DNA from: Azospirillum sp. B510
GTDB taxonomy: Bacteria > Pseudomonadota > Alphaproteobacteria > Azospirillales > Azospirillaceae
Direction of reading: 5' to 3'
Length of the DNA: 64,000 bases
Assembly: GCF_000010725.1 (NCBI RefSeq)
Contig: NC_013854.1
Location: forward strand, 525,001-589,000
A model generated the notes under the pieces. The model made no database searches. It worked only from the letters and a program-made list of their open reading frames with translations, and had not been told where the DNA came from. Below are positions 1 to 64,000 of the stretch, piece by piece (the first letter of the stretch is position 1; each line of letters starts with the position of its first letter). Made by a program: the position numbers and the translations under genes.

Positions 1-626
<626 letters not shown>

Positions 627-763
627 CCAACCCCACACAACCGCGCCATGCGCAGCAGCAAGTCTGCTTGACGCAAAAAAAGCCGGTTCGATACATCCTC
701 ATCCTCACTTGCACGTTCAAGCATATGCCTTGTTGGAAGGAGCGTCGGTCTTGTGCCTCGGTG

Positions 764-881
764 ACCTGGTGGTCATGGCGAGGTGTCAAACACCCGATCC
801 CATCCCGAACTCGGCCGTGAAAAGCCTCCGCGCCAATGGTACTGCGTCTTAAGACGTGGGAGAGTAGGTCGCCGCCAGGTC
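764..881 (+). rRNA. rrf: 5S ribosomal RNA
   Basis: A 5S gene of about 118 nt. The terminal stem is formed by acctggtgg at the start and ccgccaggt at the end, and the conserved loop cccatcccgaactcgg and the gagagtaggtcg motif are present. The flanking bases cttgtgcct and aggcacaag extend the stem and would form the RNase III processing helix. Many alphaproteobacterial rRNA operons carry a tRNA-fMet after 5S; none follows here, and a terminator comes about 60 bases later. Confidence 0.96.
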
Positions 882-942
882 GCTCAGGCACAAGAGACAA
901 TCTCTCCAAAAACAAGCTGCTTGCTTCTTCAAACTCAAAACC

Positions 943-978
943 GAAAGGCCCCGCACTCAATATGAGACGGGGCCTTTC
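943..978 (+). terminator. rRNA operon terminator
   Basis: Perfect 11-bp inverted repeat gaaaggccccg / cggggcctttc with a 14-nt loop, about 60 bases after 5S. The downstream arm ends in ccttt rather than a long T-run. Position and strength fit termination of the rRNA operon. Confidence 0.8.
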
Positions 979-1039
979 GCTGTTGGCAGATCAGAAACGC
1001 GCCGGTAGGCGTTGCCTGTGTATGCATGCGGTGAGCTTG

Positions 1040-1070
1040 CTAGCCGCCTTTATTCACCAGGGTGGCGAGC
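1040..1070 (+). repeat. IS1380 left terminal inverted repeat
   Basis: Imperfect match to the complement of 2630-2660. Both begin ctagccg and share attca and aggg-tggcg, which places the element's left boundary. Confidence 0.65.
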
Positions 1071-1210
1071 GGTCTGGTCGCCGCGTTGAGATGATCAACG
1101 TTGGGCTGTATGGGCGCGCGTCGTCGGCCGCCGCGCTGACGGCGGCGTGACGGTGTCGGAGTTGGTGGTGGAGGGGATTGGGTGACGGCTGGGGCACGCT
1201 GCCCCGGTGC

Positions 1211-2551
1211 TCAGCAGATGAGCCGGGGCATGCGGCCGAGGGCGAGGTGGATGATCGCCTGATCAGGCGCGCTGGTCGGCAGGTGCACCTTGATCTGCGT
1301 CTTCATCTCCACGATACGCGCGGCGGTCTTCACCAAGCGCAGCCGCAAGGTGTCGAATTGCACCGTGCGCCAGCGGGAGCGTTTCGGCATCAGCGAGCGC
1401 AGGCTCCACAGCAGCCAGTACGCCCCGGCGTGCAGGAACAGGCGGAACTGGTTGGCCGTCGCCTTGGTGCAGGAGGTCCGGTCTGCGGCAAGGTGGGATT
1501 TCCAGGCTTTTATATGATTTTCCGCCTGTCCCCTCGCGCAATACAGGCCGGCATACAGCCAGCGACCCGTGCCGTGGCGTAGGTTGGTGACGATGAAGCG
1601 GCTGTCGGTGCCCTGGTCTCCTGCCTCGACGCGCGCGACGATGCGGCGGACCCGGCTCCAGGTGCTGGCCCCGTCATAGAATTCCTTGAAGCGGCGCACC
1701 TTGTCGGCTCCGGGCATGGCCTGGAAGCGCGCCGCGGTGCTGGCCTCCAGCGTGGTGACGTGACGGCGCAGTGTGCTGCTGGTCGGCAGACCGAGCACGT
1801 AGTCGAGCCCCTCCGCCTCGCACCAGTCCAGCACCTCCGGGCAGGCGTAATGGCCGTCGGCGCGCAGCAGGATCTCGGTCTTGGGCCAGTTTGCCCGAAT
1901 GGCGCGGAGCAGGCGACGCAGGAAGGTCCGGATCTCCGTCCCCTTGGGCCGCTTGGCTGGGCGCAGCACAGCGGTGACAAAGCGGCCGTTGCCGTCGAAG
2001 ACAACGATGGGCTGGAAGCCGTACTCGTCATAATGGGCGTTGAACAGGCGCAACTGCTGACCGCCATGCACCGTGTCGAAGGTGTCGTCTACATCCAGCA
2101 CGATGCGCTTGGGCACCTGGCGAAAGGACGCGCAGTAGAGATCGACCATGGCTCGGCCCATGCGCAGCAGTGCGCGGGTATCCGGCAGGTTCTCCAGGCG
2201 CGAGATGGTGGCTTGCGAGCAAAGGTCACGCTCGGACGGCAGGCGTTCCAGGGCCATCTTGAACAGCGGGTCGGAGCGTAGGCTGCCGGCGTCGTTGCCG
2301 TCCTCGTAGCCCGCCGCGATGGCCAGCAGGCGAAAGCCGATGATGTCGGCCAGCGAATGCACGGTGCGCGTTGGATCGCGCGGGTCCTCAATACAGGCGG
2401 CCAGCCGATCGGCAATCCGCAGCCGCTTCGCCACCTCCCGCAGCACCAGCAGCCCGCCATCGGAGGACAGGCGGCCGCCATCAAAGCGCCCGATCACCGG
2501 CTTTCCAGCAACGGGTGACAGGCCGGGCAGCGGCAGGGTATGATCAACCAT
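1211..2551 (-). CDS. IS1380-family transposase
   Basis: A 446-residue DDE transposase that moves the surrounding element. The N-terminus (residues 20-40, GRFDGGRLSSDGGLLVLREV) is the hallmark of IS1380-type transposases, and the length is normal for that group. The catalytic aspartates are likely in VLDVDDTFD near residue 150 and LRADGHYACPEV near 230. The C-terminal region from about 370 (residues HLAADRTSCTKATANQ) is typical of the family. The ATG at 2551 gives the expected N-terminus. No frameshift or stop is seen, so this is the only clearly intact transposase in the cluster. Confidence 0.93.
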   Translation of the reverse strand: MVDHTLPLPGLSPVAGKPVIGRFDGGRLSSDGGLLVLREVAKRLRIADRLAACIEDPRDPTRTVHSLADIIGFRLLAIAAGYEDGNDAGSLRSDPLFKMALERLPSERDLCSQATISRLENLPDTRALLRMGRAMVDLYCASFRQVPKRIVLDVDDTFDTVHGGQQLRLFNAHYDEYGFQPIVVFDGNGRFVTAVLRPAKRPKGTEIRTFLRRLLRAIRANWPKTEILLRADGHYACPEVLDWCEAEGLDYVLGLPTSSTLRRHVTTLEASTAARFQAMPGADKVRRFKEFYDGASTWSRVRRIVARVEAGDQGTDSRFIVTNLRHGTGRWLYAGLYCARGQAENHIKAWKSHLAADRTSCTKATANQFRLFLHAGAYWLLWSLRSLMPKRSRWRTVQFDTLRLRLVKTAARIVEMKTQIKVHLPTSAPDQAIIHLALGRMPRLIC

Positions 2552-2750
2552 GGCGGGTGGGCGCTCCGGAAACGGCAGGAGTTGGCGTCAGCACCCAAAT
2601 CCTACGGCCGCTCAACGGATGCCGCTACACCCGCCAACCCTCATGAATTTTCCCGGCTAGAGCTCGGAACGTGTCAACGACTGTGAGACAGCCCGAGTTA
2701 TGAATTAGGCGTACGCATCCGGTGAGTGACGCGGGTGCGGATCGAATCGT

Positions 2751-2963
2751 TCAGCGTGCTGCTCGGTGGATTTGGATGAGTTCCTTAAGGCTTTCGACGC
2801 CATCTTCGGTCAGGGCATGGAACCACTGCTCGCCTGGGCCGAACACGGCCAGGCAACCGTCCTCCGGCTCCAGCTCGATGGCAATGTCGATCAGCCATTC
2901 GACGTCCTCGCCGAGGATCTCGGCGACGCGCTCCATGGTCACGAGGTTGCGGGTTCTGGCCAT
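2751..2963 (-). CDS. IS66 accessory small protein
   Basis: A 70-residue acidic protein with no assigned function. It begins 6 bases after the tnpC stop on the same strand and ends close to the IS66 end, so it belongs to the element and is probably translationally coupled to tnpC. A gene of this size and position accompanies many alphaproteobacterial IS66 copies (from memory). The sequence is helix-rich with an EILGEDVEWLIDIAIELEP segment near residues 15-33 and GEQWFHALTEDG near 44-55, and no catalytic motif is visible. Confidence 0.7.
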   Translation of the reverse strand: MARTRNLVTMERVAEILGEDVEWLIDIAIELEPEDGCLAVFGPGEQWFHALTEDGVESLKELIQIHRAAR

Positions 2964-2969
2964 GGTTCC

Positions 2970-4614
2970 TCAGGTCGCCGTGGTCGCCTCGTGCAGCCGC
3001 TTCCATTCCCAGGGCAGCAGTTCGTGCAGCTTGGTCTGCGGCAGATCGTTGATGCGGGCCAGGACGTCGGCCAGCCACGCCTGGGGATCGATGTCGTTCA
3101 TCTTTGCCGTCACGATCAGGCTGTACATGGCGGCGGCGCGCTGCCCGCCTCGATCCGATCCGCAGAATAGCCATGCCTTCCTGCCAAGGGCGATTCCACG
3201 CAACGCTCGTTCGGCAGCATTGTTGGTCAGGCAGACCCGTCCGTCACGCAGGAAGCGGGTGAAGCCTTCCCAGCGGGTCAGCATGTAGTCCATCGCCTTG
3301 GCCACCGGCGCGTGCTTCGACATCCCGGCCCGGGCCGTTCGCATCCAGTTTTCCAGTTCCTCGACCTGGGGCTTGGACAGCTCTGTGCGCACCGCCAGAC
3401 GGTCGGCTGCCGAGCGCCCGAGGGCTTCGCGCTCGATGTCGAACAGCGGGTCGATGCGCCGCACCGCCTCCAGCGCCAGCGGAGAAATCGGGGGCGCCCC
3501 CTTGCCGCGCCGCTTGTTGGCGGCGATATCGGCGAGTTCGAAGAATTTCCGACGCGCGTGCGCCCAACACAGGACCTCGGCCACGGGCTCCGGCTGGCGG
3601 CTCGCGTCGTAGAGGCGGTTGTATCCGGCATAGGCGTCGGCCTGCAGCACTCCGGCCCAACCGGCCAGATGTGCCTCGGGATGCCCGCCGCCACGGTCGC
3701 GGGAGTAGTGGAACAGCGCCGCCGGTGCCGCCGCGCCCGCGAAGGGGCGATCGTCGCGCACATAGACCCAGATGCGGCCGGTGTCGGTCTTGCCCTTCGC
3801 CAGCACCGGCACGGTCGTGTCGTAGCTTCGCTGGCCCTTCGGGCTCGCCGTGCAACCGCTCCGCCGCCAGCACATGCGCTGCGAGCCGGTCGAGCAGCGG
3901 CTTCAGCACGCCGCAGGCCGCCCCCACCTGGTCGGCCGCGGTGGACAGGCTGATCTCCATGCCCTCCTTGGCGAAGCGCTCGCACTGGCGGTTCAGCGGC
4001 TGATGCTGGCCGAACTTCTCGAACAGCAGCGTGGCCAGCAGGTTCGGCCCCGCCCAGCCGCGCGGCGTGGTGTGGAACGGTGCCGGCGGCTGGCTGATCG
4101 TCTCGCAGTCCCGGCAGGAGAATTTCTCGCGCACCGTCTGGATGATTTTCCACCGCGCGGGAATGCGCTCGGCCGTCTCGGTCACGCTTTCACCCAGCTT
4201 GCACAGCCGGGTCGAGCCGCAGCATGGGCACACCGCCGGCGCCGGGATCACGACGCGCTCGCGCGGCAGGTGCGCCGGGAACGGCTTGCGCGACGGCGCC
4301 TTGCGGGTGATGCGGGCCGCGCCGGTCGCCTCGGCCACCTGTTCCGCCGCCAGATCGTCCTCGCCGACGCTTGCCTGCGCCTCCTCCAACTGGAATTCGA
4401 GCTGGCCGAGCAGTCGGGAGGTCCGTTCGGAGCGCCGGCCGTAGAGGTCGCGCTGGAGCTTCTCGATCTGGAGCTTCAGGGTGGCGATCAGCGCCTGGTC
4501 GCCGGACCGTTCGGCCCGCGCCTGGGCGGCGTCCGCCTCGGCCAACGCAGCCCGGCCACGCGCTTCGATCAGCGCGGCGCGCAGGGCGTCGATGGTGTCG
4601 GGCAGGGCGTCCAT
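2970..4614 (-). pseudogene. tnpC: IS66 transposase tnpC, broken by 22-nt insertion
   Basis: This is the main DDE transposase of IS66. The N-terminal part reads in one frame from ATG 4614: leucine-zipper-like region at residues about 25-60, then a zinc-finger region CPCCGSTRLCKLGE and CRDCE at 140-200. The C-terminal part reads in another frame from about 3822 to the stop at 2970, with DDRPF, CWAHARRKF and the LTNNAAERALRG segment. Removing exactly 22 bases (3823-3844) restores one 540-codon frame and the family motif LHGDDTTVPVLAKG. The gene is otherwise undecayed, so the insertion looks recent. The first D of the catalytic triad sits at the break. Confidence 0.9.
3823..3844. repeat. 22-nt insertion made of two GAA-loop palindromes
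   Basis: On the coding (minus) strand the insert consists of gcccgaagggc followed by cagcgaagcta: two mini-hairpins, gccc-GAA-gggc and agc-GAA-gct. It lies between cga and cga, which may be a 3-bp target copy. It splits the expected GDD codons of tnpC. I found no second copy elsewhere in the window. Confidence 0.75.
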
Positions 4615-4696
4615 GGGGCCGGATTGTACCCGGAAACCCGCACCGATCCTCGCTCTTCCCGCCGGAGAGCGGCGGGTTGATTCACTGTGCCGCAGC

Positions 4697-5044
4697 CTAT
4701 CCGGCCGAGCGCGGTCTCCAAGTCTGCTGCGGATTGCGCCAGTCGATGGCGTCGAGCAGATACGCGAACTGGGACGCGGAAATGGCCACGGCTCCGCTGG
4801 CCGGGCTGGGCCAGATGAAACGGCCCCGTTCAAGCCTCTTGGCGTACAGCGACATGCCGAGCCCGTCATGCCACAGGCACTTCACCATGTCACCGCGACG
4901 TCCACGGAAGACGTATAAATCGCCGGCATGGGGATCGCGGCCAAGACCCTCCTGGACCTTCAGCGCCAGAGAGTTCATCCCGCAGCGCATGTCGGTGACC
5001 CCGCCCGCCAGCCAGACCCGAACGCCCGAGGGGACCGGGATCAT
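4697..5044 (-). CDS. tnpB: IS66 accessory protein TnpB
   Basis: A 115-residue IS66 Orf2 (TnpB) protein, needed for transposition of IS66 elements although its biochemical role is unclear. The family pattern is present: VWLAGGVTDMRCGMNSLA at residues 10-27, DLYVFRGRRGDMVKCLWHDG at 42-61, and KRLERGRFIWP. The start overlaps the tnpA stop by 4 bases, and tnpC starts about 80 bases after its stop. Length is normal and no damage is visible. Confidence 0.93.
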   Translation of the reverse strand: MIPVPSGVRVWLAGGVTDMRCGMNSLALKVQEGLGRDPHAGDLYVFRGRRGDMVKCLWHDGLGMSLYAKRLERGRFIWPSPASGAVAISASQFAYLLDAIDWRNPQQTWRPRSAG

Positions 5045-5434
5045 GCCGACCGTCCCGACAGCGCGGCGATCACCGTGCCGACCAGGGCCGGATCGACCGG
5101 GCCGGTGATGCGCAAGCGCGCCGTCGCGAATTCGACCTCGATGAGACCGGCTGGTGGGGCCGCTGGCGCCGCTGTCGGCTCTGCCACCTCCTCCGGTGCC
5201 GGAGCGTCGGTGGCGACGGTGATCGGCATGAAGGCGGGCAGCCGGGGCTGCTGACCGAAGAACTGGCGGCGCCAGCGGTACAGCAGGCTGACGTCCACGC
5301 CCAGGCGCCGGGCGACTTCGGTCGCCTTGACGCCCGGCTGGAACGCCTCTTCGACCAGCCGCAGCTTCTCCTCGTCGCTGAACTGCCGCCGCCGCTCCTG
5401 GCCCGTGATCACCTCGACGCGTTGGATAGTCATA
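5041..5434 (-). CDS. tnpA: IS66 accessory protein TnpA
   Basis: IS66 Orf1, about 130 residues from the preferred ATG at 5434 (MTIQRVEVITGQERR). An upstream in-frame ATG at 5469 would add MPVPMAIPMAVP, encoded by a short direct repeat (ccatagggac-type units at 5428-5465). The helix-turn-helix segment FSDEEKLRLVEEAF with VARRLGVDVSLLYRWRRQF spans residues 20-60 and is typical of the family. The C-terminal half is alanine/proline-rich followed by IEVEFATARLRITGPVD. It overlaps tnpB by 4 bases. Confidence 0.9.
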
Positions 5435-5522
5435 GGGACTGCCATAGGGATAGCCATAGGGACAGGCACAATGATTCAGCTTCCCCGCTCGGTCACAAGG
5501 CGGCGCTCGGCGGAGGGGTACG

Positions 5523-5564
5523 CTATAGCGTTGTGCGTTTCATATTAAACGCACAACGCTATAG
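5523..5564. promoter_or_regulatory. 42-bp perfect palindrome, possible IclR-type operator
   Basis: Two 18-bp arms (ctatagcgttgtgcgttt and its complement) surround the 6-nt centre catatt. It lies in the 55-bp gap between the IS66 right end and the IS21 left end. Its core gtttcatattaaac matches 13 of 14 positions of gtttcatatgaaac at 29971-29984. It could be an operator stranded when its gene was lost, or two abutting inverted repeats of a vanished element. Confidence 0.55.
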
Positions 5565-5582
5565 AGCTTCGAGGGTTGCGTA

Positions 5583-5648
5583 TTTCGGCGAATTCGCCCA
5601 GGCGTTTCGGTTGAAAGCGCCCACCGTTTCGGCGAAGCCGCCCACCCG
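5583..5648 (+). repeat. IS21 left-end tandem repeats (3 x 22 bp)
   Basis: Three consecutive 22-bp units at 5583, 5605 and 5627, each starting tttcgg, with a central g(a/c)g/ttgaaagcg-like part and a gcccac/agg end. Multiple terminal repeats of this kind are the transposase-binding sites in IS21-family elements. Confidence 0.8.
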
Positions 5649-5728
5649 AATTGAAAGCTGGTGGGTGCCGGGGCCGAACCCTGGATTTACGTTATGAAGG
5701 TTGTGGGTTTAGTTGCCAAGCACCGGCC

Positions 5729-6486
5729 TTAGGTGTCGGGGGTTTCGCAGGCGGCGTCGGCCTTGGTGCGGCGCATGGGGTCGCCATGCAGGTCGATGCG
5801 GTAGGCCCGGTGCACGAGGCGGTCGAGGATGGCGTCGGCGTAGGTGGCATCGCCGATGAGCCGATGCCAGTTGGCCACGGGAACTTGGGTGGCCAGCATG
5901 GTTGCGGCCCGGTCGTGGCGGTCGTCGATCACCTCCATCAGGTCCAGGCGCTGAGCCGCGGTCAGCTCGGTCATCGCCCAGTCATCCAGGATCAGCAGGT
6001 CGAGCCGGGCGATCCGTCGCAGCAGCCGGGCGAGCGAACCGTCCAGGCGGGCGGTGGCCATATCGTCCAGCAAGGCGGGTCAGCCGGGTGTAGAGTACGC
6101 TGTGGCCTTCCCGCGCCGCCTGGTTGCCGAGTGCACAGGCCAGCCAGGTCTTGCCGATCCCGGTCGGGCCGGTGATCAGAACCGGCCGGTTCTCCGTCAC
6201 CCAACGCCCGGTGGCCAGCTCGCGCACAACACCGCGGTCGAGCCCACGCGGGGTGCGCAGGTCGAGATCCTCCAGGCAGGCAGTCTGGCGCAGCCGGGCG
6301 CGCTTCAGCCGGCTGGCGAGTGCGGTGTTGGCCCGCTCCGCCGCTTCCCGCTCGATCAGCGTGCCCAACTGCTCGTCGAAGGCCAGTTGGCCGCGATCGG
6401 GCAGGCGTTCCAGCGCCTCCAGCCCCTTGGCCATGCCGTACAGCCGCAACTGGCGCAGCCGCTCGTGGTTGACGTGCTTCATCATC
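5729..6486 (-). pseudogene. istB: IS21 helper ATPase istB, one-base frameshift
   Basis: IstB is the AAA+ ATPase helper of the IS21 transposase. From ATG 6486 the protein reads MMKHVNHERLRQLRLYGMAK and continues through the Walker A motif GPTGIGKTWLACALG to LYTRLTRL. It then leaves frame near 6075. The rest (LDDMATARLDGSLARLL, Walker B LLILDDWAM, then TYADAILDRLVHRA) is in another frame down to 5729. One surplus base in the cgcc run explains the break. The joined length of about 250 residues is normal. It could be a true mutation or a sequencing error. Confidence 0.85.
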
Positions 6487-6495
6487 GTGTCTCCG

Positions 6496-8010
6496 TCAGT
6501 GATAGTAGGAAGGGCCGCGCAGATTGGCGTGCTCGCCGGCACCGGCCGGGTCCGCCGACGTGGCGGGGGGCGCCGCCAACCAGCGCTGGACGTAGCGGTA
6601 GGATCCGACGTTGGCCTCCAGCGCCGCCTGGCAGGCCTGCTCCAGCCGGCTGGTGCCGTGGGTGGCCGCTAGGCGGATCAGGCCGATCCCGGCCCGCACC
6701 GCCTGTTCGGGATGATCGGCGCCGGCCAGGATGCGCGCGAACAGCAGCGCGGCGGCCGGGCCGATGGCGGCCAAATCGGCCTGAATGGTGTCGGGGGTGA
6801 AGCGGGCAACGGCCCGGTGGTTGACAGGGCGATGGGCGTCCAGCGTCACGGTGGCGCCATCCTGCCGGCGGACATGGCAGGCCATCCGCTTGCCGCGCAG
6901 GAAGACGCTGATCACGCCGGCAGTGCTGTGCACGTCGACCGTCTTGCCGATCAGCGTGTCGGGCACTGAGTAGACGCCGCCGTCGAGGGCGAGATGATAG
7001 TCGGGCGGCACCTTGTGGCGAGCCCAAGTGCCGGGCACGAAGCGGTCCGGCGGCAAGGGGCGCAGGGTCGGCTTCTCCTCGGTGGCGAACAAGCCGGCGC
7101 GCGTGTCCTGTGGCCTGCGGCTCAAGGGAGCGGCGTTGAGGGTGGCCAGCTTGTCGCGCAAGGCTGCGTTGGCAGCGTCCAACGTGGCGAAGGGCGTATC
7201 GCGCAACGGGGCCAGCACCCGCCGCTCGACCTGCTGCACACCGTTCTCGGCGCTGGGCTTATCGCGTGGGCGCCGGACCCGGGCCGGCAGAACGGCGGTG
7301 CGGTAGTGCCGGGCGAGATCGTGATAGGCCGGGTTGATCGCCGGATCGTAGAAGGAGGCGTGGCTGACGCCGACCTTGAGATTATCCGGCACCAGCTTGC
7401 CCGGCACGCCGCCCAGATGTTCGAACAGCCGGACGTGCGAGGCCAGCCACTCCTCCGCCTGCTGGGTCCAGGTCGCCTCGGCATAGACGTAGCCCGAATA
7501 CGGCAGACAGGCGACAAACACCTGGGCCTGTCGCGCCTCGGCGCCGAGCCCGACGCTCAGCGTCATCCCGGCGTAATCGACCTCGATCGCCGCCCCCGGC
7601 CGATGCTCCCGGCGCAGACGCGGCTCGGCATGGGCACCCTGCCATGCCCGGAAATGCTGGACGAATTGGGTGTAACGATAGCCGCCGGGATGGACCTCCA
7701 GGTATTCCTCCCACAGCAGCCGCAGCGTTACGCCACGGCGGCTGAGTTCACGGCTGATGTGCTGCCAGTCAGGCACCGGGCGCGCCGACGTGACCGGAGG
7801 CGGGAACAGCCGCTCCTCCAACTCGATGTCCGTCCAGCCCAGCACATCCGCGTACCGCAGCCCGGAGGCCCGTAGCCGATCCAGGTAATCGCGCACGGTG
7901 CTGCGCGGCAGCCGGCAGGCATCGGCAATCTGCCGTTGGCTGGCGCCGAACTCATCCCGCAGACGAAGGACTTCTCTGATCCGCCGCATGTCCGAACTCG
8001 CTCGGGGCAT
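6496..8010 (-). CDS. istA: IS21 transposase IstA
   Basis: A 504-residue DDE transposase. The N-terminal helix-turn-helix (MRRIREVLRLRDEFGASQRQ, then STVRDYLDRL) binds the terminal repeats. The catalytic residues are visible as D in AAIEVDYAGMTL (about residue 125), D in LVPDNLKVGV (about 185) and E in RDKPSAENGVQ (about 235). I prefer the ATG at 8010 (MPRASSDMRRI), because the longer frame from 8085 adds residues unlike the family. It ends 9 bases before istB. No damage is seen. Confidence 0.92.
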   Translation of the reverse strand: MPRASSDMRRIREVLRLRDEFGASQRQIADACRLPRSTVRDYLDRLRASGLRYADVLGWTDIELEERLFPPPVTSARPVPDWQHISRELSRRGVTLRLLWEEYLEVHPGGYRYTQFVQHFRAWQGAHAEPRLRREHRPGAAIEVDYAGMTLSVGLGAEARQAQVFVACLPYSGYVYAEATWTQQAEEWLASHVRLFEHLGGVPGKLVPDNLKVGVSHASFYDPAINPAYHDLARHYRTAVLPARVRRPRDKPSAENGVQQVERRVLAPLRDTPFATLDAANAALRDKLATLNAAPLSRRPQDTRAGLFATEEKPTLRPLPPDRFVPGTWARHKVPPDYHLALDGGVYSVPDTLIGKTVDVHSTAGVISVFLRGKRMACHVRRQDGATVTLDAHRPVNHRAVARFTPDTIQADLAAIGPAAALLFARILAGADHPEQAVRAGIGLIRLAATHGTSRLEQACQAALEANVGSYRYVQRWLAAPPATSADPAGAGEHANLRGPSYYH

Positions 8011-8090
8011 CCCGATCCTCCTTGGCCTGTGCCGTGGAAAGATCATGGGGATGCCAAAGGCTGGTTCGGACCCTGACACCACCACCCCTA

Positions 8091-8180
8091 CGGGTGGGCG
8101 AATTCACCGAAACGGCTGGGCGCTTTCACCGTTCTGCCCGGGCGCTTTCCGCCGTTCCCGTTGGGTGCTTTCCGCCGAAA
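8091..8180 (-). repeat. IS21 right-end tandem repeats (4 units)
   Basis: Four units of 22, 22, 23 and 23 bp at 8091, 8113, 8135 and 8158. They are the mirror image of the left-end set, with core gggcgctttc-cCcg. The right end therefore has one more unit than the left. Confidence 0.8.
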
Positions 8181-8186
8181 TATGCA

Positions 8187-8442
8187 GAATCCCATCGAAA
8201 GCGTGTTCGCCACCGTCCGCCACCGGACCGTCCGCACCAAGGGCGCGCGCTCACAAGAAACCGCCAAGCTGATGGTTTTCAAACTGATCACCGCCGCTTT
8301 GAAGACCTGGCGCCGTTTGCAGGGCGAAAACCAGTTGCCCAAGGTCATCCAGGGCGTCACATTCCGCAACGGCATCGAGGTCACCGAGCCCGCGTCACAG
8401 AACGCCGCCTGACCAGACCGTCACCCAGTTTCCCGCATAGCT
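8187..8442 (+). pseudogene. IS256-family transposase, 3' remnant
   Basis: Only the last 75 or so codons remain (8187-8412). They read NPIESVFATVRHRTVRTKGA and continue with LMVFKLITAALKTWRRLQGE, the characteristic C-terminus of IS256/Mutator-type transposases. The 5' part is absent. The reading begins exactly at the right end of IS21, so an IS21 insertion plus a deletion removed it. The bases after the stop (gaccgtcacccagtttcccgcatagctc) resemble an IS256 terminal repeat and probably end the element near 8442, where the next gene is fused to it. Confidence 0.85.
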
Positions 8443-9388
8443 CGGCGCGGGCAAATGCATCATGGAGACCAGCCGTGTCGAGGGAGGGCTCTGGCTCCGC
8501 TTCCAGTATCGGCAGGCTGGCCGGAGTTCGCTTGAGCAGTTCATCCAGCTTGTCGTGGGCACTCTCGACACTCTCCGCCACGGCACGAACAGGATCCGGC
8601 GAATGAGCCCTGCGCAGCAAGCAGCCGGTGTCCCGCAGCCGCATCTCCAGCCCGGCGCGGTCGATGCCCTTGCGGTTGGCCGACAGGCTCTTCGGTGCGT
8701 GGCACAGCGTCACCCACGCCGTCCTTGCGTTCTGTCCATCCGCGAGAACTCGATTGCTCAGCACGGTTTCCATCGCCGTGCGGCCGTGGGTGCCGTCGCC
8801 AAGCTCCAGCACCGTAACCCGGACAAAGGCCAGGAAATGCCGCAGATCGTCGTCGGTCGCGACGGACTTGAATTCCTCTTGCCAGAGGGCGCGCAGGAGA
8901 CTCAGCAGACTGGTCAGCGCCTGCTTTTCCTTCGTGTTGGCAGCCGCGCGTTCGATGGATGCCGCCGGCGGCAGGCCTGCCATCCGCGACAACACCTCGC
9001 GCAGACGAGCGCGGACGGTCTCTGGGCTTTCCGGCCCGACGGCAAGCACGATGCGGTCGCGTGCCGCATCGAGAGGACGGTGTGGATCGGTGGCCCCGGC
9101 GGCGTGCTGGCGCAGGAACTGCCGCCAGGTCTTGCCCATTTCGGAGGCCGGACGCGCGGAGTGCTCGATCCGTTCGTCGGTGTCCTGGCCGGTTTCGCTG
9201 GCCACATGCTCGAGCGAGGTCGAGTTTGGTAGCCCGAAAGGTGTTGCTCCGGCGAGCAGGTGGACGAAAAGATCGGCGCCCACCTCATCCTGGAAGCGGC
9301 CGCCCCCGGACATGGCGGCGCCACCGGCACTCTGCCGGTCGGCCTTGCCGCCGACGTTGCTCCCGCTGGACTTTGGTGCTTTTGCCAT
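8381..9388 (-). pseudogene. Truncated STAND-like defence gene, 5' part
   Basis: About 335 codons from ATG 9388. The residues up to about 316 are native; the last 18 or so (DGLVRRRSVTRAR) are read out of the IS256 remnant, so the 3' end of the gene is lost. The N-terminal pattern RFQDEVGADLFVHLLAG at residues 32-48, then GLPNSTSLEHVASETGQDTD, GKTWRQFLRQ and RPLDAARDRIVLAVGPES resembles the N-terminus of very large STAND-type ATPases with a Cap4-like nuclease domain (from memory). The D-x(n)-QxK nuclease core expected between ETGQDTD and GKTWRQF is missing. The gene lies 87 bases after yhaN on the same strand, so it was probably part of that operon. Function of the fragment is unknown. Confidence 0.5.
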
Positions 9389-9475
9389 GATCACTGGATA
9401 ACCGCAGGGTGATTATGGGTTTTCCCTGTGGTATGCCCTATTATGCTGGCTGACGGAACCCGTCGCCGATGTTGT

Positions 9476-12400
9476 TCACAACTCAAGTCGCGCCAGTCCG
9501 TCGACCGCCTGCCCCATGTTGCGCAAATGGGCATGATGGGTGAAGAACAGCACCTGCGTCGAGGCGGCAAGCCCAGCAAGGACGTTCAAACCGGCTTCCG
9601 CGCGGTCGTCGTCGAAATTGACGAACAGGTCGTCGGCGATGAAGGGAACCCGCACACCAGCGGCAATCGACTGTTCGACCGCCGCCAGTCGCAGAGCGAG
9701 GAACAGCTGATCCCTCGTGCCCTCGCTCATGCCTTCGATGGAGACAAGGGTCTCCCCATCCTGCCGCAGCCCCAGCAAACGCGGTGTCGATGGATCGTGA
9801 TCGATCCGGAAGTCGACGAAGCGTCCGAGGGTCAATGTGCGGAAAAGCGTGCCGGCGCGCGTCAGCAACGGCGCCTGCCGGCGCGCGCGGTATTGTTCGA
9901 CCGCGCGGCTCAACAGAAGCTGCTGCGCCCGTTTGAGCACATAGAGGTCCGCCTCGGCCTTCATGTCCGCCTTTGCCGCCTCCGCGTCGGCCGCGGCATC
10001 GGCCGCGCCATGGGAGGACTGGCCCAGGCTCTGGAACACCATCCGGGCCTCACCAAGCGCATTGGCCGCTTCGGCCACCTCCTTGTTCAGCGCTTCTAGC
10101 GTCTGGCCCAATGTGGCCGACTGGGAGGCCACCATGTCGGGATCGCAGGCTTCCCAGGCGGCGATGAGATCGGCAAGCGGCAGAGCGTCGCCATCCGCGA
10201 CGATCTGCCGTTCGGCCTCAGCCAGCCGGGCAAGGCGTTCCTGATGGGCTTTCGACCGGTCGAGGAGCGGAGGCAGAAGCGCGACCTCGGCAACTTCGGC
10301 GCGGTTCATGAAGGAGCCCAGGCGATCGAGTGCGATGGTTCGATCGATGGCGGCGCGATCCATGTCCGCCTGATGCTTCTTCCGCTCGGCCTCCAGCGTC
10401 TCGACCTCCTGTGCGACCGAACGCGCCTTGGCCAAACGCTCCCGAAGAGCGTCGAGCGTCCGCATCGGGTCTGCCTGTACGTCCATCTGCGCGTCGGCTG
10501 CCAGCGCCTCCACCTCCGCGTCGAAGGACTTGCGGTCCTTGCCGATGATGTCGAGCCTGCGGTCGTGTGCGGAGATTCCGTCAAGGATGCCCCGCAATTC
10601 CTCGACCAGTTCGAGCCAGTGGTCGATACCCGCGATGTCCGCGGCGATTCCCAGCCGCGCCGATGCCTCGGTCCAGTCGGTGACCGCAGCCTGCAAGGCC
10701 CGGCGATCCTGGATGTCCTGCCGCTCGCAACGGGAGATACTCTCCTCCAGGGCGGCGAGCTTGGCGTTTTTCTCGCGGAACGCCTGCTCCAGGATCTCGC
10801 CCTTCATCCGTTCACGGTCGGCAGCCGCCAGCAGCGGCGACAGCCGGTCGTTCTCCGGCGAAACCGTCAAGGCCCTTGCAAGGATGCCGACCGCTTCGGC
10901 CCTGCGTTCCATCAGGCGCGCGGCCTGCCGCCGGGCCTCGGCCGTCTGGCGATGAAGATCCAGCGCGGCGCGACGTTGGGCAAACCAGGCGCGCAGCCTC
11001 AGCGGCGTCAGGGGCGGCAGTCCTTGCGCGCGAAGGCGGTCTTCCCAGGAGATCGTTTGTGCGGATAGCGCGCTCTCAGCCTCCTGTACGGCCTTTTCCG
11101 CCTGCTGCCGCGTCAAATCCAGGAGGGCCTGCTGGTGGTCCAGGGCAGTCAGGCGCGCGGACTCCTCGGCGGTCGCGTAGCGGCGGTCGGCGATGGCGTC
11201 GGCGTCCTGAAGCGCCGCCGTGAAATCGTCGCCGAGCGCCTGGGCCTCCGCGGCGCGGCCCTGCCGCAAATGGGTGCCGATGGCCGTCCACAGATCATCC
11301 CGCGCCTGCCGCGCCCTAAGAACCTTGTCCGCCGACACCGCCTGCCCGGTTTGAGCCAGCAAGCCGCGCTGGGTTCCGAGCTGTTCGATCTCGTTTTCCA
11401 AGCGGCGGAGTTCGGCCTGGTCGCTTTCCAATCTGGTGGCGAGCTTGAGTTCCGCATCGGAGGCGGCCTGGAGTTCTCCATCATCGAATTCGCAGAGCAT
11501 GGCCAGCCGGTCGGCGCCGCCCTGCCAAGGAGCAAGGGCCGCCAGCGCCAGCTGCGTCTCGGCGTCCGCGCGCTCGATGTCTGCCTGGGCTTCGGCACAA
11601 CGGTGGTCGATGTCGTCGCCCAGCCCACGGGCAAGACCGATCACGGCCCGGAGCTCGTCCAGCCCTTCGGCGACGACCGCGTCGGCCAGGTCCTCGCGCA
11701 GTGTCCGGGCATCGGTCCGCAGGTTTTCGAGCTCCCCATCCCGCGCCCCCAGGCCGTCGGCGAGGCTGAGGTGACGTTTGGCGATGTCGCGAAGCTTCCT
11801 GACCTCAAGGCCGGATGGCAGGTCGCCGGGTAGGGTCAGTTCCGTGCGCAGGGATGTCGCGCGTTCCAGCAGCCCTTGCCGCTCGACCGTCAGCCGGTCC
11901 AGATCGGTGACATCCTTGGTGATCCCGCCCCGCTTTTCGATCAGGCGCTCGATGTGCTCGCCAAGCGCGGCGATGGAATCTGGTTGGAGCCGGCTCAGCT
12001 TTTCCGCCATGTCGTCGCGGTGCCGCTTGGCCGCATCATGGGCTTCGCCCGCCTTCGTCAGGGCCGCCAGCAAGGTCCGCGCCGCGGTATCCTCCGCGGG
12101 TGAGAAGACGGTCACCGCTCCTTCCGCGGCGATCTCGGCCAACAGGGCGGCCCGCGACCGCATTGCGGTGCCGATGCGGCGCAGCCGTTCGGCGTCGTCG
12201 CGCTGGGCGGTCAGCGTATTCTGCCGTTGCAGCAGATCCCGAAGGGTCTGTTCGCAAGCCTCGACCTTCGCCTGCGCGTCGGACCATTCCTTGGGTCTGA
12301 GCTGCGCCTCGCGCATGGTTTTCAAACAGGCATCGAGTTGCCTTTCCGCGGCAACGAAGGTCCGACGGGCGGCAGCGCGCTTGCCCCAGATCGCATCCAG

Positions 12401-12901
12401 TTCGTTGTCGAGCGCCTCACGAACCTTGCTGATTTCCGTCAGTCCGGATCCGGCGGCGAACAGGGCCTGCCCCAGATCGTCCGAAGCCTGAAGCATTGCT
12501 TCGCCGCCGTTGCGCAGTCCGGCTTGGTCCAGGCTGAAGCCGGCGCTGAAGGTTTCGCGGTTCAGGCCGTGCAGCAGGGCCGACAGTTGACCTTCATCCA
12601 GGGGGCGGTCCGTCGCATCGATCAGGCTCTGGTCTCGGGACTTGCGGCGCCGGCAGGCCAGGTGCCGTCCATCCTCCTCGAGCACCGCGCCGATGCGCAG
12701 AAGCGCGTAATCGAAGCGGAAATTGAAGGGGCTGCGCATCGGAAAGCCGAACAGCAGGTCGGAGACGGCCGAGAGAGTGGTCGATTTTCCCGCCTCGTTG
12801 GGGCCGTAGACCATATGGAAATCGGGAGCTCCCGCCTGGAAGGGCAGGCGGCAATCCTCGAAATGGCCATAGCGTTCCAGATGGAGTTCGGCAAACCGCA
12901 T
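9476..12901 (-). CDS. yhaN: YhaN-family SbcC/Rad50-like ATPase
   Basis: A 1141-residue ABC-type ATPase with long coiled coils, the Rad50-like partner of the adjacent YhaO nuclease. The N-terminus MRFAELHLERYGHFEDC leads to Walker A GPNEAGKST (residues 35-43). Residues about 170-1000 are charged helical segments with E/R/A heptads. The C-terminal half-site has SIEGMSEGTRDQLFLALRLA (signature region) and Walker B FIADDLFVNFDDDR near 1095, then FFTHHAHL. No CxxC zinc hook is seen in the middle, which fits YhaN rather than SbcC/Rad50. The ATG at 12901 lies in TGATG with the yhaO stop, so the two are translationally coupled. Likely role: opening and processing DNA ends together with YhaO, in repair or phage defence. 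Confidence 0.88.
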   Translation of the reverse strand: MRFAELHLERYGHFEDCRLPFQAGAPDFHMVYGPNEAGKSTTLSAVSDLLFGFPMRSPFNFRFDYALLRIGAVLEEDGRHLACRRRKSRDQSLIDATDRPLDEGQLSALLHGLNRETFSAGFSLDQAGLRNGGEAMLQASDDLGQALFAAGSGLTEISKVREALDNELDAIWGKRAAARRTFVAAERQLDACLKTMREAQLRPKEWSDAQAKVEACEQTLRDLLQRQNTLTAQRDDAERLRRIGTAMRSRAALLAEIAAEGAVTVFSPAEDTAARTLLAALTKAGEAHDAAKRHRDDMAEKLSRLQPDSIAALGEHIERLIEKRGGITKDVTDLDRLTVERQGLLERATSLRTELTLPGDLPSGLEVRKLRDIAKRHLSLADGLGARDGELENLRTDARTLREDLADAVVAEGLDELRAVIGLARGLGDDIDHRCAEAQADIERADAETQLALAALAPWQGGADRLAMLCEFDDGELQAASDAELKLATRLESDQAELRRLENEIEQLGTQRGLLAQTGQAVSADKVLRARQARDDLWTAIGTHLRQGRAAEAQALGDDFTAALQDADAIADRRYATAEESARLTALDHQQALLDLTRQQAEKAVQEAESALSAQTISWEDRLRAQGLPPLTPLRLRAWFAQRRAALDLHRQTAEARRQAARLMERRAEAVGILARALTVSPENDRLSPLLAAADRERMKGEILEQAFREKNAKLAALEESISRCERQDIQDRRALQAAVTDWTEASARLGIAADIAGIDHWLELVEELRGILDGISAHDRRLDIIGKDRKSFDAEVEALAADAQMDVQADPMRTLDALRERLAKARSVAQEVETLEAERKKHQADMDRAAIDRTIALDRLGSFMNRAEVAEVALLPPLLDRSKAHQERLARLAEAERQIVADGDALPLADLIAAWEACDPDMVASQSATLGQTLEALNKEVAEAANALGEARMVFQSLGQSSHGAADAAADAEAAKADMKAEADLYVLKRAQQLLLSRAVEQYRARRQAPLLTRAGTLFRTLTLGRFVDFRIDHDPSTPRLLGLRQDGETLVSIEGMSEGTRDQLFLALRLAAVEQSIAAGVRVPFIADDLFVNFDDDRAEAGLNVLAGLAASTQVLFFTHHAHLRNMGQAVDGLARLEL

Positions 12902-14163
12902 CACTCTGTCTCCTTACCGGTGAGGCGGGCTTCCAGCGCACTTCCCGCAATCGCCAACAGAGCCTGCCAGTCGTCCCGTGTCGCCATGGCGGCGAGGCTG
13001 TCCTCGTCGAATTCCCCGGCCCTGGCCGCCGCGGTCAGGAAGGGAAGGAGGTCCGCCTTCAGGTCCTGGGCCAGTTCCGGCGATTGGCGGACCTCGGCCA
13101 GCAGAGCCATGATGTCCTCCGCGGCCCCGTCGGCGACCGGCGCCGAACCGGGCATGGTGACGTCCAAATGAACCTTTTCGATCCACAGGTCCGGCGCGAC
13201 CGCGGCGGCCAGGGCGCGCACGGTGTCGCGCTGGGTCGCCCGTCCGTCCTGAAGTTTGCCGGCCAGGGACGTCGAGCCGGTCAGCACCACACGGGCGACG
13301 GTCGGACGTCCGTCGGACAGTTCGGCATGCCGGTTGGCGAGGGCGGTGCGGATCGCGGCGTCGATCTCGTCCGGCTTGCTGATTCCGGTGCAGTCCACCT
13401 TCACCCGAAGCCAGCGCACGGTGTCCAGCGGCACATGGGTCAGACGGGCGACGGCGCCGTCCTCCACCTCCACATGGACAGCCCCCTTCGGTCCGGTCTC
13501 CCGGATGTTCCGGCCCTGGAGGTTGCCGGGGAACACGATGTAGGGCGATTCGGCGACGACGGTGAAGTCATGCACATGCCCCAGCGCCCAATAGTCGTAA
13601 TGGCGGGCCCGCAGATCGTCGATGGTGCAGGGTGCGTAGGTCGCGTGTCCCGGATGGCCAGTCAGCGCGGTGTGAAGAAGGCCGATGTTGAAATGATGCT
13701 CCACCCGGTCGGGATAGCCGGCGGCGAGATTGTCGGTGACATGGGCATTCGGAAAGCTCTGCCCGTGGATCGCGACGCCCAGATGGTCGATGACGTGGGT
13801 GTGCGAGCGGCGCGGCCTGAACTGCTTCACGGTGTCCGGCCAAGGCAGCGACCGGGTCAGGGCGGAGGCCGCATCATGATTTCCGGACAGCCAATAGACC
13901 GGGATGCCTGCCGCCGCCAGCCTTCCCATCGCGCGGGCGAAGTAGAGACCGGTGCCCATGTCCTTCCAGTCGCCGTCGAACAGGTCGCCGGCGATCAGCA
14001 CGAAATCCACCGCCTGATCGCAGGCATAGGCGACCAGATTGTCGAAGGCCGCCCGCGTCGCGCCACGCACTTCCTCCGCCGGCACCCCGTCGTAACGTGA
14101 CAAGCCGTGCAAGGGGCTGTCGAGGTGGATATCGGCTGCGTGGAGGAAGTGGAAACTGCCCAT
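12901..14163 (-). CDS. yhaO: YhaO-family metallophosphoesterase (Mre11/SbcD-like)
   Basis: A 420-residue calcineurin-like nuclease subunit. Phosphoesterase motifs are visible in order: HAADIHLDSP (residues 8-17), IAGDLFDGDW (about 56), LSGNHDAAS (about 92), GLLHTALTGH (about 170) and WALGHVHDF (about 203). These supply the two-metal site. The C-terminal 150 residues form the capping/ATPase-contact region and diverge from SbcD. ATG 14163 is preferred over the TTG two codons upstream because gaggg lies 7 bases before it. It is the first gene of a minus-strand operon (yhaO, yhaN, truncated STAND-like gene) and is divergent from the large helicase gene. Confidence 0.88.
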   Translation of the reverse strand: MGSFHFLHAADIHLDSPLHGLSRYDGVPAEEVRGATRAAFDNLVAYACDQAVDFVLIAGDLFDGDWKDMGTGLYFARAMGRLAAAGIPVYWLSGNHDAASALTRSLPWPDTVKQFRPRRSHTHVIDHLGVAIHGQSFPNAHVTDNLAAGYPDRVEHHFNIGLLHTALTGHPGHATYAPCTIDDLRARHYDYWALGHVHDFTVVAESPYIVFPGNLQGRNIRETGPKGAVHVEVEDGAVARLTHVPLDTVRWLRVKVDCTGISKPDEIDAAIRTALANRHAELSDGRPTVARVVLTGSTSLAGKLQDGRATQRDTVRALAAAVAPDLWIEKVHLDVTMPGSAPVADGAAEDIMALLAEVRQSPELAQDLKADLLPFLTAAARAGEFDEDSLAAMATRDDWQALLAIAGSALEARLTGKETE

Positions 14164-14225
14164 AGCCAACCCTCGATTTTCGAATATAGTGCGAAATCAC
14201 TCTACTTCAGGCGGTGGACATCATC
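14164..14225. promoter_or_regulatory. Shared divergent promoter with imperfect palindrome
   Basis: The 62 bp between yhaO and the helicase gene must hold both promoters. It contains gattttcg-aatatagtg-cgaaatc (14174-14198), a near-perfect inverted repeat of TTTCG/CGAAA. TATAGT reads as a -10 on the plus strand and its complement is TATATT-like on the minus strand. An overlapping palindrome would allow one regulator to control both directions. Confidence 0.5.
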
Positions 14226-17200
14226 ATGGAATCGACCGTAGGCGTCAACGTTATGGAGTCTCGTACTGAAACAGCGAGTTCCGCGCTGGCGATCGACGCC
14301 GTGATCACTCCCAAAATCAGCTTCGCCACCCATCAGAGCGCCGTTCCTGTCCTTCGTGATCTCCGCCTGATCAACCTGGGTGGAGAGCCGCTGCAAAACA
14401 TCGTGGCCGAGATCCTGGCCGACCCGCCGGTCTTCGAGCCGGTGCAATGGCGCATCGACCGCATCGCCGCAGGTGGCGAGGCGCACATCACCAAGCGCGA
14501 CCTGCGGCTGAACGCCGGATTGCTGTTCCAGTTGAACGAAGCGATCCGTGCGACGGTGACGCTGCGGGCCACGGCGGAGGGCATGGATGGCGGCGATGCC
14601 GCCGAGCGCGTGCTGCCGGTCGAGCTGCTGGCCCGTAACGAATGGGGCGGTGCCTCGGCGATGCCGGAACTGCTGGCCGCCTTCACCCTGCCGAACGACC
14701 TGGCCGTCAGCAGACTGATCAAGGCGTCGAGCGACGTGCTGCGGCGCGGCGGCCGCCCGGACGGCATCGAGGGATACCAGTCGAAGAGCCGCACGCGGGT
14801 GCATGAACTGGCCTCAGCCATCTGGTCGGCCGTGGCGTCCCTGCGCCTGACCTATGCCGAACCGCCGGCCAGCTTCGAATGGCAGGGACAGAAGGTGCGT
14901 TCGCCCTCCCAGATTCTGGAGACCGGGCTGGGGACGTGTCTCGACACGGCGCTGCTGTTCGCGGCGGTGCTGGAGCAGGCCGGCCTTTATCCGGTGATCG
15001 TCGTTACGCGCGGCCATGCCTTTGCGGGCGTGTGGCTGCAACCGCAGGAGTTCGCCACCCTTCTGGTCGATGACGCCGCCAGCCTGCGCAAGCGCGTGGC
15101 GCTCCAGGAGCTGGTGCTGTTCGAAACCACTTTGGCCACCGGCGGGCACCCGTCGCCCTTCTCGCGCGCCATCGCCCAGGCCAACCGCCAGATCGACGAG
15201 GAGCGCGAGGGCGAGTTCGTCATGGCGCTCGACATCCGCCGCGCCCGGATGCAGCGCCTGCGCCCGTTGGCTCTGGCGGAAGCCGCATCGTCGGGGACGG
15301 GGCAGGGGACGGCGGAAGCCGACATCGTCCCGATGGGGGATGTCCTCGAAGCGGCTCCGGCCCTGCCCGATTTCGATCTCACCGAGTCCAGCGAGACGCG
15401 GGACGGGGTCGCCACGGCGGAAGGACGGCTGGACCGTTGGCAGCGCAAACTTCTGGACCTCACCACGCGCAACCGGCTGCTCAACGTCAAGCCGGGTGCG
15501 ACCAGCATCCGCCTGATCTGTCCCGATCCGGCCACGCTGGAGGACAGGCTTGCCGACGGCGCCAGCTTCCGCGTCGTGGCGGCCCCGGCGATGGACGGGG
15601 GGGCCGGCCGCGACACGAATTTGCACCTCCAGCGCACGGGAGAGGAGCTGGAGGCCGCCTATGCCCGCGACGCCATGGAGCGCGGCGAGATCCTGTCGCC
15701 CATGCCGACCGACAAGCTCGATGCGCAACTGGTCGACCTATACCGCAAGACACAGCTCGATCTGGCAGAGGGCGGCGCCAACACGCTGTTCCTCGCGGTG
15801 GGCTTCCTGGTCTGGAAGAAATCCGGCAGCGACACGCGCCATTACCGCGCCCCGATCATCCTGTTGCCGGTGAAGCTGCAAAGGCGCAGCGCACGGTCGG
15901 GTGTGCGTCTGTCCAGCCACGAGGACGAACCACGCTTCAACCTGACCCTGTTGCAGATGCTGCGCCAGGATTTTGAACTCGACATTCCCGAGCTGGCCGG
16001 GCCGTTGCCGGTCGACGAGTCCGGGATCGACGTTCCGCGCATCTGGACCCTGGTCCGCCGGGCGGTGCGCGACATGCCGGGCTTTGAAGTGGTCGAGGAC
16101 GTGGTGCTGGGCGCCTTCTCCTTCGCCAAATACCTGATGTGGAAGGATCTGGTCGACCGCACCGACGCCTTGAAGCGCAATCCGGTGGTGCGGCACCTGC
16201 TGGAAACGCCACGCGACGCCTATGCCGGCCAAGGGGAGCCGCCCCAGCCGTCAAAGCTGGACGAGCTTGTCGCGCCGGAGGAGCTGTTCGCGCCGCTCGC
16301 CGCCGACTCCTCCCAGCTGGCGGCGGTTGTCGGCTCGGCGCAGGGATGCGACTTCGTGCTGGATGGCCCGCCGGGCACCGGCAAGTCGCAGACCATCGCC
16401 AACATGATCGCCCACAATCTGGCGCTTGGCCGCACCGTGCTGTTCGTCGCGGAAAAACGGGCGGCTCTGGACGTAGTCCATCGCCGGCTGGTTGCTCATG
16501 GCCTTGGTCCGTTCTGCCTTGAGCTGCACAGCAACAAGGCATCCAAGCAGGATGTCCTGCGCCAGCTCGACGCCGCATGGACCACGGCGGAGGTGCCGCC
16601 GGCCGAGCTGTGGAGCCGCCGCGCGGCCGAACTCAAGACCAGTCGCGATCGGCTGAACGATTTCGTCCGGGCGCTGCACCGGCGGCACGCCAACGGCCTT
16701 ACCCTCTATAGCGCCATCGGGCGGGTCGCCCGGGACGGCGCGGCCGCCGCGTTGCGTCTGACGTGGACGAGAGGGATGGAGCACGCTGAAACAGATCTGG
16801 AAAGCCTGCGGGACACCGCCCACAGGCTGGATCTGCACCGCGCGACGGCATCGCCGGAGAACCGGGCCGCCTTCGGGCATATCGGGCGGACCGAATGGTC
16901 GAACGCTTGGCAGGCCGAGTTGCTGGCCGCTGCCGCCGCGCTAGCCACCGCCTCCAAGACATTGGAGTCGGCCCGCGCCCGGCTCGCCGACGGGCTCGGT
17001 ACCGCTGTGGGTGGAGACCGGCGCGGCCTTGCCGCTGCCGCCGCCCTGGCCCACGCCCTGGGAGAGGTCGGTGAGCTGAATCTGGGATTCGCCTTCACGC
17101 CCGATGCGGCCAGGATGATCGAGCAGGGCACGCGGGTGCTGCCGTTGCTCGGTGCATATCGGACGGAGGCCGCGCTGCTCTCTCGCCCGATGGATCCCGA

Positions 17201-19940
17201 GCGGGTCAAAGCCATGCCCCTGGCGGAACTCGATGCCGAATGGGCAGCGGCGGGCGAGGCGATCTGGCCACTGTCGTCGCTGCGGAAGAAGGCGGTGGCG
17301 AAGCGGCTCGACCCCAGCGGGACCGCTGATCCGGAGACCGATCTTCCCCGGCTGCGCCGGTTGCAGGAAATCCTGGCCGAGATCGACGGCCTTCCCCAGG
17401 CGCAAGCGCTTCCCGGCTGGCGCGGAGTCGCCACCGATCCGGACCGGCTGGACCGCAAGCTGAAGGCTGCCGGAACGGTGCGGGCGGCGCTTGGCGGTGC
17501 TGCGCAAAGCCCCGATCAGCTGATCGCCCTGCGGACATCGCTCAAGCGGCTCTGCACCGAGGCCGGTGACCTGCTGGCCCCCGAAGGGGTGGTCGGGCAG
17601 GCGATGCGGCAGTATCTCGACAGCCATGCCGCCTTCCTGGATGCCAAGGACGCGTTCGAATGCACCGCCGGTGCGCCGGAACCGGTCGACGGCGCCGATC
17701 TGTTGGCGGAGTGTCAGACCATCGCCGCGGCGATGGCGGCGCGGCCGACGCAGCTGAATGCCTGGACGGCGTGGCAGCGCGCGCGGCAGGCTGCGGTGCA
17801 GCAGGGATTGGACGGGCTGGTGGCGGCGGTGGAGAATGGCACCGTCCCGCCCGGCCTTGCGGCGGAGGCCTTCGACATCGCCTATGCCCGCTGGTGGGCG
17901 GACTGGGCGATCGACATCGAACCGCTGGTTCGTGACTTCAACGTCACCGAACACACGGATACCATCGGCCGCTTCCGCGCTCTGGATCACGAGTTCGGCG
18001 AACTGACGCAACTCTATATCCGTGCCCGGATCGCCGGCGGCATCCCGGCCAAGGACTCGAAGTCGCCGCCCGCCGGCTTCGGCACGCTGGCGCATCAGTT
18101 GAAGCTGCAGAAGCGGCACAAGCCGGTCCGCCAGCTGGTGGCGGAGATTGGGCCGGCGCTGACCACGCTGACCCCCTGCCTGCTGATGAGTCCGCTGTCG
18201 GTGGCACAGTTCCTGCCGCCGGAGATGCCGCCGTTCGATCTGGTCATCTTCGACGAGGCATCGCAGATCACGCCGTGGGACGCGGTGGGCGCCATCGCCC
18301 GCGGCCGGCAGCTGGTGGTCGCCGGCGATCCCAAGCAGATGCCGCCGACCAGCTTCTTCGATCGCGGTGCCGGTGCGGAGGACGATGACAGCGAGATCGA
18401 AACCGATCAGGAAAGCATCCTGGAGGAGTGCCTGGGCGCCCGCCTGCCGCAACGCCGCCTGACCTGGCATTACCGCAGCCGGCACGAAAGCCTGATCGCC
18501 TTCTCCAACCACCGTTACTATGACGGCGACCTGATCACCTTCCCCGCCCCGGTGACGCGGGAGACGATGGTCAGCCTGCGGCAGGTCCCCGGCGCCTGGT
18601 CGCGCGGCAAGAACCGCAACAACCAGACCGAGGCCGAGGCGGTGGTGAGGGAGGTTCTGCGGCGCCTTCTCGACCCCGCCTTCGTCGATGAACGGGGCAA
18701 CCGCCTGACGCTTGGGGTCATCACGCTGAATTCGGAACAGCAGAAGCTGATCGAGGATCTGCTGGACCGCGCCCGGCGGCGCTACCCCGAACTGGAGCCC
18801 TATTTCGCCGAGGATGCGCCTGAGCCCGTCGTGGTCAAGAATCTGGAGACGGTCCAGGGCGACGAGCGCGACGTGATCCTTCTGGGCATCGCCTATGGGC
18901 CGGAAACGCCCGATGCCCCAACGATGCCGATGAATTTCGGGCCACTGAACCGCGACGGCGGCTGGCGGCGACTCAACGTCGCCATCACGCGGGCGCGTCG
19001 GGAGATGGTCGTCTTCACCTCCTTCCCGCCCAACCTGATCGATCTCAACCGCACCAGCTCGTCCGCCCTGCGGGATCTGCGGCATTTCCTGGAATATGCG
19101 GAGCGGGGAACGCGGACCTTGGGGGAGGCGGCCGGCGCGTCCGCCGGTTCGGCGAACTCCCATTTCGAGCAGGCGGTTGCACAGGGACTGGGCGGGCGCG
19201 GCTGGACGGTGGTTCCGCAGGTCGGGGTGTCCCGCTTCCGCATCGACCTCGGCGTGGTGCATCCCGATCGTCCGGAAGATTATCTGATCGGCATCGAATG
19301 CGACGGTGCGTCCTATCACGGTGCCGCAACGGCGCGGGACCGCGACAAGGTGCGCGAGGCGGTGCTGAGGGGACTGGGCTGGTCCCTGGCGCGGGTATGG
19401 TCGACAGAGTGGTGGATCGATCCGGAGGGGGCGCTGGACCGGCTCGACGCCGCGCTGAAGGAGGCCTTGGAACGGTCCACGTGCCGAAGCGGTCGCCGCG
19501 CCTGTGACGGCGGAGGCGCCGGATGTGGTGCTCGATCTGGGGGCGGACGGAGAGGATGGCTCCGACGAGGCCGAGACCCCGATGGAAACCGAGGACGACC
19601 AAGCGGCCTATGGCGGGGAGTATCGGCGGACGGATTTCGGCGCCATCGCCGGCATCGATCCGGACCGGTTCCAGGAGAACGACTATTCCGCCATTCTCAA
19701 GGAGATGGTGTTGCAGGTCGTCGCGGCGGAGGCGCCGATCCGCGACAGCCTCCTGGTCGAGCGCATCGCCCGCGCCCATGGATTCAAGCGTTCCGGCCGC
19801 CAGATCCGGGAGCGGATCATGGCGGTGGCGCGCGGTGTCGCCCATGTCGAGACCGAGCATACCGGCGCCAGCTTCGTCTGGCCGGACGCGATGGTGGTCG
19901 CGGCGTGGGAAACGGCCCGGTTTCCCAACACTGGCGCTGA
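14226..19940 (+). pseudogene. DUF4011 / SF1 helicase / Vsr-like nuclease giant, frameshifted near 3' end
   Basis: Genuine coding runs from ATG 14226 (SD caggcggtgg 8 bases upstream) to about 19482, roughly 1750 residues. Domains in order: a transglutaminase-like Cys/His segment (GTCLDTALLFAAVLEQAGL, then GHAFAGVW, residues 235-275); DUF4011 (RWQRKLLDLTTRNRLLN, about 405); SF1 helicase core with Walker A DGPPGTGKSQT (about 712), Walker B LVIFDEASQI (about 1338), AGDPKQMPPTSFF, LTWHYRSRHESLIAFSN, VKNLETVQGDERD and RRLNVAITRARREM; then a Vsr/MTES_1575-type nuclease (FRIDLGVVHPDR, GIECDGASYHG, about 1670-1740). After 19482 the frame becomes Gly/Arg-rich nonsense, while the DUF3320 tail continues in another frame. 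Proteins of this architecture have been reported as single-gene anti-phage systems (Hhe, as I recall). Likely role: recognising and cutting foreign DNA. Confidence 0.88.
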
Positions 19941-20118
19941 TGTCCGATCCATCGAGGACATCGCCCTGCCCGAGCTGTCGGCCGCCATCCGCGGCTGCAT
20001 CGATGTCGACGATCCGCTGACGGGTGCGGCCCGACAGTTCGGCATCAGAAGGCTGAATTCAGCGGCCCGCGACCGGCTAAAGATGGCGAAGCCGCTCGAG
20101 GGGCATATCAGGGAGTAA
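19504..20118 (+). pseudogene. DUF3320 C-terminal domain separated from the helicase by frameshift
   Basis: 204 residues from GTG 19504 with the DUF3320 pattern: EAPIRDSLLVERIARAHGFK at about 75-95, then RSGRQIRERI and FVWPD. In this family DUF3320 is the C-terminus of the DUF4011-helicase protein. Extending this frame back to 19483 gives AEAVAAPVTAEAPDV, which joins naturally to LKEALERST of the upstream frame if one base near 19482 is removed. The piece might be made separately from the GTG, or by slippage, but no strong ribosome site is seen. The end is intact (stop at 20118). Confidence 0.75.
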
Positions 20119-20223
20119 GGGCTTGTGTCATGGCAAGTCAGTTCTGCCGCCTCTCCACGGCTGTTTGAACGGGGGGGCTACCAAGATACCGCGACGAAGC
20201 CTTATGGCGCGTTCGGTAAAGGC

Positions 20224-20243
20224 CAAATCCTGCCCCGCAACCA
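20224..20243 (+). other. tRNA-fMet 3'-end fragment, putative attachment-site remnant
   Basis: The 20 bases caaatcctgccccgcaacca equal the T-loop-to-CCA end of alphaproteobacterial initiator tRNA, except that one C of the usual five is missing. No D-arm or anticodon arm lies upstream, so it is a fragment. Integrative islands that target tRNA genes leave such a copy on their far side. The DUF4011/yhaON locus ends just before it. Confidence 0.6.
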
Positions 20244-20247
20244 AATC

Positions 20248-20280
20248 AAGCCAGCAATCCCCAGGGGTTGCTGGCTTTTT
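20248..20280 (+). terminator. Rho-independent terminator after the tRNA fragment
   Basis: Arms aagccagcaa and ttgctggctt enclose tccccagggg, itself self-complementary, and run into ttttt. It immediately follows the tRNA-fMet 3' fragment, as a native tRNA terminator would. Confidence 0.85.
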
Positions 20281-20421
20281 CGTTGTCATAGTCCTATCCC
20301 ATGGTGCTGCGGATGCCCGTGTCGGCAATGGCCTGTCCGCGGCCATGGTCCATGACTCGAAAGGGCCGGACGGGGCGGGTCTGACCCGCTCCCGTCCGGC
20401 CTCCTCATCCCCTCCGCATCG

Positions 20422-21351
20422 TCAAGAGCTGGGCGCCAGAGCCTTGACGAATTGCTGGAGGTTCTGACGCATCATGTCGATGTAGGTCGCGGCAGGGCCG
20501 TCCGCCGGCGACAGCGCGTCGGAATAGACCCGTCCGCCGATGCGCGCTCCGGTTTCCCGGCTGATCTGTTCGAGCAGGCGCGGGTCGGCGATGTTCTCGA
20601 CAAAGACCGCCTTGATCCTGTCCTTCTTGATTTGGCGGATCAGCTTGGCGATGTCGCCGGCCGCCGGTTCCGCCTCGGTCGACAGGCCGACCGGGGCGAG
20701 GAAGGTGACGCCATAGGTCTTGCCGTAATAGCCGAAGGCATCGTGCGAGGTGACGATCTTGCGGTCCTTGCGCGGAATCGGCTTCAGCGCCGTCTTGATC
20801 TCGGTCTCGACCGCGTCGAGCTTGGACCGGAAGGCGGCGTGGTTGGCGCGCAGCGCGTCGGCCTTGTCGGGGGCGACGGCGATCAGCCCCTTCAGGATGT
20901 TGTCGGCATAGATCCTGGCGTTGGCGACCGACTGCCAGGCATGCGGGTCGAAGGCATGACCGTGCTCATGCCCATGGTCATGATCATGCCCGGCCTCCTC
21001 ATGTTCCTCCTCGCCGGCGATCGGCTTGACGCCGGTGCTGGTGACGGTGATCGGCCCCTTGTAGCCCGACGCCTTGACCAGCCGGTCCATCCAGCCTTCC
21101 ATCCCCAGCCCGTTGGTGACGACGAGGGCGGCGCCGCTCAGCGCGCGGGCATCGGCCGGAGTCGGCTCATAGACATGGGCGTCGCCGTTGGGGCCGACCA
21201 GCGTGGTTACCGCGACCTCGTCGCCGCCGATCTGGTGGACCATGTCGCCGAGGATGGTGAAGGTGGCGACCACCTTGACCGGCTCGGCCAGGGCGGGAAG
21301 GGCGAACAGCGCCAGGGCCGCCGCCAGCGAGGCGGCGAATGTGCGTTTCAT
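20422..21351 (-). CDS. znuA: Zinc ABC transporter substrate-binding protein
   Basis: A 309-residue periplasmic receptor of the cluster-9 metal family. A signal peptide is visible (MKRTFAASLAAALALFALPALA, cleavage about residue 22-23). Metal ligands are expected in GDAHVYEPTPAD (about 58) and FDPHAW (about 136), and later ENIADPRLL. The histidine-rich loop GHDHDHGHEHGHAFDPH (about 120-137) favours zinc over manganese. It is the last gene of the operon behind znuC and znuB, 52 bases after znuB, and is presumably repressed by Zur through the box at 23905. Confidence 0.92.
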   Translation of the reverse strand: MKRTFAASLAAALALFALPALAEPVKVVATFTILGDMVHQIGGDEVAVTTLVGPNGDAHVYEPTPADARALSGAALVVTNGLGMEGWMDRLVKASGYKGPITVTSTGVKPIAGEEEHEEAGHDHDHGHEHGHAFDPHAWQSVANARIYADNILKGLIAVAPDKADALRANHAAFRSKLDAVETEIKTALKPIPRKDRKIVTSHDAFGYYGKTYGVTFLAPVGLSTEAEPAAGDIAKLIRQIKKDRIKAVFVENIADPRLLEQISRETGARIGGRVYSDALSPADGPAATYIDMMRQNLQQFVKALAPSS

Positions 21352-21403
21352 TGGGGGAACTCCAGGGAAAGGACCTTGGGGGAAGCGGAGCGGGCCATCG
21401 GGG

Positions 21404-22288
21404 TCAGGCCTCCAGATGGCGGCCGGGAAACCAGCGGATGCGCAGGCTGCCGACCCGGCCCAGGGACAGGGACAGCAGATAGCCGGCCCCGGCGACCAGG
21501 ACGATGGCCGGGCCGGACGGCAGGTTCAGATGGTAGGACAGCAGCAGCCCGCCGACGCCCGAGGCGAAGGCCAGCGCCATGGCGGTCAGCGCCAGGGTGG
21601 TGATCCCCTCCGCCCAGAAGCGGGCGGACGCGGCGGGAAGCATCATCAGGCCGACCGCCATCAGCGTGCCGAGCGCCTGGAAGCCGCCGACCAGATTGAG
21701 CACCACCAGCACCAGGAAGATCAGATGGCAGACGGCGCCCAGCCGGCCGCGCGATCCGCCAACCGCACGCAGGAAGCCGGGGTCGAAGCATTCCACCACC
21801 AGCGGGCGGTAGAGCAGGGCCAGTGTCAGCAGCGTGGCGGTGGCGATGCCGGCGACCAGCAGCAGCCCGTCGTCGTCGACCGCCAGGATGGTGCCGAACA
21901 ACACATGCATCAGGTCGATGTTGCTGCCGCGCAGCGAGACGATCAGCACCCCGCCGGCCAGCGAGATCAGGTAGAAGGCGGCGAAGCTGGCGTCCTCGCG
22001 CAGCGAGGTCACCCGCGACACCAGCCCGGCCAGCAGCGCCACCGCCAGCCCGGCGAGGAAGCCGCCGATCCCCATCGCCCACAATGACAGGCCGGCGGCG
22101 AGAAAGCCGATGGCGGCGCCCGGCAGCACCGCATGGGACATGGCGTCGCCCATCAGGCTCATCCGCCGCAGCACCAGCATCACCCCGACCGGGCCGCAGC
22201 CCAGCGACAACGCCAGGCAGGCGGCGAGCGCGCGGCGCATGAAGGCGAATTCCAGGAAGGGGTCGATCGCCAGTTCGGAAAGGGTCAT
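21404..22288 (-). CDS. znuB: Zinc ABC transporter permease
   Basis: A 294-residue inner-membrane permease of the ABC-3 family with about eight hydrophobic spans. RRMSLMGDAMSHAVLPGAAIGF (about residues 41-62) is the conserved cytoplasmic segment contacting the ATPase, followed by DASFAAFYLISLAGGVL and TLMAVGLMMLPAASAR. The start overlaps the znuC stop by 4 bases. It works with ZnuA and ZnuC in high-affinity zinc import. Confidence 0.92.
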   Translation of the reverse strand: MTLSELAIDPFLEFAFMRRALAACLALSLGCGPVGVMLVLRRMSLMGDAMSHAVLPGAAIGFLAAGLSLWAMGIGGFLAGLAVALLAGLVSRVTSLREDASFAAFYLISLAGGVLIVSLRGSNIDLMHVLFGTILAVDDDGLLLVAGIATATLLTLALLYRPLVVECFDPGFLRAVGGSRGRLGAVCHLIFLVLVVLNLVGGFQALGTLMAVGLMMLPAASARFWAEGITTLALTAMALAFASGVGGLLLSYHLNLPSGPAIVLVAGAGYLLSLSLGRVGSLRIRWFPGRHLEA

Positions 22289-23055
22289 GCCGTCGGTCTC
22301 CGGCAGGGGCCGGCCTTGTCGTCCCAGCCCTCCGCCATGGCGCGGGCGCGGGCGAGGTTGTCCGGGGCCAGCGCCTCGGCGGTGCGGCCCCAGGCGATCG
22401 GCTCGCGCGCCAGCAACAGCGTGTCGGGGAAATGGCCGCGCACCTGATCCAGGTCGTGCAGCACCGCGATCACGGTGCGCCGCTCGCCGTGCCAGCGCCG
22501 GACGATGTCGAGCAGGTCGGCCGTCGTCTTGGCGTCGATGGCGGTGAAGGGCTCGTCCAGCAGGATCAGGCGGGCGTCCTGCACCAGCATGCGGGCGAAC
22601 AGCACGCGCTGGAACTGGCCGGCGGACAGGGCGGCGATCGGGCGATGCCCGAAGCCGGACAGGCCGACCACCGCCAGCGCCTCCTCCGCCCGCTCGATCA
22701 GCGCTCGGCCGATGGGGCCGAACAGGCCGACCCGCCGCCAGTGACCCAGCAGCACGGTGTCGAGCACGTCGATGGGAAAGTCGCGCTCGACATCGGCCTG
22801 CTGGGGCAGATAGGCGATGTCGGCGACGGTCAGGCCGTTCAGGGTCACCCGGCCGTCGAAGGGGCGGAGCGCGCCGACGATCGCCTTCAGCAGCGTGCTC
22901 TTGCCGGCGCCGTTCGGGCCAACCACGGCGGTCATCGAGCCCCGGCGGAATCCGCCGCTCAGATGATGGACCGCCGGATGCCGCCGGTATCCCAGCGTCA
23001 GGTCGGTCAGCCCGACCAGCGTGTCGGCCGCGGCGGCGGAGACGGACATGCTCAT
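22285..23055 (-). CDS. znuC: Zinc ABC transporter ATP-binding protein
   Basis: A 256-residue ABC ATPase with Walker A VGPNGAGKSTLL (about residues 44-55), signature LSAGQFQRVLFARML, Walker B ARLILLDEPFTAID and H-loop VIAVLHDLDQV. ATG 23055 is preferred because it forms an ATGA overlap with the stop of the small upstream peptide gene. Longer readings add residues unlike the family. It is translationally coupled on both sides. Confidence 0.9.
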   Translation of the reverse strand: MSMSVSAAAADTLVGLTDLTLGYRRHPAVHHLSGGFRRGSMTAVVGPNGAGKSTLLKAIVGALRPFDGRVTLNGLTVADIAYLPQQADVERDFPIDVLDTVLLGHWRRVGLFGPIGRALIERAEEALAVVGLSGFGHRPIAALSAGQFQRVLFARMLVQDARLILLDEPFTAIDAKTTADLLDIVRRWHGERRTVIAVLHDLDQVRGHFPDTLLLAREPIAWGRTAEALAPDNLARARAMAEGWDDKAGPCRRPTA

Positions 23056-23183
23056 GCGGGGAGCCCCCATTCCAACGCCCAGGCGACGGTCAGCCAGAGC
23101 AGGACGCACAGAAGGGACGCGACGGCGATCCGCGTCGTCGCGGAGGCCGCCAGGGGCGAGCGGAAGCGGTCAGTGCTCATCAT
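23052..23183 (-). CDS. 43-residue membrane peptide in the zinc operon
   Basis: A small frame M-MSTDRFRSPLAASATTRIAV followed by ASLLCVLLWLTVAWALEW and GLPA, with one transmembrane span at about residues 20-38. Its start overlaps the end of the DUF1826 gene (stop 23170) and its stop overlaps the znuC start (ATGA). It is thus wedged between two coupled genes and very likely translated. A second ATG lies at 23180. Function is unknown; it may be an accessory subunit of the zinc importer or merely couple translation. Confidence 0.6.
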   Translation of the reverse strand: MMSTDRFRSPLAASATTRIAVASLLCVLLWLTVAWALEWGLPA

Positions 23184-23868
23184 GGTCCAGGCAGAGCAGA
23201 AGACGGGGGGCTCCCGACGGGTCGGCGGGCGGCGAGCGATGGACGAGGCCGCGCCCGCGGTTGCCGGGCCATCCCTCCCCCTTCAGCAGGGCGACATGGC
23301 CGGTCCGCAGCGACTGGACGCGGCCGGGATCGGACAGCACCGCTCCGTTGTCGCCCTGGCCCAGCGCCGAACGGGTCAGGGCCTCGTCGGGCACCCACTG
23401 GGTTCCGGCGCCGTGATAGGTGCAGAGCAGGCGGAGGCCGACATGATCGACGTGGAAGAACCGGCAGCCGTCGCCCGACAGGCTCTCCAGCCGCAGCCGA
23501 ACGGCGGTGCACCCGACGATGCCGGCATAGACCCGCAGCAGATGGATGATGTCGTGCAGCAGCGGCCCGTCGATCCGGCGCGGCGGCAGTGCCGCGGTCA
23601 AATCCTCCCCGGCCTGATCGGGGGAGGTCGCGAGATGGCAGGACAGCCGGTTCGCCGCGATCCGCGCCCCTTGCGCCCCCGCGCCTGCCGGCAAGCGGCG
23701 GCGCCAGACCGCCATGGTCACCTCGGAGCGGCGGATGACGGACAGGCCGCCAGCCGTGCGGCAGAAGGCGACATGACCGTCGGCGGCACCGTTCGTCCCC
23801 CGGTCCGCCGTCGACGCGGCGGCGGACCGGGAAATGACGGCGGACCGGGAATGGGGAAGGCTGAGCAT
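23170..23868 (-). CDS. DUF1826 protein, Zur regulon
   Basis: A 232-residue protein with the DUF1826 pattern: AVRLRLESLSGDGCRFFHVD, then HVGLRLLCTYHGAGTQWVPD (about 145-185), and a second half ending LLLCLDHDEH. The conserved C/H/H/D residues suggest metal binding. DUF1826 genes are recurrent members of Zur regulons, but no activity is established to my knowledge. ATG 23868 lies 37 bases downstream of the Zur box. It is the first gene of the operon leading to znuA. Confidence 0.8.
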   Translation of the reverse strand: MLSLPHSRSAVISRSAAASTADRGTNGAADGHVAFCRTAGGLSVIRRSEVTMAVWRRRLPAGAGAQGARIAANRLSCHLATSPDQAGEDLTAALPPRRIDGPLLHDIIHLLRVYAGIVGCTAVRLRLESLSGDGCRFFHVDHVGLRLLCTYHGAGTQWVPDEALTRSALGQGDNGAVLSDPGRVQSLRTGHVALLKGEGWPGNRGRGLVHRSPPADPSGAPRLLLCLDHDEH

Positions 23869-23900
23869 GCGGTCTCGGCGGAAAAGCGAAGCTATCAAAG

Positions 23901-23921
23901 TAATGTTATATCATAACGTAC
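23901..23921. promoter_or_regulatory. Zur box of the zinc operon
   Basis: gttat-atc-ataac at 23905-23917 within an AT-rich patch (taatgttatatcataacgta), the usual alphaproteobacterial Zur operator form. It lies directly upstream of DUF1826-znuCBA. Zn-loaded Zur would repress here. Confidence 0.8.
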
Positions 23922-23948
23922 ATTGCAAGCGCGCTCTTGTGCCGCCGG

Positions 23949-24018
23949 GCTTCCGGGACCAGGCTTTCGGGGTCGGGCTTTCGGGGCCGGGCTCCCGACG
24001 AGAAGCCCCGAAAGCCCG
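23949..24018 (-). terminator. Hairpin and short repeats after the TonB receptor gene
   Basis: Arms cgggctttcggggc (23974-23987) and gccccgaaagcccg (24005-24018) form a strong hairpin downstream of the receptor gene. Two further partial copies (gggcttccggga, aggctttcgggg) precede it. There is no T-run, so termination is inferred from position. Confidence 0.5.
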
Positions 24019-24037
24019 GCGGCTCGGAAGTCCCCGG

Positions 24038-26218
24038 TCAGAATCTCATCGAGAAGGTCAGTTCCGCCGAGCGCGGCCGGCCGAGCACCCAGCTCGTCGT
24101 GTTGCCGGCGACGGCATAGACCTCGTCGAACAGGTTGAAGGCGCGCAGGCTGAGCGTGCTGGTGTCGGTCGGACGATAGTCCAGCCCGGCATTGACCACC
24201 GTGTAGGATGGACGGACGCCGCTGTTGGCGGCGTCGGCGTAGGTCTGGCCGACATACTGCACGCCGGCCCGTACTTCCCAGTCCGGCAGGAAGGCCCAGC
24301 TGGCCCAGGCGTTGGCGGTGCGTTGCGGCACGCCGGCCGGCACGTTGCCGGCATAGGAGACGGCACGGCCGCCGACGGCCTGGGTGAAGTCGTCGTATCG
24401 GGCCCGCAGCAGTGCGCCATTGACGTCCACCCTCACCCCCTCCCACAGGCCGAGCGACAGCGACGCCTCCACCCCGCGCGAGGATTGCTGGCCGATCTGC
24501 ACCGTCACCCCCGGCTGGTTGGGGTCGGTGGTCAGCAGCTTGTCCTTGACGATGTGGTAGGCGGCGAGCGTCCATTCGCCCCGCCCGTCGAGGACGGATT
24601 GTTTGACGCCGACCTCGATCTGCCGCCCGGTGGACAGCGTGAAGTCCTTCTGCGCCGGCGACAGCGAGATCAGGTTGCCGACCGGATCGACGGCGGTGGC
24701 GTATTGGCCGTACAGCGCCAGACCGGGGGCCAGCTCGTACACCGCGCCGGTGCGCCAGCTGGTGGCGTGGAAATCCTTGCTGTAGGCGGTGCCCGCCGCC
24801 AGATCCCAGCGCTCCACCGTCGGGGCGTCATGGCGGATGCCGCCGACCAGCGACAACTGCGGCGTCACCGACAGCCGATCTTCGGCGAACAGCGCATATT
24901 GGCGGGTGCGCGACCGGCTGCGCGGCGAGGTGCCGGCGGTATTGAGGAACAGGCCCGGCGCCGGGTCGAAGGGGTCGACCATGCTGGAGCCGCCATAGGG
25001 TGAATTGTTGGTGTGCTTGAACTCGATCCGGTTCAGGTCGAAACCGCCGACCATCTCGTTCCTCATGCCGAACAGGCTGCTGCGCCAGGTCGCGTCGAAG
25101 CGGTCGCCGACCTGCCGCTGGTCGTGATAGATCTCGATGTAGCTGTCGCGCCGCACCTGCCCGCCGGCGGCGGTCCAGGCGTAGTTCTCCACGTCCCGCC
25201 AATGGCGGTGGCTGGTCAGTTGATAGGCGGTGTTGCGCAGGGTCAGCGCGTCGGACAGCGCCCATTCGGCCTTCAGCTGGTTCCAGTTGTCGCGATAGCG
25301 GATGTCGCTGTCGGCCACGTTGAAGTTGCGGTGGCGCAGCGCGCGGTCGAGCCGGCCGGCGATCAGCGGCGTGCCGAAATATTCCTGCGGCTCCTGGTCG
25401 CCATAATCGTTGGACAGGGTGACGGCGAAATCGGGCGTGGCCTGGAGCTTCACCGCGCCGGACACCGCCAGATTTTTCATGTCGCCGCGGTCGACCCAGC
25501 CGTTGGAGCGGTTGCCGCTGACGTCCAGCCGGTAGGACAGCGTCTCATTCACCGGGCTGCCGCTGCCGATGGCGGCGCGCCGGGTGCCGTCGGTGCCGAT
25601 GCCGACCATCGCCTCGTTGCGGAACTCCGTGGTCGGCCGCCTGGGCACCACATTGACCACGCCGCCGATCGCCCCCTCGCCATAAAGGACGGAGGCGGGG
25701 CCGCGCAGCACCTCGATCCGCTCCGCCGACCATGTGTCGAAGGGGAAGGTCACGGTGCCCGACCCGACATAGAGCCGCGTGCCGTCATAGAGCTGCATCA
25801 CCGAACCGTGGCCGGCGAATCCGCGCGTCGCCAGCGACGTGCCGCCATTGCCGGGGGCGCCCAGCGAGGTGAAGCCGGTGGCGTTCTGGGTGACGGCCTC
25901 GGTCACGCTGGTCTGGCCACGCTCGCGGATGGTCCGGCCGGCGATCACCTCGACGCTGGCCGGGGTTTCCAGCGGGGTGAGGTCCAGCCGGCTGCCGCCG
26001 CTGTTGGGCCGGTCGAGCGCCAATCCGGGCGCCAGTCCGGACGGGGCGGCGTCCGCCGGGCGGCCGGTCACCGTGACGGGGGCGAGCGTCAGCGGCGGGG
26101 GCGGCGGCGGGGTGGCGTCCTCGGCGTCGGCGGGGAACGGCGCGACGGAGGCGGCGACCAGAAGCAGGGTCGCCAGCGGGGCGGAGGGGCGGCGCGAGGC
26201 GAAGCGGGCGGGTGGCAT
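24038..26218 (-). CDS. TonB-dependent outer-membrane receptor
   Basis: A 726-residue receptor. It has a signal region (residues 1-32), a proline-rich stretch, a TonB-box-like LAPVTVTG at about 45, a plug domain (SVEVIAGRTIRERGQTSVTE, IEVLRGPASVLYGEGAIGGV at about 165-190) and a beta-barrel with the C-terminal signature ending LTFSMRF. Siderophore-receptor-type architecture is clear, but the substrate is not readable from sequence. It is last in an operon headed by a cobalamin riboswitch and encoding an ABC importer, so cobalamin or a related corrinoid is the best guess. Confidence 0.85.
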   Translation of the reverse strand: MPPARFASRRPSAPLATLLLVAASVAPFPADAEDATPPPPPPLTLAPVTVTGRPADAAPSGLAPGLALDRPNSGGSRLDLTPLETPASVEVIAGRTIRERGQTSVTEAVTQNATGFTSLGAPGNGGTSLATRGFAGHGSVMQLYDGTRLYVGSGTVTFPFDTWSAERIEVLRGPASVLYGEGAIGGVVNVVPRRPTTEFRNEAMVGIGTDGTRRAAIGSGSPVNETLSYRLDVSGNRSNGWVDRGDMKNLAVSGAVKLQATPDFAVTLSNDYGDQEPQEYFGTPLIAGRLDRALRHRNFNVADSDIRYRDNWNQLKAEWALSDALTLRNTAYQLTSHRHWRDVENYAWTAAGGQVRRDSYIEIYHDQRQVGDRFDATWRSSLFGMRNEMVGGFDLNRIEFKHTNNSPYGGSSMVDPFDPAPGLFLNTAGTSPRSRSRTRQYALFAEDRLSVTPQLSLVGGIRHDAPTVERWDLAAGTAYSKDFHATSWRTGAVYELAPGLALYGQYATAVDPVGNLISLSPAQKDFTLSTGRQIEVGVKQSVLDGRGEWTLAAYHIVKDKLLTTDPNQPGVTVQIGQQSSRGVEASLSLGLWEGVRVDVNGALLRARYDDFTQAVGGRAVSYAGNVPAGVPQRTANAWASWAFLPDWEVRAGVQYVGQTYADAANSGVRPSYTVVNAGLDYRPTDTSTLSLRAFNLFDEVYAVAGNTTSWVLGRPRSAELTFSMRF

Positions 26219-26321
26219 CGGGTGAGTGTCTCCAGGGTGGCTTGGGAAAAGGGCATGAGGGGGCGATCCGCGAAGGCGGGGCTTCGCGGTGGGGGGATGG
26301 TTCGGGAAGCCTCGGACGGCG

Positions 26322-27401
26322 TCAGGGGGCGGGGCGGCGGCGCATCAGCCAGAGGAAGAAGGCGCCGCCGACCAGCGCGGTGGCCATGCCGACCGGGATT
26401 TCGCGCGGGGCGAACAGCGTGCGGGCGGCGGCGTCGACCCACAGCAGCAGCAGCGCTCCGCCGAGCGCCGCCACCGGCAGCAGCCCCCGCAGATGGCCGC
26501 CGACCAGCAGGCGGGCGATGTGGGGCAGCACCAGCCCGACGAAGCCGATGCTGCCGCAGGCCGACACCAGCGCGCCGGTCATCAGGGCGGTGACGGCGAA
26601 CAGCTCCAGCCGCAGCCGTCCGGGGTCGCCGCCGAGCGAGCGGGCGGCGTCGTCGCCCAGCGCCAGCGTGTTGATCCTGTCGGCGCGCAGCCACAGCCAG
26701 CCGAGCCCGCACAAGGTGGTCAGGGCGGGGGCGGGCAGCACGCTCCAGCGCGCGGTGCCGAAGCCGCCCATCATCCAGAACAGGGCGGCGTCGGCGCTGC
26801 GGTCGGCGCTCGCGACGATCAGCGTGTTGGTGACGGCGTGCAGGATGAAGGCGACGGCGACGCCGGTCAGCACCAGCCGGTCACTGGTCACACCGCCGTC
26901 GCGTCCGCGCGCGGCGGCGAAGACCGCCAGCATGGCGGCGAGCGCGCCGAGGAAGGCGGCTGTGGGCAGGCTCAGGGACTGGCCCAGGGCCTGGCTCAGG
27001 AATTGCCAAACGCCGCCGATCACCGGCAGCGTGGCGATGGCGCCGGCGAACAGGATGACGCTCACCGCCCCGACCGAGGCGCCGGCCGACACCCCGAACA
27101 GATAGGGGTCGGCCAGCGGGTTGCGCGTCACCACCTGCAACACCGCCCCAACCGCCGCCAGCCCGGCGCCGGCCAGCGCCCCCAGCAGCACGCGCGGCAG
27201 CCGCAGCTCCCAGACGATGTTGCGCTCCGCCCGGCTGATGCCGTCCGCCGGGAAGAGGCCGGGCCACAGCTCGTGCGAGACCACCGACCAGACGGTCGGC
27301 AGCGGGATGCGGGCGGCGCCGAAGCCGACCGCCGCGACCAGGGACAGCAGCAGAATGGTCGCCAGCAGCAGGCAGAGCGGCGGAATCCGCGGGCGGCTCA
27401 T
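26322..27401 (-). CDS. FecCD/BtuC-family ABC permease
   Basis: A 359-residue permease with about ten membrane spans. Family landmarks are LRLPRVLLGALAGAGLAAVGAVLQ (about 67-90), NPLADPYLFGVSAGASVG (about 94) and IGFVGLVLPHIARLLVG (about 280). The start overlaps the receptor-protein gene by ATGA, so the two are coupled. It is the membrane channel of the importer encoded with the flanking ATPase and binding protein. The cobalamin riboswitch upstream favours corrinoid over ferric-siderophore import. Confidence 0.85.
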   Translation of the reverse strand: MSRPRIPPLCLLLATILLLSLVAAVGFGAARIPLPTVWSVVSHELWPGLFPADGISRAERNIVWELRLPRVLLGALAGAGLAAVGAVLQVVTRNPLADPYLFGVSAGASVGAVSVILFAGAIATLPVIGGVWQFLSQALGQSLSLPTAAFLGALAAMLAVFAAARGRDGGVTSDRLVLTGVAVAFILHAVTNTLIVASADRSADAALFWMMGGFGTARWSVLPAPALTTLCGLGWLWLRADRINTLALGDDAARSLGGDPGRLRLELFAVTALMTGALVSACGSIGFVGLVLPHIARLLVGGHLRGLLPVAALGGALLLLWVDAAARTLFAPREIPVGMATALVGGAFFLWLMRRRPAP

Positions 27402-28393
27402 GGCTGGAACAGCTCCGGGTGCAGCGTGCGGGCCATGCGTTCCAGCGCGTCGACGTCGCGTGTCGAGGGCGTCTGTTCGGCATAGGTCAGGACGATGAAC
27501 TGGCGTTTGCGCACCGCCTCGACATCGGCCAGCTGCGGGGCGGACAGCAGATAGCGGATGGCGGCCTCGGCCGGGACGCGGTGGTCGCTGACGATGATCC
27601 ATTGCGGGTCGCGCCGGGCCATCTCCTCCCAGCTGACCCGGACATAGCTGTCGGGGATGTCGTCGAAGATGTTGCGGCCGCCGGCCAGCTCCATCAGCAG
27701 GCTGGTCATGCCCTCGCGCCCAACCGACAGCGGGGCGGCGTCGGTGTGGCAATCGTCGCAATACATCACGCGCGGCCTTTGCGTGGCTCCGCCGATCCTC
27801 CGGGTCACCGCGGCGACGCGGCGGCGGAAATCGGCCACCATCGCCTCGGCCCGGTCGGCGATGCCGAAGATGCGGCCCAGCGCCAGCAGATCGGCATAGA
27901 GGGTGTCCATGCTGATCGGCTCGCGCCGGCCGATGCGGATGCAGCTTTCCCGCAGCGTGTAGGTGGCCACGCCCAACTCGGCGAGGCGGGCCGGGGTCAG
28001 GCCGCGCGCCTCGTTGAAGCCGTAACTCCAGCCGGCGAACAGGAAGTCGGGGTTGGCGGCCAGCACCGCCTCCAGCGTCGGGGCGCGGTCGGGCAGCTGG
28101 GGCAGGGCGGCGACCACGCCGGGCGGGGCGATCAGGTGGCGCTCGGCCCCGGCGATGCCGGACACCGCGACCAGCCGGTCGGCCAGACCGAGATCGATCA
28201 TGGTCTGGGTCATGTTGACGTCGTTGACCATCGGCCGCTTGGGCGGAGCGTCGAAACGCGTGGTGTCGAAGCAGTTGGCGATCTCGACCGGATAGCCGGC
28301 CGGAGGGGTTTGGGCGAGCGCCCCCGCAGGGATGGCGGGGGCGAGGGCGAGGCCGAACGCGGCCAGGAGGGTACGGACGGGGGCTGGGGGCAT
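27398..28393 (-). CDS. BtuF-like periplasmic binding protein with a CxxCH motif
   Basis: 331 residues from ATG 28393, which gives a good signal peptide (residues 1-28, LAPAIPAGALAQ); the upstream extension of the frame is non-coding. The fold is the class III binding protein: NDVNMTQTMIDLGLADRLVAV, then LEAVLAANPDFLFAGWSYGF and DPQWIIVSDHR. Unusually it contains C212-D-D-C215-H216 in RVMYCDDCHTDAA. This CxxCH pattern is seen in c-type haem proteins and is not expected in BtuF. It is coupled to the permease by ATGA. Confidence 0.82.
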   Translation of the reverse strand: MPPAPVRTLLAAFGLALAPAIPAGALAQTPPAGYPVEIANCFDTTRFDAPPKRPMVNDVNMTQTMIDLGLADRLVAVSGIAGAERHLIAPPGVVAALPQLPDRAPTLEAVLAANPDFLFAGWSYGFNEARGLTPARLAELGVATYTLRESCIRIGRREPISMDTLYADLLALGRIFGIADRAEAMVADFRRRVAAVTRRIGGATQRPRVMYCDDCHTDAAPLSVGREGMTSLLMELAGGRNIFDDIPDSYVRVSWEEMARRDPQWIIVSDHRVPAEAAIRYLLSAPQLADVEAVRKRQFIVLTYAEQTPSTRDVDALERMARTLHPELFQP

Positions 28394-28464
28394 GCGGGGT
28401 CCAGTCGGGAGGGCGGCGGAGGGAACGGGACTGGGGAGGCGGAACGGGGGAAGCGGAACGGGGG

Positions 28465-29292
28465 TCAGAGGGGCGACAGCTCGATGCGCAGCCGGCCGTC
28501 GCCGGGGTGGCGGTCGACAGTGGCGGCGACCCGGTAGACGGCGGTCAGGCGCTCGGCGGTCAGCGCCTCGTCCGGGACGGCGTCGGCCTGAAGGCGGCCA
28601 TCCTTCAGCAGCAGGAGGCGGTCGCACCAGCGCGCGGCCAGATCGATCTCATGCAGCGTCATCACCACGGTGATGCCGAGCGAGCGCACCAGATCGAGGA
28701 TGGCGAAGCGGTGCTGGATGTCGAGATGGTTGGTCGGCTCGTCCAGCAGCAGGATGCGCGGGCGCTGGGCCAGGGCGCGGGCGATCATCACCCGCTGCCG
28801 CTCGCCGCCCGACAGCTGTTCGACCGGGCGGTCGGCCAGGGCCGCGAGATCCAGCCGGGCCAGAGCCTCGTCGACGATGGCGCGATCCTCCGCCCCGTCT
28901 CCGGAAAAGACCGAACGGCGATGGGCCAGCCGCCCCATGGCGACCACGTCGCGCACGGTGAAGCCGAGGGCGGGGCTGCTGTCCTGCGCCTGCAACGCCA
29001 GACGGCGGGCCAACGCCGCCGGCCCGACGGCCCGCGGATCGGCTCCCTCGACGCGGATGGTTCCGGCCGAGGGGGCCTGAAGCCCGGCAAGGCAGCGCAG
29101 CAGCGTCGATTTGCCGGAGCCGTTCGGTCCGAGAATGCCGAGGACCATCCCCTCCGCGACGCTGAAGCCGATGTCAGACAGGACCGCGCGGCCGGCCAGC
29201 CGGCAACTCAGCCCCGTCACCGCGATGGCGGGGGAGCGGGCGGCCGGGCGGCCGGGGTGGGAGGCCGCGATGGGGAAAGGCGTGGGCGTCAT
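28465..29292 (-). CDS. FecE/BtuD-family ABC ATPase
   Basis: A 275-residue ATPase with Walker A LGILGPNGSGKSTLLRCLAG (about residues 48-67), signature QLSGGERQRVMIARALAQ (about 155), Walker B RILLLDEPTNHLD and H-loop MTLHEID. I prefer ATG 29292, with aggaag 7 bases before it; the 30 residues upstream in frame are unlike the family. First gene after the cobalamin riboswitch, followed by the binding protein, permease and TonB receptor. Confidence 0.87.
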   Translation of the reverse strand: MTPTPFPIAASHPGRPAARSPAIAVTGLSCRLAGRAVLSDIGFSVAEGMVLGILGPNGSGKSTLLRCLAGLQAPSAGTIRVEGADPRAVGPAALARRLALQAQDSSPALGFTVRDVVAMGRLAHRRSVFSGDGAEDRAIVDEALARLDLAALADRPVEQLSGGERQRVMIARALAQRPRILLLDEPTNHLDIQHRFAILDLVRSLGITVVMTLHEIDLAARWCDRLLLLKDGRLQADAVPDEALTAERLTAVYRVAATVDRHPGDGRLRIELSPL

Positions 29293-29427
29293 CCGTGCTT
29301 CCTGCCGTGGCGGGCGGAGCGTGTGGGCGGACGCCTTGCGGCATGCGGGGCGGAACCGGTCGCGGAATCCGGGCACGCGCATGGCAAGCGTTCCACCGGG
29401 ACACCCCGCCCGAGGACGTTGATCGTG

Positions 29428-29625
29428 GTGCTGGCAGGTCTCCTGGCTTGCGGGTCGTCGCCGGTCCGTCCAGCCTTCCCAGCGCCGCGAGGGGCGCCAG
29501 TGGCGGAAAATGACGGATCGGCTCGCCGCTCACAGTTGCGGGGGCAGCCCCGGTCTCGCCGCTCGGCGCGGCTCACCGGGTTCCCTCTTAGCTTCCGGCG
29601 GATGCCGCCGGAAGAACCAGAACCG
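29428..29625 (-). ncRNA. Cobalamin (B12) riboswitch
   Basis: On the minus strand the conserved blocks occur in the right order: gggaacccggtga, gggctgcccccgcaactgtg, gccactgg, gggaaggc and the B12 box aagccaggagacctgcc near 29433-29449. A peripheral stem (ccggcggcatccgccgg) sits in the 5' part. It lies about 135 bases upstream of the ATPase start and should reduce expression of the four-gene import operon when adenosylcobalamin is plentiful. Confidence 0.92.
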
Positions 29626-29800
29626 GGGATAGTGATGAGCGAGCCGGCGTCGGCGGTCAAGACCGGCATGGGGGAGGCCGCGCGATTTCCCCGACCCGGT
29701 CCATGCCTGGCGGGTTCGCGGGAGTGTCGCCCGCACAGCGATCCGGAGAAGGGGTGTCGTCATGGTGGTTCGGCTGTTCGTCGCAACGGAGCATCAAAAT

Positions 29801-29818
29801 GTTATGTTATAACATAAC
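29801..29818. promoter_or_regulatory. Perfect Zur-like palindrome upstream of the B12 operon
   Basis: gttatgttataacataac, a perfect 18-bp palindrome of the alphaproteobacterial Zur type and closely similar to the box of the znu operon. It lies about 175 bp upstream of the riboswitch on the minus-strand side and about 250 bp upstream of the plus-strand MBL gene. The target promoter is not certain. Confidence 0.75.
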
Positions 29819-29970
29819 GTATCTGTTCGATCGGGACAGGGCAAGCGGAAGATCGTCGCAAGAATGCTCGTGCCTGCCTGGGCGACGACCCGGCTGCCAT
29901 CGTCGCCCGGTTGCGTCAACCCGCCGGTCGCCGGTCTCAGTCGGCCTCGGTGCCTCAAACGCGTTGCATG

Positions 29971-29984
29971 GTTTCATATGAAAC
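29971..29984. promoter_or_regulatory. Palindrome gtttcatatgaaac, possible IclR-type operator
   Basis: A perfect 14-bp palindrome with AT pairs continuing on both sides, 83 bp upstream of the MBL-fold gene. Its sequence is nearly identical to the core of the 42-bp palindrome at 5523-5564. Confidence 0.5.
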
Positions 29985-30066
29985 GATATGGTTGGCCCAA
30001 CCGATCAATGGCCGGCGATCCTCCGGGAGGGCAGGGGGGCGTCGCCGGCACCTGTGGAGAAACCGG

Positions 30067-31017
30067 ATGTCCAAGAATTTCGCCTCGCATGCCGACCTGG
30101 ACGAGAAGACCGTCAGTTTCGACAAGCTGTCGGACAATGCCTACGCCTACACGGCGGAGGGCGATCCCAACACCGGCATCGTCATCGGCGACGACGCGGT
30201 GATGGTGATCGACACCCAGGCGACGCCGGTGATGGCCCAGGATGTCATCCGCCGCATCCGCGAGGTCACCGACAAGCCGATCCGCCATGTCGTGCTGTCG
30301 CATTACCACGCGGTGCGGGTGCTGGGCGCCTCGGGCTATGCGCCGGAACAGATCATCGCCAGCGAGGACACCCGCGACCTGATCGTCGAGCGCGGCGAGG
30401 CCGACATGGCGAGCGAGATCGGCCGCTTCCCCCGGCTTTTCCGCGCCGTCGAATCGGTTCCCGGCCTCACCTGGCCGACCATCACCTTCCGTGGCCACAT
30501 GACGCTATGGCTCGGCTCGCTGGAGGTGCGCTTGCTGCAACTTGGCCGTGGCCACAGCAAGGGCGACACGGTGGTCTGGCTGCCCCGGGAGAAAATCCTG
30601 TTCTCCGGCGATCTGGTCGAGTATGGCGCCACCCCCTATTGCGGCGACGCCTACTTCACCCATTGGCCGGCGACGCTCGACGCCATCGCCGCCCTGGAGC
30701 CGGAGAAGCTGGTGCCGGGCCGCGGTGCCGCCCTGACCACGCCGGAACAGGTGCGGGAAGGGCTGCGTGGCACCCGCGCCTTCACTGCCGAGCTGTTCGA
30801 GCTGGTGAAGCAGGGCGTCGCCGCCGGCAAGGATCTGCGGACCGTCTACAAGGACAGCTACGCCGTGCTGAAGCCGAAGTTCGGCCATTGGGTGATCTTC
30901 GACCATTGCATGCCCTTCAACGTCACCCGCGCCTATGACGAGGCGTCGGGCCACAGCGATCCCCGCATCTGGACCGCCGAGCGCGATCTGGAGATGTGGC
31001 GCCAGCTGGAAGGCTGA
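30067..31017 (+). CDS. Metallo-beta-lactamase-fold protein with degenerate metal site
   Basis: 316 residues from ATG 30067 (SD ggag 9 bases before). The overall MBL fold is clear: NTGIVIGDDAVMVIDTQAT (about 37), LSHYHAVRVLGASGY (77-91), LLQLGRGHSKGDTVVW (about 156), ILFSGDLVEYGA (178-189). Of the usual HxHxDH motif only H79 and H81 remain; D and the third H are V83 and R84. H163 and D182 are present, but the later PGHG is PGRG. It may bind one metal or act on a different substrate. It stands alone on the plus strand, with an IclR-like palindrome upstream. Confidence 0.75.
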   Translation: MSKNFASHADLDEKTVSFDKLSDNAYAYTAEGDPNTGIVIGDDAVMVIDTQATPVMAQDVIRRIREVTDKPIRHVVLSHYHAVRVLGASGYAPEQIIASEDTRDLIVERGEADMASEIGRFPRLFRAVESVPGLTWPTITFRGHMTLWLGSLEVRLLQLGRGHSKGDTVVWLPREKILFSGDLVEYGATPYCGDAYFTHWPATLDAIAALEPEKLVPGRGAALTTPEQVREGLRGTRAFTAELFELVKQGVAAGKDLRTVYKDSYAVLKPKFGHWVIFDHCMPFNVTRAYDEASGHSDPRIWTAERDLEMWRQLEG

Positions 31018-31060
31018 CGCCACCTCCTCCCGTCGGGCGGCGCCGATCAACTGGAGACGA

Positions 31061-32323
31061 TCAGCCTGCGACAATCAGCCTGACATGGCGCTTGCGGCCG
31101 GCCGACAGCACGGCCGGCGCGGTCAGGGTCGCCGCCTCGTCGCTCACCGGCTGGCCGTCCAGCCGGGCGCCGCCCTCGCGGATCAGCCGCCGCGCCGCCC
31201 CCTTGGAGGCCGACAGGCCGGCGGCGACCAGCGCATCGACCAGCGGCACGCCGTCGGCCCCCGCCTCCCGCCGCAGGGTGATCTCCGGCAGGCCGTCGCC
31301 GCCGGGCGCAAAGGGGCTGCCGGCCGCCGCCGCCGCCTTTTCCGCCTCCGCCGAACCGTGGCACAGGCGGGTGGCCTCCGTCGCCAGGATGATCTTCGCC
31401 TCGTTGATCTCCGCCCCCTCCAGCCGCTCCAGCCGGGCGATCTCGTCCAGCGGCAGCTCGGTGAACAGGCGCAGGAAGCGGCCGACATCGGCATCCTCGG
31501 TGTTGCGCCAGAACTGCCAGAAATCGAAGGGCCTCAGCGCGTCGGCGTTCAGCCACACCGCCCCGCCGGCGGTCTTGCCCATCTTGGTGCCCGACGCGGT
31601 GGTCAGCAGCGGCGTGGTCAGGCCGAACAGCTCGCGCCGCTCGACCCGGCGGGCCAGCTCGATGCCATTGACGATGTTGCCCCACTGGTCGGACCCGCCC
31701 ATCTGCAACAGGCAGCCGTGGCGCCGCGACAGCTCCAGGAAATCATAGGCCTGGAGGATCATGTAGTTGAACTCCAGGAAGGTCAGCGGCTGCTCGCGCT
31801 CCATCCGCTGGCGCACCGACTCGAAGCTCAGCATGCGGTTGATGGTGAAATGGCGGCCGATGTCGCGCAGGAAGGGCACATAGTCCAGCCCGTCCAGCCA
31901 GTCGGCGTTGTCCACCATCATGGCGTCCGCCGGGCCGTCCCCGAAGCTCATATACTGGCCGAAGACTCCGCGCAGCCCGGCGGCGTTGGCGGCGATCTGC
32001 GCGTCGTCCAGCATCGGCCGGGTGGTGTCGCGGAAGCTGGGGTCGCCGATCCTGGTGGTGCCGCCGCCGATCAGCACGATCGGGCGGTTGCCGGTGCGCT
32101 GAAGCCAGCGCAGCGCCATGATCGACAGCAGATGGCCGACATGCAGGCTGGAGGCGGTGGCGTCGAAGCCGACATAGGCGGTCAGCACCCCGCCCGGCGC
32201 CGCGGCGGCGAGGCCCGACAGGTCGTCGGCCGGATCGCTGCATTGATGGAGAAAGCCGCGCTCGCGCAGGATGCGCAGGAAGTCGGCGGCATTGGACCGG
32301 CTGGCGTTGGACTGGGTCGGCAT
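31061..32323 (-). CDS. tyrS: Tyrosine-tRNA ligase
   Basis: A 420-residue class I aminoacyl-tRNA synthetase. The HIGH-like motif HVGHL is at about 61-65, the tyrosine pocket includes YMILQAYDF and GGSDQWGNI, and the KMSKS-like loop is SGTKMGKT. The C-terminal S4-type RNA-binding domain ([19 protein letters not shown]) ends the protein. ATG 32323 gives the normal start; an upstream extension of the frame is not conserved-looking. No T-box or other leader is visible. Confidence 0.96.
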
Positions 32324-32558
32324 CAGGACGTCTCCAGGGTTGGCCGGGCCGTCCGGAGACCGTCTCTGTCGGGAAGAGAACCATGGCCGCCGGACTTGCG
32401 ACGGCATGGTTTCGGGTATGACCGATAAACGCCGCGCTATGGGAGCGGCGGATAATACATCGGAGAGATGGGGGCGATGCGGTCGGTCATGGCGACTTCC
32501 CTACACCGCCCTCCCGCAAAGATCCAGGGGGAACCGGGGAGATCCGGGGGGCAGGCGA

Positions 32559-33218
32559 TCAGTTCCGGCCCAGCATCTGCCGGCGGGCCAGCGCGCGGTG
32601 CAGCTGCATGCGCTGCGACACCGTGCGCAGGCGGGTGCTGCGGGCGCCGGGGGCGAACAGCCCGTCGAGATTCTGGCCGAACATCTCCCAGCTGCGCAGC
32701 GGCCCGGTATCGATGTGCAGGAAGTGGGAGCGCGGATACCAGCCCACACCGCCGCGCTTCAGGTCGAGCGCGCTGCGGTGCGCGTCGGGCAGGCGCGCCG
32801 GCAGCGTGATGTCCAGCGCCCGGCCGACCAGATGCTGGCTGTGTTCGGCGACGCCCAGGCTGCGCGCGGCCAGCATGGCGTTGGTTTCCGGCGTGCGGAA
32901 GGCCGACAGGATGGTCGCCTTGGATTGGCCGACGGCGTCGAGGATGTCGGCCAGGAAGTCGAGCGTGCCGACGTCCACCGGCCCTTCCTTGTTGGCGCGG
33001 TGGTCGCGCAGGAATTTGGCGAGGTCGGTCATGGCGTCGGGCAGCGGGCCGGACCCGTCGCGGTAGGGGCCGTCGAAGCTCTCGCCGGTGTGTTCGTTCC
33101 TCAGGCTGAGGCGGCGCGGCGCCGCCGGGGCGGCCAAGGCCCGGTCGGACATCAGCACCAGGGCGCCGCAGCCGATCAGCAGGCTGCGGCGCTTCAGGGA
33201 GAGGGGGGAGGAGGACAT
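32559..33218 (-). CDS. DUF882 / YcbK-like peptidase M15 family protein
   Basis: 219 residues with an N-terminal twin-arginine-like export signal (KRRSLLIGCGALVLM). The peptidase M15 metal site is visible: SAFRTPETN (about 102), H in EHSQHLVGRALDI (H then D, about 125-138) and H-I-D in SHFLHIDTG (about 170). It is probably a periplasmic peptidoglycan endopeptidase or binding protein of the YcbK/MepK group. Codirectional with tyrS but 235 bp away. Confidence 0.85.
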   Translation of the reverse strand: MSSSPLSLKRRSLLIGCGALVLMSDRALAAPAAPRRLSLRNEHTGESFDGPYRDGSGPLPDAMTDLAKFLRDHRANKEGPVDVGTLDFLADILDAVGQSKATILSAFRTPETNAMLAARSLGVAEHSQHLVGRALDITLPARLPDAHRSALDLKRGGVGWYPRSHFLHIDTGPLRSWEMFGQNLDGLFAPGARSTRLRTVSQRMQLHRALARRQMLGRN

Positions 33219-33346
33219 GCGGTCGGTCGATTCTTTTGCGGAGGCAGCGTCAGGTCAACAAAATGGCGGCCGATTCGCAAACGCAAAGTGGCGGCGCATG
33301 GCGCGGCTGCATGAAAAGCGGGGGCGTAAGCGGGGGCGACCGCGGG

Positions 33347-34297
33347 TCACAACAGACGCTGCGCCTTGAAGCTGGTGTGCCGTCCGCCCTTGCCGATCAC
33401 CAGATGGTCGTGGATGACGAGGCCGACGGCGTTGGCGGCGCGGACGATCTCCTTGGTCATCTCGATGTCGGCGCGGCTGGGGGTGGGGTCGCCGGACGGA
33501 TGATTGTGCACCAGGATCACGGCGGCGGCCGACAGCTCCAGCGCCCGTTTCACCACCTCGCGCGGGTAGACCGGGGTGTGGTCGATGGTGCCGCGCTGCT
33601 GCACCTCGTCGGCGATCAGCGTGTTCCTGCGGTCGAGGAACAGCAGGCGGAACTGTTCCGTCGGCTCATGCGCCATGGCGGCGGAGCAGTAATCGATCAA
33701 CGCCTGCCAGGAGGCGAGCGCCGGCCGGTCGATCACCCGCTGTCGCAGGGCGCGCAGCGCCGCCGCCCCGACGATGCGCACGCTGGCGACGGCGTTGTCG
33801 GTGCCGAGCGACACCCCGTCGGCCTTCAGGCCGCGCAGCCTTTCCGGCGGGGCGTTGACCACACCCCAAAGATCGCCGAAGGTCCGGATCAGCAGCTTGG
33901 CGAGCGGTCTCACGTTGCGCCGGGGGCTGACGGCGAACAGCACCATCTCCAGCAGCTCGTAATCCTCCAGCGCGTCGGCGCCGCGGTCGAGGAAGCGGCG
34001 GCGCAGCCGGTCGCGGTGGTCGAGATAGTGGGGATCGCCGTCCTCCACCCCCTCCTCGGCTCCGCCGTCCGGGGCGGTGGTCATGTCGGCGGTCATGTCG
34101 GCGGCGGCGCCGGACCCGGCGGCATCGGCATCGGTCCGGGCCTGCCGGTGGTCCGGGAATGGCAGAAGACCGGCGGTGGCGCCGGCATCGTCCATTTGCG
34201 GCTCTCCGCCCTTGCCCGCCATGCCCTTGCCCGCCATCCCGCCGGCCTTCCGGCCGCGTCCCCCCGTGCTCTGCCCTGCCATTCTGCGGTCTGCCAT
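33347..34297 (-). CDS. radC: RadC-family JAB-domain protein
   Basis: A 316-residue protein. The first 85 residues are low-complexity (Gly/Ala/Asp) and unlike the family core; the start could lie further in. The RadC core begins at DHRDRLRRRFLDRGADALED, with a helix-hairpin-helix-like part, then the JAMM metalloprotease-type motif ILVHNHPSGDPTPSRAD (about residues 260-276) and VIHDHLVIGKGG. The biochemical function of RadC is unsettled. Single-gene unit. Confidence 0.87.
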   Translation of the reverse strand: MADRRMAGQSTGGRGRKAGGMAGKGMAGKGGEPQMDDAGATAGLLPFPDHRQARTDADAAGSGAAADMTADMTTAPDGGAEEGVEDGDPHYLDHRDRLRRRFLDRGADALEDYELLEMVLFAVSPRRNVRPLAKLLIRTFGDLWGVVNAPPERLRGLKADGVSLGTDNAVASVRIVGAAALRALRQRVIDRPALASWQALIDYCSAAMAHEPTEQFRLLFLDRRNTLIADEVQQRGTIDHTPVYPREVVKRALELSAAAVILVHNHPSGDPTPSRADIEMTKEIVRAANAVGLVIHDHLVIGKGGRHTSFKAQRLL

Positions 34298-34403
34298 CGG
34301 TCATTGCCATGCGTATGTATGGCAATGACTATAACGTCTGAAGGCGCGAGCGCACAGGGCCGGCGCTCGCGCGGGTGGAGAAACCGCCCGGATTTCCGTC
34401 CGG

Positions 34404-34967
34404 TCAGTCGGCGAGGCCGGGATGTTCGTCCGCCTGCCGGCCGGGCAGCATGCGGGCCAGCACGCCGTCGCGGCGGATGAAATGGTGCCACAGCGCCGCC
34501 GCCGCATGCAGGGCGGCCAGCGCCAGGATCAGGTTCGCGGCAAGCTCGTGGATCTCCTTCACCGAGCGGCCGAGGTTGCGGTCCACCTCGAGGGGGGAGG
34601 GGATGGTGAACAGGTCGAAGAATGTCAGAGTGGTGCCGCGCAGCCAGGCCAGCACCACCCCGATCAGCGGAACCGCCAGCATCAGGGCGTACAGCCCGAA
34701 ATGGACGGCATGGGAGGCGCTGCGCTCGGCCGGCGTCATGTCGGCGGGCAAGGCGGGGGTGCCGCGGGCGAGGCGGAGACCGATCCGTGCCGCGACCAGC
34801 CCCAGCAGAGCCAGACCAAAGGAATAGTGCAGCCACCAGATGGTGGCGCGCATCGGATTCCCACGCTCGTAGATATCCACGATGAAGGTCAGCAGATACA
34901 GGCCGACGATCAGCAGGGCGATCAGCCAGTGCAGGGTCTTCTGGGTTGCGCTGTAGGTGGTGGGCAT
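34404..34967 (-). CDS. Cytochrome b561
   Basis: A 187-residue diheme membrane cytochrome b561. Four spans are visible, with haem-ligand histidines in LHWLIALL (about residue 13), WLHYSFGLAL (about 47), HAVHFGLYALML and IHELAANLILALAALHAAAALWHHF. It probably passes electrons from quinol or to superoxide in the inner membrane. ATG 34967 gives the classic MPTTYSATQKTLHW start. The small gene before it on the same strand lies 32 bp upstream. Confidence 0.9.
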   Translation of the reverse strand: MPTTYSATQKTLHWLIALLIVGLYLLTFIVDIYERGNPMRATIWWLHYSFGLALLGLVAARIGLRLARGTPALPADMTPAERSASHAVHFGLYALMLAVPLIGVVLAWLRGTTLTFFDLFTIPSPLEVDRNLGRSVKEIHELAANLILALAALHAAAALWHHFIRRDGVLARMLPGRQADEHPGLAD

Positions 34968-34998
34968 CGGACGGGCTCCGGAGGAACGCAGGCTCGGG

Positions 34999-35217
34999 TC
35001 AGGCGGTGATGTTGAGCGTGCGGCCACGGTTGGGATCGGTCGGAAGGCTGGGGGCGCCGCCGGGCGACTCGGCGGCCTTGGCCGAAGCGCTTTCCTGCGT
35101 GTCGTTGTCGCGGTCGCCATCGCTGTCGATGGGAGCCGGGGCGGGGGCGGCCATGGCCGTGGGGCGGCTCTGCAACGGCGACGGCATCGAGGACGGGGAG
35201 GAGAGGGCGGTCAGCAT
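34999..35217 (-). CDS. Small hypothetical protein with EF-hand-like DSDGDRD loop
   Basis: 72 residues, no recognised family. The middle holds DSDGDRDNDTQES, which resembles the calcium loop D-x-D-G-D; the rest is Pro/Ala/Ser-rich, and the end is RGRTLNITA. No signal peptide is obvious. It precedes cytochrome b561 on the same strand. Its existence as a gene is plausible but not proven. Confidence 0.45.
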   Translation of the reverse strand: MLTALSSPSSMPSPLQSRPTAMAAPAPAPIDSDGDRDNDTQESASAKAAESPGGAPSLPTDPNRGRTLNITA

Positions 35218-35328
35218 CGGCGGTGATCCTGTCAGGGGGGCCCCGCATCGCGCTGGCCGGAACGGCCGCGGACGGGGCTTTCCCCACCGGTCTATCCCGC
35301 CAAACTTACAAGGGGCTTACGGGCGGGC

Positions 35329-36738
35329 TTACGGGGTGGCTTGCGCAGCGCTGGCGGCGGGGGGCGGAAAGCGCAGGGTGAAGGTGGCGCCGCCGCCGGG
35401 GGTGTCGTCGACCGAGATGGTGCCGCCATGCGCCGCCATGGTGCGGGCGACGATGGACAGGCCCAGGCCGGCGCCACCCGCGCCGTTTCCCGTGCCGCCG
35501 CTACGGTCGCGGCCACCCTGCCAGAACCGTTCGAACACGTGGTCGCGCAGGGCCGGCGGAACGCCGGGGCCACGGTCGATGACGCGGAGCAGGGGGGCAC
35601 CGGTGGCGGACAGCGCCGGTTCGACGCTGACCATGCTGCCGGCGGGGGCGTGGCACAGGGCGTTCTCCACCAGATTGCGCAGCGCGCGGAACAGCGGGTC
35701 GTGGACGCCGCGCACCGGCAGCGGCCGCTCGTCCGCCGCCAGCTCTCCCACCACCTCGATCAGACGGCCCCGGCCCAGCGCCAGCGGTGCCAGATGGGCC
35801 GACACCTCCACCGCCAGCCCGGCCAGATCCACCGAGTCGGCCGGGCCGATCCGCAGGGCGTCCAGCCGCGCCAGGTCGAGCAGCTGATCGACCAGACGGG
35901 CCATGCCGGCGACATCCTCGCTGATCGCCGCACCCGGCGCGCCGATCAGCGCCAGATGGGCGTTCAAAACCGCCAGCGGCGTGCGCAGTTCATGCGCGGC
36001 GTCGGCGATGAAGCTGCGCTGGGCCTCGTACCCCGCCTCCAGCCTGTCCAGCGCCTGGTTGACGGCGCGGACCAGCGGCAGCACCTCGCGCGGCATGCCC
36101 TGTTCCGGCAGCCGTTCCGACACGCTGTCCGGCCCGATCGCGGCGGCGCGCGCGGACGCGCGGCGCAGGGGCCGCAGGCCGCGATGGATGATCACCAGAT
36201 TGACCAGGATCAGAATCAGGGCGAAGGGCAGCCAGATCCAGCCGAAATGCTCGATGAACTCCTCCAGCAGCCATTCGATGTGCAGCTCCTCCTCGGCGGA
36301 GGCCACCTGGATCCAATAGCTCCGGCCGCCGACGCTGATGCGCTGGCTGAGGCCGTAGAGCGGCGTTCCGGCGGTCGGGCCCGGCACCCGGAAGACGCTG
36401 CGCGCCCGGTCCGTCGCGGTCGGGTCGAGCGGCCCGATCGCCCCGTCGGATCCGAACAGCAGCCGGCCGTCGGCGTCGATCACCGCGAAGGAGGCGGCGT
36501 TCACCCGCAGCATCGCCTGGACCGACTCGGGCAGGCCGGTGTTCAGCCGGTCATCCGGCGCACGGATCGCCTTCTCGATCACGCGGACGACGCCGGACAG
36601 GGTGCGCTGGCGCATGCGGTCGTGGCTGCTCTTGAACTCGACATAGAGCAGCAGGGCCGTGGTGGCGACCGCCAGCAGCGTGACCAGCACCAGCCAGCGC
36701 GCGATGGCGGCCAGCAGCGACGGCGGGCGGCCGGTCAC
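35329..36738 (-). CDS. Sensor histidine kinase (TctE/QseC-like)
   Basis: 469 residues. The N-terminal span (about 12-31) and second span (about 168-188) bracket a periplasmic sensor region. A HAMP-like linker follows (HRGLRPLRRAS), then HisKA with phospho-accepting His in IADAAHELRTPLAVLNA (about 248) and HATPase with LVENALCHAP, DRGPGVPP and GAGLGLSIV. The start overlaps the regulator stop by 4 bases, so the pair is coupled. Neighbouring Bug/TctC-type receptors suggest a tricarboxylate or related organic-acid signal, as in TctDE. Confidence 0.9.
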   Translation of the reverse strand: MTGRPPSLLAAIARWLVLVTLLAVATTALLLYVEFKSSHDRMRQRTLSGVVRVIEKAIRAPDDRLNTGLPESVQAMLRVNAASFAVIDADGRLLFGSDGAIGPLDPTATDRARSVFRVPGPTAGTPLYGLSQRISVGGRSYWIQVASAEEELHIEWLLEEFIEHFGWIWLPFALILILVNLVIIHRGLRPLRRASARAAAIGPDSVSERLPEQGMPREVLPLVRAVNQALDRLEAGYEAQRSFIADAAHELRTPLAVLNAHLALIGAPGAAISEDVAGMARLVDQLLDLARLDALRIGPADSVDLAGLAVEVSAHLAPLALGRGRLIEVVGELAADERPLPVRGVHDPLFRALRNLVENALCHAPAGSMVSVEPALSATGAPLLRVIDRGPGVPPALRDHVFERFWQGGRDRSGGTGNGAGGAGLGLSIVARTMAAHGGTISVDDTPGGGATFTLRFPPPAASAAQATP

Positions 36739-37517
36739 CGCCCGCGCTCCCCGCCACTGTCCCCGCCAGTCCCTCCGCCGCTTTCCTGGCCACCGTTTTC
36801 CGGGCCACCGCTTTCCGGGCCACCGCTTTCCGGGCCGGTCTCCGCCGGGGTTTCGGTCAGGATATAGCCGATACCGCGCAGGGTCTGGACGCCGGCGGTT
36901 GCGCCCGCGGCTTGCAGCCGCTTGCGCAGCCGGTGGATCAGCACCTCCACCGCGTTCGACCCGATCTCCTCGCCGAAGCCGTACAGGCCGTTCTCCAGCG
37001 CCGTCTTCGACACCACCCGGCCGGCGCGGCGCAGCAGCAGTTCCAGCGCATCCAGCTCGCGCCGGCTCAGATCCAGCGGCCGGCCGGCGACGCTGGCCAG
37101 CCGGGCGTCCGAATCGAAGGCGACGTTTCCCTGTTGCAGCACCAGGCCCAGCGCCGCTCCCGGCCGGCGCAGCAGGGCGCGGATGCGCGCCACCAGCTCC
37201 TCCAGCGCGAAGGGCTTCACCAGATAATCGTCGGCCCCCAGGTTGAGGCCCCTGACCCGGTCGTCCACCCCGTCGCGCGCGGTCAGCACCAGCACCGGGG
37301 TGGTGTCCGCCCGTGCCCGCAGCGCCGACAGCAGCGTCAGCCCGTCGGCATCGGGCAGGCCGAGGTCGAGCAGCACGGCGTCGAAGGCGGCGACCGCCAG
37401 GGCGGCCGACGCGTCCTCCGCGCTGTGGACGAGGTCGACGGCGAAGCCGGCCTTGCCCAGCCCCTCGGCGGTCAGGGTGGCGAGCCGGCGGTTGTCTTCG
37501 ATCAGCAGCAGCCGCAA
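36735..37517 (-). CDS. OmpR-family response regulator (TctD/QseB-like) with repeat tail
   Basis: About 260 residues. Receiver domain: acidic pair in LLLIEDNRR, phosphorylation site in VLLDLGLPDADG, then VLTARD and KPFALEELVAR. The winged-helix DNA-binding domain follows (LSRRELDALELLLRRAG, EVLIHRLRKRL, TLRGIGYIL). The start is uncertain: TTG 37517 gives the usual short N-terminus, and an upstream TTG exists at 37589. The last 35 residues are Gly/Glu/Ser repeats (GGPESGGPESGGPENGG) not found in the family and encoded by a minisatellite. Confidence 0.88.
   Translation of the reverse strand: MRLLLIEDNRRLATLTAEGLGKAGFAVDLVHSAEDASAALAVAAFDAVLLDLGLPDADGLTLLSALRARADTTPVLVLTARDGVDDRVRGLNLGADDYLVKPFALEELVARIRALLRRPGAALGLVLQQGNVAFDSDARLASVAGRPLDLSRRELDALELLLRRAGRVVSKTALENGLYGFGEEIGSNAVEVLIHRLRKRLQAAGATAGVQTLRGIGYILTETPAETGPESGGPESGGPENGGQESGGGTGGDSGGERGR
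36778..36842. repeat. 15-bp minisatellite in the response-regulator gene
   Basis: Four consecutive near-identical 15-bp units (caccgctttccgggc type, with ttttccgg and ctttcctgg variants). They encode the pentapeptide GGPES in the regulator's tail. The unit length is a multiple of three, so copy-number change would keep frame. Confidence 0.8.
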
Positions 37518-37622
37518 GGGGAGGATTCCGGGACCGGTGGACGGGAGGGGGGAGGCCGCGACTCTCCCCCTTTTGCCCGGCCGCCGCAAGCCGGCCTGGT
37601 CACGCCGCAGCGGCCGGTCGGC

Positions 37623-38576
37623 TCAGATGATGGCGGTGTCCGGGATGCTGCCGGTCAGCACGGCGCGGACATTGTCGGCGATCATGTGGCCGGTGCGGAT
37701 CCGCGCCTCGTCGGTGGTGGCGCCGATGTGCGGGGTCAGGATCAGGTTCGGCACGCCGTGGAACGGGTTGTCGGCCGGCAGCGGCTCCGTCGCGTAGACA
37801 TCCAGCAGGGCGCCGCCGAGATGGCCGCTTTTCAGCGCGGCGGCCAGTGCCGCCTCGTCGACGATGCCGCCGCGGGCGACATTGACCAGGATGCTGCCGG
37901 GCTTCAGCCGGGCGATCACCCCGGCGTTGACCAGATCGTGGGTTTCCGGCGTATAGGGCAGGTGGAGCGACAGCGCGTCGGCCGTCTCCCAGAGGCGGTC
38001 GAACGACACCTTCTCCACCCCCGTCCGGGCCCAGACCGGATCGTCGGCCGGCACATGCGGGTCGGCGGCGATCACCGTCATGTCGAGCCCCTGGGCGCGG
38101 CGGGCGACAAGGCGGCCGATGCGGCCGAAGCCGACGATGCCGAGCGTCCTGCCCGACACCTCGCGCCCGATCAGCCGGCCGCGCGGCCATTTCCCGGCGA
38201 CCACGTCGGGCGTGGCGAAATAGGTGGTGCCGCGCACCAGCATCATCAGCCCGGCGATGGCCAGTTCGGCCACCGAAACCTCGTTGGCGCCGGTGGCGGG
38301 CAGGACGGCGACGCCGCGCTGGCGGCAGGCCGGCACGTCGATGTTGTCCAGCCCGACGCCCAGCCGGCCGACCGCCTTCAGATTGGGGAAGGCGTCGAAG
38401 AAGGCGCCGCGGATCTCGGTCTCGTTGCGGATGCAGATGGCGCGGGCATCGGCGCCCATCGCATAGAGTTCGTCCAGGCGCCGGTAGAGCGTCTCGTCAT
38501 AATGGACGTCGAAGTCGCGGCGCAGCTCGTCCACCGCGCTCGGCTGCATGAATTCGGATATGATGATGTCGGGCAT
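37623..38576 (-). CDS. D-2-hydroxyacid dehydrogenase
   Basis: A 317-residue NAD-dependent dehydrogenase of the SerA-like family without ACT domain. Visible are GRLGVGLDNID, the NAD-binding GIVGFGRIGRLVARRA (about 145-160), NVARGGIVDEAAL (catalytic Arg, about 230) and LTPHIGATTDEA (catalytic His, about 282). It oxidises or reduces a short hydroxy acid; which one cannot be told, though sulfolactate or malate-like substrates are possible. It lies 42 bp after the RraA-family gene on the same strand, so the two probably act in one pathway. Confidence 0.87.
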   Translation of the reverse strand: MPDIIISEFMQPSAVDELRRDFDVHYDETLYRRLDELYAMGADARAICIRNETEIRGAFFDAFPNLKAVGRLGVGLDNIDVPACRQRGVAVLPATGANEVSVAELAIAGLMMLVRGTTYFATPDVVAGKWPRGRLIGREVSGRTLGIVGFGRIGRLVARRAQGLDMTVIAADPHVPADDPVWARTGVEKVSFDRLWETADALSLHLPYTPETHDLVNAGVIARLKPGSILVNVARGGIVDEAALAAALKSGHLGGALLDVYATEPLPADNPFHGVPNLILTPHIGATTDEARIRTGHMIADNVRAVLTGSIPDTAII

Positions 38577-38618
38577 GGCGGGAGGCTCCGCTGGGAGGGG
38601 CGTTGGATGCGGGGCGGA

Positions 38619-39287
38619 TCAGAGCGTGATGCCGGCGGCGTCCAGATAGGGCTTCAGGTTCAGAAGCTCGATCGTCGTTTCGCCGGCTTCCAGCTTGGGG
38701 CGATAGGCCTCTTCCGCCGCCTCGCGGGCGGCCGCCGCCTTCAGCGTGTCGGCGGCGAGATCGCGCGGCACCACCACGACACCGTCATCGTCGGCGACCA
38801 CGATGTCGCCCGCCGACACCATCACGCCGCCGACCACGATCGTGGTGTTGATGTCGCCCTTGGCGTCGGTCTTGCTGGTGCCCTTCATGTTGGTGCCGCG
38901 GCAGAAGACCGGAAAGCCCATGTCGCGGATGGTGGCGGCGTCGCGCACGCAGCCGTCGATCACCAACCCGCCCAGCCCGCGGGCGACGGCCGACGCGGTC
39001 AGGATGTCGCCCCAGGGGCCGGCCTCGGTCATCCCCTTGAAATCGACGACCAGGATGTCGCCCGGCTTCGCTAATGCCACCGCGATGTGGATCATCAGGT
39101 TGTCGGTCGGCCCGCAGGACACGGTCAGCGCCGGGCCGCACAGCCGCATGCCGGGGAACAGCGGCTTGATCGGGTGGCCCATGGCGCCCTTCTTGCCCAT
39201 CGCCTCGTGCAGGGTGGCCGGAGACTGGGCGCGCAGTGCCTCGACCGTGGCGGCGTCGGGGCGAACGAAATCCTTGTGAACGGTCAT
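38619..39287 (-). CDS. RraA-family aldolase/decarboxylase
   Basis: A 222-residue protein of the HMG/CHA aldolase family (4-hydroxy-4-methyl-2-oxoglutarate or 4-carboxy-4-hydroxy-2-oxoadipate aldolase, with oxaloacetate decarboxylase activity). Family residues: GPWGDILTASAVARGLGG (about 110-127), VIDGCVRDAATIRDMGFPVF (about 130-149; Mg-binding Arg-Asp) and SAGDIVVADDDGVVVVP. An RNase E inhibitor role is unlikely in this metabolic context. It is divergent from the Bug receptor gene and followed by a hydroxyacid dehydrogenase. Confidence 0.85.
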   Translation of the reverse strand: MTVHKDFVRPDAATVEALRAQSPATLHEAMGKKGAMGHPIKPLFPGMRLCGPALTVSCGPTDNLMIHIAVALAKPGDILVVDFKGMTEAGPWGDILTASAVARGLGGLVIDGCVRDAATIRDMGFPVFCRGTNMKGTSKTDAKGDINTTIVVGGVMVSAGDIVVADDDGVVVVPRDLAADTLKAAAAREAAEEAYRPKLEAGETTIELLNLKPYLDAAGITL

Positions 39288-39649
39288 GTCGGGAACAGCC
39301 TTTCTGAAAAGAACGGAATCCGGGTCCTGATGTCCCTGATTGTTCCTGTGACGGGTGTGGAAATATGTATAAACAATTATTAGAATATACTACCGCAACA
39401 AGAAACATCGAAACGACGGTTGATCTGAGAAAAAACGCCTATACGATGGATTATGACGTTGGGTGACGCTGATCCGGCGCGGTGCCGCCGGGAAAAAGCA
39501 ACTTGAAGATGCCGCATCCGCATGGGCGATCATCCCGTGGCGGTTACCCAGGGCGATCTTCCGGCGGATTTTCGCCGGAACAGGTTCGGAGAACCGCCTT
39601 TGGTTGTCGTCCGGGCCGCAGGGCGGATGCGAACCGAAGGAGGCGATGT
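39288..39649. promoter_or_regulatory. Divergent promoter region, RraA operon and Bug receptor
   Basis: 362 bases without a gene. An AT-rich stretch contains the near-palindrome gtata-N14-tatac (39367-39390), a plausible regulator site, and a hairpin ttccggcg / cgccggaa (39559-39580) closer to the receptor gene. A strong SD aaggagg (39637-39643) precedes the receptor start. Confidence 0.5.
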
Positions 39650-40708
39650 ATGGTGATGAACGCGCATTCCGCCGTTCAGTGTGGATCGTCGGCGACGCCC
39701 TCCACCGCGGCTGGGGCTGGCCGGTTCGGCGCCCTTTCGCGCGGGTTGCGGCGGCTGACCGCCTTGGCGATCGCCGCGGTCGCCGGGCTGGCGGCGCCCG
39801 GCGGGGCCTGGGCCGCCTATCCGGAGAAGCCGATCAGCCTGATCGTCGGCTATGCGGCCGGCGGCGGCTCCGACTTCATCGTCCGTTCGCTGGCTCCCTT
39901 CCTGGAGAAGGAGCTCGGCAATGGGGCCCGGGTGATCGTGATGAACCGTCCCGGTGCCGGCGGCGAGATCGGCTTCGCCGCCATCGCCGACGCCGCTCCC
40001 GACGGCTACACCATCGGCCTCATCAACTCGCCCAACGTCGTGACCATTCCGATCGAACGGCATGCGCGTTTCGCGCTGGACCGGCTCGACCCGCTCTACA
40101 ATCTGGTCGATGATCCCGGCTCCTTCGTGGTCCACAAGGACAGCCCCTTCAAGTCGTTGGCCGATGTCGCCGCCTTCGCCAAGGCCAACCCCAACAACGT
40201 GACGGTCGGCACGACCGGCATCGGCTCCGACGACCATCTGGCGATGCTGATGTTCCAGCGCCTGACCCAGACCCAGCTGACCCATGTGCCCTTCCCCGGC
40301 AGCGCCGATGCCCATCGCGCGCTTCTGGGCCGGCATATCCAGGTCACCTCGATGAACATCGGCGAATCGGCGCGGGCCCGCGAGGGCGATCCGATCCGCA
40401 TCCTGGGCGTGATGACCGAACAGCGGTCGGAGCAGGCGCCGGATGTCCCGACCTTCAAGGAGATGGGGTTCGACGTGAAGATGTCGTCGCTCCGTGGCCT
40501 CGCCGCCCCGGTCGGCCTGCCGCCGGACATCCGCGCCCGGCTGGTGGAGGCCATCGACAAGGCGGTGAAGCATCCGGAATTCCAGGATCTCGCCCGCAAT
40601 GCCTATCAGCCGTTGCGCCTGCTGCCCCCCGATCCCTACGCGGCGGAACTGAAGGTGCAGGAGGCGACCTTCCGCGCCATCTGGAACGAGACGCCCTGGC
40701 TGAAGTGA
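39650..40708 (+). CDS. Bug/TctC-family tripartite tricarboxylate receptor
   Basis: 352 residues from ATG 39650, fixed by the SD aaggagg 6 bases upstream. A long export signal ends at about residue 52 (GLAAPGGAWA, then AYPEKPISLIVGYAAGGG). Family motifs: NRPGAGGEIGFAAIADAAPDGYTIG and TVGTTGIGSDDHLAML. It binds a carboxylate solute in the periplasm. No TctA/TctB membrane partners are in the window. A close paralogue faces it at 40810-41778. Confidence 0.9.
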   Translation: MVMNAHSAVQCGSSATPSTAAGAGRFGALSRGLRRLTALAIAAVAGLAAPGGAWAAYPEKPISLIVGYAAGGGSDFIVRSLAPFLEKELGNGARVIVMNRPGAGGEIGFAAIADAAPDGYTIGLINSPNVVTIPIERHARFALDRLDPLYNLVDDPGSFVVHKDSPFKSLADVAAFAKANPNNVTVGTTGIGSDDHLAMLMFQRLTQTQLTHVPFPGSADAHRALLGRHIQVTSMNIGESARAREGDPIRILGVMTEQRSEQAPDVPTFKEMGFDVKMSSLRGLAAPVGLPPDIRARLVEAIDKAVKHPEFQDLARNAYQPLRLLPPDPYAAELKVQEATFRAIWNETPWLK

Positions 40709-40728
40709 GGGGCCGCGCCCGATGGGGG

Positions 40729-40757
40729 AAAGGCGCCGGCGATCGCCGGCGCCTTTT
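40729..40757. terminator. Bidirectional terminator between the Bug genes
   Basis: aaaggcgccggcg / cgccggcgcctttt with a 2-nt centre and A/T runs on both sides, placed between convergent genes. Suited to stop transcription from either direction. Confidence 0.88.
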
Positions 40758-40809
40758 CCTTTGCGGGCGGCTCCTTGAGGCTGCCCCGCCAGTCAGCCTC
40801 GCCTGGGGC

Positions 40810-41778
40810 TTACTTCAGCCACGGGTTGGTGGCCCACAGCTCGCGCAGCTCCTTGGTCGATTCGGCCAGCTCGGCGGCGTATTTCTCCGGCGGCAGCAGG
40901 CGGATCGGCTGGTAGAGCTCTTTCGCCTTGGCCTGGAATCCCGGATCGTTGGCCGCCTTGTCCAGCGCCTCGACCAGCTTGGTCCGCACGTCGGGCGGCA
41001 GGCCCTTGGGGGCCGCGACGCCGCGCAGCGACGACATCAGGGCGGCGAAGCCCTGCTCCTTGAAGGTGGCGACGCCGGGGGCCTGGGCCACCTTCTGCTC
41101 CGACATCACGCCCAGGATGGTGACGGGATCCTTCTGCTTGTACTGCATCACCTCGCCGATGTTCACGGCGCTGAGCATGATCTTCTTGTTGGCCAGCGCC
41201 GCCTCGTTGGCGGCGGAGCCCTGGAAGGGCACATGGGTGAAGGTCACGCCGGCCTGGCGCTGGAACACCAGCATCGCCAGATGGTCGTCGGAGCCGATGC
41301 CGGTGGTGCCGACGGTGACGCCGTTGGGGTTGGCCTTGGCGAAGGCGACCACGTCGGCCAGGGTCTTGAACTGTCCCTCGGCGTGGACCGCGAAGGAGCT
41401 GGGATCGTCGACCAGATTGTAGAGCGGGTCGAGCCGGTCCAGCGAATAGCGGGCCTGGCGTTCGATCGGGATGGCGTTGACGTTGGGCGAGTTGATGGCG
41501 CCGATGGTGTAGCCGTCGGGAGCGGCGTCGGCGATGGCGGCGAAGCCGATCTCACCGCCGGCGCCCGGCTTGTTCACCACCTCGACCCGGCTGCCCTCGC
41601 CCAGCTGCTTTTCCAGGAAGGGCGCGAGCGCGCGAATCAGCAGGTCGGTGCCGCCGCCGGCACCGAAGGCCACGATCATCGTGATCGGCTTTTCCGGATA
41701 GGCCGCCTCGGCGGTGTTGGCCGACAGGAACAGCGCGCCGGCCGTGGCCGCCAGAGTCAGTGCTTTCCAGACCTTCAT
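40810..41778 (-). CDS. Bug/TctC-family receptor, paralogue
   Basis: 322 residues with a clear signal peptide (MKVWKALTLAATAGALFLSANTAEA is the N-terminus; cleavage before AYPEKP). It is highly similar to the gene at 39650, sharing GAGGEIGFAAIADAAPDGYTIG, then LDRLDPLYNLVDDP and VGTTGIGSDDHLAML. The pair arose by duplication and inversion. Differences in the binding region (NKKIMLSAVNIGEVM against GRHIQVTSMNIGESA) suggest a different ligand or affinity. Confidence 0.9.
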   Translation of the reverse strand: MKVWKALTLAATAGALFLSANTAEAAYPEKPITMIVAFGAGGGTDLLIRALAPFLEKQLGEGSRVEVVNKPGAGGEIGFAAIADAAPDGYTIGAINSPNVNAIPIERQARYSLDRLDPLYNLVDDPSSFAVHAEGQFKTLADVVAFAKANPNGVTVGTTGIGSDDHLAMLVFQRQAGVTFTHVPFQGSAANEAALANKKIMLSAVNIGEVMQYKQKDPVTILGVMSEQKVAQAPGVATFKEQGFAALMSSLRGVAAPKGLPPDVRTKLVEALDKAANDPGFQAKAKELYQPIRLLPPEKYAAELAESTKELRELWATNPWLK

Positions 41779-42370
41779 GGTTCCCCCCTTCGATCATGCG
41801 CGGCGCAGGCGGCCTGATGCGGCATGCCGTGCGCATTAACGGGGCGGTGTCCGAACCGGTGCATCGCGACTCGGCAGCCATACCGGCGGATTTGGCTGTA
41901 ATCGCGCAGGGAACCGGACGGGATGCCGCCTGATGTCAGAGGATATCTCTACATCGTAAATAAAATATGTTCAATGTCGCGGCGCAACATTCTGACTCAT
42001 CGCGGCAATACACCGCAGAATATTCGAATTGATTCTGAATATTCCAATATGATCAAATAAATACTGCGTAATCACCGATAATTGTGATGTTTCTTGCTGG
42101 AATTCACGGGCCGGGCATAAGTCGAGGAACGCCGGGGTGCAATTGTCTTCCGGCGGTGGCGGGCCGGCGGCTATGGATGGGAGGTTGTATATCTCCCATG
42201 CGATTTGCCAAACCTCTCTCACGGCTTCCCTTTATTGGAGAGAAAGCATTTATCTCCAATCCTGCCGGTACGTTCCGCGTTTTCCGTTTCCCGCGATCGC
42301 CGGTTCCGTTCGGTCGGCGATCGTCCGGAAAGCCGGTCGGCGGTGATGCGGATCCGGACCGTTGCCGGGC
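41779..42370. other. Long intergenic region with AT-rich core
   Basis: About 590 bases with no supported gene. From about 41940 to 42110 the composition drops sharply to AT-rich, including the repeated gaatattc (agaatattcgaatt and tgaatattccaat). It probably holds the promoter of the minus-strand Bug gene. A hairpin-forming cgatcgccg / cggcgatcg lies near 42293-42325. No RNA family is recognised. Confidence 0.5.
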
Positions 42371-42371
42371 G

Positions 42372-42400
42372 TTGACAGTCGGTGGGCACCGCACTATGGT
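42372..42400 (+). promoter_or_regulatory. Sigma-70-type promoter of rpmJ
   Basis: -35 ttgaca (42372-42377), 17-bp spacer, -10 tatggt (42395-42400), 43 bp upstream of the rpmJ start. A near-consensus housekeeping promoter. Confidence 0.75.
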
Positions 42401-42442
42401 GCGCGCCTTCAATCGAGCCGCCGAGCGTCCAGGAACAGCATC

Positions 42443-42568
42443 ATGAAAATCGTCAACTCCCTGAAGTCGATGAAGACGCGCCACAAGGCCTGCCGCGTGA
42501 TCCGCCGCAAGGGCCGCGTCTACGTCATCAACAAGCAGAACCCCCGTTTCAAGGCCCGCCAGGGCTGA
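42443..42568 (+). CDS. rpmJ: 50S ribosomal protein L36
   Basis: 41 residues, [20 protein letters not shown] then [21 protein letters not shown]. This is the C-minus L36 form (no zinc ribbon; a single cysteine), usual in alphaproteobacteria. SD agga lies 8 bases upstream. Monocistronic, with its own promoter and terminator. Confidence 0.96.
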
Positions 42569-42636
42569 TCGATCCGCAAGGGTCGATCGACTGCGAGGCC
42601 GGGCATCATGCCCAGCCTCTCCGTCATCGGGTGTTT

Positions 42637-42675
42637 ACGCAAGAGCCGCGCCTTCGGGTGCGGCTCTTGCGTTTT
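42637..42675 (+). terminator. Rho-independent terminator after rpmJ
   Basis: acgcaagagccgc / gcggctcttgcgt with the loop gccttcgggt, followed by tttt. Lies 68 bp after the rpmJ stop. Confidence 0.9.
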
Positions 42676-42788
42676 GGGGCTCTTGATCGGGAGCGGCATC
42701 GTCTTGTGCCGGGTGTCTTGTCTTAGGATCGTGGCGGATGGTACGTGTGGCGGACGAGTTCGCCGCAACGGGATGAGGACCGCCCGCG

Positions 42789-44276
42789 ATGAAGATGCCG
42801 GTGCCGGACAGCGGAATCATCGCCCGCCGCCGGGAGATCGTCGAGGCGCTGCGCGCCATCGTCCCGGGCGAGGGCGTGATCGTCGACGAGAACGAGCTGC
42901 GCGCCTATGAGTGCGACGGGCTGACCGCCTTCCGCCAACTGCCGATGGTCGCCGTGCTGCCCGGCACGGTGGAACAGGTGTCGCAGGTGCTGAAGACCTG
43001 CAAGGCGATGGGGGTGAAGGTGGTGCCGCGCGGGGCCGGCACCTCGCTGTCGGGCGGCGCCCTGCCGCTGGCCGACGGCGTGCTGCTCGGCATGGGCAAG
43101 TTCAAGCGCATCCTCGACATCGACTACGCCAACCGCTGCGTCACGGTTCAGCCGGGGGTGACCAACCTCGGCATCTCCAACGCCGTGGCGCATGAGGGCT
43201 TCTATTACGCCCCCGATCCGTCCAGCCAGATCGCCTGCACCATCGGCGGCAACATCGCCGAGAATTCCGGCGGCGTGCATTGCCTGAAATACGGCCTGAC
43301 CACCAACAATGTGCTGGGGCTGGAGATGGTGCTGATGGACGGCACCGTCATCCGGCTCGGCGGCAAGCATCTCGACGCCGGCGGCTACGACCTGATGGGC
43401 ATCGTCACCGGGTCGGAGGGGCTGCTGGGCGTGGTGACCGAGGTCACCGTGCGGATCCTGAAGAAGCCGGCGACCGCCCGCGCGGTGCTGCTCGGCTTCC
43501 CGACCAGCGAGCAGGGTGGTGATTGCGTGGCCGCCATCATCGCCGCCGGCATCATCCCCGGCGGGATGGAGATGATGGACCGTCCCGCCATCCACGCGGC
43601 GGAGGATTTCGTCCATGCCGGCTATCCGCTGGATGTCGAGGCGCTGCTGATCGTCGAGCTGGACGGCCCGGCGGCCGAGGTCGACCATCTGATCGACCGG
43701 GTGGAGGCCATCGCCCGCGAGCGTGGCGCCTGCTACGCCCGTGTCTCGACCAGCGAGGAGGAGCGGCTGGCCTTCTGGGCCGGGCGCAAGGCCGCCTTCC
43801 CGGCGGTGGGGCGGATCAGCCCCGACTATTACTGCATGGACGGCACCATCCCGCGCAAGGCGCTGCCGCTGGTGCTGAGACGGATGCAGGAGATGTCCGA
43901 CCGCTGCGGCCTGCGCGTCGCCAACGTCTTCCATGCCGGCGACGGCAACCTGCACCCGCTGATCCTCTATGACGCCAACAAGCCGGGCGAGCTGGAGGCG
44001 GCGGAGGAATTCGGCAACGACATCCTGCGCCTGTGCGTCGAGGTCGGCGGCGTGCTGACCGGCGAGCATGGGGTGGGGGTGGAGAAGCGCGACCTGATGA
44101 CCGACCAGTTCGACGAGGCCGACCTGCGACAGCAGCAGCGCCTGAAATGCGCCTTCGACCCCGACGGGCTGCTGAATCCGGGCAAGGTCTTCCCGACGCT
44201 GCACCGCTGCGCCGAGCTTGGCCGGCTGCATGTCCACCAGGGGGAGCTGCGCTTCCCCGACATCCCGCGCTTCTGA
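42789..44276 (+). CDS. glcD: Glycolate oxidase FAD subunit
   Basis: A 495-residue FAD-linked oxidase. FAD-binding PCMH region: PRGAGTSLSGGALPLADGVL (about 78-97) and GGNIAENSGGVHCLKYG (about 155). C-terminal cap: FHAGDGNLHPLILYD and GGVLTGEHGVGVEKR. First gene of glcDEF; the enzyme oxidises glycolate (and D-lactate) to glyoxylate at the membrane, delivering electrons via GlcF. The next gene follows after 16 bp. Confidence 0.95.
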   Translation: MKMPVPDSGIIARRREIVEALRAIVPGEGVIVDENELRAYECDGLTAFRQLPMVAVLPGTVEQVSQVLKTCKAMGVKVVPRGAGTSLSGGALPLADGVLLGMGKFKRILDIDYANRCVTVQPGVTNLGISNAVAHEGFYYAPDPSSQIACTIGGNIAENSGGVHCLKYGLTTNNVLGLEMVLMDGTVIRLGGKHLDAGGYDLMGIVTGSEGLLGVVTEVTVRILKKPATARAVLLGFPTSEQGGDCVAAIIAAGIIPGGMEMMDRPAIHAAEDFVHAGYPLDVEALLIVELDGPAAEVDHLIDRVEAIARERGACYARVSTSEEERLAFWAGRKAAFPAVGRISPDYYCMDGTIPRKALPLVLRRMQEMSDRCGLRVANVFHAGDGNLHPLILYDANKPGELEAAEEFGNDILRLCVEVGGVLTGEHGVGVEKRDLMTDQFDEADLRQQQRLKCAFDPDGLLNPGKVFPTLHRCAELGRLHVHQGELRFPDIPRF

Positions 44277-44292
44277 GGGGGCGTCCGCCGCC

Positions 44293-45489
44293 ATGACCAT
44301 CACCATCCTGAAGCCGGAAACCACCGCGCAGGTGACCGAGGCGGTGCGCTGGGCGTTGTCGGCCGGCGAGCCGCTGGAGATCCTGGGCGGCGGCAGCCGC
44401 CGCGGCCTGGGGCGTCCGGTGCGGGCCGCCCACGGGCTCGACCTGTCCGCCCTGTCCGGCATCGTCGCCTACGAGCCGGAGGAGCTGGTGCTGACAGCGC
44501 TTGCCGGCACGCCGATGGCGACGATCCGCGCCCTGTTGGCCGGGCGCGGGCAGCATCTGGCCTTCGAACCTCCCGAGGGCGGGACTTTGGGAGGTTTGGT
44601 CGCCTGCGGGCTGGCCGGGCCGCGCCGCATCGCCGCCGGGTCGGCCCGCGACCACACGCTGGGGATCGCCGGAGTCAGCGGCCGGGGGGAGGCCTACAAG
44701 GGCGGCGGCAAGGTGGTGAAGAACGTCACCGGCTATGATGTGCCCAAGCTGATGGCGGGATCCTTCGGCACGCTGACCGCGCTGACCGAGATCACGGTGA
44801 AGGTGCTGCCGGCGCCGGAGGACACCGCGACCCTGCTGCTGGCCGGTCTGGACGATTCGGCGGCGGTGGCGATGCTCGACCGCGCCCTGCGCAGCCCCTA
44901 CGAGGTGTCGGGGGCGGCCCATCTGCCGGCGGCGGCTGCCGCGCGGTCAGGCGTGTCCGCCATCGCCGGGGCGGGCGGGGCGGTGACGCTGGTGCGGCTG
45001 GAGGGCTTCGGCCCGTCGGTCGCCGCGCGCGTCGCCATGCTGCGCGAGGAGCTGCGGGCCGACGCCGTGCTGGGCCGCGACGAGTCGCTGGCGCTCTGGC
45101 GGGAGGTGAGGGATGGGGCGTGTTTCGGGGGAGTGGCTGCCGACGGCCCCCATCTCTGGAAACTCTCCGTCCCCCCCGCCGCCGGCCCCTCGACCGTCGC
45201 GGTCCTCCGCCGGACGCTCGACGTCGAGGTTTTCTATGACTGGGGCGGCGGGCTGGTCTGGCTGGCGCTTCCATCCGACACGGCGGCGTCCGACTCGGCA
45301 GCAACCATCCGAAGCGCGCTGACCGCCGGCGGCCACGCCACGCTGGTGCGGGCCCCCGAGGCGGTGCGCGCCGCGACCGAGGTGTTCCAGCCCTTGCCCG
45401 AGCCGCTGATGGCGCTGAGCCGCCGGGTCAAGGAGAGCTTCGACCCCAAGGGCATCCTCAACCCCGGCCGCATGTATGCGGGGCTGTGA
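44293..45489 (+). CDS. glcE: Glycolate oxidase FAD-binding subunit
   Basis: 398 residues from ATG 44293. A shorter relative of GlcD with the FAD-binding motif GGGSRRGLGRPV (about 36-47) and EPPEGGTLGGLVACGLAGPR, then VKNVTGYDVPKLMAGSFGTL and the C-terminal KESFDPKGILNPGRMY. It forms the GlcDEF complex with its neighbours. Its stop lies inside the possible upstream GTG start of glcF. Confidence 0.94.
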   Translation: MTITILKPETTAQVTEAVRWALSAGEPLEILGGGSRRGLGRPVRAAHGLDLSALSGIVAYEPEELVLTALAGTPMATIRALLAGRGQHLAFEPPEGGTLGGLVACGLAGPRRIAAGSARDHTLGIAGVSGRGEAYKGGGKVVKNVTGYDVPKLMAGSFGTLTALTEITVKVLPAPEDTATLLLAGLDDSAAVAMLDRALRSPYEVSGAAHLPAAAAARSGVSAIAGAGGAVTLVRLEGFGPSVAARVAMLREELRADAVLGRDESLALWREVRDGACFGGVAADGPHLWKLSVPPAAGPSTVAVLRRTLDVEVFYDWGGGLVWLALPSDTAASDSAATIRSALTAGGHATLVRAPEAVRAATEVFQPLPEPLMALSRRVKESFDPKGILNPGRMYAGL

Positions 45490-45506
45490 CGGGACGACCG
45501 AACGCG

Positions 45507-46832
45507 ATGCAAACCAACTTCTCGCTGGCCCAGCTGGCCGACGCCGCCATCCGCGACTCCGAGCGGATCCTGCGCAAATGCGTCCATTGCGGCTTCTGCA
45601 CCGCGACCTGTCCGACCTACACCATCCTCGGCGACGAGCTGGACAGCCCGCGCGGCCGCATCTACCAGATCAAGGACATGCTGGAAAAGGGCGGCCCGCC
45701 GCCGGAGACCACGGTCAAGCACATCGACCGCTGCCTGTCCTGCCTGTCCTGCATGACGACCTGCCCGTCGGGCGTCCATTACATGCATCTGGTCGATCAC
45801 GCCCGCGCCCATATCGAGGCGACCCACAGCCGTCCGCCGGCCGACCGGGCGATGCGCGGCCTGATCGCGCGGGTGCTGCCCAACCCGCGGCTGTTCCGGC
45901 TCGCCCTGCTGGGGGCTTCGCTGGGGCGGCCCTTCCGCGTCCTGCTGCCGAAGCGGCTGTCCGCCATGCTGGCGCTCACCCCGGCCAGCGTGCCGGCACC
46001 GAGTCCCAGCGACCGGCCGGGCGTCCACCCGGCCGAGGGGACGCGCCGCAAGCGGGTCGCCCTGTTGATCGGCTGCGCCCAGCGGGTGCTCGCCCCGCAG
46101 ATCAACGAGGCGACCATCCGCCTGCTGACCCGCCACGGCGTCGAGGTCGTGGTGTCGAAGGGAGCCGACTGCTGCGGCGCCCTGACGCACCATATGGGCA
46201 AGGAGGATCTCGCCCACGCCGCCGCGAGGAAGACCATCGACGCCTGGACCAGGGAGATCGAGGGGGAAGGGCTCGACGCCATCGTCGTCAACGCGTCCGG
46301 CTGCGGCACCAGCGTCAAGGATTACGGCCACATGTTCCGCGAGGATCCGGCCTATGCCGCCAAGGCGGCGCGGGTGGCGGATCTCGCGAAGGACGTCACC
46401 GAGCTGTTGGACGGGATCGGGCTCTCCCGCCCGGTGGTGGAGACCGGGCAGGCCATCGCCTATCACTCCGCCTGCTCGATGCAGCATGGCCAGCGCATCA
46501 AGGAACCGCCGCGCGCCCTGCTGCGCGCCGCCGGCTTCCAGGTGAGGGAGATCCCGGACGCGCATCTGTGCTGCGGCTCCGCCGGCACCTACAACCTGTT
46601 GCAGCCGGAGCTGGCGGGGGAGCTGCGCGACCGCAAGGTCGCGGCCATCGAAAGCACCGGTGCCCAGGCGGTGGCGGCCGGCAATCTCGGCTGCATCGCC
46701 CAGATCGCGTCGGGTACCGGCCTGCCGGTGGTCCACACGGTGGAGCTGCTGGACTGGGCGACCGGCGGACCGCTGCCCGACGCGCTGGCCGGACGGGCGG
46801 CCTTCCGGCCGGGCGGGGCGCCTCGGGCGTGA
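45507..46832 (+). CDS. glcF: Glycolate oxidase iron-sulfur subunit
   Basis: 441 residues from ATG 45507 (MQTNFSLAQL); an alternative GTG at 45486 overlaps glcE. Two 4Fe-4S motifs are visible: CVHCGFCTATCP (about 25-36) and CLSCLSCMTTCPSG (about 76-89). Two CCG-type domains follow (DCCGALTHHMG and LCCGSAGTYN), as in GlcF and heterodisulfide-reductase-like proteins. It transfers electrons from GlcDE to the quinone pool. Confidence 0.95.
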   Translation: MQTNFSLAQLADAAIRDSERILRKCVHCGFCTATCPTYTILGDELDSPRGRIYQIKDMLEKGGPPPETTVKHIDRCLSCLSCMTTCPSGVHYMHLVDHARAHIEATHSRPPADRAMRGLIARVLPNPRLFRLALLGASLGRPFRVLLPKRLSAMLALTPASVPAPSPSDRPGVHPAEGTRRKRVALLIGCAQRVLAPQINEATIRLLTRHGVEVVVSKGADCCGALTHHMGKEDLAHAAARKTIDAWTREIEGEGLDAIVVNASGCGTSVKDYGHMFREDPAYAAKAARVADLAKDVTELLDGIGLSRPVVETGQAIAYHSACSMQHGQRIKEPPRALLRAAGFQVREIPDAHLCCGSAGTYNLLQPELAGELRDRKVAAIESTGAQAVAAGNLGCIAQIASGTGLPVVHTVELLDWATGGPLPDALAGRAAFRPGGAPRA

Positions 46833-46986
46833 GGGGGGCGTGACAGGCCGGGGCTTTCGGGCGACCACAATTCTGTGTTTATCTGCGCGCATCTGTGTCA
46901 GAAAATCCGCCCGCCTCACCGCCTATCGTCCCAGCCCGCCCGTCCAGGTCACAGCCTTGTCCTTGCCACCCACGGAAAACATCGGC

Positions 46987-47694
46987 ATGAGCGCCGGCTA
47001 CGGAATCACCCACCGCCTGTCGGCCTGGGGGGTGCACATCTTCACGGCCAGCGGCGCCGTGCTCGGCCTGCTCGGCCTGCTGGCGGCGGCGGCGGGCGAC
47101 GCCAAGCTGTGCCTGATGTGGCTGGGCATCGCCCTGGTCGTCGATGGCGTCGACGGCACGCTGGCCCGTCGCGTCTCGGTCAAGCAGGTGCTGCCGGGGA
47201 TCGACGGTTCGGCGCTCGACCTCGTCATCGATTACCTGACCTATGTCGTGGTGCCGGCGGTGTTCATGCACCGGTTCGGCCTGCTGCCCGGCGGGCTGGT
47301 CAGCGTCGGGCTGGCCGCCTGGGTGCTGCTGACGGCGCTCTATTGCTTCGCCAATGTCGGGATGAAGAGCGGCGACAATTATTTCGTCGGCTTCCCGGCG
47401 ATCTGGAACGTGGTGGCCCTCTATCTCTGGCTGCTCGACCTCAGCCCCTGGTTCAACGCGGTGGTGGTGGTGGCGCTGGGGCTGTTGACCTTCACCACGG
47501 TCAAGTTCCTGCATCCCTTCCGCGTCAAGGCGCTGATGCCGTTGAACATCGGCGTGACCAGCGTCTGGCTGCTCTGCTGCATCGCGCTGGTGGTGCTGGA
47601 ACCGGCGCGGCCGGGCTGGCTGTTCGGCCTGTGGCTGGCGACCTCGCTCTATTACGGCGCGGTCTGCGCCTGGCGGACTTTCCGCGGTCCCTGA
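46987..47694 (+). CDS. pcs: Phosphatidylcholine synthase
   Basis: A 235-residue membrane enzyme joining choline to CDP-diacylglycerol. The CDP-alcohol phosphotransferase motif is intact: DGVDGTLARR, then PGIDGSALDLVIDYLTY (about residues 55-85). Six to eight membrane spans. Typical of host- and plant-associated alphaproteobacteria with phosphatidylcholine membranes. ATG 46987 fits the family N-terminus (MSAGYGITHRLSAWGVH). 154 bp after glcF and probably separately transcribed. Confidence 0.93.
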   Translation: MSAGYGITHRLSAWGVHIFTASGAVLGLLGLLAAAAGDAKLCLMWLGIALVVDGVDGTLARRVSVKQVLPGIDGSALDLVIDYLTYVVVPAVFMHRFGLLPGGLVSVGLAAWVLLTALYCFANVGMKSGDNYFVGFPAIWNVVALYLWLLDLSPWFNAVVVVALGLLTFTTVKFLHPFRVKALMPLNIGVTSVWLLCCIALVVLEPARPGWLFGLWLATSLYYGAVCAWRTFRGP

Positions 47695-47728
47695 TGTCCG
47701 GCCCATCCGGCCGGGGAACCACGCCCGC

Positions 47729-48547
47729 GTGACGGGCGTTGCCGGGGAGGCGAGCCCGCCACGGCAGAGGAGGATCCCCGTCTTGCCCTCAGGCCACCTC
47801 CACCCGATCAGGCCCCGCCCGATCCGGATCGGCACCGCCGGCTGGAGCATTCCCAGCCATGCCGCGCCGGCCTTTCCCGCCGCCGGCACGCATCTGGAGC
47901 GCATCGCCCGCGTCCTGCCGATGACCGAGGTGAACAGCAGCTTCCACCGGCCGCACAAGCCGGAGACCTGGGCGCGCTGGGCGGCCTCGACCCCGCCCGG
48001 TTTCCGCTTCGCGGTGAAGCTGCCCAAGGCGATCAGCCATGACGCCCGGCTGATCGGCGCCGAAACGGCGCTGGAGCGCTTTCTGGCCGAGGCCGGGATG
48101 CTGGGCGACCGTTTCGGTCCGCTGCTGGTGCAGCTGCCGCCCAGCCTGGGCTTCGACCGGATGGTCGCGGAGGATTTCTTCGCCCTGCTGCGCGCCCGTT
48201 TCGACGGCGACGCCGTGTGCGAGCCGCGCCATCCCTCCTGGTTCACCGACGCGGCCGAGTCCCTGCTGGCCGCCCATCATGTCGCCCGCGTCGCCGCCGA
48301 TCCCGCTCCGGCGCCGGCTGCGGCGGAGCCCGGCGGCTGGGACGGGCTGCGCTACTGGCGCCTGCACGGTTCGCCGGTGATGTACCGCTCCGCTTACGAA
48401 CCGGCGGTGCTGGACGCGCTGGCCGAACGGTTCCAGGCGGAGGCGGCGTCGCGGCCGGTCTGGTGCGTCTTCGACAACACCGCCGACTTCCACGCTCTTG
48501 ACGACGCGCTGGCGACGATGGCGCGGCTGGGGGCGGCCGAGGCCTGA
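47729..48547 (+). CDS. DUF72 family protein
   Basis: Up to 272 residues from GTG 47729; TTG 47783 is another possible start, and the family core begins at PIRIGTAGWSIPSHAAP. DUF72 (YecE-like) TIM-barrel features: TEVNSSFHRPHKPETWARWA, FRFAVKLPKAISHDARL, LVQLPPSLGFD, CEPRHPSWF, YWRLHGSPVMYRS and CVFDNTAD. The biochemical role of this widespread family is not established. It follows pcs by 34 bp. Confidence 0.87.
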   Translation: MTGVAGEASPPRQRRIPVLPSGHLHPIRPRPIRIGTAGWSIPSHAAPAFPAAGTHLERIARVLPMTEVNSSFHRPHKPETWARWAASTPPGFRFAVKLPKAISHDARLIGAETALERFLAEAGMLGDRFGPLLVQLPPSLGFDRMVAEDFFALLRARFDGDAVCEPRHPSWFTDAAESLLAAHHVARVAADPAPAPAAAEPGGWDGLRYWRLHGSPVMYRSAYEPAVLDALAERFQAEAASRPVWCVFDNTADFHALDDALATMARLGAAEA

Positions 48548-48691
48548 CCCGGCCCCTGACCCGGCTCCGGTGACCTGCCCGGCTCGCCATTCGGGGCGCC
48601 TCCAGCAGGGCCGAGACAGTGGATTGTTGCAAGATTATGATCCGCGGGAAGCCCTCCGAATTGGGGGCCGTGGCATCCTGGCGGAGCGGTC

Positions 48692-51424
48692 ATGGAGTTC
48701 ATCGTCCTACTGCTGGTCTTCGGCGTCGCCGTCCACCGCTTGAACCGGCGGCAGAACGAGCAGCGCATGGAGATCGCCGCGTTGCAGCGGCGCCTGGACA
48801 GGCTCGGGGGCCAGCCCGCCGCGGAGGTCAGCGCGGTGCCCGTGACGGCCGAGCCGCCGGTTCCGGCGGAGGACATCCCGCCCGAACCGGTCTTCGCCGA
48901 CGAACGGGCCGACGAACGGGCTGACGAACAGGCCGACCAACCAGCCCGGCCGCCCGAACCGGCGCCTCCGCCGCCGCGCTCGGGATGGCGCGAACTGGAG
49001 GAGTCGCTGGCCTCGCGCTGGCTGATCTGGCTGGGCGGCGGCACCATGGCGCTGGCGGCGGCCTTCTTCATCAAGCTGTCGGTCGATCATGGCTGGCTCG
49101 GGCCGTCGGTCCGGGTGGCGCTGGGGCTGCTGGCCGGGCTGGGGTTGATGGTGGGGGGCGAATGGCTGCGCCGCCGGCCGATGCAGCGCGCCGTCGCGGC
49201 GTTGCGGCCGGATTACGTGCCGCCGGTGCTGACCGCCGCCGGCCTGTTCACCGCCTTCGTCAGCGTCTATGGCGGCTTCGCCCTGTTCGGGCTGTTCGCA
49301 CCGCTGGTCGCCTTCGCGCTGCTGGCCGGACTGTCGCTGGCCGGCATCGGCCTGTCGCTGCTGCAAGGGCCGCTGATCGCGGCGCTGGGACTGCTGGCCG
49401 GCTATGTCTCCCCGCTTCTGGTCTCCACCGGCAATCCCGACGCCTGGAACCTGTTCGCCTATCTGCTGGCGCTGAACGGCGCCGGGATGGCGGTGGTGCT
49501 GTATCGCGGCTGGCGCTGGCTCGGCTGGGGCGCGCTGGCCGGTGCCGGGCTGTGGCCGTTCTTGTGGATGATCGACCCGTGGCGCGGCGGCGACGCGCTG
49601 CCGACCAGCCTCTATCTGCTGGTGACGACGGCGCTGTTCCTGGTGCCGGCGGTGTTGGGCGTGCTGGACCAGACGCCGCCGCAGCCGGTCCCCGCCAGCG
49701 GCTGGCGCACCGCGCTGCCGGACTGGATCCGGCGCAAGCGCCGCCATCCCGCCGACCGGTTGGCGATGATGGCGATGTGGGTGTTCGGGCTGCTGGTCGT
49801 CGCCGTCACCGGGCTCGATTCGCACGGCTCGGTGTCGCTGGCCGCACTCGCCCTGTTCGCCCTGCTGGCGCTGGTCGGCGGGCGGCGGACGGAGCGGATC
49901 GCCGGCATCGCCTGGATCGCGGCGCTGGCGGTGCTGCTGTCGCTGGAGTCCTGGAGCCTGCCTTACGTCCCGTCCAGCCCGCCGCCGTTGAATGCGCAGG
50001 GCCAGCCGCTGATCGCCATCGATCCGGCCGGCTATCCGGCTTCGGTCGTCCGCTTCCTGTGGGTGGCGGCGGGATTCGCCGCCCTGTTCGGCGTCGGCGG
50101 CTTCATCGCCTTGTGGGAGGCGCGGCGGGCGGCACTCTGGGCCTCGCTCTCGGCGCTGGCGCCGCTGGCCCTGCTGACGCTGGCCTATGCCCAGGTGAAG
50201 CCGCCGGAGACCGGCATCGGCTGGCCGGCGGCGGCGCTGGGGCTGGCGGCCCTGCTGGTCGGCGCCACCACGCCGCTGGCCCGCCACCGGCACCGGCCCG
50301 GCGCTTCGCTGGGGCTGGCCGCCTTCGCCGCCGGGGCCACCGGCGCCATCGCGCTCGGCGCCACCATGCTGTTGCAAGAGGCGTGGCTGACCGTGGCGCT
50401 GGCGATGCAGGTGCCGGTTCTCGCCTGGCTGGAGCGCCAGCTCGCCCTGCGCGAGCTGCGCGGCGTCGCCCTGCTGGTGGCCGGCGCGGTCCTGGTGCGG
50501 CTGGCGGTCAATCCCTATGTACTGGATTACGAGGGCTATGGCTGGATCGCCTACGGCTACGGCCTGCCGGCGCTGGGCTTCCTGCTGGCGGCGCGGGTGA
50601 TGCGCGCGGCGCCGGACGGCAAGGGCGACGATCCGGTCGTGATGGTGCTGGAGGCCGGCGCCCTGGTCTTCACCACCCTGATGCTGTCGCTGGGCATCCA
50701 TCGCTGGATGTCCGGCAGCCTGGAGGCCGCACCGTCGACCCTGGCCGAGGTGGCGCTGCACACGCTGTCCTGGCTCGGCCTCGCCCTGCTGCTGGCGGCC
50801 GACCGGCGGTGGAACGCGCGGGCGGTGGCGGTGTGGGGCCGGCGCCTGCTGGTCCTGCTGGCCGCCGCGACCGCCCTGCTCCTGCATCTGGGGGCGTTGA
50901 ACCCGCTGTGGAGCGACGAGTGGGTCGGCGCGTGGCCGGTGGTCAACCGGCTGCTGCTGGCCTATGGCGCGCCGGCCGTGCTGGGGCTGCTCTATCTCTG
51001 GTACGACCCGCCCCCCTCGCGGGCCTTGCGCAACGCCGCCCCGGTGCTGCCGCTGCTGCTGCTCGCCGCCAACCTGGCGCTGGAGATCCGCCGCAGCTTC
51101 CAGGGGCCGGTCCTGTCCGGCTTCGAGATGTCGGACGCCGAATGGTACGGCTATTCCGCCGGCTTCCTGCTGCTGGCGGTGGCGATGCTGGTGGCGGGGA
51201 TCCGCGCCGGCTGGGGATGGATGCGCCATGCCGGGCTGATCCTGGTGCTGGCGGTGGTCGCCAAGGTGTTCCTCAGCGACATGTCGGACCTGGAGGGGAT
51301 GTATCGCGTCGCCTCCTTCCTCGGCCTCGGCCTCAGTCTGGTCGGCACCGGCTGGCTCTATCAGCGGCTGCTGCGCCCATCCCCCGGCCCGGCGGATGAT
51401 TTGTTGGACGAACGGACGCATTGA
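48692..51424 (+). CDS. DUF2339 large membrane protein
   Basis: A 910-residue polytopic protein. The N-terminal span (about 2-15) leads into a short coiled coil (NEQRMEIAALQRRLDRL), then an acidic/proline-rich linker with DER-ADE repeats (about 70-95). About 25 hydrophobic segments follow, beginning SRWLIWLGGGTMALAAAFFIKL. This is the layout of DUF2339 proteins, whose function is unknown. Monocistronic between DUF72 and the alcohol dehydrogenase. Confidence 0.87.
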   Translation: MEFIVLLLVFGVAVHRLNRRQNEQRMEIAALQRRLDRLGGQPAAEVSAVPVTAEPPVPAEDIPPEPVFADERADERADEQADQPARPPEPAPPPPRSGWRELEESLASRWLIWLGGGTMALAAAFFIKLSVDHGWLGPSVRVALGLLAGLGLMVGGEWLRRRPMQRAVAALRPDYVPPVLTAAGLFTAFVSVYGGFALFGLFAPLVAFALLAGLSLAGIGLSLLQGPLIAALGLLAGYVSPLLVSTGNPDAWNLFAYLLALNGAGMAVVLYRGWRWLGWGALAGAGLWPFLWMIDPWRGGDALPTSLYLLVTTALFLVPAVLGVLDQTPPQPVPASGWRTALPDWIRRKRRHPADRLAMMAMWVFGLLVVAVTGLDSHGSVSLAALALFALLALVGGRRTERIAGIAWIAALAVLLSLESWSLPYVPSSPPPLNAQGQPLIAIDPAGYPASVVRFLWVAAGFAALFGVGGFIALWEARRAALWASLSALAPLALLTLAYAQVKPPETGIGWPAAALGLAALLVGATTPLARHRHRPGASLGLAAFAAGATGAIALGATMLLQEAWLTVALAMQVPVLAWLERQLALRELRGVALLVAGAVLVRLAVNPYVLDYEGYGWIAYGYGLPALGFLLAARVMRAAPDGKGDDPVVMVLEAGALVFTTLMLSLGIHRWMSGSLEAAPSTLAEVALHTLSWLGLALLLAADRRWNARAVAVWGRRLLVLLAAATALLLHLGALNPLWSDEWVGAWPVVNRLLLAYGAPAVLGLLYLWYDPPPSRALRNAAPVLPLLLLAANLALEIRRSFQGPVLSGFEMSDAEWYGYSAGFLLLAVAMLVAGIRAGWGWMRHAGLILVLAVVAKVFLSDMSDLEGMYRVASFLGLGLSLVGTGWLYQRLLRPSPGPADDLLDERTH

Positions 51425-51506
51425 CAGGCCCGGCGGCGGGCGCTCCCATACGGGGACGGATGGGCCGGGATGAACCCGGCCCGCTCAAGCGGAGGAGCAA
51501 GGCCCG

Positions 51507-52841
51507 ATGACGCGCGAGACGCACATGACCCGCGAAACGCACGGCACCGCCTATCCGATCCTGCCCGACGGCGAGGAGGGCTTCACCGTCGAGGCGGCGC
51601 GGATGAAGTTCGGCCCCGGCATGCTGGCGGAGCTGGGCGGCGACGCGCTGGCGCTCGGCATGACGCGGGTGGCGCTGTTCACCGATCCACGGGTCGCGGC
51701 GACGGCGCCCTTCGCCATGGCGCTCGAGTCGCTGAGGCGGGCCGGCGTCGATGCGGTGGTCTATGACCATTGCCGGGTCGAGCCGACCAGCGCCTCCTTC
51801 CTCGACGCCGCCGCCTTCGCGCGCGACGGCGGCTTCGACGGCTATGTCTCGATCGGCGGCGGGTCGGTGATCGACACCGCCAAGGCGGCGAATCTCTACG
51901 CCACCCACCCGGCCGACTTCCTCGCCTATGTCAACAAGCCGCTGGGGGAGGGCATCCCGGTGCCCGGCCCGGTCAGGCCGCACATCGCCTGTCCGACCAC
52001 CTGCGGCACCGGCAGCGAGACCACCGGCGTCGCCATCTTCGACCATGTGGAGATGCGGGTGAAGACCGGCATCTCGTCGCGCCATCTGCGGCCGAGCCTC
52101 GCCGTCGTCGATCCGCGCACCATCGACAGCCTGCCGCCAGGCGCCATCGCCGCCACCGGCTTCGACGTGCTGACCCACGCCATCGAGAGCCATACCGCGC
52201 GCCCCTTCCGCTCGCGCCCGAAACCGGAGCAGCCGACGGCGCGCCCGCCCTACCAGGGCGCCAACCCATGGTCGGACATCGGCAGCCTGCAAGCGATCCG
52301 GCTGGGCGGGCAATGGCTGGAACGGGCGGTCAACGACCCCGACTGCCTGGAGGCGCGCGACGCCCTGATGTTCGCGGCGACGCTGGCCGGTCTGGCCTTC
52401 GGCAATGCCGGGGTGCACATCCCGCACGCCATGTCCTATTCGGTGGCGGGGATGAACCACAGCTTCACCGCGACCGGCTATGAGGCGGTTGAGCCGATGG
52501 TGCCGCACGGCATCTCGGTGGTGCTGAACGCGCCCGCCGCCTTCCGCTTCACCGGCCTGGCAGCACCCGAGGCCCATCTGCGCGCCGCCGAGGCGCTGGG
52601 GGCGGATGTGCGCGGTGCGGCGCCGGCGGATGGCGGCGAGCTGCTGGCGACCCGGCTGATCGCGATGATGCGGGCGACCGGCCTGCCGAACGGGCTGTCG
52701 GCGCTGGGTTACGGCGAGGCCGACATTCCGGGGCTGGTTCGGGGCGCAGCGGCTCAGCAACGCCTGCTGACCATCGCCCCGCGCCCGGTGTCGGAGGAGG
52801 ATCTGCGCGGGCTGTACAAGGATGCGATGCGTTACTGGTGA
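51507..52841 (+). CDS. Iron-containing alcohol dehydrogenase, HOT-like
   Basis: A 444-residue group III alcohol dehydrogenase similar to hydroxyacid-oxoacid transhydrogenase. Nucleotide-binding region GGGSVIDTAKAAN (about 113-125), CPTTCGTGSETTGVAIFD, metal-ligand histidines in GFDVLTHAIESHTAR, and HIPHAMSYSVAGMNHSF. The insert RSRPKPEQPTARPPYQGANP is typical of the HOT subgroup. The first 12 codons are an 18-bp tandem duplication (MTRETHMTRETH), so the start may be 51507 or 51525. The substrate is uncertain (4-hydroxybutyrate-like). Confidence 0.88.
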   Translation: MTRETHMTRETHGTAYPILPDGEEGFTVEAARMKFGPGMLAELGGDALALGMTRVALFTDPRVAATAPFAMALESLRRAGVDAVVYDHCRVEPTSASFLDAAAFARDGGFDGYVSIGGGSVIDTAKAANLYATHPADFLAYVNKPLGEGIPVPGPVRPHIACPTTCGTGSETTGVAIFDHVEMRVKTGISSRHLRPSLAVVDPRTIDSLPPGAIAATGFDVLTHAIESHTARPFRSRPKPEQPTARPPYQGANPWSDIGSLQAIRLGGQWLERAVNDPDCLEARDALMFAATLAGLAFGNAGVHIPHAMSYSVAGMNHSFTATGYEAVEPMVPHGISVVLNAPAAFRFTGLAAPEAHLRAAEALGADVRGAAPADGGELLATRLIAMMRATGLPNGLSALGYGEADIPGLVRGAAAQQRLLTIAPRPVSEEDLRGLYKDAMRYW

Positions 52842-53139
52842 GGGGTGCGAGGCGCGCCGCCTTCGAGTTTGGCGAGGGTGGCGGCTTGGCGGCGGGCGAA
52901 CTCGTCGGTGTTTCCCTGCGCCGAGGCGCGGGGGCAGCGGCCTGGGCGTTCTCCAACGTGTCCAGCAGGCTCTCGGCGCGGTTGTAATCGCCTTTTTAAA
53001 TGGCGGCGCGGGCCTCCGCCAATGTCGGGCGGTCATCCGGGCCGGCGGCCTGCTCCAATGCGGACACAGCTCCCGCATTCTGCTCGGCGTTGAGCCATTC
53101 CCAGATCGTTCCGGCGAATGTGGAGAGCGTATCGGTCAT
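52832..53139 (-). pseudogene. Decayed small gene, stop codon plus frameshift
   Basis: From ATG 53139 the frame reads MTDTLSTFAGTIWEWLNAEQ and on to TLAEARAAI, then a TAA in atttaaaaaggc. The same frame continues KGDYNRAESLLDTLENAQA, a TPR-like helix pair. It then shifts to a frame reading AQGNTDEFARRQAATLAKLE to a stop at 52832. CAA to TAA plus one indel explains it. No family recognised. Its end overlaps the alcohol dehydrogenase stop convergently. Confidence 0.6.
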
Positions 53140-53240
53140 GGAAGCGCGCAGCTTTGGGGAGAATTGCACGCATCGTGCCATATGGGTGAAGTTTGCAACA
53201 AGCTGGACGTGTCACGTGCGGGCCGGCGCGCCGACAATGG

Positions 53241-53392
53241 CCCTCTCCCGTCCCGGGAGAGGGAGGGGACCCACGAAGTGGGGAGGGTGAGGGGTATGGC
53301 AAGAATCAAGAACCGCATGGTTCCTTGGATCACCCCTCACCCTTCCCACCGCTTTGCGGCGGGCCCCTTCCCTCTCCCGGGGCGGGAGAGGG
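53241..53392. repeat. REP-like paired inverted repeat
   Basis: Left arm 53241-53295 begins ccctctcccgtcccgggag and ends gggagggtgagggg. Right arm 53332-53392 is its imperfect complement (ending cgggagaggg), with a 36-bp spacer. Each arm also forms its own hairpin. Such G-rich BIME/MITE-like units are common between genes in GC-rich proteobacteria. Confidence 0.75.
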
Positions 53393-53511
53393 AGACAGCT
53401 GCATTTTCCGCGAAAGGTTGCCGGGAACACCGCGCCGTTATAGGAATGATAACCTATATCCGCGCGGAGTCCCCATGCACCCCGTTGCCCGGTTTCCCAC
53501 CCCCTTCACCA

Positions 53512-53543
53512 TTCCACGCCGCCATCGCGCTGGCGGCGTGGAA
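53512..53543. terminator. Hairpin downstream of the acyl-CoA dehydrogenase gene
   Basis: Arms ttccacgccgcca and tggcggcgtggaa with a 6-nt loop, about 80 bp beyond the stop of the minus-strand gene. No T-run. Confidence 0.55.
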
Positions 53544-53621
53544 CAACTGAACAGGGGCCGGAAAACCGTTTCACGGTGTTTCAAACGTTCCATCCGCTCC
53601 AGCGAAACAGGGGTGCCGACA

Positions 53622-55418
53622 TCAGAACTGATCCTCGCTCAGCGCCATCACCGTGTTGCGGGCGCTGGCGATGGTCGGCAGCAGGGCGGGGGCGGTCGCC
53701 AGAACCTGCTCGGCATAGAAGCGGGCGACAATCAGCTTGGCTTCCAGGAAAGAGGCGTTGGCGCCGGGCCGGCGCAGCCCCTCCATCGCCGTCATCGCCG
53801 AGCGCGCCAGCATCCAGCCGCCGGCAACATTGCCCCACAGCTTCAGATAGGCCACCGCGCCGGCCGCCGCCCCTTGCAGGTCGCCCTCGGCCTGGGTGGC
53901 GACCATCCAGTCGATGGCCTTGTCGAGCGCGTCCAGCCCGGCCGACAGCTCGCTGCGGATCACCGCGAGGTCGTCGCCGGGGGCCGTTCCCAGTTCCGCC
54001 ACCGTCGCCCGCATGTCGGCGACGAAGGCCCGCGCCGCCGCCCCCTTGTCGCGGCCGGTCTTGCGGAAGGTCAGGTCGTTGCCGTGGATGCCGTTGGTGC
54101 CCTCATAGATCGGGGTGATGCGGGCGTCGCGGTAATGCTGGGCCGCCCCCGTCTCCTCGATGAAGCCCATGCCGCCATGGATCTGCACGCCGGTGGAGGC
54201 GACCTCGCAGCCGATGTCCGTCGACCACGCCTTGACGATCGGGGTCAGCACATCGACCCGCGCCAATGCTGCGGCGCGCACCGTCGCATCCGCGTGGTGG
54301 CGGGAGATGTCCAGCTGCGTGCCGGCATAGAGCGCCAGAGCGCGGGCGGCTTCCGTCTTGGCCCGCATGTCCAGCAGCATGCGGCGGACGTCGGGATGCT
54401 TGATGATGGCGACGCCGGACCCCTTGGGATCGGCCAGATCCTTGCTCTGCACCCGGCTCTTCGCGTAGTCGCGGGCCTGCTGGTAGGCGCGCTCGGCGAT
54501 CGCGACGCCCTGGATGCCGACGCCGAGCCGGGCATTGTTCATCATGGTGAACATGTATTCGATGCCGCGGTTCTCCTCGCCGACGAGGTAACCGATGGCG
54601 CCCTCGTCGTCGCCATAGGCCATGACGGCGGTCGGGCTGGCCATGATGCCCAGCTTGTGCTCCAGGCTGGCGCAGCGCAGGTCGTTGCGCCGGCCGGGCG
54701 TGCCGTCGGCCTCGGGCAGGAATTTCGGCACGATGAACAGGCTGATGCCCTTGATGCCGGCCGGGGCGTCGGGCAGGCGGGCCAGCACCAGATGGATGAT
54801 GTTCTCCGTCAGGTCATGCTCGCCATAGGTGATGAAGATCTTCTGGCCGGTGATGCGATAGCTGCCGTCGCCGGCCCGCGCCGCCCGGGTCCGCACCGCG
54901 GCGAGGTCGCTGCCCGCCTGCGGTTCGGTCAGGTTCATCGTCCCGGTCCACTCGCCGGAGATCATCTTCGCCAGATAGACCGCCTTCTGTTCGGCGCTGG
55001 CATGCTCGGTCAGCAGATCGACCGCACCCTGGGTCAGCAGCGGGCACAGGCCGAAGGACAGGTTGGACGACTGCCACATCTCGTTCACCGCGAAGGCGAC
55101 GGTCCAGGGCAGGCCCTGCCCGCCATGCTCCGGCTCGAAGGGCAGGCTGTTCCAGCCGGCCTCTGTGAACTGGGCGTAGGCGTCCTTCCAGCCGGTGGCG
55201 GTGCGGACGACGCCGTTTTCCAGCGTCGCCCCCTCCTTGTCGCCGATCCGGTTCAGCGGGGCGAGCACGCCGGAGGCGAATTTGCCGGCCTCCTCCAGGA
55301 TGGCGTCGACCAGATCGGGGGCGGCGCCGTCGCAATGGGGCAGGGCGGCGATGGCGTCGAGGCCGACCACCTCGTTCAGGACGAAGCGCAGATCGTCGAC
55401 CGGAGCGGTGTAGGTCAT
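53622..55418 (-). CDS. Acyl-CoA dehydrogenase (DmdC/AidB-like C-terminal type)
   Basis: A 598-residue flavoprotein, longer than classical acyl-CoA dehydrogenases because of a C-terminal extension. Motifs: GEWTGTMNLTEPQAGSDLAAV (about 150-170), ITGQKIFITYGEHD, the catalytic-base region GGMGFIEETGAAQHYRDARI then TPIYEGTNGIHGNDL (about 430-465). Similar proteins include 3-methylmercaptopropionyl-CoA dehydrogenase (DmdC), but the substrate here is not determined. The protein ends VMALSEDQF. Monocistronic. Confidence 0.9.
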   Translation of the reverse strand: MTYTAPVDDLRFVLNEVVGLDAIAALPHCDGAAPDLVDAILEEAGKFASGVLAPLNRIGDKEGATLENGVVRTATGWKDAYAQFTEAGWNSLPFEPEHGGQGLPWTVAFAVNEMWQSSNLSFGLCPLLTQGAVDLLTEHASAEQKAVYLAKMISGEWTGTMNLTEPQAGSDLAAVRTRAARAGDGSYRITGQKIFITYGEHDLTENIIHLVLARLPDAPAGIKGISLFIVPKFLPEADGTPGRRNDLRCASLEHKLGIMASPTAVMAYGDDEGAIGYLVGEENRGIEYMFTMMNNARLGVGIQGVAIAERAYQQARDYAKSRVQSKDLADPKGSGVAIIKHPDVRRMLLDMRAKTEAARALALYAGTQLDISRHHADATVRAAALARVDVLTPIVKAWSTDIGCEVASTGVQIHGGMGFIEETGAAQHYRDARITPIYEGTNGIHGNDLTFRKTGRDKGAAARAFVADMRATVAELGTAPGDDLAVIRSELSAGLDALDKAIDWMVATQAEGDLQGAAAGAVAYLKLWGNVAGGWMLARSAMTAMEGLRRPGANASFLEAKLIVARFYAEQVLATAPALLPTIASARNTVMALSEDQF

Positions 55419-55590
55419 GGCGGAACGGATCTCCCAGGGCGGATTTGTTCGGAGCGGATTGTTTGGTTCACCTATAGGTCAACATACAGCATCGCATGGT
55501 CCTTGGCGAGAGGGCGGGATGCCGCGCGTCCTGAAAGGCGAGGATCAAAGGCTGGGCCCGCCACGGGGCGGCCTCAACCCCTCCCCGAAC

Positions 55591-55606
55591 TGGCACGGCG
55601 TCTGCA
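55591..55606 (+). promoter_or_regulatory. Sigma-54 (RpoN) promoter
   Basis: tggcacg-gcgt-ctgca: -24 element tggcacg (55591-55597) and -12 element ctgca with correct 4-base spacing, 47 bp upstream of the transglycosylase-like gene. Only the first T of TTGC differs from consensus. Confidence 0.8.
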
Positions 55607-55653
55607 TGGATGGTTTCGCCTTCCATCGGGGCCTCTCACACGGGGATCGACCC

Positions 55654-56700
55654 ATGACCTACGCTTCCGCCCTCGGCAATCCCAGCGACACCGCCGCCCA
55701 ACAGGCCCGCGCCGCCCGCGGTCCGGCCAATGTGGAGGCCGCCGTGCGCAATGCCAGCGCGAAGACCGGGGTCGATTTTGCCTACCTGATGGAAAAAGCT
55801 GCCGTCGAGAGCGGATACCGCACGGATGTGAAGTCCTCCTCCTCGTCGGCGACCGGGCTCTACCAGTTCATCGACAGCACCTGGCTGCAAACCATGAAGG
55901 ACCATGGCGCCGACCATGGCCTCGGCAAATACGCCAGCGCCATCCAGACCCGCGGCGACGGCCGCCCCTATGTCTCCGATCCGGAGATGAAGAAGGAGAT
56001 CCTGGACCTGCGCAAGGACCCCAACGTCTCCGCCCTGATGGCCGCCGAATACACCCGCGACAACAAGGAATATCTGGAGGAGACGGTGGACGGCAAGATC
56101 GGCTCGACCGAGCTGTATCTGGCGCATTTCCTCGGGGCCGGCGGGGCGTCCAAGTTCCTGAACGCGATGCAGGAGAATCCCGGCCGCACCGCCCGCGACG
56201 TCTTCCCCGACGCCGCCGCCGCCAACAAGAACGTCTTCTATGACAAGAGCAGCGGCAAGGCGAAGTCGTTGCAGGAGATCTACGACCGCTTCGCCTCCAA
56301 ATTCTCCGAGAATCCGCTGTCCAGCTTCGCCCCGGCCCAGGTGGTGAACGACGCGGTGCGCAAGCGGGACATGCCCGATGGCTTCACCACCCAGGTGCCG
56401 ATGGCTCCGGTCAAGGCGCTGAACGGCACGCCGCTGTCGATCTATCAGGTGCTGGCGCTGAACGCGCTGGAGACGCCGGACGAGGTCGACAGCGTCAGCG
56501 GCCGTCCAGCCCGCCTGCGCGACAAGGAGCACCGCCGCATGCGCGACGAGCCGGTCCGCACCGATCAGGCGGCCGGCAACGGCGTCGCCGTCGGCTTCGG
56601 GTTGGGGCTGGGCCGGATCGTCGGCTCGGAATCGGCGACCCCGGTCGCCTCGGCCACGGCGGGGGCGGCTGGAACCGACGTGGTCGCCAAGGCGGCGTGA
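55654..56700 (+). CDS. Lytic transglycosylase-like (SLT) protein
   Basis: 348 residues from ATG 55654. An SLT-type lysozyme fold is visible: MEKAAVESGYRTDVKSSSSS with catalytic Glu in AVESG (about residue 50), ATGLYQFIDSTWLQTMKDHG (about 66) and AAEYTRDNKEYLE. LYLAHFLGAGGASKFLNAM (about 153-171) is typical of transglycosylases linked to cell-envelope machines. No signal peptide, which resembles proteins exported by a dedicated apparatus such as the flagellar system. The sigma-54 promoter supports this. Confidence 0.8.
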   Translation: MTYASALGNPSDTAAQQARAARGPANVEAAVRNASAKTGVDFAYLMEKAAVESGYRTDVKSSSSSATGLYQFIDSTWLQTMKDHGADHGLGKYASAIQTRGDGRPYVSDPEMKKEILDLRKDPNVSALMAAEYTRDNKEYLEETVDGKIGSTELYLAHFLGAGGASKFLNAMQENPGRTARDVFPDAAAANKNVFYDKSSGKAKSLQEIYDRFASKFSENPLSSFAPAQVVNDAVRKRDMPDGFTTQVPMAPVKALNGTPLSIYQVLALNALETPDEVDSVSGRPARLRDKEHRRMRDEPVRTDQAAGNGVAVGFGLGLGRIVGSESATPVASATAGAAGTDVVAKAA

Positions 56701-56823
56701 GGTCGGAGGCGGGGCAGGCGGCCGGGCGGCGGGGGCAAAATGCCCTACTCTGGCGCTTTGACTTGATCGCCGGATGGGTGCAAGGTCGCGCCGTTTTTTG
56801 GCGCTCACCCCTCAGGACCGATC

Positions 56824-57849
56824 ATGAGCAACCAGCAGCCCGCCGTCACCTTCGAGGAAATCCGCGCGCTCGTGCGCAACCTGCCCGGCCCCGACCTGGA
56901 GGCCGGCACCGCGGCCCTCCAGCGCGAACGGCAGCTGACCAAGCCGGCGGGCTCGCTCGGCCGGTTGGAGGAGATCGCGCAATGGATGGCGACCTGGCAG
57001 GGCCAGCATCCGGCCGAGGTGCGCCGGCCGCGCGTCGCCGTCTTCGCCGGCAACCATGGCGTGGCCGCCCGCGGCGTCTCGGCCTATCCGGCCGAGGTGA
57101 CGGTGCAGATGGTCGCCAACTTCCAGACCGGCGGTGCCGCGGTCAACCAGCTCTGCGAGGTGGCCGACGCCGACCTGCGCGTCTATGAGCTGGATTTGGA
57201 CAACCCGACCGCCGACTTCACCCAGGGCCCGGCCATGGGCGAGGAGGAGTGCTGCCGCACCATGGCCTACGGCATGATGGCGGTGGAGATGGGTGTCCAA
57301 CTGCTGGCGCTGGGCGAGATGGGCATCGCCAACTCGACCTCGGCGGCGGCGCTCTGCCTCGCGTTGTTCGGTGGCGAGGCGGCCGACTGGACCGGCCGCG
57401 GCACCGGCGTCGACGATGCCGGGCTGGCCCGCAAGATCGCCGCGGTCGAGGCCGGCGTCGCCGCCAACCCGCAGGCCAAGGACGACCCGTTCGAGGCGCT
57501 GCGTCGCCTGGGCGGTTACGAGTTCGCCGCCATCGCCGGCGCCATCCTGGCCGCCCGTGTCGCCCGCGTCCCGGTGCTGCTCGACGGCTTCGCCTGCACC
57601 GCCGCCGCCGCCGTGCTGTACAAGGCCGATCGCCGCGCGCTCGACCATTGCATGGTCGCCCATCGCTCGGTCGAGCCGGGCCACAGCCGCCTGATGCGGG
57701 CCATCGGCAAGGAGCCGCTGCTCGATCTCGGCATGCGGCTGGGCGAGGGCTCCGGTGCGGCGCTGGCGATCAACATCGTCCGGGCGGCCACCGCCTGCCA
57801 TGCCGGCATGGCGACCTTTGCCGAGGCCGGCGTCAGTACCCAGGGGTGA
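56824..57849 (+). CDS. cobT: Nicotinate-nucleotide:dimethylbenzimidazole phosphoribosyltransferase
   Basis: A 341-residue CobT that activates the lower ligand of cobalamin. Family landmarks: TKPAGSLGRLEEIAQWMA (about 40-57), VFAGNHGVAARGVSAYP (about 76), GEMGIANSTSAAALC (about 165), the catalytic Glu near the C-terminus in MRLGEGSGAALAI, and LLDGFACTAAAA. A possible promoter ttgact-N17-caaggt lies at 56758-56786. No riboswitch is seen. It stands alone; other cobalamin genes are outside the window, but the B12 import operon at 24-29 kb belongs to the same physiology. Confidence 0.95.
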   Translation: MSNQQPAVTFEEIRALVRNLPGPDLEAGTAALQRERQLTKPAGSLGRLEEIAQWMATWQGQHPAEVRRPRVAVFAGNHGVAARGVSAYPAEVTVQMVANFQTGGAAVNQLCEVADADLRVYELDLDNPTADFTQGPAMGEEECCRTMAYGMMAVEMGVQLLALGEMGIANSTSAAALCLALFGGEAADWTGRGTGVDDAGLARKIAAVEAGVAANPQAKDDPFEALRRLGGYEFAAIAGAILAARVARVPVLLDGFACTAAAAVLYKADRRALDHCMVAHRSVEPGHSRLMRAIGKEPLLDLGMRLGEGSGAALAINIVRAATACHAGMATFAEAGVSTQG

Positions 57850-57878
57850 TGCGGAGCGGGGGCGTTAGCCCCCCACCC

Positions 57879-58448
57879 TCACAGCATCCCGTCGGCCAGA
57901 TCGCTGATCGCCGCCGACAGGAACAAATCCAGCATCACCAGCGCCGCCGCCGCCAGTCCCGACAGGGACAAAGCGGTGCGCAGGACGAACCACTGGTAGG
58001 TCAGCATCGCCATCATCACGCCGAAAACCAGCGATTCGGACAGCATCTCCGGCAACAGGCCGGCGGCGGACAGCAGGATGGCCGGCAGATAGATCGCCAT
58101 CTGCACCACCGCCGACCAGTTGTAGGCGGTCAACGCGCCGGGATAGAGCTCTTCCTTGCCGAGCAGCGCCGCTATGCGGAACAGGGCGAGCGGGAAGGCG
58201 GTCCAGCTGACGACATAGGCGATGCCTTCCACCGTCACCAGTTGCAGGACTGGCGTGCCGTCGAGCTGGCCCCACAGCCGGATCACCAGCAGCAGGGCAT
58301 AGGCCGGCAGCACCACGACAGCCGCATGGAAGGAATTCAGCGCCCCGTCCGGGGTGCGGTCGAAGAACTCCATCCCCGTCCGGTCGAAGCGGGCCAGCCG
58401 CCAGGCGCCGGTCAGCGCGGACAGGATGGCGGGGGCGGTCAGCGGCAT
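57879..58448 (-). CDS. Hypothetical membrane protein downstream of dapE
   Basis: A 189-residue integral membrane protein with about five spans (residues about 42-60, 70-92, 110-130, 140-158, 163-182). No recognised family with certainty; it is somewhat Yip1-like. It starts 22 bp after the dapE stop on the same strand, so it is the last gene of the HAD-dapD-dapE operon. Confidence 0.75.
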   Translation of the reverse strand: MPLTAPAILSALTGAWRLARFDRTGMEFFDRTPDGALNSFHAAVVVLPAYALLLVIRLWGQLDGTPVLQLVTVEGIAYVVSWTAFPLALFRIAALLGKEELYPGALTAYNWSAVVQMAIYLPAILLSAAGLLPEMLSESLVFGVMMAMLTYQWFVLRTALSLSGLAAAALVMLDLFLSAAISDLADGML

Positions 58449-58470
58449 CGTCTTGTCCCGGTCAGGCGTC

Positions 58471-59619
58471 CTACCCCGCGAGGCGTGCGAAGACGCCCGT
58501 CAGGATCGACTCGTAGATGGCGGTCAGCTGGCGCAGATCCTCCACCGAGCAATATTCGTCCACCTTGTGCATGGTCTGGCCGACCAGCCCGAATTCCACC
58601 ACCGGGCAGACATTCTTGATGAAGCGGGCGTCCGACGTGCCGCCGGTGGTCGAATAGTCCGGCCGGCGCCCGGTCACGCCCTCCACAGCCTCGGCCACCA
58701 GTTCGGTCAGCGGGCCGGGCGGGGTGACGAAGCTGTCGCCGGAGCAATAGACCTCCAGCTCATAGGCGCCGCCGACGGCATCGAAGGTCCGGCGCAGCCA
58801 TGCCTCGATGCCGGCCGGGGTATGGGCGTCGTTGAAGCGGATGTTGAAGGTCGCCTTGCCCTGGGCGGGGATGACGTTGGTCGCCGCGTTGTCGACGTCG
58901 ATGGTGGTCAGCGCCAGGGTGGAGGGCTGGAAATGCTCGGTGCCCTCGTCCATCGGCTGTTCGGTGATGGCGGCCAGCATGCGGACCAGCCGCGGCAGCG
59001 GGTTGTCGGCCAGATGCGGATAGGCGACGTGGCCCTGGGCGCCGAACACGGTCAGGAAGCCGGTCAGGCTGCCGCGCCGGCCGATCTTGATCATGTCGCC
59101 CAGCGCCTTGGGGTTGGTCGGCTCGCCGACGACGCAGGCGTCGATGCGTTCGCCGCGCTCGGTCATCCAGTCCAGCACCTTGCGGGTGCCGTTGACCGCC
59201 ACCCCCTCCTCGTCGCCGGTGATCAGCAGGCTGATCGAGCCGGCGGGCGGGCCGTCCTGAAGGCGGCGCGAAACGGCGGCGACGAAGGCGGCGATGGCGC
59301 CCTTCATGTCCACCGCGCCACGGCCGAACAGCCGCCCGCCCATCACCGCGCCGGCGAAGGGATCGACCGTCCAGCCGCGGTCGCCCGGCGGCACCACGTC
59401 GGTGTGGCCGGCGAAGCAGAAATTGGGCCCCTCCGTGCCGAGCCGGGCATAGAGATTCTCCACCGGCTCCGTCCCTTCCTGCTGGAAGCGCAGGCGGTGG
59501 CAGGTGAAGCCCATCGGTGTCAGCGCCGCCTCCAGCACGCCGAGCGCGCCGTCGTCGCGCGGCGTGACGCTGGGGCAGCGGATCAGATCCTGGGCGAGGG
59601 CGACGGGGTCGATGGTCAT
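58471..59619 (-). CDS. dapE: Succinyl-diaminopimelate desuccinylase
   Basis: A 382-residue M20 metallopeptidase of the lysine/peptidoglycan pathway. Metal and catalytic motifs: [12 protein letters not shown] (His/Asp, about 70-81), [15 protein letters not shown] (Asp, about 100), [15 protein letters not shown] (catalytic Glu pair, about 135), [15 protein letters not shown] and the final His in [17 protein letters not shown] 59619 fits [20 protein letters not shown]. It follows dapD by 90 bp. Confidence 0.95.
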
Positions 59620-59709
59620 GGAAGGTCCGGATTCGCAAGCCATGGTCCCGCCCCGGCCTCTTGCCCAAAATGGTTTTAAGCAGGAGGCCGGAACGGGCTT
59701 AGAAGCGGA

Positions 59710-60552
59710 TCAATCGCGCAACAGGTCGTTGATCGCGGTCTTCGAGCGGGTCTTCTCGTCGACGCGCTTGATGATGACGCAGCAGTACAGGCTGGGGCCG
59801 GGCGTGCCGTCGGGCAGCGGCTTGCCGGGCAGCGAGCCGGGGACGACGACCGAATAGGCCGGGACGCGGCCGACGAAGACCTCGCCGGTGTGGCGGTCGA
59901 TGATCTTGGTCGAGGCGCCGATGAAGCAGCCCATGGAGATGACCGCTCCCTCCTCGACGATCACGCCCTCGACGATCTCGGAGCGGGCGCCGATGAAGCA
60001 GTTGTCCTCGATGATGACCGGGTCGGCCTGCAGCGGCTCCAGCACGCCGCCGATGCCGACGCCGCCCGACAGGTGGACGTTCTTGCCGATCTGGGCGCAG
60101 GAGCCGACGGTGACCCAGGTGTCGACCATGGTGCCGCTGTCGACATAGGCGCCGACATTGACGAAGCTCGGCATCAGGATGACGCCGGGGGCGACATAGG
60201 AGGACTTGCGGGCGATGGCGCCGGGCAGGGCGCGGAAACCGGCATTCTGGAACTGGCCTTCGGTCCAGCCCTCGAACTTCGGCGGCACCTTGTCGTACCA
60301 GGAGGAGCCGGCGGGGCCGCCGGGGATCATCTCGTTGGCGTTCAGGCGGAAGGACAGCAGAACCGCCTTCTTCAGCCACTGATTGACCGTCCAGCCGCCG
60401 GCGGTCTTCTCGGCGACGCGCAGGTCGCCGGCGTCCAGCGCGTCCAGCGCCGCGTTAACGGCGTCACGGACGGGGCCGGTGGTGGCGGTGGTGAGATCGG
60501 CGCGGTTTTCCCAGGCGGCGTCGATGGTGGCTTGGAGGCTGGCGTGGCTCAT
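59710..60552 (-). CDS. dapD: Tetrahydrodipicolinate N-succinyltransferase
   Basis: A 280-residue left-handed beta-helix acyltransferase. Hexapeptide-repeat region from about residue 105 ([60 protein letters not shown]). N-terminal helical domain [20 protein letters not shown]. It catalyses the step before DapC/DapE in the succinylase branch. Start at 60552 is preferred over 60582 because it matches the family. Confidence 0.96.
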
Positions 60553-60651
60553 GGCGCGGTCGTTCTGCTGTCGATTGTCCAAGGGACGGCACCATGGAGC
60601 CGGTCCGCTCCCCTGTCAACCACACCCGGTTCGGCGACCGGCCGCAAGGCT

Positions 60652-61371
60652 CTAGACCCCCGCCACCGCCGCCAGCCAGGAGGGCAGATCGTCGACGGTG
60701 TGGTCGATATGGACCCCGGCGCCGACGCCGGCCTTCTCATACTCCTTCTCGCCGCGGACCCAGATCGTGGTCATGCCCAGCGCATGGGCGGGGGCGAGGT
60801 TGCGGGCGATGTCCTCCACCATGCAGGCATCCGCCGGATCGACGCCGTGGCGCTCCACCAGCGTGGCGTAGGGGCGGGGATCGGGCTTCGGCACATAGCC
60901 GCCGGCGGCGATGTCGAACACCGCCTCGAAGCGGTCGAGGATGCCGAGCCGGCCGGCGACATTCTCGGCATGGCGGACCGAGCCGTTGGTGTAGATGATC
61001 TTGCGGCCGGGCAGCGTCGCCAGCGCGTCGTCCAGCAGGGCGGAGGGCTGGATGCCGGTGACGTCGATGTCGTGGACATAATCCATGTAGGCGACGGGAT
61101 CGACGTCATGTTCCGTCATCAGGCCGCGCAGCGTCGTGCCGTAGTCGCGGAAGAAGCGCTTCTGGCGGACCCGCGCCTCGTCCATGCCGATGTTGAATTG
61201 GGCGGCGATGAACTCGCTGATCCGGCGGTCGACCTGGGCGAACAGGTTGCAGGATGCCGGGTAGAGCGTATTGTCAAGGTCGAAGATCCAGACGGCGCGG
61301 TCGCGGAGCGCGGCGGGCGGCCTGAGGGCGGGAGCGGGCGCCGGTGCGGCGGAGGAGGTCGGGACGGTCAT
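60652..61371 (-). CDS. HAD-family pyrimidine 5'-nucleotidase
   Basis: 239 residues. HAD motif I is IFDLDNTLYPASCNLF (about 30-45), motif II IIYTNGSVRHAENV, motif III/IV KPDPRPYATL then CMVEDIARNLAPAHALGM. This is the SDT1/PPM1-like pyrimidine nucleotidase group, commonly found beside dapD in alphaproteobacteria. ATG 61371 gives a short Ala/Pro-rich leader. First gene of the HAD-dapD-dapE operon. Confidence 0.87.
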   Translation of the reverse strand: MTVPTSSAAPAPAPALRPPAALRDRAVWIFDLDNTLYPASCNLFAQVDRRISEFIAAQFNIGMDEARVRQKRFFRDYGTTLRGLMTEHDVDPVAYMDYVHDIDVTGIQPSALLDDALATLPGRKIIYTNGSVRHAENVAGRLGILDRFEAVFDIAAGGYVPKPDPRPYATLVERHGVDPADACMVEDIARNLAPAHALGMTTIWVRGEKEYEKAGVGAGVHIDHTVDDLPSWLAAVAGV

Positions 61372-61512
61372 CCCCCGAGAATGGGGCCGCCGGCCGCCGG
61401 CGGCAAGGCGCTTTGCGGGGCCGGCGCCGGCCGGTGCCCTTCCCGCCGATCCTCGCCATCGGGGGTTCCCCGCCTCGTTGGTTGATTGAAGATTAACCCT
61501 TAAAAGGGTAGC

Positions 61513-63300
61513 ATGCGCCGGAGGTTGCAATGCCTTGCAGCCCGAAGTTTTCGCCAGCCCGCCTTGTGGTTTGCCCAATCTGGGATCGCCGTGGACCTTC
61601 TCCTGACAACCGGTATCTCCGCCTCCGACGCCGGCCAGCCCGGTTCCGTGACGCTGGTCGCGCTGTATCCCGGCCCGGCTCTGCGGCTGGATCCGTCCCT
61701 TGCCGTCGCCGAGGCGAATGCCGAGGCGGAGGACATGATGGACAGCGACCCGCGCTGGCTGCCGGAGCTGCGCAACTGGCTGTCGGGGGCCAGCGTGGCG
61801 CCGGGATTGCGGTCGGTTCCGGTGGAGTCGCTGCGCGGGATCATGATCGTCGAATGGGCCGGCGTGCCGTTGCCCGACGGCGGCTTCCTGCTGCTCGGCC
61901 GCGACGACACGCTGGAACGGCAGCTGCGTCACACGCTGACCGAATCGCGGCGGCGCTACAAGGATTTGGTGGAGGTCTCGTCCGACTTCGCCTGGGAGAC
62001 CGGGCCGGACGGCGGTTTCGTCTTCGTCAGCCACAAGGGTGCCCTCGGCTATCCGGCCGATGCGCTGATCGGCCGCGACCCGCGCAGCCTGGCGCTGGAG
62101 GAGGCGGAGGATCTGCCCCTGCCCTTCGATTGCCGCCGCGCGGTCGACCAGACGGAGCTCTGGCTGAAGAGCGCCGATGGGACGCCGGCCTGCGTCGTCG
62201 CCTCCGCCCTGCCGCTGTTCGGGCCGCAGGGCGACTGGATCGGCGCCCGCGGCGTCTGCCGTGACGTGACGGAGCAGGTGCTGCGCTCCAACGAGCTGGC
62301 GCGCATCCGTTACCGCGAGCGCCTGCTCGGCCACATCGTCCACACCCTGCGCGACCGGCTCGATGCCGCGGAGGCTCTGGCCGTGGCCGCGACCGAGACG
62401 GCCAGGGCGCTCAGCGCCGACGGCTGCCGCATCTACCGGGCGGAGGAGGGGGCGGTGCCGGGCGGCACCCGCGTCGTCCTCTCGCTGGTCGCGGAGTTCG
62501 GCGCCAAGCTTCCGGAGGTCGGCACCGCCCTGCTCGACCGCATCGCTACCGGCAAGGGGCTGGTGGTCGACCGGTTGGGCGATGTCCAGCTGATCGGCGA
62601 GCGGACCGAGTACCGGCAGGCGGTGAATGGCGCGCTGCTGGTCTGGCGCACCGCAGATTCGGAACCCTGGGACGATGACGACCGCCAACTGATGGCGGGC
62701 GTCGCCGACCATATCGGCATCGCCCATGCTCATCTCGCCTATCAGGAACGGCTGCGCCGCCTGTCGGAGCGTGACGGGCTGACCGGCCTGTTCAATCGCC
62801 GCACCTTCTTCGAACGGCTGGACGAATCGATCTCCCGCCCGGACAGCGGCCCTTCGGCGTTGCTTTATGTCGATCTCGACAATTTCAAGGCGGTGAACGA
62901 CCTGCATGGTCACCAGCAGGGCGACGCGGTGCTGAAGGCCATCGGCACGCTGCTGTCCACCGGCGTCCGGCCCGGCGACCTGCCGGGGCGGCTGGGCGGC
63001 GACGAGTTCGTCCTGTGGCTGGGCCGCACCGACGAGGCGAAGGCCCGCATCGTCGCGGAGCGGCTGCTGACCGGCATGCGCGAGCTTGCCCACCTGTCGG
63101 CCGGTCCCGAAAAGCCGCTGGGCCTGTCGATCGGCATCGCCGTTCACAGTCCCGGCCGCGGCGAGACGGTTCGGGAGTTGACCGAGCGCGCCGATGCGGC
63201 CATGTACCACGCCAAGAAGAGCGGCAAGGGCCATTACGCCCTCGCCCCCGCCCATCAGGTCTGTTCGCCCGACAGTTCCGCCGCGGAGCCTGCCCCGTGA
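61513..63300 (+). CDS. PAS-GAF-GGDEF diguanylate cyclase
   Basis: 595 residues. Order: an N-terminal ligand-type region (1-130), PAS domain (about 150-265, SSDFAWETGPDGGFVFVS, ending GVCRDVTEQ), GAF-like domain (about 285-415), then GGDEF domain (about 425-580). The active site is RLGGDEFVLW, intact. Five residues before it lies RPGD, an inhibitory I-site (RxxD), so product feedback is expected. LYVDLDNFKAVNDLHGHQQGD is the metal-binding segment. No membrane span, so it is a cytosolic sensor producing cyclic di-GMP. The downstream gene overlaps its stop. Confidence 0.9.
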   Translation: MRRRLQCLAARSFRQPALWFAQSGIAVDLLLTTGISASDAGQPGSVTLVALYPGPALRLDPSLAVAEANAEAEDMMDSDPRWLPELRNWLSGASVAPGLRSVPVESLRGIMIVEWAGVPLPDGGFLLLGRDDTLERQLRHTLTESRRRYKDLVEVSSDFAWETGPDGGFVFVSHKGALGYPADALIGRDPRSLALEEAEDLPLPFDCRRAVDQTELWLKSADGTPACVVASALPLFGPQGDWIGARGVCRDVTEQVLRSNELARIRYRERLLGHIVHTLRDRLDAAEALAVAATETARALSADGCRIYRAEEGAVPGGTRVVLSLVAEFGAKLPEVGTALLDRIATGKGLVVDRLGDVQLIGERTEYRQAVNGALLVWRTADSEPWDDDDRQLMAGVADHIGIAHAHLAYQERLRRLSERDGLTGLFNRRTFFERLDESISRPDSGPSALLYVDLDNFKAVNDLHGHQQGDAVLKAIGTLLSTGVRPGDLPGRLGGDEFVLWLGRTDEAKARIVAERLLTGMRELAHLSAGPEKPLGLSIGIAVHSPGRGETVRELTERADAAMYHAKKSGKGHYALAPAHQVCSPDSSAAEPAP

Positions 63301-64000
63301 CCCCGCCAGCCACCCCGCGTTCCGAAGCGTTCGATCCCGCCGACTATGAATCCGCCAAGCGGATGGTGCAGAGCGAGGATCCGGCGATCCGCCGGAAGGT
63401 CGCCGAGCATCCCAAGACCCGGCCGGAATTGTTGTATTTCCTCGCCGCCGATGCCGCGGCCGAGGTGCGGCGCGCCATCGCCACCAATGCCGGCACGCCG
63501 CGCCAGGCCGACCTGCTGCTGGCCAAGGATCGCGAGGTCATGGTGCGGCGGGCGGTGGCGCAGAAGATCGCCCGCCTGTTGCCCGAACTGTCGGCGGATC
63601 AGGCGATCCAGATCGAACGCCTGACGGTGGAATGCCTGGAAACGCTGGCCCGCGATCAGGCGAGCGAGGTACGCGGCATCCTGGCCGAAGCGCTGAAGGA
63701 TCTGCCCAACGCCCCGCACGGCGTCATCAACCGGCTGGCCCGCGATGTGGAGCTGTCGGTCTGTGCGCCCGTCCTGCAACATTCGCCGATCCTCACCGAA
63801 GAGGATCTGACCGACATCATCATGAAGGGGCCGGTGCGGGGCGCGATGACCGCCATCGCCAGCCGGCACAATGTCTCGGCCTCCGTCGCCGACGCCATCG
63901 CGCGGTCGGACGACGAGGCGGCGGTGACGGCGCTGCTCGGCAACCCCTCGGCCCAGATCCGCGAGGAGACGCTCGACCGCATCCTCGACCATGCGCCGCA
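63297..64000 (+). CDS. DUF2336 HEAT-like repeat protein, partial
   Basis: Starts at GTG 63297 overlapping the cyclase stop (GTGA) and runs past the window end. 234 residues are visible, made of HEAT-like helical repeats (DPAIRRKVAEHPKTRPELLY, AAAEVRRAIATNAGTPRQAD, DREVMVRRAVAQKIARLLPE). This is the DUF2336 pattern of alphaproteobacteria. The function is unknown; coupling to a diguanylate cyclase suggests a partner in cyclic-di-GMP signalling. Confidence 0.82.
   Translation, partial: MTPPATPRSEAFDPADYESAKRMVQSEDPAIRRKVAEHPKTRPELLYFLAADAAAEVRRAIATNAGTPRQADLLLAKDREVMVRRAVAQKIARLLPELSADQAIQIERLTVECLETLARDQASEVRGILAEALKDLPNAPHGVINRLARDVELSVCAPVLQHSPILTEEDLTDIIMKGPVRGAMTAIASRHNVSASVADAIARSDDEAAVTALLGNPSAQIREETLDRILDHAP

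What the first reader, a model, noticed from the sequence alone, without database searches (positions are those of the whole stretch)
8381..20118. Composite defence-type locus: YhaO/YhaN divergent from a DUF4011-helicase-nuclease giant
The sequence directly shows an Mre11-like nuclease, a Rad50-like ATPase coupled to it, and, across about 60 bp, a roughly 1,950-codon DUF4011/SF1-helicase/Vsr-like/DUF3320 protein. From memory, the giant alone resembles the Hhe anti-phage type and YhaON are usually seen as housekeeping repair proteins. Their head-to-head pairing between insertion sequences and a tRNA fragment suggests one multi-gene system in which YhaON processes DNA ends made or exposed by the helicase-nuclease. 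I infer this from layout.
Basis: partly seen in the sequence, partly recalled or inferred. Interest (0 to 1): 0.8.

Follow-up and report, generated by a model that had tools for sequence, protein, structure and literature searches.

The report
ProA–YhaON head-to-head phage-defence cassette
In an Azospirillum genome a giant gene of the anti-phage ProA family, frameshifted in this copy, lies head to head with a pair of Mre11–Rad50-like genes; this three-gene set recurs in several bacterial lineages and likely acts as one virus-defence cassette, although most relatives of the giant that were examined lack the pair and no function has been tested.

Summary
The giant (14214-19940 +) is over the cut-off of NCBIfam's "anti-phage protein ProA" (2123.6 bits, cut-off 1500) and far under that of Hhe (796.6 vs 2000). 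This copy is frameshifted before DUF3320; relatives are intact. It also carries an unreported N-terminal module: an Ig-like sandwich plus a predicted transglutaminase-like domain with a conserved Cys-His-Asp/Glu triad. YhaO has all five Mre11-type motifs; YhaN has Walker motifs but no zinc hook.

The pairing is real but optional. Of the 79 nearest ProA loci, 5 have complete adjacent yhaON and 1 a remnant. A clade of Azospirillum, Sphingomonas and Brevundimonas has the pair or its remnant in 7 of 7 rows. The link recurs separately in Microvirga, Paraburkholderia and two unnamed lineages, in three gene orders. In four Azospirillum genomes the shared block is essentially yhaN-yhaO-proA, in different flanks, ending near a tRNA-Met 3' end in at least two, suggesting island cargo.

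Best reading: a likely mobile cassette in which YhaON would process DNA ends made by ProA. Against: most ProA and YhaON genes examined stand apart, and YhaON also sits beside other defence genes. New variant of a known kind.

The parts
14214..19940 (+). proA-type giant ORF (1908 aa as it stands; family match ends at residue 1757, about 19484; likely start ATG 14226)
   Evidence: NCBIfam NF058533 2123.6 bits, cut-off 1500; DUF4011, AAA_11/AAA_12, REase_MTES_1575
14286..14633 (+). Ig-like beta-sandwich (ProA residues 25-140)
14646..15263 (+). predicted transglutaminase-like domain with Cys242, His268, Asp286/287 (ProA residues 145-350)
15447..15962 (+). DUF4011 (residues 412-583)
   Evidence: PF13195 157 bits
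16314..19016 (+). SF1 helicase (Walker A GPPGTGKS 718-725, DEAS 1347-1350; residues 701-1601)
   Evidence: Pfam AAA_11/AAA_12/AAA_19; motif residues in 101-103 of 103 ProA rows; PDB sequence kin SMUBP-2, Sen1, Dna2
19164..19457 (+). REase_MTES_1575 restriction-endonuclease-like domain (residues 1651-1748)
   Evidence: PF18741 117.3 bits
19504..20118 (+). C-terminal piece with DUF3320, in another frame (frameshift just upstream)
   Evidence: PF11784 60.4 bits; NF058533 positions 1739-1903, 99 bits; frame comparison
14164..14225 (.). 62-bp divergent intergenic region between yhaO and proA
12901..14163 (-). yhaO: Mre11/SbcD-like metallophosphoesterase
   Evidence: PF00149 47.7 bits; five motifs conserved in 51 YhaO rows
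9476..12904 (-). yhaN: Rad50-like AAA_27 ATPase, no zinc hook
   Evidence: PF13514 251.8 bits; Walker A/B residues and no CxxC
8381..9394 (-). N-terminal remnant of a STAND/NTPase defence candidate (PDC-M54A); 87% identical to the start of a 1646-aa protein in G301
   Evidence: PDLC04700 120.9 bits
20225..20243 (+). 3' end of tRNA-Met(CAT), candidate attachment site at the right edge of the cassette
1211..8085 (-). three transposase ORFs (DDE_Tnp_1_4 1211-2551; IS66-type 3244-4869; rve/Mu-type 6496-8085)
   Evidence: Pfam

Best explanation
This is a three-gene cassette, proA divergent from yhaO-yhaN, likely mobile and predicted to be an anti-phage system in which ProA would unwind and cut invading DNA while the Mre11-Rad50-like YhaON would process the ends. 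Shown: the gene order, the domain matches, the recurrence of the link in several lineages and three gene orders, the co-inheritance in one ProA clade, and a shared block limited to these genes in four Azospirillum genomes. Predicted: the transglutaminase-like fold; its triad suggests a cysteine enzyme, perhaps a protease that regulates or executes the response. Inferred: phage DNA as target, end-processing by YhaON, and its accessory rather than essential role, since most ProA genes examined stand alone. The copy in this window is probably impaired, because DUF3320 is out of frame; relatives are intact.
For: ProA family by curated score. Of the 79 nearest ProA loci, 5 have full yhaON and L008 keeps a YhaO remnant at the same divergent position. 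In the ProA tree (103 rows; 19 rows under 1300 residues dropped) the Azospirillum + Sphingomonas + Brevundimonas clade is 7 of 7 linked or remnant. On the YhaO tree (89 rows, 10 linked) starred branches force 6 changes of the link. Co-directional yhaO-yhaN-proA in G266 and DUF4011 giant-yhaO-yhaN in G473 are operon-like. Four Azospirillum loci share about 10.7 kb and no other block over 200 bp in the 3.3-5.9 kb held around the relatives; window and L186 also share the STAND stretch. Near-CCA tRNA-Met-like right edges. Neighbours of ProA in 78 loci: yhaO at 24-57 bp or overlapping in the four divergent cases, whereas the other most recurrent family lies at 220-4185 bp. Pairwise identities of ProA and YhaO correlate over 8 linked loci (Spearman 0.77, Mantel p 0.0006). 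Catalytic motifs intact.
Against: 73 of the 79 nearest ProA loci have neither yhaON nor its remnant (18 of 78 hold less than 4.6 kb upstream; L015 and L084 have weak, partial phosphoesterase hits without YhaN), and the 79 are the best of 462 confirmed stretches, so more distant ProA kin were not examined. Only 3 of 58 other YhaO genomes in the class and phylum samples have an adjacent ProA-family gene, two of them near-identical. Four orphan YhaO rows branch inside the group that holds the window and Brevundimonas, so the pair comes apart. YhaON also stands beside an EruA-type NACHT gene (L276) and near BREX, Shedu, MmeI or AbiEii genes. Species kinship was not removed from the correlation. 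No activity data.
Confidence: 0.45

Rival explanations
1. Independent co-residents: ProA is a complete one-gene system and YhaON a separate mobile DNA-end nuclease module; both gather in defence islands and share a cassette without working together.
For: Most ProA loci examined lack yhaON. Plasmid-borne YhaON without ProA lies near BREX and Shedu genes, a MmeI-type enzyme and AbiEii, AbiEii and Tn3; the other four plasmid regions opened show no ProA either. A STAND gene or remnant and an EruA-like gene also flank Azospirillum cassettes.
Against: Close, conserved head-to-head spacing in one clade, operon-like orders in two other lineages, a shared block limited to these genes in four flanks, and 6 forced changes of the link on the YhaO tree.
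Confidence: 0.3
2. YhaON is the sensor and ProA the effector: YhaN-YhaO would bind foreign DNA ends, as SMC/Rad50-like parts of other systems are thought to do, and switch on ProA's nuclease or transglutaminase-like domain.
For: YhaN keeps its ATPase motifs but lacks a zinc hook. The same YhaON lineage stands by different giants: a DUF4011 giant in G473, an EruA-type NACHT protein in its close kin G543, as a swappable sensor would. Conserved Cys-His-Asp/Glu triad in ProA.
Against: ProA occurs without YhaON nearby in most loci examined, so it would have to sense by itself there. The analogy with Lamassu is recalled; YhaN scores only 18.5 bits to LmuB.
Confidence: 0.15
3. YhaON here is a housekeeping repair pair that happens to lie beside a defence gene.
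For: YhaO occurs in 21 of 37 non-Azospirillum genomes of the order sample, none of the 17 regions opened there holding a ProA-family gene; their neighbours were not annotated. The housekeeping role is recalled.
Against: In Azospirillum YhaO is patchy: 6 of 45 genomes, 4 of them at 84-100% identity and all 4 with adjacent ProA.
Confidence: 0.1

Closest known systems
NCBIfam NF058533 anti-phage protein ProA
   Same: Match over the curated cut-off, up to the frameshifted end; DUF4011, SF1 helicase, REase, DUF3320.
   Different: Here and in its closest kin it is paired with yhaO-yhaN. Whether the ProA report mentions this is unknown: no paper with the name was found in the held library.
Hhe (NF042953, PDLC02194)
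   Same: Shares helicase/nuclease segments.
   Different: 796.6 bits against a cut-off of 2000; not a member.
PADLOC PDC-S37
   Same: 1116.5 bits over residues 403-1756; the partner in G473 scores 1863.
   Different: Its match starts after ProA's N-terminal transglutaminase-like module.
YhaO/YhaN and SbcCD/Mre11-Rad50
   Same: Five phosphoesterase motifs in YhaO; Walker A/B in YhaN.
   Different: Below the curated cut-offs of the SbcD and Mre11 models it matches; no zinc-hook CxxC in the window's YhaN or in 50 of 53 rows.
Lamassu and other SMC/Rad50-based defences (PMC10586767, search listing with start of abstract only)
   Same: Concept of a Rad50-like ATPase in immunity.
   Different: YhaN matches LmuB at only 18.5 bits; LmuA and LmuC were not looked for separately.

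Membership tests
ProA (NF058533) | score above NCBI's curated cut-off of 1500 bits | tested here: met
   2123.6 bits, model 1-1712
ProA (NF058533) | C-terminal segment with DUF3320 in the same reading frame | tested here: not met
   In this window it lies in another frame; in frame in A. agricola and A. endophyticum. So this copy is a damaged (or mis-sequenced) ProA gene.
ProA (NF058533) | anti-phage activity | not testable with these tools
   needs phage challenge
Hhe (NF042953) | score above the curated cut-off of 2000 bits | tested here: not met
   796.6 bits
Mre11/SbcD-type nuclease | five metallophosphoesterase motifs | tested here: met
   key D/H/N residues in 50-51 of 51 YhaO rows; Metallophos over cut-off
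SbcD (TIGR00619) | score above the curated cut-off of 77.65 bits | tested here: not met
   45 bits
Rad50 | zinc-hook CxxC | tested here: not met
   no CxxC in P0003; 3 of 53 rows hold one anywhere
YhaN (AAA_27, PF13514) | score above Pfam's cut-off | tested here: met
   251.8 bits, cut-off 22
transglutaminase-like superfamily (ProA 145-350) | fold match | tested here: inconclusive
transglutaminase-like superfamily (ProA 145-350) | Cys-His-Asp/Glu triad | tested here: met
   C 89 of 94, H 89 of 90, D/E (residue 287) 89 of 90 non-gap rows of 103
Lamassu | LmuB-type SMC protein with LmuA/LmuC | tested here: inconclusive
   YhaN 18.5 bits to LmuB; LmuA/LmuC not looked for separately

The most novel reading that the evidence does not exclude
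YhaO-YhaN is a mobile, partner-swapping module of bacterial immunity: one Mre11-Rad50-like unit that docks onto different giant defence proteins (ProA, PDC-S37-type DUF4011 helicases, EruA-type NACHT proteins) and supplies them with DNA-end sensing or processing, while ProA adds a transglutaminase-like cysteine enzyme as a second effector.
Probability: 0.25. Interest if true: 0.78.

Novelty: new variant of a known kind. Interest (0 to 1): 0.55.

Why it matters
I found the ProA name only in a family library; no paper on it turned up in the held open-licence papers. If YhaON is its recurrent partner, a protein pair usually filed under DNA repair (recalled) becomes part of immunity, and the co-directional gene sets in G266 and G473 give ready constructs to test it. 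The predicted transglutaminase-like domain makes a second effector activity directly testable by mutating one cysteine.

Tried and rejected
Hhe label: rejected by score. 8381-9394 as a third yhaON gene: rejected, it is a STAND remnant. Conserved frameshift as a programmed event: rejected, because A. agricola and A. endophyticum stay in one frame. Whether it is a sequencing error cannot be told. A different fixed partner of ProA: neighbour clustering of 78 loci found no other family in four or more bacterial families at fixed close spacing. Literature: no paper on ProA, HyoA or EruA as anti-phage proteins in the held library; YhaO with YhaN gave 6 papers, none on phage by title; DUF4011 appears in a P. 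aeruginosa hotspot paper as a flanking core gene (PMC10250203, passages); PMC13092281, PMC12458937 and PMC9519451 were looked at by term search only and hold no 'DUF4011'; a search on YhaN, Rad50, Mre11 and phage defence listed four papers, none holding 'YhaN'. Whole-model fold comparison was dominated by the Ig-like domain, hence the second model. Fold rows other than transglutaminase-like ones (menin, LapD-related, axonemal chains) appear among the matches. Tree rows dropped: 19 ProA rows under 1300 residues and near-duplicate loci; L274 as a copy of L273. In one search the L007 row misses its ProA through an over-long ORF call (one search shows it), and L205, L284 and L289 gave no YhaN call. 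Limits of the genome samples: only the first 2-6 candidates per genome were scored in the class and phylum searches, thresholds differ (E 1e-100 class and order, 1e-150 phylum), and not all ProA-family hits pass the ProA cut-off (11 of 26 class, 32 of 45 phylum, 11 of 14 order genomes do). Chance estimates (both genes in 8 of 288 class genomes, expected 1.65; 9 of 397 phylum genomes, expected 4.65) leave the window's genome out but ignore kinship and defence-island clustering.
Full report
WHAT IS THERE. The window lies in contig 1 of a 7.6-Mb, 7-contig genome. Its two closest loci are Azospirillum agricola and A. endophyticum (ProA best segment 96% and 97%); they are the same DNA as loci from genomes G291 and G301 (100% over 17.5 kb), which are listed as 'same genus', so the window is taken to be an Azospirillum. 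Three genes form the finding: yhaN (9476-12904 -), yhaO (12901-14163 -) and, 62 bp away and divergent, a giant ORF (14214-19940 +).

THE GIANT. Pfam gives DUF4011, SF1 helicase domains and REase_MTES_1575. NCBIfam puts it over the cut-off for 'anti-phage protein ProA' and under that for Hhe. PADLOC's best model is the candidate family PDC-S37. In this copy the family match stops at residue 1757 and DUF3320 continues in another frame; A. agricola and A. endophyticum keep frame over the same landmarks, and ORFs of 1956-1982 aa are seen in linked kin. So this copy is damaged or mis-sequenced.

THE PAIR. YhaO keeps the five Mre11-type motifs; in 51 YhaO rows the key residues are present in 50-51. 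In 53 YhaN rows the Walker A Gly-Lys (39, 40) and Walker B Asp-Asp (1091, 1092) are present in all; a zinc-hook-type CxxC is absent from the window's YhaN and from 50 of the 53.

DOES THE PAIRING RECUR? The 79 ProA loci examined are the best of 462 confirmed stretches in public genomes. Of them, 5 have complete yhaON (L007, L009, L010, L011, L012) and L008 keeps a YhaO remnant in the same divergent place. 60 of 78 hold at least 4.6 kb upstream, so a few may be missed. Starting from YhaO instead: in a sample of 289 genomes of the class, YhaO is in 20 and a ProA-family gene in 26, both in 9, adjacent in G000 and G266. In 398 genomes of the phylum, YhaO is in 43 and a ProA-family gene in 45, both in 10, adjacent in G000 and in the near-identical pair G473/G618, with G651 about 9 kb from YhaO to the giant. 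Leaving the window's genome out, that is 3 adjacent of 58 distinct YhaO genomes. In 82 genomes of the order, YhaO is in 27 and a ProA-family gene in 14; the four YhaO genes that are 84-100% identical to the window's (its own included) are all next to ProA, while six other Azospirillum genomes have a ProA-family gene and no YhaO. Among plasmids, Paraburkholderia phymatum pBPHY02 has the divergent pair about 1.1 kb apart; only the top 40 of 454 ProA records and 50 of 247 YhaO records were listed, and 8 YhaO regions were opened, of which this one holds ProA.

TREES. On a ProA tree of 103 rows the window's clade (four Azospirillum, two Sphingomonas, one Brevundimonas) is linked or remnant throughout, and the three other links (Microvirga, P. 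phymatum, G266) fall elsewhere. On a YhaO tree of 89 rows the ten linked rows need 6 changes, all forced by starred branches: the Azospirillum-S. caeni group, Brevundimonas, P. phymatum, Microvirga, G266 and G473; four orphan rows branch between Brevundimonas and the first group, so these two may be one old link with loss. Three gene orders occur: divergent; yhaO-yhaN-proA (G266, Microvirga); and giant-yhaO-yhaN with 71 bp between giant and yhaO (G473). Pairwise identity of ProA and YhaO correlates over 8 linked loci, without removal of species kinship. YhaO of G473 and of G543 are close kin, yet the former follows a DUF4011 giant and the latter is divergent from an EruA-type NACHT protein: the module seems to change partners.

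MOBILITY. The four Azospirillum loci share about 10.7 kb, roughly from the yhaN stop to just after the proA stop; no other block over 200 bp is shared in the flanks held, except that the window and L186 also share the STAND stretch. In the window the right end is a tRNA-Met 3' end; in L187 the printed sequence shows the same with one difference from an intact tRNA-Met, and in L186 a more diverged version (judged by eye; a scan allowing 2 mismatches found only the window copy). In two relatives the intact tRNA-Met stands about 100 bp after a 5S rRNA gene; the window has 23S and 5S at its left end but no tRNA there. The chromosomal flank right of about 20.41 kb is found at 75-88% identity in 14 of 44 other genomes of the genus, including G301, where it is on another contig than the cassette. 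So the cassette is likely cargo at the end of islands that enter tRNA-Met. Three transposase ORFs lie to the left.

HOW IT LIKELY WORKS. Shown: anatomy, recurrence, co-inheritance. Inferred: ProA acts on foreign DNA with its helicase and nuclease domains, and YhaON trims or degrades the ends. YhaON would be an accessory, since most ProA genes examined lack it. The main rivals are co-residence without cooperation and YhaON as the sensor. Nothing here measures activity.

VERDICT. A new variant of a known kind: a ProA anti-phage gene with a recurrent Mre11-Rad50-like partner.

Noticed in passing
window 8381-9394 (-): N-terminal remnant of a STAND/NTPase defence candidate (PDC-M54A), complete (1646 aa) directly after yhaN in G301 (L186 14339-19279).
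   Followed up: partly
L188 16552-19899 and 3147-5835: In G292 the cassette is flanked by an EruA-like NACHT gene (959.6 bits, cut-off 1000) and by a JukA-like and a PIN/VapC-like gene.
   Followed up: partly
L276 4547-8647 (-): EruA-type NACHT gene (1383 bits, cut-off 1000) about 400 bp upstream of and divergent from yhaO in G543.
   Followed up: partly
L283 13976-19129 (-): 1717-aa protein with RecQ-type and UvrD-type helicase parts, tail to tail with yhaN in G703.
   Followed up: no
L301 (G290:C23, about 34.7 kb): Same island-end sequence plus tRNA-Met 3' end as at window 20211-20280, in a genome without a ProA-family or YhaO hit: probably another island of the same family with other cargo.
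   Followed up: no
G000:C2:13386-17492: A HyoA-like NACHT protein (980 bits, cut-off 1200) elsewhere in the window's genome.
   Followed up: no
window 29416-29636 (-): Cobalamin riboswitch, 118.8 bits.
   Followed up: no
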